35,284 nucleotides of DNA from positions 1 to 35,284 of the IMG/VR virus record IMGVR_UViG_3300005467_000102; one strand, written 5' to 3'. Each line of letters opens with the position of its first letter. The first letter of the stretch is position 1. The position numbers and the translations under genes were made by a program. The notes under the pieces are model-generated. The model had not been told where the DNA came from and did no database searches. It saw nothing but the letters and a program-made list of their open reading frames with translations. Of this stretch, positions 1-35,284 are shown piece by piece. The DNA comes from a virus.

Positions 1-1
1 A

Positions 2-172
2 GAGTTGAAGCCTCTGCCGGCTGAATACATGCCCGAGCACAGGCTGCATGGGTGTACGAAGCATTGCATTCCAGCCGGGGAGCAATCCAATGAGCAAGAT
101 CAGACTAGACGACAACGAACCGATCTATCAGCATCAGGTCGAGAGGGATGCCGCGACAAAGCCGAGGACTGA
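2..172 (+). CDS. Possible 3' end of an upstream gene (partial, hypothetical)
   Basis: The frame starting at base 2 is open from the window edge to a TGA at 170–172 (56 codons). Its first half reads like a real C-terminus and includes a Cys-x3-Cys pair, but the last ~27 codons overlap the better-supported gene starting at 90. It may be the tail of a gene lying left of the window, or chance. No function can be suggested. Confidence 0.2.
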   Translation, partial: ELKPLPAEYMPEHRLHGCTKHCIPAGEQSNEQDQTRRQRTDLSASGREGCRDKAED

Positions 173-392
173 AGTTTGTACCGATGAGAAGTGTGACATC
201 AAGATGCAGCCACATTCTCATAAGAGCAGGCTGAGTAAGGCTGACCAGATCATTGAGGATGCTCATAGAAATGGGGCTCCCCGGAGGAACCGTTTGTTGG
301 GGGCTCTCTATGGAGATGGCACCGGCAGCATTTCATTTGGCTTCGAGCAGATCGTTCTGGATGGAGAGCGGGATGCTTTTAACGAGGATTGA
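90..392 (+). CDS. Hypothetical small early protein (100 aa)
   Basis: I chose the ATG at 90 over the in-frame ATG at 48 because a GGGGAG ribosome-binding site lies at 77–82 with normal spacing. The product is hydrophilic and charged, with one CxxxxxC-type cysteine pair near residues 30–36 and no membrane segment. It does not resemble a family I know. It is followed 11 bases later by the next small gene in the same direction, so it is probably part of the operon leading to the DNA polymerase. Function unknown. Confidence 0.55.
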   Translation: MSKIRLDDNEPIYQHQVERDAATKPRTEVCTDEKCDIKMQPHSHKSRLSKADQIIEDAHRNGAPRRNRLLGALYGDGTGSISFGFEQIVLDGERDAFNED

Positions 393-403
393 GGAGGAGG
401 GCT

Positions 404-574
404 ATGACCAAGAAGCAACTCATCAGTAACATCGCATGGGCGTTGGCGGGGGATCGAGGAGATTCTACCTTGTTGCGGGATCTGAACCGGCTGAGCATGT
501 CAACTCTGAACCTGTTGAACACGACTCTGAACACAACTCAGTCTGTGGGAGGGGAAGCAGCAGCACAAGGTTGA
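404..574 (+). CDS. Hypothetical small protein (56 aa)
   Basis: The ATG at 404 is preceded by a very strong purine-rich site (GAGGAGGAGG, 391–400). That makes it preferable to the in-frame TTG at 389, which would put the ribosome site inside the gene. The middle is helical and rich in Leu, Asn and Thr (LNLLNTTLNTT). No recognised domain. It sits between two other small genes and ends 5 bases before the next start, which suggests one transcript. Confidence 0.5.
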   Translation: MTKKQLISNIAWALAGDRGDSTLLRDLNRLSMSTLNLLNTTLNTTQSVGGEAAAQG

Positions 575-579
575 CCAAA

Positions 580-846
580 ATGGCAAAGTTCAAATCCGCC
601 CACGAGCGTATCCTGGAAGCTATCAGCAGCACCGAGGCTTCTACTTTCAGCGAGTTCTGTTCGGCCTACTCGGATACTCCCGAAAGGGGAGACAAGGAAG
701 GCTGGAGAGAACTGTTCAAGGAACTGAATAAGCTGGAAGGCATGTACATGGTTACTGTGGTCAGAGATGACAACCGGATCGAGTTCATGCAGCTTACGGA
801 AGGCGGGGTTGCCTACCTCAAAGAGCTTCAAGCGAAGGCTTTCTGA
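580..846 (+). CDS. Hypothetical protein, possible winged-helix fold (88 aa)
   Basis: The start at 580 (MAKFKSAHERIL) has AAGG at 567–570. The frame is open upstream to 436, but that part overlaps the previous gene and is of poor quality. The product is alpha/beta with a C-terminal pattern (strand, turn, strand, then LTEGGVAYLKEL) that resembles the wing and last helix of small winged-helix proteins. That is only a pattern resemblance. The stop shares one base with the polymerase start (TGATG), so translation of the two is probably coupled. It could be a replication accessory or regulatory protein; this is inference from position. Confidence 0.6.
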   Translation: MAKFKSAHERILEAISSTEASTFSEFCSAYSDTPERGDKEGWRELFKELNKLEGMYMVTVVRDDNRIEFMQLTEGGVAYLKELQAKAF

Positions 847-3722
847 TGATCCCAAAACCTCAAACATGTCTCGATTGCCCATTAGCGGCAGACATGATGG
901 GCTTTAGTGCAATCGAAGGTACTGGCTCCCTTGGCGTGATGGTCGTAGCAGAAGCTCTCGGCGCCAGGGAAAGAGCCGATGGTTTACCGCTGCGGCCCCA
1001 CGCTGATGCTGGATCGGTGTTTCAGAGAGCATTGAAACTGGCGGGGGTTGATCGGGCTCAGCTTTGTATAACGAACACAATAAGGTGCATGCCGCCTAAC
1101 AATTTTCTGGAAGGAGCCAAATATGAACGAGAAGCAATCGAGCACTGTAGCCAATACCTTCGTGAGGCTGTCCAACGCTATAGTCCAAGAGTTATACTTG
1201 CGCTCGGTAATGTCGCCCTCCGAACTCTTACTGGACTCACCGGCGACCATCGAACTGTCACTTCGCTTCGGGGATATGTCTTACAAGCTATCGATTACAG
1301 CGGAGTCGTCGTCGTCCCAAGCTACCATCCCAGCTACATCAGACGAGGAGCAGGACAGCTCTTTAGAGTTCTTGTTGAGGACATCAGGAGAGCCGTTGCC
1401 GTCACCAGAGAAGGAAAGGTAACAAAGCAAACCGTTCAGTGGATCAACGATCCGTTGACAGGGAAGCCTACCAGAACGATAACGGAGCAGCCGGTTCAAA
1501 CCAGCTACATCCTGAACCCGATGGATGATCCGAGGCTGAGTTATCAGACTGATCCTACTGTTGAAGATGCTGAGAAGTTCTACCAGCACTGTAAGGATCA
1601 TCCCGAACTGGTTATCAGCTATGACATTGAAACGGATAGAAGCGCGGGGAAGGCGGAAGGGGAGGTTGATAATGAAGAAATGGGGCAGGAGATCACGCTC
1701 GTACAGTTTTCCACTGCTCCTGCTACTGGGATTGCCCTACCTTTTGCCGCTGATTATGTAGGCATGATTCGCCGAACCCTTGCTCTTGGCAACCCCAAGG
1801 TGGGCCACAACAACTGGCTTTTTGATAATCCTATACTTGCTGCCTACAACTGTCCGGTGGCTGGACCAATAGCCGATACCCTCTGGATGTGGCATCACAT
1901 GCAGCCTGATCTGCCGGCTGATCTTCAGTTCGTCGCCTCGTGGTTTGGCATGCCCTTCCCTTGGAAACACTACGCCGGGCCGAACTTGCGGTTCTACGGT
2001 GTAGCCGACGCAGACGCAACGCTCAGGATATTCCAGCAGATCCCAGAAGCCATGAAAAAGCTGAAGGTCTGGGATAGCTGGGTTCGTCAGCGGCAGCAGC
2101 TCAGGCCGATCCTTGAGCGGATGAAGGCCCGAGGCGTCGGCACCGATGCAGATCAGCTTGTTGTCTTCGGGCAGCAGCTCTCGGTCGAGATAGAGAGAGT
2201 AAGGCAGGAGATATTGCCACTGGTTCCAGCGGAGCTAACCCAGTTCAAGCCTTTCAAGGGCATTCCGAAAGACGTGAAAGAGTTTGTTGACGAGCGGTTG
2301 CCGGTCATTGAGTCTAGTCTGCGGGCGACTTGGGTAGGCAAGCTCACCAAGAAGGCTCTGGCCGAGGCGCTCAGGCCCCAGAAGGAAGCGCTTCAGGTGC
2401 TCGGCTTTGAGACTTTGGGGTATCACCAGCCGATGCTGGCTGCTGCAAGCGGTATCCGTGAGTGGCTACAACCACTCGCCTTCAACCCCGGCTCCTGGCA
2501 ACAGGTCATGGCCTACGCTAAGCATAGGAAGCACAAGGTTCCGGTTGTCAGCGCGAAGCAGAATGGAATGAAGGTCAAGCGCGAGAGCGTAAACGAGAAA
2601 GCCTTGCTCCAGCTCAGCCGGAGAACGAAAGACCCTTTCTATAAGCTGGTTTTGGACTATCGAGAGCCGGTCAAGATGAAGGGGACTTATGTTGGGGACG
2701 TGGAAACGCGGAGCGGGGGATTCATGCCAGGGCCGGATGGCCGGATCAGGGCTGACTTCACGTATAGGCCGGCGAACGGCCAGCTCGCCACGAGGAACGG
2801 GCCAGCTTTAATGACCGCGCCGAAACATGGAGTTTTGGCGGCTCAGTTCAGACGGGCTATCGTGGCCAAGCCCGGTTGTAAATTGATAGAGGTAGACTGG
2901 AAATCATTTCATATTCTGACCCTCGGCTTTGAGTCTCAGGATGCTACTTACATGAGGCTGGCTAGAGGAGACATGCATTCTTTCTTTGCGGCCGCTCTGC
3001 TCCATCTGGAACAACCAGACCGGCTGTTATCTATGGATGATGATGAAATGATTGATCGGCTCAAGTTTCATAGGAAGGATGGAAGGGAAAGGTTTATTGG
3101 GCCAAAGAACCGGATGCTTACCTTTCAACAAGTCCGGGATCAACAAGCCAAGCCAGCAATATTGGGTATGGGACTCGGCCAACAGGCTAATAGGTTGTGG
3201 GAAGAAAACGAAGACTTCATTGGTTCCAAAGTTGAGGCCCAGAAGCTCATTGATCTATGGAAGGCACTGTTCCCGAAAGAGGTAGCTTATCAGCGGAATG
3301 TAAGAGAGCTTGCCCATAGGCAGCACTACTTACTTAGCAGATACGGCTACATTCGTTGGTTCTGGAATGTTCTACAGTGGAACAGTAATTGGCAACGCTG
3401 GGAGCCGGGGCCGGACAGCGAATCTGCAATTTCCCATTTCGTCCAAAACGATGCCTTCGGGATGATGTACGATGTTATGCTGGAGCTTGGGGAGAAGGGA
3501 TTGGATGAGAGGTTTGGGCTGATTTTGAATATGCATGATGCACTGATTTTCGAGTGCTCAGAGGCTATCGTTGATGAATGCGTTACAACGGTTACTGAGT
3601 TGATGGAGAGGCCGAGTAGAGTATTGGTTGATCCGAAGGTGGCGCCTTCCGGCCTGGCCTGTAAGGTTGAAACTAAGGTTGGGGTGAATCTGGGAGAGAT
3701 GTCTGAAATAAAGCTGGGATGA
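846..3722 (+). CDS. Uracil-DNA glycosylase–family A DNA polymerase fusion
   Basis: The 958-residue replicative polymerase begins with a family-4-like uracil-DNA glycosylase domain (about 1–190). Cysteines 8, 11, 81 and 101 are spaced as in the 4Fe-4S enzymes, with an AEALG motif near 35–39 and a YHPSYI motif near 160–165. A 3'-5' exonuclease domain follows: DIE with D260 and E262, HNNWLFD ending at D327, and a YxxxD motif. The palm has motif A Asp684, an O-helix from R764 to G778, and motif C H897-D898. Leu773 replaces the E. coli Phe762 equivalent, and motif C reads HDA rather than HDE. All residues expected for polymerisation and proofreading are visible. Such a protein would copy phage DNA and may remove uracil or detect it. 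It is coupled to the preceding small gene by TGATG. Confidence 0.95.
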   Translation: MIPKPQTCLDCPLAADMMGFSAIEGTGSLGVMVVAEALGARERADGLPLRPHADAGSVFQRALKLAGVDRAQLCITNTIRCMPPNNFLEGAKYEREAIEHCSQYLREAVQRYSPRVILALGNVALRTLTGLTGDHRTVTSLRGYVLQAIDYSGVVVVPSYHPSYIRRGAGQLFRVLVEDIRRAVAVTREGKVTKQTVQWINDPLTGKPTRTITEQPVQTSYILNPMDDPRLSYQTDPTVEDAEKFYQHCKDHPELVISYDIETDRSAGKAEGEVDNEEMGQEITLVQFSTAPATGIALPFAADYVGMIRRTLALGNPKVGHNNWLFDNPILAAYNCPVAGPIADTLWMWHHMQPDLPADLQFVASWFGMPFPWKHYAGPNLRFYGVADADATLRIFQQIPEAMKKLKVWDSWVRQRQQLRPILERMKARGVGTDADQLVVFGQQLSVEIERVRQEILPLVPAELTQFKPFKGIPKDVKEFVDERLPVIESSLRATWVGKLTKKALAEALRPQKEALQVLGFETLGYHQPMLAAASGIREWLQPLAFNPGSWQQVMAYAKHRKHKVPVVSAKQNGMKVKRESVNEKALLQLSRRTKDPFYKLVLDYREPVKMKGTYVGDVETRSGGFMPGPDGRIRADFTYRPANGQLATRNGPALMTAPKHGVLAAQFRRAIVAKPGCKLIEVDWKSFHILTLGFESQDATYMRLARGDMHSFFAAALLHLEQPDRLLSMDDDEMIDRLKFHRKDGRERFIGPKNRMLTFQQVRDQQAKPAILGMGLGQQANRLWEENEDFIGSKVEAQKLIDLWKALFPKEVAYQRNVRELAHRQHYLLSRYGYIRWFWNVLQWNSNWQRWEPGPDSESAISHFVQNDAFGMMYDVMLELGEKGLDERFGLILNMHDALIFECSEAIVDECVTTVTELMERPSRVLVDPKVAPSGLACKVETKVGVNLGEMSEIKLG

Positions 3723-3734
3723 TTGGAGGGTGAG

Positions 3735-4238
3735 ATGAGCGAGCAATTATTGCCATGTCCGTTTTGCGGGGGTGCGGCCGTGGTTAAAGCTACGGAGTTC
3801 GGGCGTTATCAAAAACTCCCCGCGTCCTACATCGAATGCTCTCAGTGTGAGATCGGAACCAAGTTCTCACAGACTGTTACGGCGGCAACGAAGGAATGGA
3901 ATCGCCGGGTTACTACCCCAGCCCTGCCCGATGACGTAGCGGAGCTAATTAAAGAATTGCGAGAATTCCTTGGGAATTTGCCGCACGTGACTGATTACGA
4001 AACCGGAATAGCTATCGTTGAACAGCTCGTCGCCTCCCTCGAATCACTCAGCAGGGAGCGGGCGGCGTTAGCGGAAGGATTCCAAGCGGCGGTTCGTGAA
4101 CTGAATGACGTTGTTGATCCGTTCGTCTTAGGCTCTTTGCGTGATCGCGAACCAGATATTCATACAGGCGGACGCTGGGCTGAGACGCCACAGAGGATAT
4201 TAGCGATTCGCGCAGCCCTCGCGCTTACAAGGGAGTAA
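3735..4238 (+). CDS. Lar-like zinc-ribbon protein (167 aa)
   Basis: The ATG at 3735 is preceded by GGAGGGTGAG; the in-frame TTG at 3723 is a less likely start. The N-terminal ~55 residues have the layout of Lar/restriction-alleviation-type zinc ribbons: LPCPFCGG, then ECSQCE about 25 residues later, then an Ala-rich segment ending in WNRR. The rest is helical with an LxxELREFLG stretch and no known domain. Lar proteins of lambdoid prophages modulate type I restriction, but many phage proteins share this ribbon without known function, so an anti-restriction role is only a possibility. It follows the polymerase and opens a run of small Cys-rich genes. Confidence 0.75.
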   Translation: MSEQLLPCPFCGGAAVVKATEFGRYQKLPASYIECSQCEIGTKFSQTVTAATKEWNRRVTTPALPDDVAELIKELREFLGNLPHVTDYETGIAIVEQLVASLESLSRERAALAEGFQAAVRELNDVVDPFVLGSLRDREPDIHTGGRWAETPQRILAIRAALALTRE

Positions 4239-4260
4239 TCTACAATCAGGGAGGGAGAGA

Positions 4261-4362
4261 ATGCCTGAGATAACGATAGAGAGAGCTGCTGGAGTTACCC
4301 CACCAAAGATGCAATCGCAATCGCGCAGGGCGTTCTCGACCGGAAGCGAGTTGTGGGGATGA
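4261..4362 (+). CDS. 33-codon ORF, probable 5' fragment of a frameshifted gene
   Basis: An excellent ribosome site (GGGAGGGAGAG, 4250–4260) leads into ATG 4261. The frame stops at 4360–4362, overlapping the next ATG (ATGA at 4359). The first 16 residues look like ordinary protein, but after the AAA at 4305–4307 the frame becomes Ser/Gln/Arg-rich and unconvincing. The +1 frame from that point onward looks like real protein and runs without a stop into the downstream Cys-rich gene. Adding one A at 4305–4307 would give a single protein of about 180 residues. It is either a translationally coupled leader peptide or, more likely, the front half of a broken or mis-sequenced gene. Confidence 0.5.
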   Translation: MPEITIERAAGVTPPKMQSQSRRAFSTGSELWG

Positions 4363-4802
4363 AGTTAGAGAACCGTATTGAATGCGCGGACTGTGGCGCG
4401 TTGATAAAGCTAAGCGCGACGTATACCGCAGAACGCGATCCCCAGTCCGCTCCGGTCTGTTGGGGATGTGGACCGGGAAAGATCGAGCTTGCCCAAGTAA
4501 CAGCCGAGCGAGATAACTATGAACAGTATTGGCAGCCGCTATTACAAGCAATGCAGGTATCCAGTATTGATGCCGCGGTTGAGTGGACAAAGGCGATGGT
4601 AGAACGCAGCAAGGAGCTTGCCGCCCTTCACCTCGCGATGACAAACATTAAGCACGGTTCTGAAACCGAGTGCGGCTGCAACGATCACAGTAGCGATACT
4701 TGCTGCAATCAGGCTGGCGAATTCTGTGCTTATTGTCAATCGTCGGCGGCCCTACTCGTAGCAGTAGATCGAAAGGAAGGTGAGAACAATGACGGTCTGT
4801 GA
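4359..4802 (+). CDS. Cys-rich zinc-binding-type protein (147 aa; N-terminus possibly lost by frameshift)
   Basis: From ATG 4359 the product has CADC near its start, CWGC about 26 residues later, and a Cys/His-dense segment (ECGCNDHSSDTCC…CAYC) near residues 102–127, so it probably binds one or two zinc ions. A helical linker lies between. There is no good ribosome site directly before 4359. Initiation may depend on the 33-codon ORF that ends in the overlapping ATGA, or the true gene may start at 4261 with a one-base deletion in between. Function unknown; the family resemblance is to small phage zinc-ribbon proteins. Confidence 0.6.
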   Translation: MKLENRIECADCGALIKLSATYTAERDPQSAPVCWGCGPGKIELAQVTAERDNYEQYWQPLLQAMQVSSIDAAVEWTKAMVERSKELAALHLAMTNIKHGSETECGCNDHSSDTCCNQAGEFCAYCQSSAALLVAVDRKEGENNDGL

Positions 4803-4938
4803 AGCCTGCGGAGAGCATAGGCGATTCTTTTGGCATTGTCGCGACGGCTGCGGCGCAAAGGCTCACGTCGCAACGTGTCGATCCTGCGGCGTGCTGAACT
4901 TGCTCGACTGGAAAAGTGAGGACGGGGACAATGGCTGA
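4789..4938 (+). CDS. Mini zinc-ribbon protein (49 aa)
   Basis: The ATG at 4789 has GGAAGGTGAG just upstream (4774–4783). The short product has six cysteines in three pairs, CxxC at 4/7, CxxxC at 17/21 and CxxC at 30/33, with His residues between them, the pattern of a small treble-clef or rubredoxin-like zinc protein. It overlaps the end of the preceding gene by 14 bases, and its last codons overlap the next start (ATG at 4931). The dense Cys pattern, ribosome site and overlaps make it a credible gene despite its size. Function unknown. Confidence 0.6.
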   Translation: MTVCEACGEHRRFFWHCRDGCGAKAHVATCRSCGVLNLLDWKSEDGDNG

Positions 4939-5290
4939 TGAATTTGACGAGAAGGCGGCTGAGCTGCTGCCGTGTTCAGACAAGACTATTCCTCGCAAAG
5001 CCGGTGATCTGTACTGTGTGGGCGATGATCATGACGCATATGAATGTCCTGCCTTTCACCGTCAACAGGTTGCTACCAGACTTCGCATAGAACACTCCGA
5101 AGCCAAAGCACAGGGATTCGCTGAGGCGAGAGAAGCAGCGGCGAAGATTGCCGAACGGCGTTGGCACACAAGTGGAACTGACTGCACGGATTATGAAAAC
5201 TGCGGAATCGTCAAACATAACCGATACCAACCGGACTCGGCGGCAAGGCTGATTCGCCTAATCCCCACGCCCGCAGAGAAGGAACCATGA
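4931..5290 (+). CDS. Hypothetical Cys/His-containing protein (119 aa)
   Basis: Start at ATG 4931 with GAGGACGGGG upstream; the frame extends 15 bases further upstream without a better site. Cysteines occur in a LPCSD segment near residue 15, in LYC, in YECPAFH, and in TDCTDYENC, interleaved with His. A central Ala/Glu-rich helix (AKAQGFAEAREAAAKIAER) is typical of small phage proteins that pair a helix with a zinc site. The stop overlaps the next start as ATGA (5287–5290). No recognised family. Confidence 0.6.
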   Translation: MADEFDEKAAELLPCSDKTIPRKAGDLYCVGDDHDAYECPAFHRQQVATRLRIEHSEAKAQGFAEAREAAAKIAERRWHTSGTDCTDYENCGIVKHNRYQPDSAARLIRLIPTPAEKEP

Positions 5291-5493
5291 TACAAGCTCT
5301 ACTCGGTACTCTATTATGGGCAATCCTGTTCAACTGCTTTACTGGATTCGTTATCTTACTTCACGCCAGACAGTCCAGACATGCCAGAACCAGGAACAGG
5401 CGGTATACCCATGCTAGGCTTTTTCGTCTTGGGCTTGTAGGTCTGAACTCCAATCCCGATGACCGTGGGCAACGCCTTCAGCGCCCCCTTTGA
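5287..5493 (+). CDS. Small single-pass membrane protein (68 aa)
   Basis: ATGA overlap with the previous gene argues that this start is used. Residues 2–26 form one strongly hydrophobic segment (ALLGTLLWAILFNCFTGFVILL), followed by an Arg-rich tail. The last ~46 codons lie antisense to the end of the large - strand gene that converges here, so the true functional part may be only the membrane segment. It closes the rightward early gene block. No specific role can be assigned; a small inner-membrane protein acting on host physiology is one possibility. Confidence 0.45.
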   Translation: MIQALLGTLLWAILFNCFTGFVILLHARQSRHARTRNRRYTHARLFRLGLVGLNSNPDDRGQRLQRPL

Positions 5494-8400
5494 GCCTTCC
5501 AGTCCCCATGCTTCTCTCAAATCCTTCTCCACCATCGGTTCTATAAGCTGAGAGGCTTCTCTACCGATCGATGGAGGCAAAGGCTTGCCTGTTTGCTGGT
5601 CATACTCAAAGGTATCTCCGTAGGCTACGTCGGCAGCGGCACCGGGAACAGGAGCCAGCTTGGAGCGCCAGAAGCGGTTCCAGATTTCAGCGGCGTTCTG
5701 CCGAATCTTTCCTTCTTTGTCTACCCAGCCTGTAGGAGAGCCCTGCTTCTTTATCATCTCGCCGCTGGACTGGTCCCAGACGGCTTTGGAGAAACGGAAC
5801 ATAAATCGAAGCTCGTTCTGGAAGCCTGCGCTGATGTCATAGTGAGTATTGCCGAAGCGGACTTTCAGGAAGTCCGATGATTCAGGATCGGTTTCGACTT
5901 GGGCTCCAAGCTGCTGTAGCAGATACATCGTAGCCCCGGTTGTAGCGACGAAGCGGGTCATTTCGGTTGCTGCAATCATCCTAGCGCCCTTGGGTAGCTT
6001 TGCGTAGTAAACTGGGTTCATCAGGTTGAACCGGCTCTTGAGCCAGCGGTAGGCAAAGAGGCCATGAGTAGCAAGAGCAGAGCGTTCTACTGAACCAAGC
6101 ATCGAGCCCTCTTTGGCTAATCCTCCCCGGCCAACGGCGTCAGCAATGAATTTCAGGATACCCTTTTTGGCGTTGACTGCTTCCTCAGCAGAGAGCAGCT
6201 TCTTTTGTTCCATCCAGTTGATCCAGCCCCGGTAAATCTTGTAGAGTCCTTTACCCTGAACATTGCGGTAGGTAGAGAAAGCCTGCTCGCTTCGAGCTAT
6301 ACCAGGAATCTTGTTAGCCAGATCACTCCTGAAGGTTTCCTCTCGAAGCTCGGGATGAATGTGTTGGCCTGCTCTAGTGAAGGCGTCGTAGCCGAGGTCA
6401 CGCATTTCCTGTGAGATTGGATCGAGCAGAATGTCCGCCTCGAAGTCTCGGTAGCTTTCGAGGTTTAGGTTCTCAAGCTGGTATTTGCCCCAGCGGGTTT
6501 CGGGATCAGGAACCTTGCCGATCGCTCGAAGCTGCTCCCAGAATGGCACCACGAAGCCTCGATATGGATGCAGGACAGAGCCAATCCAACCTTGCCTGCC
6601 GGGAGCACTGAGATCGTAGGCCGTCTTGATCGAGCGAAGCATGCTGACTGCTGAGCCTATCTTATGTTTGGTGGCTGAGAATGGATCAAGAGATTGCATC
6701 TCGTTAGCCAGCTTCTTTCGGCCCCTGAGAATGTCGTCTTCTGCTCTATCGATGAGAGCCTGCCACTTGGGGTCTTCGCTTGAGCGGCGCATCTTCTCGT
6801 ACTCAGCAAGTTGCCGTTTGGCTTTCTGGATTTCCTTCGCCGCCGTGGTCAATGCAGTAGCTTTTTCATTAGGCAGCTTTGCTCCCTTGTGAGATTCAGC
6901 ATAGACCTTCTGGGCTGTCCTGAGTACTCTGGTTGGGTGGAGCTTTTCTACTACCTGAACAGCCTGGACAGCCTGGCCGTAGCGAGTCAGCCGGGTTGAC
7001 ATTGATTCGGCGATGTCTTGGGCCTTGTCCATCAGAGCATTAGCTGCTTCTGGATTGCTCTCTACAAGGTTGACTGCTTTGTCCTGAAGCATGTCTTGTA
7101 GTTTGATACCGAGCGCGGTCTGCTCGGGGCCGACTACGGGAGATTGCTTTAGCCACTCCATAGCACCGCCGATTCCCTTTTCAGCGATCAACCCATCTGC
7201 CATCTGGGTAGCTCGATCAAGGCTTCTGACGTTGGGAGCTGGGTTGTAGAAACGGTCTTCGCCACCGAGTAATCCATGTTCTTCTAGAGTCTCTGGAAGG
7301 CTGCGCTTCTCCATCTTCGGTGGTGTCTCCCGGAGCGATTGAAGCTCAGCATTGGACTTGGCCCAGAGGTCAGCAAGGTAGGGCTTGGCTGAGTCGCCGA
7401 GGTCAGCTAGAACCTGCTTCGACCATGAGGCAAAGTCCTTCAAGCCGGATTCAATGTAGTGAGCACCAACCTTGGCCATCTCTTTTAGGAGTTCCGTTGA
7501 GGGGCCACCGGAGCCGCGTTCGGTTTCGAGTAGCTTCTTGATTCTGGCCTTAGAAGCAGAGAGGTCTTCTGCTGACTTGAAGGCAAGGGTGGAGCGGAAG
7601 TTTTCAGCGGCAGCTTGGGTTACAGAGCGTTCGGCATCGGTCATCTCGAAGCTGGCTTTGGGGACTGGGGGCAAGCCAGTTGTCTCTTGGGGTTCTGCTA
7701 GGGGCTTGGCTTGTCCTTTAGCAAGTATCTCATGCGCTGCTTGCGGTTTCATTGTGTCAACGTCCGACGCTTTATAGCCCAAGTCGTAAAGCCCCTGTCT
7801 CTGAGCTTTCGTAATCATAAACGGGACGCTTACTGTGGGCTTGGCTGATTCTGCCTTAGGGGCTTCGGGACGCTTAATGATGCCAGCCTGCTCTGGATCG
7901 AAAATCACATAGGAATCCCCAAATCCCTCAACTCTATTGTGGTATACAGCACCATCAAAGCCCTTGCTTGTTAGGAGGGCGATGAACTTAGCCTGCTTCC
8001 CCTTGAGTTCCAAAATTGATGTGATCGACTCAGCTTCACTAGCAGAAAGAGCACCTAGCCATTCCAGGTAATCCGTCCATCTGTTGATCTGTGCTGGGCC
8101 CTCAGCTACGGTATCGGGAAGCCGTATTGGGTTATTAACTTCAACGGACGCAGCGACAATAGTAGGAGCATGGCCCGGTCGCCGATGAACTAAGCTCTCC
8201 CCTCTGGCTTTTGCGGCAACTTCCGAACCAAAATGAGAAAGTGGAAGAAATCTATCAAACTCGGCACCTGTACTATGGTATAGCTTCCCTTTGAACGGTG
8301 CGCCCGCTCTACCCATCTCCTCAATAGGAACCCCTTCTCTTGCTATTACCGCTTCGATAGGCTTGGCGATTAAGGGCTTCACAGGTTCTATCTCCGAAGC

Positions 8401-9921
8401 TAGGGCAGGAACAGGAGGCAGCTTCGGTTCCATCTTCGGGCTGCCAAACGCATCTTCTATAAACCGATGCTCCATAGCATCACTCGGAAAGGGTTGATCT
8501 CCCCGTTCAGCAGCTTTGGCTATCCGTTCACCAACTGTCTCCGGCAACGTAGCCCTTGCCCACTTCGCCACGGCTTTCAGGGTTGGCTCATCTCGTTGTT
8601 CTATCAAGGCATGGAAGTTCTCATGTTGAGCAGCTTGGTCCAGTCTGGCTTGAATCTGCTCGGGCGTTTCACCTTTCTTCTGAAGCTGCTTAATCCGATC
8701 CGGGTTGACCTCTACTTTCAAGGTGTCTCGGTCGAGAGTGGTTATGCCGGACTTCTTGCTGCTCTTGGCTACGACTCCTTTAGCAGCAGGAGCTTTGGCT
8801 GCAATCGTTTCCTCAACGGGAACTTCCAGCTTGAGATCGAGGGCTGGGAGCTTCGGTAGCTCTTTAGGTAGTTCAGCAGCAACCGTTTTAACGCCTTCAG
8901 CAGCCTTTCCCCTGAGAGCAGAGATGCCAATTGGAGCGAGGATAGCTGCTGCTTCACCCAAGCCTCCTGCGATGTCGCCGCTACCGATTCGTTCTCCGGT
9001 GTGAGCAGCCATAGGCCCGACCATAGGCAGTCCAGCAGCTACCCAATAACCAAGGATTTCTGGATCGGCAAGAGCAGCCCTTCCATCCTTGTAGCCTTTC
9101 TTCTTGGTAAGCTCCTGAGCCTTTCTATACTCTGCAAGCTGGGGCTCTGCCCATAGGGACCAGAGCCTCTTTCCAGCGACAGCAGGTTTGCCTGTCAGGG
9201 AGTCAAGGGCAACCTTGCCTAGTTCGACTGGGAACTGGGCAAAGCCGGTTAGAGTATCGCTGGCTGCGGTGGTGAACTTCTCTATAGCAGAAGGCTTGTC
9301 CGGACGGACGAAAGGCTTTGCAGTGGGTTTGCCGGTTATAGAACTGACCTGAGTATTGGGTTTCTTGCCCCTCTCACGAGCCCCTATCTGAGTAGCAGAT
9401 TCAACCGGCCCACTGACATAGCCCTGAAGCGTTTTAATCTTGTCGTTGATAGAAGGCGGTGGAGGCAGTGCCTTAGGCTGAGCAACGGCTTTGGGCTTAC
9501 CCTGTACTTGCTGCGTTGCATCCCATGCTACATGAACATGATTACCCTCGTTAAGTATCTCAGAGAACCTTCCTCCATAGGTGTCCCTCATGTGATCGTA
9601 GAACTGTTTCATCTTGGCCGGATCACCTGCAAAATCGAAAGCATTGCCTGTAAGATGATGACTGGTAGGGCTGCCCCCAACGGCGGCATTATGCTGAGCA
9701 TTACGTTGACCGGATGTAGTTTGGAGGCCAAACTTGTGAGCTTCTTTGGACAGGGTTTTGCTATCTATAGGTGAGACATCCATGTCAACCATGTCTCTAT
9801 AGGTAGGATACTTGGAGAGGACTCGGCGGGTCAGTATATCGTCAGAGAGATCATTGTAAGCATCAGGGTGCTTCTTGCGAATACGAGAAGCAAACTCTTG
9901 GATTGATACACGGTCTGGCAT
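5356..9921 (-). CDS. Large polyvalent internal virion protein with M15 peptidase, HENFH zincin and ART-like domains
   Basis: This 1521-residue protein is the largest gene here. Residues 5–45 match a short helical module common at the N-terminus of phage ejection proteins. Residues 50–135 form an M15 (VanY-like) peptidase: S87, H89, G92, A94 and D96 fit SxHxxGxAxD, with the third ligand in HVH (128–130), so it probably cuts peptidoglycan cross-links. A second metal motif, HENFH, is at 433–437. Residues 545–685 resemble the ADP-ribosyltransferase domain of phage polyvalent proteins (LYHSTG, HFG, GFDGAVYHN, YVIFDP). Residues 290–336 are Gly/Ala-rich and hydrophobic. The C-terminal half is helical with no known fold. 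It is probably carried in the capsid and ejected with the DNA. It ends convergently over the early gene block. Confidence 0.85.
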   Translation of the reverse strand: MPDRVSIQEFASRIRKKHPDAYNDLSDDILTRRVLSKYPTYRDMVDMDVSPIDSKTLSKEAHKFGLQTTSGQRNAQHNAAVGGSPTSHHLTGNAFDFAGDPAKMKQFYDHMRDTYGGRFSEILNEGNHVHVAWDATQQVQGKPKAVAQPKALPPPPSINDKIKTLQGYVSGPVESATQIGARERGKKPNTQVSSITGKPTAKPFVRPDKPSAIEKFTTAASDTLTGFAQFPVELGKVALDSLTGKPAVAGKRLWSLWAEPQLAEYRKAQELTKKKGYKDGRAALADPEILGYWVAAGLPMVGPMAAHTGERIGSGDIAGGLGEAAAILAPIGISALRGKAAEGVKTVAAELPKELPKLPALDLKLEVPVEETIAAKAPAAKGVVAKSSKKSGITTLDRDTLKVEVNPDRIKQLQKKGETPEQIQARLDQAAQHENFHALIEQRDEPTLKAVAKWARATLPETVGERIAKAAERGDQPFPSDAMEHRFIEDAFGSPKMEPKLPPVPALASEIEPVKPLIAKPIEAVIAREGVPIEEMGRAGAPFKGKLYHSTGAEFDRFLPLSHFGSEVAAKARGESLVHRRPGHAPTIVAASVEVNNPIRLPDTVAEGPAQINRWTDYLEWLGALSASEAESITSILELKGKQAKFIALLTSKGFDGAVYHNRVEGFGDSYVIFDPEQAGIIKRPEAPKAESAKPTVSVPFMITKAQRQGLYDLGYKASDVDTMKPQAAHEILAKGQAKPLAEPQETTGLPPVPKASFEMTDAERSVTQAAAENFRSTLAFKSAEDLSASKARIKKLLETERGSGGPSTELLKEMAKVGAHYIESGLKDFASWSKQVLADLGDSAKPYLADLWAKSNAELQSLRETPPKMEKRSLPETLEEHGLLGGEDRFYNPAPNVRSLDRATQMADGLIAEKGIGGAMEWLKQSPVVGPEQTALGIKLQDMLQDKAVNLVESNPEAANALMDKAQDIAESMSTRLTRYGQAVQAVQVVEKLHPTRVLRTAQKVYAESHKGAKLPNEKATALTTAAKEIQKAKRQLAEYEKMRRSSEDPKWQALIDRAEDDILRGRKKLANEMQSLDPFSATKHKIGSAVSMLRSIKTAYDLSAPGRQGWIGSVLHPYRGFVVPFWEQLRAIGKVPDPETRWGKYQLENLNLESYRDFEADILLDPISQEMRDLGYDAFTRAGQHIHPELREETFRSDLANKIPGIARSEQAFSTYRNVQGKGLYKIYRGWINWMEQKKLLSAEEAVNAKKGILKFIADAVGRGGLAKEGSMLGSVERSALATHGLFAYRWLKSRFNLMNPVYYAKLPKGARMIAATEMTRFVATTGATMYLLQQLGAQVETDPESSDFLKVRFGNTHYDISAGFQNELRFMFRFSKAVWDQSSGEMIKKQGSPTGWVDKEGKIRQNAAEIWNRFWRSKLAPVPGAAADVAYGDTFEYDQQTGKPLPPSIGREASQLIEPMVEKDLREAWGLEGSKGALKALPTVIGIGVQTYKPKTKKPSMGIPPVPGSGMSGLSGVK

Positions 9922-9924
9922 TGG

Positions 9925-11079
9925 TCATCTTATTCCCATTGGATCACTGACTGCCTTGCTTTTGGGTTTGCCAGAGGGAACTGGCGCCATCTGCCTGCCG
10001 GAGAGCTGATCGATCTGGTTGGCGTTGTTCTGGATGGAGTCAACCGCGTTCTGGTGAGCTTGGTAAGCGGATTCTATTTCAGAGTCAAGCTGCTTCACCT
10101 GCTCGGCTACGTTGGCTTTTATCTTTTCGTCGGTTGCCGCTGTAGCAGCTTGAAGCAATGTTGCTCTGCGAAGCATGAGAGAACGAACCCTGCTTTCGGC
10201 GGCACTGACATCACGATCAGCGGTAGCAATAGCCAGCTTCAATGGAGTAACCTGCTCGATGAACTTTCTATGAGAGATCATCGAATCAGCCAAGCGGGTT
10301 GCATTGGTTACATTCGCCTTCCTCGTTGCAACCTGAGACTCTACATTCCGCCAGCGCATCTCCATGTCCTGATGCTTGTCTTTCTGGACTTGGATAACCA
10401 TTTCACCTGCTTGCTTCTGGGCATCCACATCGGTTAGCTCGGGGTTGGCTGCTTTCAACGCGGCGGCGGTAGCGTTGATATTCTGGCTGGCCTTTGCCTC
10501 TGCGATCCTTTCATCATGCATCTTCTGCCGGTTGGCTATCTGGTTCTGGACTTCCATCTGCCTCTGCATTATTGCTTCTTGGTTCAGCCGTTGCTTTTCT
10601 AGCTGGAACTCGAACCCCGGTTTCTGCTGCTGGAACTTCTCACTGGCTGCTTCCAGTGGGGTGTTGAACATGGGATCGATGCCGGGGATAGCCGAGAATC
10701 CTCTAGGTGAGGTTCCTGTTTGCTGAATCTCTTGCTGGTAGCGATCCCTTCTGCCGGTTGGATCGACGGCTTTGACCTGTTCAGGCGAAGGCTTCGGGGC
10801 CATCTTTCCAGTGAACCCACCCATCGCTCCTTCTCGTTTACCCTTATTCCCTTTCGACCCCGGCTTGGCATTCAATATCTGCTGCATCTGCTGGAAGGCG
10901 ACGGGCAGGAACTCGGGCCGGAAGTTCGGAGAGGCCATTGCTTCCTTGATGAAGTCTAGCTGAATCTGCCTGTCAGCCAAGTCCTGTTGAACCTGTTGCT
11001 GATGTTGCTCCCACATAGCATCAGCGGTGCCTCCCGCGAGGCCACCGAGTAGTCCTGAGATGAAGCCTTCCATTGGCAT
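9925..11079 (-). CDS. Coiled-coil internal virion / ejection-type protein (384 aa)
   Basis: The N-terminus is a short Gly-rich amphipathic segment (GFISGLLGGLAGGTADAM), followed by Gln-rich helices and long coiled coils over roughly residues 150–350 (QRQMEVQNQIANRQK, LDSEIESAYQAH). This composition and the position immediately before the polyvalent protein are typical of T7 gp14/gp15-like internal proteins that form part of the ejectosome. No sequence-level match can be claimed. The gap to the next gene is 3 bases. ATG 11079 and the second ATG two codons later are both possible starts. Confidence 0.6.
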   Translation of the reverse strand: MPMEGFISGLLGGLAGGTADAMWEQHQQQVQQDLADRQIQLDFIKEAMASPNFRPEFLPVAFQQMQQILNAKPGSKGNKGKREGAMGGFTGKMAPKPSPEQVKAVDPTGRRDRYQQEIQQTGTSPRGFSAIPGIDPMFNTPLEAASEKFQQQKPGFEFQLEKQRLNQEAIMQRQMEVQNQIANRQKMHDERIAEAKASQNINATAAALKAANPELTDVDAQKQAGEMVIQVQKDKHQDMEMRWRNVESQVATRKANVTNATRLADSMISHRKFIEQVTPLKLAIATADRDVSAAESRVRSLMLRRATLLQAATAATDEKIKANVAEQVKQLDSEIESAYQAHQNAVDSIQNNANQIDQLSGRQMAPVPSGKPKSKAVSDPMGIR

Positions 11080-11081
11080 AT

Positions 11082-11330
11082 CTAGTTAGTGGGCCGAGGC
11101 AACGGCATCCCCCGTTCTACGGGTTGGCCTGCTGCATTGAATACAGGTTCCCATCCACTGTGAATCAGCCTGCCCCAATCTTTGGCCCGTTGGATGTCTC
11201 TTGTAACTACATAGCACAACCGTAAAACTGCATCATTGGTACTATATGGAGTTTCAAGTGACCGAAAGCGTTTATCCCATACATCTCCAGCAAACTCTAT
11301 ATATGGGCTGAATGATAGGGCAGTTTTCAT
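11082..11330 (-). CDS. Hypothetical protein (82 aa) in virion operon
   Basis: A short soluble protein rich in aromatic residues (IEFAGDVWDKRF, KDWGRLIHSGWEPVF), packed between two internal-virion-type genes with gaps of only 2 bases on each side. No signal peptide or membrane segment. It may be a minor virion component or a chaperone for its neighbours; there is no sequence basis for choosing. ATG 11330 is the only reasonable start. Confidence 0.6.
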   Translation of the reverse strand: MKTALSFSPYIEFAGDVWDKRFRSLETPYSTNDAVLRLCYVVTRDIQRAKDWGRLIHSGWEPVFNAAGQPVERGMPLPRPTN

Positions 11331-11332
11331 AG

Positions 11333-12040
11333 CTAGGCCCTTAGAGCATCGAGCATTCCACCGGCGCTGCCTGGATCAGGGATAGTATTATCATCTGAGC
11401 CACCTTTACTGAGTATCTGCCCGAGCAATCTACCGAGGCTCTGACCGATGCCTCCGGCGAACTGCCGATTAGAAAGCATCTTCGAGATGTCCTGCCCGCG
11501 CATTCCGAGGATACCGCTAAGCATAGCTGACAAGCCGCTCATCCCAGTGCTGCTCTCGCCTGATGACTGGGCCCCCAGTAAACCTGCAACCCCCTCCAAC
11601 CCCTGAGCCGCCATAGGTCTAGCCTTGCTGAACAGCTCACCTATGTCATGGGCCTTCGAGAACTCAGCGCCAGCCAGCGCCGAAGTGCGTCCACCGCCTC
11701 GGGGCGAGAACTCCGAGATAGCCTTGCTGACTGCATCGTATTGACGGCCTGTAGCGTTGACCTCTGGGCCGAGGACTTCCATTAGCTTGGTGCGATCACC
11801 GCCAAGAATATCGGTGAACCAGTTGCGAACCGGATCGAGGGCTTTGTGAAACTGGCGCCAGTCCTTGCGGCCCTGTTGGAACTGTTGGTTGGAGCGGTCG
11901 CCAAAGGTCGTCAAGGTGTCTTGCAACTGGGTGTCGGTCTTGCTGCTGGAAGATGAGCCACCCTTGTTGCTGAGTAGCGAGCCTCCGATGGAGCCTGCTG
12001 CTCCTATGATTGCTGGGAGAAATGGGACAATGAAGGGCAT
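11333..12040 (-). CDS. Probable small internal virion protein with Gly-zipper N-terminus (235 aa)
   Basis: Residues 1–25 are hydrophobic and glycine-spaced (PAIIGAAGSIGGSLLS), followed by a Ser-rich linker and a helical body, then a Gly/Met/Leu-rich C-terminal half (LSAMLSGILGMRG). Short proteins of this type precede coiled-coil ejection proteins in many podoviruses and can insert into membranes. That role is inferred from composition and from its place two genes before the polyvalent protein. It overlaps the preceding acetyltransferase stop by one base (TAATG) and has GGAGAAG upstream. Confidence 0.55.
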   Translation of the reverse strand: MPFIVPFLPAIIGAAGSIGGSLLSNKGGSSSSSKTDTQLQDTLTTFGDRSNQQFQQGRKDWRQFHKALDPVRNWFTDILGGDRTKLMEVLGPEVNATGRQYDAVSKAISEFSPRGGGRTSALAGAEFSKAHDIGELFSKARPMAAQGLEGVAGLLGAQSSGESSTGMSGLSAMLSGILGMRGQDISKMLSNRQFAGGIGQSLGRLLGQILSKGGSDDNTIPDPGSAGGMLDALRA

Positions 12041-12453
12041 TAGTCTTCTCCGGTTTCAGGCTTTCGTAAGTATACAGTATATGGCAAGAGTTTCATTCCA
12101 TTTTCCACACAAATGTGGGCAATCCTTTCATTCTCCGCGAAGCTGTAGTAGGCACAGGGAACATTGTCCGCGATCTCGTTGATCTTCTCTATCAGTAGCA
12201 GGGCAACCCCCCGGTTGCGATAGTCTTCGCTGACCCAGATTGGCTCGAAGTGGGCCACAAGTTGGAGCACTCCACAACCTATGATGTCTCCGTTGGAGTC
12301 TTCGGCGACGGCTATCTGGCTCATAGGCGGTGCTGGAAGCTGGCCCCCGTTGGCGACAAACAGGAAGGCCAGCCGGTAGTATTCGTCGGGGGGTAGAATC
12401 CTGATCTTTACCTCGTTAGCTATCCACTCTTTTCTCTCTGGTTGGCTGCTCAT
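12040..12453 (-). CDS. GNAT-family N-acetyltransferase (137 aa)
   Basis: The fold signature is clear: IAVAEDSNGDIIGCGVLQLV (beta-3/beta-4), then WVSEDYRNRGVALLLIEKI, which carries the acetyl-CoA pyrophosphate loop R-x-x-G-x-A, and AYYSFAENERIAHICVENGMK, typical of motif B. It would transfer an acetyl group from acetyl-CoA to an amine; the substrate is unknown. It sits inside the virion operon with one-base TAATG overlaps on both sides, so it is made with the structural proteins rather than early. It may modify a virion protein or a late host target. Confidence 0.85.
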   Translation of the reverse strand: MSSQPERKEWIANEVKIRILPPDEYYRLAFLFVANGGQLPAPPMSQIAVAEDSNGDIIGCGVLQLVAHFEPIWVSEDYRNRGVALLLIEKINEIADNVPCAYYSFAENERIAHICVENGMKLLPYTVYLRKPETGED

Positions 12454-13388
12454 TAGATATTCCCCGTTTGCAGCTTAACATAAGCTGTGGCTATGGCTGT
12501 AGAGCCGGTTATGGAACCGAGGGTAGCGGGCAGGACTCCGGCTACACTGGCATTGGCAGCGGTTCCCTTCTGGGCGAAGCTCTGGTTCAACACGGCGTCG
12601 GCGGTTGCATCGTTATTAGCCGACCTGAAGGCGCCGGTAGTGTTGTCCATTGTTACTGCCAGCCAGTACCAGCCGGGGCCAATAGTCACCGCTCCAACGG
12701 TTGCTTCGATTGCTCCCGTTGCAGTCGTGCTCTGGGCTCCGCTGGCTACCAGCTTTGCGCCGGCTGAGCTGTAGACCCCGACTCCAAAGAGCCCGCCAGC
12801 GCTGGCTATCCCGATGTAAGCAGTTATCCGAGTAACGATCAGGGGTAGAGGTAGCAGGAACTTAAAGACCTGTACTTCATTAGCAGCCCCCATAGTCTGA
12901 TTGAAGTTCAAGCCATTCAGGGTTGCTGGAATAGGGAGCAGAATATAAGGATGATCCGCTGAGTCGAGCAGCGGGAAGTCAGCGCCTACAAGGTTCCTAA
13001 AGGTAGGGGCAGCAGCCGCACCGCTGGCTGGTCCTGCGAATACGACATTAGAGGCTTGGTTTATCTTAGCGAAGCTCAGGGCCGGAGTTGAGGTAGCCGT
13101 TGCTACGGTTGTGGTGAACAGTGGAGAAAGATTGCCCGAGCTGAAGATGGTAACTGTGCCGGGGTTTGAGACTGGCAAGCCAGGTAGGTTAGTAACGTTG
13201 AGTGGGGCTGAGCCACTGGCTTGTAGCTCGTTTCTGATACTGGCTGCATCGGTGGATTGGTTGGTTGTAGAGCCAGCGGCAGATTCAGCAATCCTCAGCC
13301 TTCGCCATAGTTCTCGAATAGTCTGATCTACAAGCCGGGGATTAAGGCTCTTGCCGTCGCCTGTAAGAATGGTTGGTTCATTGGGCAT
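12453..13388 (-). CDS. Probable tail fibre or fibre-tip protein (311 aa)
   Basis: The N-terminus has a charged helix (DQTIRELWRRLRIAE) suited to trimer formation. The rest is low-charge and rich in Ala, Gly, Ser and Thr with predicted beta strands, as in phage fibres (FSSGNLSPLFTTTV; GPGWYWLAVTMDN in a jelly-roll-like region near residue 230). There is no signal peptide, unlike the two larger fibres. The start has AAGG upstream. It is followed directly by the acetyltransferase. Host-recognition or adhesin roles are inferred from composition and location. Confidence 0.65.
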   Translation of the reverse strand: MPNEPTILTGDGKSLNPRLVDQTIRELWRRLRIAESAAGSTTNQSTDAASIRNELQASGSAPLNVTNLPGLPVSNPGTVTIFSSGNLSPLFTTTVATATSTPALSFAKINQASNVVFAGPASGAAAAPTFRNLVGADFPLLDSADHPYILLPIPATLNGLNFNQTMGAANEVQVFKFLLPLPLIVTRITAYIGIASAGGLFGVGVYSSAGAKLVASGAQSTTATGAIEATVGAVTIGPGWYWLAVTMDNTTGAFRSANNDATADAVLNQSFAQKGTAANASVAGVLPATLGSITGSTAIATAYVKLQTGNI

Positions 13389-13400
13389 TTAGCCTTCTAC

Positions 13401-13610
13401 TCAGTGATCCCGCTCGTGTTGCGCCGCTTCCGATGCGGCCTTCAGCGCCCAGAGCAAGGCGATTATGAACCCAAGGATTAGCGCGGCCGCGACGTGCCCC
13501 GTGGCGGCCAATACTATCAGTAGCGCGACGATGATTATCCCGACCGTAAGGAGCATAAGGCTCTCCATGATGTTATTCCAGTCACCGCGTCTTGGATTAG
13601 AGTCGCCCAT
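13401..13610 (-). CDS. Two-segment small membrane protein (69 aa)
   Basis: ATG 13610 has AGGAAAG just upstream, so I prefer it to the in-frame TTG at 13634. Nearly the whole protein after residue 12 is hydrophobic, forming one long or two closely spaced membrane helices (LMLLTVGIIIVALLIVLAA; AALILGFIIALLWAL), with a charged C-terminus (AAQHERDH). It overlaps the zinc-ribbon gene before it by 14 bases. It has holin-like size and shape, but nothing else supports a lysis role. Confidence 0.6.
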   Translation of the reverse strand: MGDSNPRRGDWNNIMESLMLLTVGIIIVALLIVLAATGHVAAALILGFIIALLWALKAASEAAQHERDH

Positions 13611-13731
13611 TAGCTTTCCTGATCGTGCGGCCACAATTAAGACAAGCGGTTACGTTTACGTCGATCACCACCGCTTGCTTCCCGCAATGCGGGCATGGCG
13701 CGGTTTCTTCGGCCGGAATAGTTTGTTTCAT
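13597..13731 (-). CDS. Mini zinc-ribbon protein (44 aa)
   Basis: A short gene with a very strong ribosome site (AGGAGAGGT) and an ATGA overlap with the preceding gene. It contains CPHC at residues 13–16 and CLNC at 30–33, a complete four-Cys zinc ribbon, separated by a basic/valine-rich strand pair. It overlaps the following membrane-protein gene. The intact metal site plus ribosome site makes it convincing in spite of its length. Function unknown. Confidence 0.65.
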   Translation of the reverse strand: MKQTIPAEETAPCPHCGKQAVVIDVNVTACLNCGRTIRKANGRL

Positions 13732-13871
13732 ACCTCTCCTGTTTGAAGAAACTGGGGCTCGCGATCCTTGATCGCAGCTTCGATCATTTCCTCGAACAGC
13801 GCCACGTACTCCTCGGCGCGTTCAGCAGTAAGCCCGTCTTCGATCAACATCTGAACTAGCTTCTCTCTCAT
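13728..13871 (-). CDS. Small helical acidic protein (47 aa)
   Basis: ATG 13871 lies in an ATGA overlap with the stop of the preceding gene and has AGGAG about 9 bases upstream. A longer in-frame reading to 13946 would overlap the preceding gene and lacks a ribosome site. The product is almost all helix and Glu-rich (ERAEEYVALFEEMIEAAIKD), of the kind seen in small dimeric or scaffold-like helical proteins. No known family. Confidence 0.5.
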   Translation of the reverse strand: MREKLVQMLIEDGLTAERAEEYVALFEEMIEAAIKDREPQFLQTGEV

Positions 13872-13978
13872 GGCCGCTCCTGTATCAACCTGCCGCCACA
13901 AGTGCAGTGCTGCGTCCGCTCGGTTGACGGGAACCGGCGAGAGCACGCAACGCAGACGAAGTATTTAATAAAGCTCAT
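13868..13978 (-). CDS. Tiny zinc-ribbon protein (36 aa)
   Basis: The start lies in an ATGA overlap with the Cys-rich secreted gene before it, and the stop overlaps the next start in the same way. Cysteines occur as CVAC at residues 9–12 and CTC at 25–27, enough for a minimal zinc knuckle. There is no strong ribosome site, so it would depend on coupled translation. The Cys pairs and exact overlaps at both ends are the only evidence that it is a gene. Confidence 0.45.
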   Translation of the reverse strand: MSFIKYFVCVACSRRFPSTERTQHCTCGGRLIQERP

Positions 13979-14184
13979 GGCAATATGCAACCTGGGTCTG
14001 CCGTGCATCGCAACATGCAGTTACAGTAGCTCTGTTCGCAGACACTCGGCGGATACCCCGCCAAGCATCCATTGTAGAGTATCTCACACCGGGTCTCGCA
14101 GGTCGGCACTGGCCTGAATGCCGCAGTCAGCACGAGTAGGCTCAAGATTGCGATGAGTAGTAGTCGTCTTTTCATGGCAGTCAT
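13975..14184 (-). CDS. Secreted eight-cysteine mini-protein (69 aa)
   Basis: Residues 4–23 form a classic Sec signal (KRR, then LLLIAILSLLVLTAA). There is no lipobox. The mature part of about 45 residues contains eight cysteines (CETRC, NGC, SVC, SYCNC, LRC, PGC), an arrangement suited to four disulfides in the periplasm or outside the cell. The start is in an ATGA overlap with the preceding gene. It resembles no phage family I know; it could be a disulfide-rich inhibitor, a virion decoration or a surface blocker. Confidence 0.6.
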   Translation of the reverse strand: MTAMKRRLLLIAILSLLVLTAAFRPVPTCETRCEILYNGCLAGYPPSVCEQSYCNCMLRCTADPGCILP

Positions 14185-14513
14185 CCTAACACACCCACGT
14201 TCCTAGTACCCTCATAAAACGTCCCGCCGGACGCCTCAAACATTATCAGCGACTTCTTCCCCGCTACTCCAGTAATGACTCCATTGCCACTTAGCCCGGT
14301 TCCAAGCGTGATGACGCGCGGAAGAATCCCGTCATTAGTGATAAGTAGGGTCAGAGTCTGGCCGTCAATTGGCGTGTCGCCATTAAGATTGACCGTGCAG
14401 TTTTGGGCAGCCGTCCAAGCGACTTGATGATGTCGAAGTTTAGCATCGACGGTGACAGTGATCGTTGAGCCAGGGGTCGGGGCTATGACATTCACGCTAC
14501 TGGTTTTTGGCAT
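14181..14513 (-). CDS. Beta-rich small virion-type protein (110 aa)
   Basis: The ATG at 14513, with GAGAGG five bases away, is favoured over the GTG at 14516, which overlaps the fibre stop codon. The product is low in charge and almost all beta strand (STITVTVDA, VTLGTGLSGNGVITG). It ends in a segment like the C-terminal beta caps of phage fibres (SLIMFEASGGTFYEGTR). Directly following the GH43 fibre gene, it may be a fibre cap, fibre chaperone or accessory. Function inferred from position. Confidence 0.55.
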   Translation of the reverse strand: MPKTSSVNVIAPTPGSTITVTVDAKLRHHQVAWTAAQNCTVNLNGDTPIDGQTLTLLITNDGILPRVITLGTGLSGNGVITGVAGKKSLIMFEASGGTFYEGTRNVGVLG

Positions 14514-14515
14514 CA

Positions 14516-17446
14516 CTACCTCTCGGTGAATTCGTGAATGAAGTCAGTTCCGAAACGTTCATTAAGAAAGCGGGCAAGCTTCTCGATGTCGATGATAACG
14601 CGCCGCCCTGTGGTGGTGTACCTTGTGTCATGAACAAAGAAGCCGTCCTTGTCGTGACTAGAAATCTGCAAAGCCGTGCCTCCGGCATCTATCACGAACA
14701 TTTCACCTCCGCTAGCATAGAAACTCGCGCCATTTGTTAGTGTTCCTACGGGAGCAGTGCCGTTGAATAACGATAAAGTGTTGGTTCCTTCAGTTGTTCC
14801 GCGAGCGGTAGTCGCACCGAGCTTGACGTTTCCGCTCTTCTCAACCCTGAAAAGGCTAGAACTACCTATTTGCAAATCAAGTAAAGGAGAGCCCGCAGCG
14901 CTGGCAGTATTGGTGACGTTTAATCTAATCCCCTGAAGGACCGTACTGCCTTCGTTCCAAGTTCCCGCAATGTCCAAGAAGGGCCAACCTGCTTCGGTGA
15001 CGGTGCCACTGGTGATACTAATTGTATGCCGATTGGTTGTCGCAAAATATGTTGTAGTAAAATCATCGCTGACAATTCCAAACCCCATTGAGCCTATCGA
15101 AACATTATTCCCGGTTCCTCCGATCCTCAGCAGAGCGCCGTTATCAGTCTCGATTCCCTTCGTGTGCGCAAAGTGCAGATTACCATTGGAACTGTTAAAC
15201 AGAACCGTGGATTCACCTACAACTCCACCATTGTCGTAGAGGAGCTGCGCGGTAGTACCACCCGTGATCGTGGTAGTGCCAACCGTGAGCCCGCCGCCGC
15301 CTCCGCTCGCGCTCAACGTCGTGCCGGTCATCGTGAGGCCAGAACCGAGCGTGATTTCTTCAAAGTCGCCCGCGCCCGATGCTGAACCGCGTCCGACAAG
15401 CTTGCTTGCGGCAGTTGCCGGAACAAAGTTGGCAAAGGCTACGTCATTCAGCGCAGCCGAGAGAATCTTTCCCACTGAGTCAGTCAGCGTGGTCGGCCCC
15501 GAACCAGTCTTGAGCAGTCCACTGACTGTCAGATCATCAGCAAACGTAGCCTTCTTAGTCGAGAGGATTGTCAACGCGGTCGCCAGCGCGTTCAGCGATG
15601 AGCCGGTAGAGCCAGCCGGGGCGACCTTGAGGACCAGCGATCCGCCGATTCCCGTTCCTGTCCCCTGTGAGCCTGAGAGCGTGAAGTCCGCGCCTGCTAT
15701 GTTAGTCCCGCTGGCATTCTGCATGCTCAACGTTTGAGCAATCGGAGGATTTGCTGCGAGCTTCCCAAGCCTGAAGTTATCCGCCGCCGCACGACCAATG
15801 ATCGTGTCTGTCGAAGTAGCTCCGAGTATCAGGTAAGCATCGGCTCCGGTGCCGAGGTAAAGGTTCGCTCCTGAGATAACGTGAGAGGCTGAAACGACTG
15901 AGCCATTGGTTGTGGTGACAGCCGAAGCCGTGAAGGGACCGTTGACGCTTGAGTTCCGAGCCATGAACAAGCCAGCCATGTTTCTCAGTGCATCAACGTC
16001 TCTTATACGAATGATCGTTGGATGAACGATAACCCCCGGTACTGTAATAGCAGTCAAGGCTCCCCAAGTGGAGCCGCCATCGGTTGACTCCGCGTACTTG
16101 ATTCCGAGTGAGGGAAAATGATCGACGTAGAGCCGGTAGGTATTGGTTCCGGTCTGAACGATGTTCGGCCCCTCGATCGTGTTTCCCCAAGAGTTCCAGT
16201 CACCCGTATGGAGCGCAGTATAGCCGCTAGTCAAGCTGGTCGAGGTCGCAACCTCAATGAAGGAGTTTGTCGGCTGATTGCTGTACCAAAGTTGATAGTT
16301 AGAACCCAGCTTCAGGATAAAGGGATCAATCGCGCTGACCGGAATTCCAGTGCCAGTCACCGTAACCGGAGTGCTCCATGTAGTCATCGCCACATTGGTA
16401 GGATGAACCTCATGAATCTGATACGAGACGCCGGTGTCAATGCTGGTTGTGACGAAGATGTGAATCGAACCATCGGTGTCCACGAACCACTCGGGCGCGT
16501 AGACCCGATTTACACCTGTCACTGCCGACATATCAACGCTCTGAACAAGCGTCCAGTTGGAGAGATCGGGAGAGCTTATGACATCGAAGGTCGTACCGCC
16601 AAAGTTATTCGTATGAGCAACCCAGTATAGACCACCACTTTTCATGATCGACGGATCACGAACTATCGAGGGGCTGACTGGCGTGTAGACCGCACCTGTC
16701 GTTGGATCGTTGCTGTTCAGGAAGTTGAAAGTCTTGCCGTCGTTCGAGGCAACAAGGTAGAGAGCCTGGGTATTAGTGAAGCAGGAAGCAAGGTAGATTC
16801 CTTGGCCTTCCGTGTTCAGGGCACCGAGAGACATAAAGCCTTGAACATCGAGAGCAGAAGCAGGGGCTGTAGTGCCGATGCCGAGCCTCTTGTTGGTGGT
16901 ATCCCAGAAGAAGGTAGCGTTATCTTGAGCCAGAACCGGCCCCGCTCCTATGAAGGGAATAGAGCCAGTTGTTCCGCTGGTTACAGTGCCCCCGATGGAC
17001 ATGCTGCCGCCACCGCTTCCATTAGCCGCTGCTGTCAACCTGCCCTTTGAGTCCACCGTTATGTTGGCACTCGTGTAGCTGCCGGGGGTTACAGCGGTGT
17101 TGGCCAAAGTAGTCGCCATAGAGCCGCTGGTGGTCACGTCGCCGGTGAGATTGCCCACGGTTATGTCAACACCACCGTTGCCCTTGATTAGCTGATTGGC
17201 TGTAAGAGTTCCTGTATGAGTAACGCTTCCGGTTCCGGCGCCGGGACCAGCAGTAGTCCATGTGTTAGCTGAGGTGCATATCTTCAGCAAACCGCTGGAC
17301 GTGTTGAAGAAGATGTTGTTGCCGCTGGGCTGGCAAACAGCAGGATCGCTAGTCCCGAATGCAATCTTTCTAGCAGGCCCGCTGACCTGTGCTGAGGCAC
17401 TGATCGAGAGCAGCAGGATTGTGACGATCCAGAGTAGACGTTTCAT
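14516..17446 (-). CDS. GH43-like glycosidase tail fibre with Sec signal peptide (976 aa)
   Basis: Residues 1–20 are a textbook Sec signal ending in SASAQ. A collagen-like/beta fibre region (70–200) leads into a five-bladed propeller over about 225–485 with the GH43 triad in order: D264 in RDPSI, D374 in IDPFI and E425 in EGPNI, plus YAPEWF. The triad looks intact, so the domain may cleave arabinan, xylan or similar surface glycan. Fibre repeats follow (600–900), then a charged C-terminus. GH43 enzymes are normally single domains of 300–550 residues; this is a fusion to fibre repeats. It probably acts as a receptor-degrading fibre, but the signal peptide is unexpected for a cytoplasmically assembled virion protein. 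TAATG-coupled to the gene before it. Confidence 0.8.
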   Translation of the reverse strand: MKRLLWIVTILLLSISASAQVSGPARKIAFGTSDPAVCQPSGNNIFFNTSSGLLKICTSANTWTTAGPGAGTGSVTHTGTLTANQLIKGNGGVDITVGNLTGDVTTSGSMATTLANTAVTPGSYTSANITVDSKGRLTAAANGSGGGSMSIGGTVTSGTTGSIPFIGAGPVLAQDNATFFWDTTNKRLGIGTTAPASALDVQGFMSLGALNTEGQGIYLASCFTNTQALYLVASNDGKTFNFLNSNDPTTGAVYTPVSPSIVRDPSIMKSGGLYWVAHTNNFGGTTFDVISSPDLSNWTLVQSVDMSAVTGVNRVYAPEWFVDTDGSIHIFVTTSIDTGVSYQIHEVHPTNVAMTTWSTPVTVTGTGIPVSAIDPFILKLGSNYQLWYSNQPTNSFIEVATSTSLTSGYTALHTGDWNSWGNTIEGPNIVQTGTNTYRLYVDHFPSLGIKYAESTDGGSTWGALTAITVPGVIVHPTIIRIRDVDALRNMAGLFMARNSSVNGPFTASAVTTTNGSVVSASHVISGANLYLGTGADAYLILGATSTDTIIGRAAADNFRLGKLAANPPIAQTLSMQNASGTNIAGADFTLSGSQGTGTGIGGSLVLKVAPAGSTGSSLNALATALTILSTKKATFADDLTVSGLLKTGSGPTTLTDSVGKILSAALNDVAFANFVPATAASKLVGRGSASGAGDFEEITLGSGLTMTGTTLSASGGGGGLTVGTTTITGGTTAQLLYDNGGVVGESTVLFNSSNGNLHFAHTKGIETDNGALLRIGGTGNNVSIGSMGFGIVSDDFTTTYFATTNRHTISITSGTVTEAGWPFLDIAGTWNEGSTVLQGIRLNVTNTASAAGSPLLDLQIGSSSLFRVEKSGNVKLGATTARGTTEGTNTLSLFNGTAPVGTLTNGASFYASGGEMFVIDAGGTALQISSHDKDGFFVHDTRYTTTGRRVIIDIEKLARFLNERFGTDFIHEFTER

Positions 17447-17787
17447 TAGGCGACCTCACCCTCGAAGTGGAACTTTAAGCTGTTGGCTGAGCCTCTGATC
17501 CAGTAGTCATGAGTCTCTTTGTTATTAAGTAAATTCCCGCTACCCACCGTCCAGTCATCGCCGGGGCCAAGAAGGATGCCGTAGACCGTTGAGCTTACCC
17601 CGGCAGGGCCGATGTAGATATCCCCAGCGTTGGCCGGATCAGCGGTGAGCGTCCAGCCCGAGTAGCGAGCAGAGGCTCCAGCATCGCCTCCGGTTCCTGC
17701 GCCAGCGACGGCTTTGATGCAGTCGCTCAGCCTATGGGATATGCTATCAGCAGGTAATGAAATTGTTCCCTTGTAAGGTCTAGCCAT
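17446..17787 (-). CDS. Small beta-rich virion protein (113 aa)
   Basis: First gene after the 186-base gap, with a strong AAAGGAG site before ATG 17787. The sequence is Gly/Ala-rich with strands (DIYIGPAGVSSTVYGILLGPGDDWTVGSG) and ends in YWIRGSANSLKFHFEGEVA, a jelly-roll-like pattern common in small tail or decoration proteins. Its stop overlaps the fibre start by TAATG, suggesting that the two are made in proportion and may interact. No specific family. Confidence 0.6.
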   Translation of the reverse strand: MARPYKGTISLPADSISHRLSDCIKAVAGAGTGGDAGASARYSGWTLTADPANAGDIYIGPAGVSSTVYGILLGPGDDWTVGSGNLLNNKETHDYWIRGSANSLKFHFEGEVA

Positions 17788-17870
17788 CAGGAAGCTCCTT
17801 TGGGGTTAAGCGTGGGCCGGATTAAGTGTTCGTACCGAAGCTGAAAAGATCATCTAAGCCTCCAGCCCAC

Positions 17871-17886
17871 GACCGCGATTGTACCA
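17871..17886 (-). promoter_or_regulatory. Candidate extended -10 promoter
   Basis: Reading leftwards, TGGTACAAT (17886–17878) matches an extended -10 element (TGnTATAAT with one mismatch) and lies just after the likely terminator. Transcription would begin near 17871, about 84 bases before the small virion gene at 17787. No convincing -35 box is visible, as is usual for extended -10 promoters. It would start a separate transcript for the fibre and ejection-protein genes. Confidence 0.45.
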
Positions 17887-17889
17887 CAA

Positions 17890-17960
17890 AAATCTAAGGG
17901 GCAGAGAGCTTTCTCGTGGCAGGAACCAGAATAGGCGCATAGTTCTAACTCTGCCCCCTT
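17890..17960 (-). terminator. Probable rho-independent terminator with large loop
   Basis: The segments 17896–17906 and 17949–17960 are inverted repeats (AAGGGGCAGAG / CTCTGCCCCCTT), making an 11-pair GC-rich stem with one bulge. Read leftwards, the stem is followed by TTAGATTTTTG. It lies directly after the stop of the nozzle-like gene at 17974. The loop of about 40 bases is long and may fold further. The same gap has a second inverted pair (GTGGGC near 17812 and GCCCAC near 17866) in the leader of the next gene. Confidence 0.5.
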
Positions 17961-17973
17961 GCTCGGCAGTCTA

Positions 17974-20900
17974 TCATATTGCAGCGCCTTTGACTCGGCT
18001 AATGTCGCCAAACGGTTTCACAGTAACGTAGCCACCGCCTGCCCCCCATGACCGGAATCTTATCTCCAAATCTTTCTGAAAAACCCGAAAGCCCGCCGCC
18101 GAAACCAGCTTAAAAGTAACCGACTTGAACTTTCTGGCCTGAGTCACGATGTAGGTTTTCTTGTAGACCCCAATGCCGTGGTTGATGGTATAGGTATCCG
18201 TTATCGGAGCATTTGTTCCATCATCCGTGATGATTGAGAACGTCAGATTAGCCGTGCTGATATGGGCTATCTGGACTTCTCTGATGTGCAGAAAGCCTGT
18301 TCCATCCAGCGTAGTAGGTTGGGTTATCCAGTCAGTAACCAGCTCAGGCGAGGGCTCGAAGACCCAGCGCCACTTGAACAGCTTCCAAGGGTCGGAGTCG
18401 TTGCCGAGGATTCTGACCAAGTGAGCGATGAACGGGGTTGCAAAACTGTAAGCCTGCTCGCTTCTGCCGTTGTGCTGGATGATGGCCAGCGTTCCAGCTT
18501 GAGTAGCCATCACTCCGTTGGTTCCAGTATCGGCTTGGATCAGGATAGACTTGGGAACGTTGCCGGTGTCGGCTTCGATGATGATGCCCTGAACAAACTT
18601 CGCCCCATCGTAGCCGAGATCATCCATGTCTGTAGCGCGTAGTGCTGAGTCTTCCGGCCGGGGGAGCCACGAGGGTTCCCAGCCGAACAAGGAGCCTTGG
18701 CCGTTCCAGCTAAGGCTGAGGATGATGTTTCTAGCCTGAATCCCGTTACCGCTGTTTAGGTCTTCAATCTGCTGCGTTCGGCTTGCCGAGATAGCCAGAT
18801 TGGTCAGTGGAGTAGTAGCCGGAATATTGTCGAACCCAGCACTGGCCGCTATAGCAACGCTGCTCAGATAGTCAACGATCAGGTCAGCCCAGACCTTCTG
18901 GGCTCTGAAATCTCCGGCGTCGAAGGCTCCGGTTTGCAGGGCACAGCTTATAGGTGTTCCGGCATCAGTCAACGCTGTTTGTAAGAACTGATAAAGCCTT
19001 CCGTCGCTTCCACCAAGTAGAACCGATCGCACGCCTCGGCCTTCTTCCTGATAGTGAGTACAGGCCATCGGCGTGTAGGCATCGTAGCTCCAACCGTTGA
19101 GCAGGGTGTTGTAGACCAATGTATGACGCATTCCAGCAAGGTCAACGAAATCGTAGTAGAGCATTCCATCGGCGTAGTTCAGGTCCATCGAGTTAGGCTG
19201 GCTGAAATCAGGTGGTGAAATACCGTTGACAGCTACACCGGGTTGACCGTCATGGGGGAACAAAGGATAGAGGTCAGAGGTAATGAGCTGAGGCTCGGCG
19301 CCGACTGTTTCATAGATGCCATCTTGGGCTATGAACCACATCTTGGGGCCGACTGCGAGGGCAAAGCGGGCGAACAACCCTTTGCCGTTTGGTATCTCAT
19401 TTGGTCTTGCGGTGAGCCGGTTGGTCAATGGGTCCGGCTCCATCGAGATAGCCCACATTCGTTGGGTTGACCAGACATAGGCTCTGCCATCGTAGACACA
19501 GCCATTCATCAGAGGTTCACTGGGACTGGTTATTTCAACCTGGTTCTTCTCGTCTGCGCTATCGGGGTCGTTGCCGTTGGTCCAGAACAATGTGCCTGGT
19601 TGGTTAGGGGCACCACAGGCGAACATGAACACGCCTCCAATGCCTTCGCCGAATGGCCCCCACATAGCAGGCAACGGTTGGCCTTGAATCAGTGCATCCG
19701 GGATGAAGAAGCTGACGCCGCCTAGAGTGCCAAGGTTCTCTACGGTTTCAAGCAGGATCGTGGATATAACTCTATAGATAGTAGCTGGAACTCCATTAAC
19801 GATAACCTGTGATCCAGCAGCCCAGTTGACGTTGAACGTGTCTCCCCCGGTACGACTGACCGAGGTTCCGCTGACGTTGCAGGTTCCGGTTCTCGGAATG
19901 TCACTTAGCGGGAAGGGCTGGAATTTTCCGAAATCGATCCTTGGGTTTGAGGCTATAGAGTCATCTGGAAAGTCATCGTTGAACACGACTCCGGTGTTGG
20001 GGCCGGTGCCGAGGTAAATCCAGTCGTTGAGAGAGCCCCCAAAGCGATACCAGTCTACTTTGTCAACCTGAGCATCGGCTGAAACAGTAGCAACAAGCTG
20101 GACTCTCTGACGCTTGGGCAACACCCCGCTTCGAGTAGCCGGTGATGGATAAGACCGAGCGCCGCTCTCGCTTGCTCTGTAGACGTAGCGATATAAGTAG
20201 GGCGTGCCGATGTCGCCGGTGTCTGGGCCAAAGGTTCCGCCTATCCACCATGAGTCGAAGATTACATTGGCGGCGGCGGTAGATACCACTAACAACCGCA
20301 GAGCCTTAATGTCCTTCAGTCCTACTGTAGAATCTGATCCTACTCGTATAAGCTCCCCCACCTTGATTTTGAACAAGGTTCTTTGTATGTCCCCAGAGAC
20401 ACCACTGGTAGATGAGGGATCGGGGGTTACAACCGGGGGATCGATAAAGCCCCCATCACCACCGCCTCCTGCAAGCTCGTCTATCCTTGCCTGAAGATTC
20501 CTGAGTCTTCTGGGATTAGCATTCCGCTGGGTTAGCTTGGCTAGTCTGTTCTGTAGCCTCGCCCTCGTTTGAGCAATGCTTTCATCTGCGCTGGTAGGTG
20601 TTTCGTCCACGATCTTCTTGGTGATAATCTCCGACTTCGTATCAACCGCAGAGCTTGCTTGGTTTAGCGTAGAAGTAAGATCAGAAGGCCGCAGGGTTCC
20701 GATGAAATAGTTCTGGGTAAAGTTATTTGTAGACTGATCGCAGTCCAGCATAACCTGGACTTCCGTGGTGCGAGCAGGCTCAGTAAAGGTGACTATAATG
20801 TTGATCTCGTCAGTGTCCTGTACGACTCTGCCACTGATGTTTGAGAGGTCCAGTGTGATAATTCGATCAGCATAGCCGGTTCCGGCAGCAGCCATTGTCA

Positions 20901-21966
20901 GTTTGACGGACATCTGGTTCAGGATGTCTCCAGAAGCAGAACCCCCACCTATGTAGGTTCCAGCCAGAAAGACCCTAAAGGAAGTAAGACCTGTTATGGG
21001 TTCTCCTGCCACATGGTTCAGGGTTGTAGAGCAACGAATGCTGGGGACATCATCAGGGCCAATGGAAACAGAGAGCACTCGAACGACTTCGGTGTTGATC
21101 TTTATCAAGGCATTCGGGCTGGTCCTGTGATGAGAGGGATGGCTGACTACTATGGTACAGAGTCCAGTTGAGCCCCCATCATAGGTAATGGAAGAAACCG
21201 TTCCGCTTTTCATCGCAGGCAGGACTTCTTCTATGACTGCATTTTCGTTAGCTGCGCCGTGGGCGAAGTTGACATAGGAGCCTGCAACCATGCTGTTCAG
21301 AAATGTTGTTGGATTGATAGAGGCCCAGCCGGTTGAGCCGGTATCGTAGAGGATGTTTTCTATGAAAGTGCTGGCTGTTGGAGTGCTGAGGGAGCAGTTA
21401 GTTGGGGTGTAACTGGCGCTCGACCTCAAGGTATCAATGGTTGCCCTCGTTGGCCCCGGAAAGGTTGGGATCGCAACTCCACCTAAGCCTGTTGGCGGCG
21501 CACTCGGGGGTGCGGTGCCTTGATTCCTGAATGTTCCAGATACGTTTATCTTCCCACTCTTGCTCGCATCCCCGATATACATCCAGGGCTCGGGGGATTG
21601 TTCTGGCCTGAAGGGAACAAGTGAAAGCGGTCTGCCACTGAAGCCACTGGCTCTCAGGGTGTAGGCGTTGTGGGCTCCGTTGTCGCTATAGAGGCTGGTT
21701 CCAGCACCAACTACTCGGGCGAAGCTCTGGGTTGCAGATGGAAGGTCGTTGTTCAGCCGGCGAACCGAATGGACTATCAGGTCGGCCATTGCTGAAGCGT
21801 TGATGGCGGTTAAGCCCGGTCTGGTGTCCAGCCTGCCGAGGACGAATTGGCGGAGGTTCTGGTAGATAGCTAGTTCAGAGCTGTCCAGCTCATCTATCGC
21901 CTTGGCGAGTTGCAGGCCACGAACCGCGAATCTCTGGGTTGCCCTGCTATGGCGAGTTGCGCTCAT
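17974..21966 (-). CDS. Large tail nozzle-like (tail tubular protein B type) structural protein (1330 aa)
   Basis: A 1330-residue soluble protein with no signal peptide. The C-terminal ~700 residues have the repeated blade pattern of propeller-type nozzle proteins (FARFALAVGPKMWFIAQDGIYE; GMRHTLVYNTLLNGWSYD; VRSVLLGGSDGRLYQFL), which in podoviruses form the narrow end of the tail. A charged coiled segment (about 455–515) and Pro/Gly linker interrupt the middle. It is much longer than T7 gp12 (about 800). It follows a connector-like gene with an ATGA overlap, as adaptor and nozzle genes usually do. Assignment is from pattern and context; a portal-proximal fibre or stopper is the alternative. 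Confidence 0.6.
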   Translation of the reverse strand: MSATRHSRATQRFAVRGLQLAKAIDELDSSELAIYQNLRQFVLGRLDTRPGLTAINASAMADLIVHSVRRLNNDLPSATQSFARVVGAGTSLYSDNGAHNAYTLRASGFSGRPLSLVPFRPEQSPEPWMYIGDASKSGKINVSGTFRNQGTAPPSAPPTGLGGVAIPTFPGPTRATIDTLRSSASYTPTNCSLSTPTASTFIENILYDTGSTGWASINPTTFLNSMVAGSYVNFAHGAANENAVIEEVLPAMKSGTVSSITYDGGSTGLCTIVVSHPSHHRTSPNALIKINTEVVRVLSVSIGPDDVPSIRCSTTLNHVAGEPITGLTSFRVFLAGTYIGGGSASGDILNQMSVKLTMAAAGTGYADRIITLDLSNISGRVVQDTDEINIIVTFTEPARTTEVQVMLDCDQSTNNFTQNYFIGTLRPSDLTSTLNQASSAVDTKSEIITKKIVDETPTSADESIAQTRARLQNRLAKLTQRNANPRRLRNLQARIDELAGGGGDGGFIDPPVVTPDPSSTSGVSGDIQRTLFKIKVGELIRVGSDSTVGLKDIKALRLLVVSTAAANVIFDSWWIGGTFGPDTGDIGTPYLYRYVYRASESGARSYPSPATRSGVLPKRQRVQLVATVSADAQVDKVDWYRFGGSLNDWIYLGTGPNTGVVFNDDFPDDSIASNPRIDFGKFQPFPLSDIPRTGTCNVSGTSVSRTGGDTFNVNWAAGSQVIVNGVPATIYRVISTILLETVENLGTLGGVSFFIPDALIQGQPLPAMWGPFGEGIGGVFMFACGAPNQPGTLFWTNGNDPDSADEKNQVEITSPSEPLMNGCVYDGRAYVWSTQRMWAISMEPDPLTNRLTARPNEIPNGKGLFARFALAVGPKMWFIAQDGIYETVGAEPQLITSDLYPLFPHDGQPGVAVNGISPPDFSQPNSMDLNYADGMLYYDFVDLAGMRHTLVYNTLLNGWSYDAYTPMACTHYQEEGRGVRSVLLGGSDGRLYQFLQTALTDAGTPISCALQTGAFDAGDFRAQKVWADLIVDYLSSVAIAASAGFDNIPATTPLTNLAISASRTQQIEDLNSGNGIQARNIILSLSWNGQGSLFGWEPSWLPRPEDSALRATDMDDLGYDGAKFVQGIIIEADTGNVPKSILIQADTGTNGVMATQAGTLAIIQHNGRSEQAYSFATPFIAHLVRILGNDSDPWKLFKWRWVFEPSPELVTDWITQPTTLDGTGFLHIREVQIAHISTANLTFSIITDDGTNAPITDTYTINHGIGVYKKTYIVTQARKFKSVTFKLVSAAGFRVFQKDLEIRFRSWGAGGGYVTVKPFGDISRVKGAAI

Positions 21967-23294
21967 GCCGCTGCAATCCTCATAGGTCTTCGATCAGCTT
22001 CTCTCTGGCTCTGAGAGCGAAGCTCGTCTTCAAGCTGGGCCTGTGCTCTAAGTCGGTCATTGTTGTCCGCAGCTAGTCGGAGCATGTTCTGGGCTAGCGG
22101 CATTGTAGCTTCCCACTCAGCGCCGCCTTCCTTGAATCGAGCAAGGTATTCAGCGTAGTCCAGCACTACGTCAAGGTGTTCTCTAGCAAGCTGAACCTGC
22201 GCTGCATCGTTAGCTGGAATGGGAGCGTTGCGAATGCAGTCTATGGTTACGCTGGAAGCAGCAGAGGGAACAGGGGAGAAGCCGATCAGGTTCAAGCCTG
22301 CCATTGCACCTACCGTTGGAGTTCCACTGTTAGTCGCTATCGTCTGCCAACCAGGGTTCATTGCGTCGAGGGACTGGAGATCAACAATCGGGGTCTGTGC
22401 CCCATTGACTTCAAGGTTCAGAACAGAGCCGGTTATCTTGGCTATCATTACGCCTTCGGCGTAGCGTTGCTCTGCATGAGCTGCGCGAGCAGGATCTCTG
22501 GCTTCGCCGTCTCTGCTTAGAAGGTCAGCAAGAGCACCGAACTTTATAGCCCAAGCAAAGTCGTCTGGAATTCCAAGGTCAACTCCGGTTGCTACATCGA
22601 GAGCCTGGCCAGCATTGATGGTCAGCAGATGGATAGAGCCGTTGGCATCTGGGATTGGGCCAAGCTGCAAGGTTATCGGAGGAACTACGATCGTAGAGTA
22701 AACCTGTGGGGTTCCACCTGTGGTTGCCCAGCCCACTAATAACGAGTTCAACTGCCTCTCATCAGAGCGCCAGAGCGTTGAGTAGACGTTATCGAGGTTC
22801 TTCCAGACAGCACGCCGGACATCTATGATTGAGTCGTTCAGGGGGACTCTGCCGTCGAACGGTGAGCCAGCCGCAATCTCAGAGGCCGTTATAACGCATC
22901 CAGTTTCGAGAAGGAACTGATCTCGGCGTCTTTGGATGGCCTTGACCAGATCGTCCATGGAGAACTGCTCTGTGCCGCCCCACGTCGTTGATGAGCTGAA
23001 GTCGTTGACTGGCTCCATCAAGGCATACTGTAGGTCGTTTACGAGATCACGGTCGGTCAAGGTTCTTGGAATGAGAGAACCAGTAACGTTGGCGAGATCG
23101 TAGAACGGCGTAGCCGCCGTGTGGTTGAACGTGAACCGGCCCCGCTGAACTGTAGACATAGATTGCCATGTTCTAAGAGCTTCCTTGAGCACGGAGCGAA
23201 GGTGGCCTTGAGGGAAGAAAACCATGCCGCCATCCGCCAGCCGTGCTGCAAGCTGGCTTTGCATCTGGCTGAAGTTCAAGTAGGCATATGGCAT
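21963..23294 (-). CDS. Tail/connector-type structural protein (443 aa)
   Basis: The N-terminal 100 residues (helix LRSVLKEALRTWQSM, then a beta segment ending in FYDLAN) resemble the opening of the 323-residue adaptor further right in this window, in pattern rather than identity. The central part is mixed alpha/beta and the C-terminus is a long charged helix (ARFKEGGAEWEATMPLAQNMLRLA…QLEDELRSQSQREADRR). It is probably part of the head–tail or tail ring, coupled by ATGA to the nozzle-like gene. No enzyme motif. Confidence 0.5.
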   Translation of the reverse strand: MPYAYLNFSQMQSQLAARLADGGMVFFPQGHLRSVLKEALRTWQSMSTVQRGRFTFNHTAATPFYDLANVTGSLIPRTLTDRDLVNDLQYALMEPVNDFSSSTTWGGTEQFSMDDLVKAIQRRRDQFLLETGCVITASEIAAGSPFDGRVPLNDSIIDVRRAVWKNLDNVYSTLWRSDERQLNSLLVGWATTGGTPQVYSTIVVPPITLQLGPIPDANGSIHLLTINAGQALDVATGVDLGIPDDFAWAIKFGALADLLSRDGEARDPARAAHAEQRYAEGVMIAKITGSVLNLEVNGAQTPIVDLQSLDAMNPGWQTIATNSGTPTVGAMAGLNLIGFSPVPSAASSVTIDCIRNAPIPANDAAQVQLAREHLDVVLDYAEYLARFKEGGAEWEATMPLAQNMLRLAADNNDRLRAQAQLEDELRSQSQREADRRPMRIAAA

Positions 23295-23298
23295 GAGT

Positions 23299-23637
23299 TC
23301 AGGGCTTCTTTACATCAGTGCCGATGGAACCTTTGCTGGTTGGGCTGTCTCCCACCACTATGTCCTTGGATGGAGCCGGGGGCATAAAGCTCATCGTCTG
23401 TAGATCAATCTGCCATGTCTCATCGACCTTGCACTTCACCCGAGCTTTCAAGAGAGCAATCTGAAAGTCCTTGTTTGCATCGACCACGGCTTTATAGGCA
23501 TCGATCACGGCTTGGCGCTCTGCAACAGGGATTGCAATCGGGGTAGCCACGGCGACAGCCGGTTTCTCATCAGCCCTTGTAGGCAGGGAACTATATACTC
23601 CAAGCAGAAGCAGAATAACCAATAGTTTAAGCTTCAT
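23299..23637 (-). CDS. Secreted small protein with signal peptide (112 aa)
   Basis: Residues 1–22 are a Sec signal (KLKLLVILLLLGVYSSLPTRA) with probable cleavage before DEKP. The mature protein is a helix (AERQAVIDAYKAVVDANKDFQIALLKARVKC) followed by a polar tail. A clear AAAGGAG site precedes ATG 23637. It lies between the spike gene and the connector gene in the same operon. One cysteine, no lipobox. It may be periplasmic and assist the secreted spike, or act in lysis; neither is shown by sequence. Confidence 0.6.
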   Translation of the reverse strand: MKLKLLVILLLLGVYSSLPTRADEKPAVAVATPIAIPVAERQAVIDAYKAVVDANKDFQIALLKARVKCKVDETWQIDLQTMSFMPPAPSKDIVVGDSPTSKGSIGTDVKKP

Positions 23638-23648
23638 CGTTTCTCCTT

Positions 23649-26600
23649 TTAGTTCACGCTTCTTGCTACTTCATACCAATTAGTTCCGCTCTTGACAAGG
23701 GTGATTGAGTCATCGGCTGTTGTAACAAAGTTGCCTGCCAGCTTTAGGTTTGATCCGTCTGTAAAGGTAAGAACCCCATCGAAGATGAGGGTAATGGTAG
23801 TACCATCTATAACCCCGGCTGCATCGACACTTGTTATGGTAGTTGTGCCCGTAACGTGAAATGAATTACCTGTGGGGGCTATAGTAGCTGCGCTGGCAAC
23901 ATTGGCCCCCTGGTATAGATTGGTTATTCCTGATGGATTTATTCCCAGTTTTAGATTGGCCGTGATCGACCCTAAGGGATTCCCAAGCCTGGTGGCTGAC
24001 TGGTAAATGCCAAAGTCCCCGAAGGCAACGTTATCTGTACGCAAAGCCCAGTTGCGAGTGCCTGTGTTAGAATTGTTGCTATAGAAATCCAAGCGTTCCG
24101 AACTGGCATCTGTTAAGCCTTCAACTCTAAGAGCAAAGTCTGTACTGTTGCTATAGACATGAAGTGGCGTAGCAGGAGCATTGGATGCACCTATTGCTAC
24201 TAAATCACGGAATGATCTAATACCCCCTAACAACCCTACATCAGTGCGAAATCGGATGTTTGCGGAATCCGTTGGGATAGTCTCACCATCAACAGTTGCA
24301 AAGGTATCAATATCAATTCCCCGCCCAGTAGTAGGTGCCCAAGTTGCTAAGTCCTCTAACTTGGTGATGGAACCATGAAGGCTGTCTATCTTGATGGATT
24401 GGGGAAAAGTTGGCTGACTGGCAATGGGCCGGATTTGGATTTCCCCAACTAATCCTATAAAGGTGTCACTGTCTGTGAAACCAAGCCTAACTCCGATATT
24501 CGATCCGCCTTGTAAGGTAAACCTTACTCCATCTAGCGTGAGCTGTGAAATACTTCCTGTTGGTGCAACGTTGATGCCCTTTGATCCTGCTATGCTTGAA
24601 TTAGCATAGAAGTTTCTGACTGTTGGGGCATTGGCCAGGTCAAAGTCTCCTGTAGGGTTTGGATTGTAATGATCGATGACGAGGGCGAAATCTTTATGGT
24701 TGATAACCTTCGCATCATAAATCATCAAGCCTTCGGCACCAGTTGAACTGATGGCGGTGTTGGCAAGAGAGTTGGCGTCGAATAATAGGTGCTCGAACCT
24801 TATACCTCCTATCGGCCCGGTAACGGTGAACATTGTTCCACCGCTTGCCCCGGTCCACTTGAAGCTAGACGGATTGACTGCCCCGGCCATGTTCAGCAGA
24901 TGACCACTGGCCCCTCGGATGACAACGTTATGCCGAGTCGATGCAGTCGTGGAGGTTCCATTTCCAATCGTGATGTTTGAAGCGATAGCGATGGTCTTGC
25001 CTTGGGGAACTTCTATAGTTCCCCCAGCAGCAGGAATCGTTGTACTGATCAGAGTAGCCAGAGCAGCAGAGTCATCGGTTGTTCCATCACAGGTTAGATA
25101 AGCACAGGCATTGTAGACTGCCCCACCCTTATCATAGATTGGGCCAAATAGGTTTCCTGTAGTCAGTTCCAGCTTGTTGCTGCTAGCAGTCAGAACTGGA
25201 TCGGTGCCGGATAGATCAAAGGTAATAGTTCGGCTGGCTTGAGTACCGTCGAACAGGTTGAAGCTGGCAACCTGTGTAGCTGGCGTCCAGCTAAAGGTAG
25301 GATTCCCGCCTGTTCCGTCAGTGTTGGTGATGCCCATGCCGGTTCCAGCCACGAAGCTACGAGCGGCGAAGGCCCCAGCAGAGCTTTGAACAATCCACCC
25401 GAGCGATGTACCAAGGGATGCGAGGGCGTCTGCGGTGACGGAGCCAGTGCCGATCTTGGCTAGCTTGCCGGTGGTGTCTACTCTGATTCCATTGGCAGTG
25501 CCCCCGGCTGTTACCTGGAATGGATTGACTGTTGAGGTTGAGAGCGTATCGATAGCAACCAGCAGCGGAGTACCTGCTGCTGCTGATGCGGTGTTCTCGC
25601 CTATTCTCCAGCCTATCTTGCCACTGGTTGTGAGAGTCCACTTCCAGATTTGAGCGTTGTCGCCGCTGTTCAGAGTGTTGGAAGTAGTAGCTGCGGTTAT
25701 ACTGCTGAGAGCCGTTGCAGCCGAGCCCGCACAGGAACCGAATGTCGGTACGCCTCCATCGGTTGCTTGTAAACAGAGGGTTCCAGCACCGCCTGCTGCC
25801 GTGGTGATGAACTTGGAGCCGTCGTAGTAGAAAGCTCCATTGGTTGAATAGCTAGCACTGGTTGTGTTGGTTCCACCCCGAGCAAGGCTGAAGACACCAC
25901 TGCCGATTGCTGCTGTGTCGAGAGGGCCCCCGCCTGCTGCGTTCTGGTGGCTATGCTGGGCTCCGGTGAAGTCGCCAATGTTGGGAGCAACCAGCGTCTT
26001 GTTTGATTCTATCTGGCTCTCATTAAGGTTAACAACGGTACGGTTAACTCCGTTGGCTCCATATTCCAGAGTATTGCTGGTTGAGTCATAGGCTAAGCGG
26101 CCACTGACCGTTGGATTTGCGCCCCCTGCAACTGGGATTGTAAAGGAAGAAGCAGCAGAGAAATCCTGAGCCCCTGCGCTGAACGTGTTGCCTTGATCGG
26201 TGTAGACGGTTGTGCCAAGGGTTCTGGTTTTGGCGAGCGTTCCAGACCAGCCCATCGTGAACGTGTGAACTGTGCCTACGCTATTGATTCCCAAGGTTAC
26301 ATTAACGTCATTGCTATTGGAGAAGGTCTGGCTTGCTCCGGTGAGTCCGTTCAGAGATGTGATGCCCGAGCCAGCGCCGCCCCCGATGGCTCCCCATACA
26401 CCGGCTTGGAAACCGTTGAACTGGCCAGTGGTGCTGTTGTAGATGAACAGGCCATTGGCCGGGGAAGAGATCGCATCGCGTTGAGTCGTGGTCAGCCGAG
26501 GAGGAAGCAAGCCTTGGGTTGTGGACGTTAGATCGAGCAAGGCTGAAGCAGCAGGGCTGGTGTTGTTGATGCCGATGCTAACGGTGTTGTCGGTGATCTG

Positions 26601-27044
26601 GCTGTTGGTTATAGACGAGGTTCCAGACCACTTTGGAACCCGGCCACTGGTGCCCGAGCCGCTGAGCGGAGACGAGGAGGCATCAGCTATCTTGACGGTT
26701 CGGATCGTTGTGGCTGAGAGCCCGGAAGCCGTTATCGAAACGTCATAGCTCCCGTTGTTGGCATAGAAGGCCCAGTAGCCGGTTGTGGCATCGGCAGTGA
26801 AAGGATTGGCTTTGGGCGTCCCAGCGCCGTCGCTGAAAATGGTCGAGAGGTTTGTCGATCCGGCGTCGAACACACTGACGGTACAGCCTACATAGGTTCG
26901 CTGGACCTTTGTAGACGATGACACTCCGTTGGTGACAACTGACTGCCCGCCCTTTTCACAGAAGCCGGTTACGGGGCTTTGAGCCGAGGCCCAGGGGGAT
27001 AGACAGCAGAGCCAGAATAGAAGTAATCCAAGCCGCTTTTTCAT
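23649..27044 (-). CDS. Pectate-lyase-like beta-helix tail spike with Sec signal peptide (1131 aa)
   Basis: Residues 1–22 form a Sec signal ending in ASAQ. A conserved N-terminal beta region (25–125) is followed by fibre repeats with a GLLPPRLTTTQRDAI motif (about 178–192). Residues 640–880 begin with CDGTTDDSAALATLI and VPQGKTI, the entry motif of pectate-lyase-3/phage-spike beta helices. The C-terminal ~90 residues (TGNSFHVTGTTTITS onward) are a beta cap. It is likely a glycan-binding or depolymerising spike. It shares an NTASAA(A)G(S/T)PLL repeat with the GH43 fibre, showing a common modular origin. It overlaps neither neighbour but lies within 12 bases of both. Confidence 0.8.
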   Translation of the reverse strand: MKKRLGLLLFWLCCLSPWASAQSPVTGFCEKGGQSVVTNGVSSSTKVQRTYVGCTVSVFDAGSTNLSTIFSDGAGTPKANPFTADATTGYWAFYANNGSYDVSITASGLSATTIRTVKIADASSSPLSGSGTSGRVPKWSGTSSITNSQITDNTVSIGINNTSPAASALLDLTSTTQGLLPPRLTTTQRDAISSPANGLFIYNSTTGQFNGFQAGVWGAIGGGAGSGITSLNGLTGASQTFSNSNDVNVTLGINSVGTVHTFTMGWSGTLAKTRTLGTTVYTDQGNTFSAGAQDFSAASSFTIPVAGGANPTVSGRLAYDSTSNTLEYGANGVNRTVVNLNESQIESNKTLVAPNIGDFTGAQHSHQNAAGGGPLDTAAIGSGVFSLARGGTNTTSASYSTNGAFYYDGSKFITTAAGGAGTLCLQATDGGVPTFGSCAGSAATALSSITAATTSNTLNSGDNAQIWKWTLTTSGKIGWRIGENTASAAAGTPLLVAIDTLSTSTVNPFQVTAGGTANGIRVDTTGKLAKIGTGSVTADALASLGTSLGWIVQSSAGAFAARSFVAGTGMGITNTDGTGGNPTFSWTPATQVASFNLFDGTQASRTITFDLSGTDPVLTASSNKLELTTGNLFGPIYDKGGAVYNACAYLTCDGTTDDSAALATLISTTIPAAGGTIEVPQGKTIAIASNITIGNGTSTTASTRHNVVIRGASGHLLNMAGAVNPSSFKWTGASGGTMFTVTGPIGGIRFEHLLFDANSLANTAISSTGAEGLMIYDAKVINHKDFALVIDHYNPNPTGDFDLANAPTVRNFYANSSIAGSKGINVAPTGSISQLTLDGVRFTLQGGSNIGVRLGFTDSDTFIGLVGEIQIRPIASQPTFPQSIKIDSLHGSITKLEDLATWAPTTGRGIDIDTFATVDGETIPTDSANIRFRTDVGLLGGIRSFRDLVAIGASNAPATPLHVYSNSTDFALRVEGLTDASSERLDFYSNNSNTGTRNWALRTDNVAFGDFGIYQSATRLGNPLGSITANLKLGINPSGITNLYQGANVASAATIAPTGNSFHVTGTTTITSVDAAGVIDGTTITLIFDGVLTFTDGSNLKLAGNFVTTADDSITLVKSGTNWYEVARSVN

Positions 27045-27046
27045 GA

Positions 27047-27538
27047 TCAGTGAACGTAGGCTTTACCCCAGACTGGGCGCTTGGCGAAGTCAGCTATTGG
27101 GTCATGGCTGGGACGAGAGGTGGCTGAGATAACGGGAGCCGGGGCGTGGTTGGCGAACAGCGACAACGCAATGTCTACCAAGCCCAGAGCAGCCATGATT
27201 CCAGCCCTTACGCTTTCGTCTTTAAGCTGCGGAATATCGTGGGCAATGATGTCATCCAGCAGCCTGATGGACTCAGAGAGATAGCCTCTGATCTCAGTAG
27301 CCGTGCTGGTTGCTACCGTGTCTCTGAGCTTCGTGGCTATGGTCAGCCCTTGGTCGATCTTGGGCAAGGCGTTTGGTAGAAACTGAGAGATCAACGGGCG
27401 AGCTTTGCCAAGGCCGGTGATGATGTCGCTGGCATACATCACAAAGTTGTCCTTGCTTGAACCGGGTGTGTTGGTCTTCGGAGCACAGCTTGCCAGCAGC
27501 AGCGTGAGCACCAACGGAAGGATCGATAGTTTTCTCAT
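27047..27538 (-). CDS. Outer-membrane-type lipoprotein (163 aa)
   Basis: The N-terminus carries a lipoprotein signal with lipobox LLASC (Cys18), so the mature protein should be lipid-anchored. The rest is helical (SDIITGLGKARPLISQFL; ATKLRDTVATSTATEIRGYL), with a C-terminal flexible tail. A strong AGGAG precedes ATG 27538, which is in an ATGA overlap with the putative holin-like gene. Phage lipoproteins of this size can be o-spanins or surface-exclusion proteins; proximity to membrane genes favours lysis or exclusion, but the choice is open. Confidence 0.7.
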   Translation of the reverse strand: MRKLSILPLVLTLLLASCAPKTNTPGSSKDNFVMYASDIITGLGKARPLISQFLPNALPKIDQGLTIATKLRDTVATSTATEIRGYLSESIRLLDDIIAHDIPQLKDESVRAGIMAALGLVDIALSLFANHAPAPVISATSRPSHDPIADFAKRPVWGKAYVH

Positions 27539-27837
27539 GGGTTTCTCCTTTGTGTAATGTCATCCTTGTTGACATTCACTACTTGGCTTTGAACCGCTTC
27601 AGGTGGTGGCGGGTTGTCGGATTTTATAACCGCCGCACTCTTTCCAAAATCCGTGATGCCTTGGGCACCGATGAGCACACCGAAGATAGTAATGATCGTG
27701 GTTACATCTTCTGGGGCCAGAACGATATTGTGCTTGGCAGCGAAGGCAGCAAGCATTCCGGCTAGGGCAGTAATGACCTTAGCCGAGGTTAGAAGGCGTT
27801 TGAGGGCTTCGATGAGCCGTTCGGTGAAGGTGTTCAT
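27535..27837 (-). CDS. Holin-like small membrane protein (100 aa)
   Basis: The start MNTFTERLIEALKRLL at 27837, with AGGAG just upstream, is far better than the in-frame GTG at 27957, whose extension overlaps another membrane gene. Residues 16–75 contain two hydrophobic stretches (AKVITALAGMLAAFAA; TTIITIFGVLIGAQG), with a charged C-terminal tail, a topology seen in class II holins and phage_holin families. It shares ATGA with the lipoprotein gene and TGATG with the preceding membrane gene. A holin role is plausible, not proven. Confidence 0.55.
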   Translation of the reverse strand: MNTFTERLIEALKRLLTSAKVITALAGMLAAFAAKHNIVLAPEDVTTIITIFGVLIGAQGITDFGKSAAVIKSDNPPPPEAVQSQVVNVNKDDITQRRNP

Positions 27838-28058
27838 CAGCCTCCTATGGGGAATCCAAAGGTTGCAAGGCCAAGCAGCAGGAACAGTATGAAGATCAGG
27901 AAGTGCCCACCAATGTTCGGGTAGACCGCACCTGCTCCACCCCGAGGCCAGTACCACACGAAGCCGAGGATGATCCAGAGGAGCATGATGAGCCAGAAGA
28001 TGAAACCAATGCTCATCTGACCACCGCCTTCTCGAAGCAACAGTAGTAGGATTGGCAT
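27837..28058 (-). CDS. Two-pass small membrane protein (73 aa)
   Basis: A strong AAGGAG site lies before ATG 28058. The product is nearly all membrane: IGFIFWLIMLLWIILGFVWYW and HFLIFILFLLLGLATFGF, joined by a short Gly-rich loop. The short hydrophilic N-terminus and TGATG coupling to the next membrane gene suggest a holin/antiholin-type pair, but many phages carry such proteins of unknown role. It begins right after a likely terminator, so a new promoter may lie nearby; none is evident. Confidence 0.6.
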   Translation of the reverse strand: MPILLLLLREGGGQMSIGFIFWLIMLLWIILGFVWYWPRGGAGAVYPNIGGHFLIFILFLLLGLATFGFPIGG

Positions 28059-28070
28059 AAGCTACTCCTT

Positions 28071-28098
28071 AGAAGCGAAAGGGGTGGCCCGCCACCCC
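28071..28098 (-). terminator. Rho-independent terminator-like hairpin
   Basis: Bases 28081–28098 are a perfect inverted repeat (GGGGTGG / CCACCCC with a 4-base loop). Read leftwards, it starts just after the stop codon at 28106 and is followed by TTTCGCTTCT, a weak U-rich run. It would attenuate transcription between the coiled-coil gene and the membrane-protein genes. Confidence 0.6.
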
Positions 28099-28105
28099 GA
28101 TCTGG

Positions 28106-28495
28106 TTACGCCGGCTGGTCGTCGGCTGCAAGGTCAGTCGTGCTCTGAACGAGAGCGGCTGTTGCGGCGCCGATTGCATCGTTGTTTGCGGTGATCCGGT
28201 CGGTTGCAGCCATCACGCCCGCTTTGAGTTGATCCAGGTTGGTAGCGTTAGCTACGAGGTCTGCGACTTGCTGAATCTCCTTGGTGATTGCATCGGTTGC
28301 AGCCGTGGATGCGGTTTGGAACGCCGTAAGCGCCTCGGCCTGGGCGTCGAGTTTTGCATTAAGATCATCGATTTCTGCCATGATTTTCCTCTGCTCCTTC
28401 TTTAGTTGTTTGACTTCGCGTTGAATGTGTTGCACGACTGCAAGAATTTCTTGTAGAACGTCCTGATTGCCGCGCTTGGTTGTAGCAGTGGGCAT
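28106..28495 (-). CDS. Coiled-coil protein with possible internal start (129 aa)
   Basis: ATG 28495 has GGAG eight bases upstream; the GTG at 28513 would give six extra residues. Residues 15–85 form a continuous coiled coil (QHIQREVKQLKKEQRKI; LNAKLDAQAEALTAF), and the C-terminus is Ala/Thr-rich. A second ATG at 28381 with its own AGAGGAAA site would give a 91-residue short form. No enzymatic motif. It ends at a terminator-like hairpin. Possibly a virion or lysis-associated helix bundle. Confidence 0.6.
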   Translation of the reverse strand: MPTATTKRGNQDVLQEILAVVQHIQREVKQLKKEQRKIMAEIDDLNAKLDAQAEALTAFQTASTAATDAITKEIQQVADLVANATNLDQLKAGVMAATDRITANNDAIGAATAALVQSTTDLAADDQPA

Positions 28496-28509
28496 TGTCG
28501 TTACTCCGG

Positions 28510-28914
28510 TCACTTGCTAGAGAACAGCTTCACGATTGCACCGCCGATGACGCCCGCGATGGGCACCACGACGAGCATGATTCCGATGAGCCTGTTGTGG
28601 GCCTTTTCCATCGCTTCAATCCGTCTTTTCAATCCCTCGATTTTCTCATCTGCGCGTTCAAAGGCGGCATCCTTAGCCGAAGCATTTTGCTTGATCCAGT
28701 CTTCATACTTGTCCAGCGTAACGTAGGTATGAGCCGTTTCTACAGCCTGCTCGTGGGCGTGGTTGAGGCTGTTCAGCCGCCGCTCGTATTCCTTCGCCTG
28801 CAACTTGAGCGCACGGCGAACAGACCTGCTCTCTGACTTCCACAGCCTGTTGAAGTGCATGTGGAGCGTGTCTATACTCCACCCGCTCACATTGCGTTCT
28901 GTCTCGCCGCTCAT
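28510..28914 (-). CDS. Coiled-coil protein with C-terminal membrane anchor (134 aa)
   Basis: A charged helical body (RRALKLQAKEYERRLNSLNHAHEQAVE; ERADEKIEGLKRRIEAMEK) leads into a single C-terminal hydrophobic helix (LIGIMLVVVPIAGVIGGAIVKLF). This layout resembles XhlA/haemolysin-type holin accessory proteins of phages. AGGAGC precedes ATG 28914. The neighbours are other membrane and coiled-coil genes. It is tail-anchored in the inner membrane with the helix in the cytoplasm, by inference; the lysis role is tentative. Confidence 0.6.
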   Translation of the reverse strand: MSGETERNVSGWSIDTLHMHFNRLWKSESRSVRRALKLQAKEYERRLNSLNHAHEQAVETAHTYVTLDKYEDWIKQNASAKDAAFERADEKIEGLKRRIEAMEKAHNRLIGIMLVVVPIAGVIGGAIVKLFSSK

Positions 28915-28934
28915 TCACAATAGCTCCTGATTCG

Positions 28935-29216
28935 TTACAGCTTCGTATCAAGCCACTTCCTGCGCTTGTCGTTGAGCGCCCGCTGGCGCTTGATCGAGTC
29001 AGCCATCGCCTTCCTGATGTCGGCGCAAATGCTTTCCTGCTCAACTAAGTGCAGAGAGGCATCTTCTTTCAACAGATTGTTGTTCAGCAGACCACCCCCC
29101 GCTTCCACAATCTCATCACCGAGCTGCTTTGCACCTTTGAAGGCACATAACAATGAATAGGAATCAGCATCGAAGTCCAGCTTATCCAAGATTACCTTGT
29201 CCGGTAGTGCGGGCAT
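28935..29216 (-). CDS. Hypothetical helical protein (93 aa)
   Basis: A short soluble protein, mainly helical, with a basic C-terminus (KRQRALNDKRRKWLDTKL) that could bind nucleic acid or membrane. A GGTGAGG site precedes ATG 29216. It sits between the membrane-anchored coiled-coil gene and a membrane/coiled-coil gene, all closely spaced. No recognisable domain; function unknown. Confidence 0.55.
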   Translation of the reverse strand: MPALPDKVILDKLDFDADSYSLLCAFKGAKQLGDEIVEAGGGLLNNNLLKEDASLHLVEQESICADIRKAMADSIKRQRALNDKRRKWLDTKL

Positions 29217-29226
29217 AATTGGTTCC

Positions 29227-29760
29227 TCACCTTCTAGCGTCCACTTTCAGTTCAAGTGCGGCTATGCGGCTATCCATCTTACCGCTCCAATTCCAAAGGG
29301 CGTCGGACTTTTGGCGTAGTTCCATCATCTGCTGGTCTGAACTCTGACGCATCGTGCCTACATCTGCTCGTGTCTGCTTGGCAATATCCAACGCCTGCGT
29401 GATATCACCTCTCAATCCCTGAATTGCATCGAGCAAAGTCTTCTTGTCGTCTTCGACTATCTTCTTGTCGTCAGCTCGGTTGTTCTCGGTGTTCCTCAAT
29501 GCCTGCTGAACCGTTCCGTCAATCAACCCACGCTGATTAGCCTTCTCCATGAAGGTAATGGTTAGCGCAATCGCAGCGATCAAGATAGAGATCATCGCCA
29601 GAATAGCGCCCAGCCCAACCTCTTTGAATGCTCTGATCTGTCTAGTCAACTTTGCCTCGTTGATGTCATGTTCATCACTTGGCGGCTCTGGGCGTAGTAT
29701 CTCTACCTTGCTACTACTGCGGCCTCGGATTCCAACTAAGTTGGCCGCGTTTTCGGACAT
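29227..29760 (-). CDS. Membrane-anchored coiled-coil protein (177 aa)
   Basis: A hydrophilic N-terminus of about 48 residues is followed by one membrane helix (49–70, GLGAILAMISILIAAIALTITF), then a long coiled coil (80–175, e.g. QALRNTENNRADDKKIVED). The predicted topology places the coiled coil in the periplasm, as in inner-membrane spanins, although the cytoplasmic part is longer than usual. GAGGTGA precedes ATG 29760. No adjacent overlapping o-spanin gene is present, which weakens that reading. Confidence 0.55.
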   Translation of the reverse strand: MSENAANLVGIRGRSSSKVEILRPEPPSDEHDINEAKLTRQIRAFKEVGLGAILAMISILIAAIALTITFMEKANQRGLIDGTVQQALRNTENNRADDKKIVEDDKKTLLDAIQGLRGDITQALDIAKQTRADVGTMRQSSDQQMMELRQKSDALWNWSGKMDSRIAALELKVDARR

Positions 29761-29832
29761 TCGTTCACCTCACTATCTCCCAGAATAAATTGCAAGCGTC
29801 CAGAAAAGATTGGGGCAGAGTAGCTACTTCAG

Positions 29833-30078
29833 CTAGCTCCCTTTCGGCTTGCTCGGGGTGATCTGTTCATCCATCGGTGAACCGATGATGACGTTGCCAC
29901 CCTTCTTGTTGCCCAGATAGTCGTCAGCATATTGAGTCGTTGAAATCGGCCCGTAGCTGGACGGGGGCTTGCTGAACTCTTTAGCGGTGTGCCCACCGAA
30001 GCTGCCGCTCACCCTATGAGGCGAAGGCGGCTTCGGGTAGTCCGCCATCGGGGAATCTGAACCGTGTTTTCTTGCCAC
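29833..30078 (-). CDS. Pro/Ser-rich disordered protein, GTG start (81 aa)
   Basis: The start is GTG at 30078 with AAAGGAG seven bases upstream. The product is disordered, rich in Pro, Ser, Gly and Lys (KPPSPHRVSGSFGG; PSSYGPISTTQYADD). It lies directly after the head–tail adaptor gene. Similar unstructured proteins occur as minor virion components or linkers. No motif to assign a role. The 72 bases between it and the following gene show nothing notable. Confidence 0.5.
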   Translation of the reverse strand: MARKHGSDSPMADYPKPPSPHRVSGSFGGHTAKEFSKPPSSYGPISTTQYADDYLGNKKGGNVIIGSPMDEQITPSKPKGS

Positions 30079-30110
30079 TGTAATACTCCTTTCAGAACTG
30101 CATTATAGCA

Positions 30111-31082
30111 TCATTGAATAGGCGCGTGGGATTGTAAAAAGGCACTATCGATTGGATAAAGAGAGCCACTGCTCTCTGGGATCAAAAGGTTCTGGATCAT
30201 CTGTTCTTCGTCTTGGATCTCACAGAGCCGAAGCTGCTCTTTGTAGAGCGTGTTGTGCTGCTCCATGAATAGGGGCCAGTTGATCCCACGATAACGGGCA
30301 TCTGCTTGATGAGAAGCCCACTGGCACCCACGAAACAGGGCTCTCTCTAGAATAAGATCATCTGTGATAACAGGCGGGAGGCTATCACCGCTGACGAAAT
30401 CAACCCCCCGCTTCTGATATACAACCAGAAAGCCTCTCTCAAAGTTAGGTGAGGGCCACATTTCATAGACTGGCTGGTTGTTGCCATCAGTCTTACGAGT
30501 AGCCAGAACATAGGGCTGACCGCTCGATGCTCTCTGGGGGTCAGAGTTGTCCAGTTCTTCGGCTGCTACATTCAAGACAAGGCTGTAGGCGCTCACCGGA
30601 TCGTAGACTCTGCGGTAGCGCAGGAAATCCGTGACCTCTACACCGACTGCGTTCAGCGGAGGACCGTAGAAGATTCGAGTAATGATGTAGCTAGCTGCGG
30701 TGCTGGTTGTTTCCAGATAGATACGATCCAAGGTCAACACGACAGCGGTTGGAACCGTGAAGTCAGCAGCCGTTATCGAGTAGATAGGCCCACCGCTGAC
30801 CCTGAACTGTCTCAAGGTAATAGCAGGGTTAGGTAGGCCGACGAGAGCCGCCGAAGCTGTAGCGTCGAGCGTAACGGACTGGCTGAACTGGGTTACACTA
30901 GCTGATCCAGCGTTGATAAGCGGAGGGCTGTATAGCCAACCCTCCGCCATCAGGAAGGACCAGTGGCGATGGTCACGAATATCGCGCCACGCTCGGTTGA
31001 TGAGCTTCTGCGCGAGTAGCGCGGGGAGCTGGGGCAGGTGGATCAGAATTTCGTTCCAAAGTTGATCGTAGGTGCTCGGCAT
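30111..31082 (-). CDS. Head–tail adaptor / tail tubular protein A-like (323 aa)
   Basis: The N-terminus (LPALLAQKLINRAWRDIRDHRHWSFL) matches the helical start typical of podovirus head–tail adaptors (T7 gp11-like and relatives), which form the 12-fold ring beneath the portal. A beta-rich middle (VTLDATASAALVGL; FTVPTAVVLTLDRIYL) is followed by a helical C-terminus (ILERALFRGCQWASHQAD; LYKEQLRLCEIQDEEQMIQ). Position after the capsid and decoration genes fits. ATG 31082 is preceded by GAGGTAG. Confidence is moderate because the family is diverse. Confidence 0.65.
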   Translation of the reverse strand: MPSTYDQLWNEILIHLPQLPALLAQKLINRAWRDIRDHRHWSFLMAEGWLYSPPLINAGSASVTQFSQSVTLDATASAALVGLPNPAITLRQFRVSGGPIYSITAADFTVPTAVVLTLDRIYLETTSTAASYIITRIFYGPPLNAVGVEVTDFLRYRRVYDPVSAYSLVLNVAAEELDNSDPQRASSGQPYVLATRKTDGNNQPVYEMWPSPNFERGFLVVYQKRGVDFVSGDSLPPVITDDLILERALFRGCQWASHQADARYRGINWPLFMEQHNTLYKEQLRLCEIQDEEQMIQNLLIPESSGSLYPIDSAFLQSHAPIQ

Positions 31083-31085
31083 TCA

Positions 31086-31580
31086 CTATCTACCTCGGAA
31101 CTCCATTCGACAGGTTACGGCAGACAGATTGGTAGTGTTGCTGACCTCGGCTAATGGTTGCTGAGTGACCGAGGGAGAAGCACCAAGGAAGGTAGCGATC
31201 GGGATTGTCCGGTTGGTAGCGGCGGCTTTCGACAGCACCCCAGCGTTGCTATCAGGGTTGATCCCGATGGCTTCGCCGATGGCCCCGCCGACAACCGTGA
31301 CGTTGCCGGTTATCGAGCCGGTTCCTCCTCGTAGAGCCATCAGCTTCTTGTTGGTGTAGTCCCAGACTACCCAGGCTACGCCCGAAGCTGCGGCATTGAG
31401 GCCGATCATCAGGGCTCCAAAGATGTCACCGGCTTTGGCGAAGCCGATTCTCTGGGCTGAAAGTCCAAGGGAGGCTCCATAGCCCCCCGTTGGATAGCTC
31501 GTATCGAAAGCGATCTGGACGCCGACGATTCGGGTCTTACTCCAGACATCCTCATACAGTTTGGTCAAGGTTACGGCCAT
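31086..31580 (-). CDS. Head decoration or minor capsid protein (164 aa)
   Basis: A Gly/Ala-rich, beta-strand protein (VQIAFDTSYPTGGYGASLGL; GVAWVVWDYTNKKLMALRGG), typical of head fibre or decoration proteins lying between capsid and adaptor genes. AAGGAG precedes ATG 31580. No charged coiled coil and no signal peptide. It could also be a tail protein, but its location and low charge favour the capsid surface. Confidence 0.6.
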   Translation of the reverse strand: MAVTLTKLYEDVWSKTRIVGVQIAFDTSYPTGGYGASLGLSAQRIGFAKAGDIFGALMIGLNAAASGVAWVVWDYTNKKLMALRGGTGSITGNVTVVGGAIGEAIGINPDSNAGVLSKAAATNRTIPIATFLGASPSVTQQPLAEVSNTTNLSAVTCRMEFRGR

Positions 31581-31595
31581 GACGTTTTCTCCTTC

Positions 31596-31612
31596 TCTGG
31601 CTCAAGGCCAGA
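31596..31612 (-). other. Small intergenic hairpin
   Basis: TCTGGC (31596–31601) and GCCAGA (31607–31612) form a 6-pair stem with a 5-base loop in the 46-base gap between two head genes. No U-run follows on the transcribed strand, so it is more likely an RNA processing or stability element than a terminator. Confidence 0.3.
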
Positions 31613-31626
31613 AGGGGTTAGTGACC

Positions 31627-32241
31627 CTACCAGTTCAGATGAAAGTTCTTCATCACGATCAGGTTGACGCCACCATCGGTCGGCGCTTCATAAGCTGAGC
31701 CGATGATGTTCTTCAGGCCGAGCGTGCCGCCGCTGATATAGGTTCCGGTTGCGTCTGCGATTGCATCAGCGGTAGCCGTCGTGGTGAGCTGAAGCACAAT
31801 GTTGCCTGCCGTCTTGTTAGTAACGGTTGCCCGGTACTTGACGCCGGCCAAGCCTTGAACCTGAATCCAGCCGTAGTTACCGCTGGTAACGGTGTTCAGG
31901 GCTATTCCAGCGAGGTAGCCTTCAAGCGTGGCACCGATGGTGTGGGTGACTTCGTAGTCGGTCAAGCCAGCGTTGGCTACCACGTCCCAAGCAACGATGT
32001 CTCCCCGCGCAAGAGCCGTGACAGCTTTGACGTACTGATACCAGCCGCCGTAGAGAATTCCGACTGATGCAAGGCTGAGCTGTGCCGCCTCAGCATGGTT
32101 GACTGCTATAAGTTTGCCGAGCTGTCCGCCAAAGCGGGGCTGGACAGCCGACGCGATGTTCGATCCTACCTCGGGGTCGTTCACAGTGTTGAGGTATTTG
32201 AGATCGAGCTTTGCAATGTCTCCGAATGGTCCTGTTGGCAT
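31627..32241 (-). CDS. Probable head decoration (cement) protein (204 aa)
   Basis: It directly follows the major capsid gene with only 27 bases between. It is rich in Gly, Ala, Thr and beta strand (YVKAVTALARGDIVAWDVVA; GYLAGIALNTVTSGNYGWIQVQG). The segment on GDIVAWDVV…GYLAGIALN…GYGWIQVQG-like spacing resembles DUF2190/capsid cement proteins. A strong AAGGAGAT precedes ATG 32241. It would stabilise the mature capsid. Function by family resemblance and position. Confidence 0.65.
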   Translation of the reverse strand: MPTGPFGDIAKLDLKYLNTVNDPEVGSNIASAVQPRFGGQLGKLIAVNHAEAAQLSLASVGILYGGWYQYVKAVTALARGDIVAWDVVANAGLTDYEVTHTIGATLEGYLAGIALNTVTSGNYGWIQVQGLAGVKYRATVTNKTAGNIVLQLTTTATADAIADATGTYISGGTLGLKNIIGSAYEAPTDGGVNLIVMKNFHLNW

Positions 32242-32268
32242 TAGTTTATCTCCTTTTTCCTCAACACA

Positions 32269-33402
32269 TCAGCTCCCAATTCCGTAAGCGTGATTACTTC
32301 CCCAAGGACTTCCACAGGGAAAGTTAGCAGCCGCAAGTGATTGGCCTGCGACCATCGTTGAATTCTGGGCGACCTTGAAGCCGGTCCAGCCGAACTGGTA
32401 GAGCGGGTTGTCACTCATCCTGAAGTCCCATTGCTGGGTGTTCAGGAGGGCTAGAACTTCGCCTACCGTTACGGTGGTTGAGCTGGGCAAGCCGCTCGCA
32501 GCCGTTGGCGAAGCAACCGACGTGAAGGTCGAGGTCAGATAGTTCCCCAGATCAGGATCGTTGATTCCGTAGACCGCCGAAGGCGCGTAGGCGTCAACGA
32601 GGAACGAAACGGTCATCAGCTTGATGGCCTGTGCTCCCCAGAACACCGGGTCGGTTCCGAGTTCCATGAACCGCTGCTGTGGCTGGATGCGTTCAAGCAT
32701 GAAGTTCCAGACGGCGGCATTGCTGATCCCAAGATCGGGGAAAACCCCGCGCTGACCCGCTGCGGTATACATCTCCAACAAGTTGTTGTAGGTGATCGTG
32801 CCGGTGTTGCCCGCAACGTCGCCAAACCACTTAGGAACCGAGTTCAGGCCAGTGCCGACAACGCCGCTGCCTCGGGTCTTGGTTCCATAGGTCGGGAAAA
32901 CGTTACCATCCCATGAGTTGTCAACCCCGTTGTTGAGGGCTTCTGACATCCCGTTGATCTGGGTGACGCGGTTGTCGGTGATCGTTGAAGCTGAGCCTTG
33001 ACCATGACGCCACAACGCAATGTTCAGGATCGCGTTGAGCGTCTTCATCGAATTGTCCAAGTGAGCTTCAACGAGGTTGACAACGTTCATTGGCCCCTTG
33101 GCCTGAGTACCGATTTCTTCGAGGTACTCAGTAACGTTGACATAGTAGTATTTCGGATCGAACGCCGTGGCGTCGATCGTCTGGGGCTTGGCAAGGTTGA
33201 ACGTGTCCCCTTGCGCGTAAGCACCGCCTTTCAGCGGAGCATACAAGCCGGGTTGCTGCATGAAAGCCCCACCAGGGTAGGACTTCAATCGGTTGCGTCG
33301 GAGGTACGCTAAGAACGGTGCTGTTCGGAAGAAATTGTCCCTGAGTTTCCGGGGCCAAATCTCCGCAAGCGTCACTGCTGTTAGCTCTGAAAAGCCTGGC
33401 AT
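32269..33402 (-). CDS. Major capsid protein, HK97-like fold (377 aa)
   Basis: Position immediately after the scaffold gene, size (377), and the pattern of an N-terminal arm (LAEIWPRKLRDNFFRTAPFLAYL), an E-loop-like basic/Gly region (GGAFMQQPGLYAPLKGGAYAQGD), spine-helix segment (MNVVNLVEAHLDNSMKTLNAIL) and C-terminal P-domain strand region indicate a phage major capsid protein. GGAGAAC precedes ATG 33402. It assembles the icosahedral head on the scaffold. The assignment rests on gene order and general pattern; the remote family is not named. Confidence 0.85.
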   Translation of the reverse strand: MPGFSELTAVTLAEIWPRKLRDNFFRTAPFLAYLRRNRLKSYPGGAFMQQPGLYAPLKGGAYAQGDTFNLAKPQTIDATAFDPKYYYVNVTEYLEEIGTQAKGPMNVVNLVEAHLDNSMKTLNAILNIALWRHGQGSASTITDNRVTQINGMSEALNNGVDNSWDGNVFPTYGTKTRGSGVVGTGLNSVPKWFGDVAGNTGTITYNNLLEMYTAAGQRGVFPDLGISNAAVWNFMLERIQPQQRFMELGTDPVFWGAQAIKLMTVSFLVDAYAPSAVYGINDPDLGNYLTSTFTSVASPTAASGLPSSTTVTVGEVLALLNTQQWDFRMSDNPLYQFGWTGFKVAQNSTMVAGQSLAAANFPCGSPWGSNHAYGIGS

Positions 33403-33420
33403 GGTTGTTCTCCAATCAGA

Positions 33421-33434
33421 GGCGCTTCGGCGCC
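33421..33434 (-). other. Perfect intergenic hairpin between scaffold and capsid genes
   Basis: GGCGCTTCGGCGCC is a 5-pair GC stem with a 4-base loop, located between the scaffold stop (33455) and the capsid start (33402). The transcribed strand carries a CGAA loop and no U-run follows. It could protect the capsid message from decay and raise capsid output, or be a weak terminator. Confidence 0.4.
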
Positions 33435-33454
33435 GTTAGTTTGCGTACCCGCTG

Positions 33455-34297
33455 CTACAACCGGGGATCGAAGCCCTCAAGGAGCTTTGCTGCTTTTGCT
33501 CTTGAGTTCTGGTCGGCAACGACTGCTGCCGAGGGGTCTTCATTGGCGAGGGCAAGAGCTGTGCTGAAGCTGCCGGTGGCGTTGTCTCTGCGGGCTGCGG
33601 GATCAACGGCCATTTCGGTCATGACTTTCGCTCGTTCATCTTCTCGGGCGGCTTTCAGTTCGGCCTCGAAATGTTCCTTCTGCTTTTGCTCTCGGATGGC
33701 TGGGATGCCATGAGTGTCTTCCCATGCTTGCTGGGCAGATTTGCCCTTGTAGACCTCGGCAAGAATCTTCTCGCCATCGGGGTATTCGCCGGTTAGCTTG
33801 AAGTGCTCTTGGGCAATGCGTTGGAATTGAACCGGCCACTGGGTCAACGCGGGAACGACCTTGGAGAGATCGTCTTTGCTGACGAAGCTGGACGTGTCGA
33901 AGGCAGGCTTTTCGTCAACCTTGGCAGGCGGTGTTGTTCCGGTTGAAAGCTCTGAAACAGAGCCGCCCTTTCCGATGTAGGCATCCGTCAAGGTCTTCAG
34001 CTCCTTCTTCAACCGTTCGCTTTCTTCGAGAGCCTGAGAGAACTTCGGGTTGTTCTCATCCCGCCATTCAACAAGCTGCTTCTCCATGTCGAGAACTTCC
34101 TGCTGCTTCGCCGATAGGCTTTCTCTCTCAGTTCTCATCTCATCTAACTTCCTACTGTAATCAGACTGCCTTAAAACCGAGTCTTTCAGCTTAGCAACAA
34201 TTTGGGGTTTGTTGAGGGCTGTCAACAAAGCCTTTTTTTCATCATCAGATACCTCAAAGTCATTGACCCAAGCCTCTAGTTCAAAGTTAGTTGACAT
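33455..34297 (-). CDS. Capsid scaffolding protein (280 aa)
   Basis: A highly charged, helical, Lys/Glu-rich protein just before the capsid gene, with coiled coil at 50–105 (RTERESLSAKQQEVLDMEKQL; LEESERLKKELKTL), a flexible Gly/Ser/Thr/Pro linker, and a charged C-terminal helix (EHFEAELKAAREDERAKVM) that would contact capsid. This is the standard look of a phage scaffold. AAGGAGGGGG precedes ATG 34297, inside the end of the endonuclease gene (11-base overlap). The first ~50 codons are AT-rich (40–43% by hand count of three 60-base rows) against 50–57% just after. Confidence 0.85.
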   Translation of the reverse strand: MSTNFELEAWVNDFEVSDDEKKALLTALNKPQIVAKLKDSVLRQSDYSRKLDEMRTERESLSAKQQEVLDMEKQLVEWRDENNPKFSQALEESERLKKELKTLTDAYIGKGGSVSELSTGTTPPAKVDEKPAFDTSSFVSKDDLSKVVPALTQWPVQFQRIAQEHFKLTGEYPDGEKILAEVYKGKSAQQAWEDTHGIPAIREQKQKEHFEAELKAAREDERAKVMTEMAVDPAARRDNATGSFSTALALANEDPSAAVVADQNSRAKAAKLLEGFDPRL

Positions 34298-34946
34298 AAG
34301 CCCCCTCCTTAATATAACCCCGACGATTCAGGGCTATCATATCAGCCTTAAACTGCTCTCTAACTTCTAGTTCTTCGGAGGTAAGCCTATTGAACCTGTC
34401 GCCAGTTTGAGGTCTTGTATGCAGTCTAAACTGAACGGCCAGATTAGCCTGCGCTGATTTGATGATCATGTAGGGTAGGCATCGTAATAAGGCATACAGA
34501 GCCTTGGCATTGGTTATTTGCCAATAGTACATATCCTTATGCTTCTGCCCATATACCCCAATTCCCGTTCTTTGGGCACAGCTTATACAACCTCCAAAGG
34601 TTTGTTTAAGCCATTCCATCAAACGATAATTTGTATTTGTGACCATCACGGTAAGAACAAATCTGGGTGATGAGGCTGTCTTAGCTTTTCTGATGGAGAT
34701 CATTCCCTCCCCATCAATATAAGCAGCGAATCTGGCCCAATCCAACTCGGAAATAGGGGATAGTTCATGCTCCATTTTAGGGGCTAGAGATACCATCCCT
34801 TTAACATAGTCGGCTTTGGTCATCATCTTACAGCAAATCTCCTTTACCGTTTCAGGTTCTTCCTCTAACAATCCCATAAACAAGGTTTTGTTTTGAGGAG
34901 CCAAACCTATGTCATCCAGAATTTCAGCCAATTTGCTCATTGTCAT
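34287..34946 (-). CDS. LAGLIDADG homing endonuclease with scaffold-like N-terminus (219 aa)
   Basis: A single LAGLIDADG motif lies at about 72–81 (FAAYIDGEG, D78 and E80), followed by the usual strand pattern (RFVLTVMVTNTN), FGG turn, WQITNAKALYALLRCLPYMIIKSAQA helix and a basic tail, so a homodimer-type nuclease is expected. Residues 1–58 are not part of the nuclease fold and resemble scaffold residues 1–54 (…KxLLxxLxxxP…VxK…DYxxK). A strong AAGGAGGT precedes ATG 34946. GC is about 38–43% in rows counted by hand, below its neighbours. It is an insertion between the portal-side gene and scaffold. The stop overlaps the scaffold start. Confidence 0.85.
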   Translation of the reverse strand: MTMSKLAEILDDIGLAPQNKTLFMGLLEEEPETVKEICCKMMTKADYVKGMVSLAPKMEHELSPISELDWARFAAYIDGEGMISIRKAKTASSPRFVLTVMVTNTNYRLMEWLKQTFGGCISCAQRTGIGVYGQKHKDMYYWQITNAKALYALLRCLPYMIIKSAQANLAVQFRLHTRPQTGDRFNRLTSEELEVREQFKADMIALNRRGYIKEGAYVN

Positions 34947-34962
34947 TTCCTACCTCCTTGCG

Positions 34963-34978
34963 ACTGGCAGGGGCCAGT
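34963..34978 (-). other. Hairpin upstream of the endonuclease gene
   Basis: ACTGGC and GCCAGT form a 6-pair stem with a 4-base loop, six bases before the endonuclease ribosome site. A related GACTGGCG copy lies nearer 35010. Hairpins near homing endonuclease leaders often limit late translation; here that is inference. There is no U-run on the transcribed strand, so it is unlikely to be a terminator. Confidence 0.4.
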
Positions 34979-35020
34979 AGGTGTTAAAGGTTACTCGATA
35001 GCCCGATCAGCGCCAGTCCT

Positions 35021-35284
35021 TCAGCCGTTGTAGTTGATACCGGCATCTGGGCCTGCTGATTGGGGCTGCTGCATTGATCCGACTACTTCAACCGTTCCCT
35101 GCTGGATGGCTTTCTTTATAGCCTCCGCTGCTTTTGAAAACTGCGGGTGGGCCGACGCGATTGCCATCGCCTGGTCTTCAAGCTGCTTGGCCAGTTGCAT
35201 GAACTGAGTAGAAGGATCGGGCTGGGGCGCAACGCCGCCAGAAGCCAGTCCTGAGAGATCAGGCATGGCTTGCTGGGTTGGCTG
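35021..35284 (-). CDS. C-terminal end of a probable portal (or adjacent head) protein, cut by the window
   Basis: The frame is open to the right edge; the ATG at 35266 is probably internal, as six further codons (QPTQQA) continue upstream. The segment is Pro/Gln-rich and disordered, with one helix (QLAKQLEDQAMAIASAHPQF…AEAIKKAIQQG), as at the C-termini of phage portal proteins. It lies just before the scaffold (apart from the inserted endonuclease), the usual place for portal. The identity is inferred from gene order alone. Confidence 0.45.
   Translation of the reverse strand, partial: QPTQQAMPDLSGLASGGVAPQPDPSTQFMQLAKQLEDQAMAIASAHPQFSKAAEAIKKAIQQGTVEVVGSMQQPQSAGPDAGINYNG

Follow-up and report, generated by a model that had tools for sequence, protein, structure and literature searches.

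The window, a 35,284-base IMG/VR virus record, carries a tightly packed virion operon on its minus strand. Five genes in this operon encode proteins with strong N-terminal export signals, four predicted to be of the Sec/SPI type and one a predicted lipoprotein (Table 1), and all five lie where an earlier note on this DNA had placed them. A 61.5-kb contig (L001, also G001) is near-identical to the window and represents a near-complete sister genome. The 1330-residue protein of the operon served as a query for relatives, and the key virion proteins of further relatives fall into two identity ranges, 75-99% and 34-39%. Among cultured phages, the podoviruses Tunturi 1 and 2 of Tunturiibacter, a member of the Acidobacteriota, come nearest, with ∼30% identity in the capsid protein (PMC11924767).

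Table 1. Features of the virion operon and their coordinates in the window (the last residue before the predicted cut is followed by Q in both large proteins).
Feature	Coordinates	Strand	Remarks
311-residue signal-less protein with fibre-type repeats	12453..13388	-	signal score -12.5; phrog_9625 (7e-7), function unknown
69-residue mini-protein with Sec signal	13975..14184	-	signal score 20.0; mature form of 47 residues with 8 Cys
GH43 fibre	14516..17446	-	signal score 23.1; MKRLLWIVTILLLSISASA followed by Q, fibre N-domain, GH43 domain, C-terminal part
Predicted Sec/SPI signal peptide of GH43 fibre, 19 codons	17390..17446	-	
1330-residue signal-less virion-operon protein	17974..21966	-	signal score 1.7; position matches Tunturi gp31
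112-residue exported small protein, adjoins spike	23299..23637	-	signal score 19.8
Spike	23649..27044	-	signal score 28.1; MKKRLGLLLFWLCCLSPWASA followed by Q, tailspike head-binding domain, long C-terminal part
Predicted Sec/SPI signal peptide of spike, 21 codons	26982..27044	-	
Mature N-terminal head-binding-like domain of spike	26685..26981	-	Cys pair 29/54
163-residue lipoprotein	27047..27538	-	signal score 18.2; lipobox LASC at residues 15-18

Signals were scored with an n/h/c-region log-odds scorer of our own rather than with SignalP, applied to every plausible gene of the window; seven textbook E. coli signals, used as reference, score 13.6-25.3. The five proteins score 18.2-28.1, and every other gene in the window scores at most 6.4, save two (16.4 and 11.1) that encode hydrophobic membrane proteins. 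Of 7200 trials with shuffled proteins, 74 (∼1%) gave a score above 10. The comparison across all genes of the window rules out chance or a transmembrane-helix artefact as the source of the signals. Mis-called starts are ruled out by operon coupling and the lack of downstream starts: the starts of the GH43 fibre, spike, mini-protein and lipoprotein overlap or abut the stop of the preceding gene, AAAGGAG ribosome sites precede the 112-residue protein and the lipoprotein, and no other in-frame ATG, GTG or TTG occurs before codon 53 of the GH43 fibre or codon 41 of the spike. The Sec/SPI proteins thus have an n/h/c signal with an AXA site at the true start. The claim that five virion-operon proteins carry Sec or lipoprotein signals is therefore confirmed, the prediction failed for neither large fibre by this scorer, and the SAQ endings reported for two of the proteins correspond to the predicted ASA/Q cleavage sites of the GH43 fibre and the spike.

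The GH43 fibre matches Pfam Glyco_hydro_43 over residues 255-437 (E 1.4e-11) and the tail-protein family phrog_18920 (1e-27). Searches of the PDB with phmmer gave no match for this fibre or for the 1330-residue protein, and Pfam and PDB phmmer searches gave none for the spike. The mini-protein is likewise without match in family and PDB searches; its homologue in L096/L112 is 85% identical, bears a signal, keeps all eight cysteines and adjoins a signal-bearing GH43 fibre. The 112-residue protein is possibly a periplasmic helper, and its homologues adjoin the spike in L003/L007 and L006, with a signal, and in L004, where the signal was not scored. The lipoprotein is 88% identical in L003/L007, with the lipobox retained. 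No lysin domain was found in the five proteins (Pfam, phrog), and none of them qualifies as a SAR or canonical exported endolysin. The two large proteins have no Pfam match to an autotransporter or T9SS C-terminal domain, a search in which divergent domains may be missed. The 311-residue repeat protein, which lacks a signal, is a possible cytoplasmic short fibre or adaptor.

Other genes of the window deserve mention in their own right. On the plus strand, positions 846-3722 encode a family A DNA polymerase (Pfam DNA_pol_A 5.5e-22) to which a uracil-DNA glycosylase domain (Pfam UDG 5.7e-19) is fused, an arrangement found too in the sister genome and in related phages. On the minus strand, a LAGLIDADG-type endonuclease gene (34287-34946; Pfam 7e-5) adjoins the head genes, and a 1521-residue virion-type protein (5356-9921) has a Peptidase_M15 domain at its N-terminus and is probably ejected, carrying a cell-wall enzyme. 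A GNAT acetyltransferase gene (12040-12453, minus strand; Pfam 2e-6) lies within the tail block; Tunturi 1, 2 and 3 and BUCT555 likewise have acetyltransferase genes interspersed with their virion genes. Directly upstream of the lipoprotein and spike is a cluster of holin-like and coiled-coil/transmembrane genes (27535-28914, minus strand; the holin matches are weak), and fibre and lysis genes thus stand side by side, as in Tunturi 1.

A domain alignment of the mature spike N-terminus (A1) recruited 48 IMG/VR viral loci. A Sec signal directly precedes the domain in 44 of them (43 as they stand, and L049 after trimming of its long n-region), counts that are inflated by sequence relatedness and not independent. 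Median pairwise identity is 32% for the signals against 47% for the N-domain, and Q stands at +1 in 26 of 39. The signals have therefore diverged relative to the domain while their grammar was retained, which indicates that function rather than sequence is under conservation. Many large fibre genes nearby bear signals as well: another signal-bearing gene lies within ∼6 kb at 22 of 38 non-redundant signal-bearing loci, compared with none of the four signal-less loci (p 0.04, kinship ignored). The idea that these are prophage or bacterial genes within viral contigs was rejected; one genome scan with narrow patterns gave a single remote relative, signal-less, in an alphaproteobacterial MAG.

The search for the same signals in related fibres, proposed in the earlier note, thus succeeded at most loci. 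That note would have taken relatives that lack the N-terminal signal and keep the rest as evidence against its claim, and four such loci exist (L029, L040, L041 and L051/L010), in which the domain begins at or near residue 1. Since the other 44 keep the signal, the trait appears to be gained or lost rather than spurious, and the four exceptions indicate that the tail design does not require export. In L010/G002, of which the whole 73.6 kb was covered, the homologue of the GH43-fibre N-domain is also without a signal, so the trait is modular and, in that genome, all-or-none. On the predicted signals, the signal is retained even where the N-terminus has been swapped. One case is L096, which has the GH43 and C-terminal part in common with the window fibre (66%), carries a different 300-residue N-terminus and still bears a signal. 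The other is Tunturi 4 gp114 and Tunturi 1 gp17, both signal-bearing and 47% identical from gp17 residue 390 on; the signal is joined straight to the common part in gp114, and ∼370 additional residues lie between them in gp17.

In the cultured podoviruses Tunturi 1 and 2, signals are present on gp12, 13, 14, 16 and 17, which form one fibre block. The siphovirus Tunturi 4, unrelated to these two, carries them on the fibre proteins gp111, gp113 and gp114. The annotated start of gp111 seems to be wrong: an upstream ATG adds 119 residues that include the signal (PP885687 80076-80433; L074:30076-30433). Signals are absent from Tunturi 3 and from the fibre cluster of Tunturi 5 (first 50 kb covered), and the trait is therefore not universal on Tunturiibacter. 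Nor is it a universal trait of phages with diderm hosts, which is ruled out by the signal-less fibres of the Bacteroidota phages B40-8, crAss001 and phi38:1 (parts covered) and contradicted by Stenotrophomonas phage BUCT555 as well as by Tunturi 3 and the Tunturi 5 cluster. Scans of viral sequences gave no result for either Tunturi gp14 or gp114.

Cysteine content provides further evidence for export. Exported proteins are documented to favour even cysteine numbers (PMC7678975). Even counts occur in 47 of 56 clusters of signal-bearing proteins of at least 200 residues (p 1.3e-7), compared with 56 of 108 when proteins encoded at these loci lack a signal (p 0.39). Cysteine density is 1.87% with a signal and ∼0.7% without. 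A cysteine pair in the N-domain is present in 40 of 45 signal-bearing homologues and in none of 7 signal-less ones (Fisher 6e-6, kinship ignored). Within the window, the mature spike (6) and mini-protein (8) have even counts and the GH43 fibre (3) and the 112-residue protein (1) odd ones, so parity is informative for the group rather than for single proteins. As a group statistic it strongly suggests that signal-bearing proteins pass through an oxidising compartment, and real export of these proteins is well supported by the sequence data. Taken together, the signals and the disulfide-type cysteine patterns indicate extracytoplasmic maturation of these virion parts, a departure from the textbook phage. 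The suggestion of a system operating outside the cytoplasm is accordingly upheld by the signals in most relatives, the even-cysteine parity and the conserved cysteine pair.

A link to the virion comes from the domain that follows the spike signal. In hmmsearch, a profile of spike residues 22-140 matched PDB tailspike chains of 9vyg, the cryo-EM tailspike of cyanophage Pan3 (E 1.5e-4), and 7eeq, the head-binding domain of the Pam1 tailspike (E 0.004). An AF2 model of the N-domain (pLDDT 82) placed the same entries on top in Foldseek (E 0.0065-0.012, prob 1.00), and VIA Z scores were 9.1 to 9vyg, 8.6 to 7eeq and 7.6 to P22 1lkt; because unrelated Ig-like folds reach Z 7.9, the P22 match is insufficient by itself. 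Signal-less tailspikes of Serratia, Erwinia and Oceanospirillum phages start with the same domain as the mature spike. The spike gene sits in the virion/tail gene block and occupies a similar position in L010, L004 and L029. The only large fibre-type proteins of the sister genome are the two that bear signals, the 311-residue repeat protein being a possible exception. With a Sec signal followed by a mature N-terminus like the Pan3 and Pam1 domains, the spike seems both exported and built for virion docking.

We therefore consider it probable, at roughly 60%, that Sec exports the spikes, that they fold and become oxidised in the periplasm, and that they attach to virions when the cell lyses or later. 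Both large adhesins would be tailspikes routed through the host Sec pathway, from which signal peptidase would remove about 20 residues. In the periplasm the mature spikes would then fold and acquire their disulfides, away from the capsids and tails built in the cytoplasm, until failure of the inner membrane at lysis allowed spikes and virions to mix and the N-terminal head-binding domain to dock the spike onto the tail. The mini-protein, the 112-residue protein and the lipoprotein may be envelope-side helpers or factors of lysis or exclusion. The signals, their true starts, their persistence in relatives and the head-binding-domain match can be read at the sequence level; docking on the virion at or after lysis is what we infer from them, as the reading that joins the evidence for export with that for head binding. 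Of the earlier proposal that tail fibres are assembled after export, the export stands and the proposal fits best, given that the exported spike starts with a head-binding domain, while incorporation into the virion is the step we infer. More broadly, we lean toward the view that in a large group of tailed phages the virions are finished outside the cytoplasm: Sec-exported tailspikes, oxidatively folded in the periplasm, would be mounted on released particles at lysis, and the signal and the cysteine content would come and go together.

The main alternative is that these proteins are exported and never bound to the virion, acting as periplasmic or released enzymes or adhesins in which the fold of the head-binding domain has been put to another use. 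They could serve in receptor destruction, in release of progeny from debris or in a block to superinfection. The signals and cysteine parity are compatible with this, as is the GH43 domain of the fibre; secreted adhesins share the Ig-like/CnaB fold class, and the signal-less 311-residue protein, a possible fibre, could act as the receptor-binding protein. The co-exported lipoprotein also points this way, such lipoproteins being typical of exclusion or lysis genes. Against it, the nearest matches of the domain are virion-bound tailspike domains, the spike lies among tail genes in signal-bearing and signal-less relatives alike, and the sister genome has no other large fibre gene, which together make this alternative unlikely. 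A second alternative, that the signals are real and little used during infection, with spikes assembled in the cytoplasm as usual and export minor or late, draws on the existence of same-domain relatives without a signal; the even-cysteine parity and conserved cysteine pair that follow the signal, and its retention across N-terminus swaps, make it improbable. That the hydrophobic N-terminus stays uncleaved, as a membrane anchor or a membrane-active virion part, would suit the high hydrophobicity of the signals and is very improbable, given AXA/Q sites that are clear across very different signals and a following domain that forms the extreme N-terminus of signal-less tailspikes.

If Sec-exported spikes do join virions at lysis, an assembly step of tailed phages held to be cytoplasmic would be divided between the two sides of the inner membrane in a widespread group of soil phages. 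This would account for disulfide-rich tailspikes, and mixed infections could share spikes. It would also change how receptor-binding proteins are recognised in uncultivated phages, because annotation tools may class them as secreted bacterial proteins. Searches of an open-access literature library found no description of exported or signal-bearing tail fibres. The cultured Tunturi 1, 2 and 4 make the export reading testable now.

Several known systems resemble the window in part. The fibre blocks of Tunturi 1, 2 and 4 carry the same kind of signals; their products are annotated as tail fibre, tail spike, pectin lyase or hypothetical, and no mention of signal peptides or mass spectrometry was found in the main text of that paper (PMC11924767). 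Exported endolysins, such as fOg44 Lys44 and the SAR endolysins, are like the window spikes late phage proteins exported by Sec before lysis (PMC6116005). They are, however, lysis enzymes and not tail adhesins, and SAR signals remain in the membrane, unlike the cleavable AXA type of the window spikes. The GH43 part of the window fibre shares ∼31% identity over 314 residues with gp22, a minor tail protein of Propionibacterium phage E6, which, unlike the window fibre, has no signal (score -11). The podophage tailspikes P22 gp9, Pam1 and Pan3 are alike to the mature spike in N-domain profile, predicted fold and position among tail genes. The known head-binding-domain tailspikes of this type are produced in the cytoplasm and mounted there, and in P22 free tailspikes attach in vitro to completed particles. 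The window spike differs from them in being preceded by a Sec signal and in being rich in cysteine.
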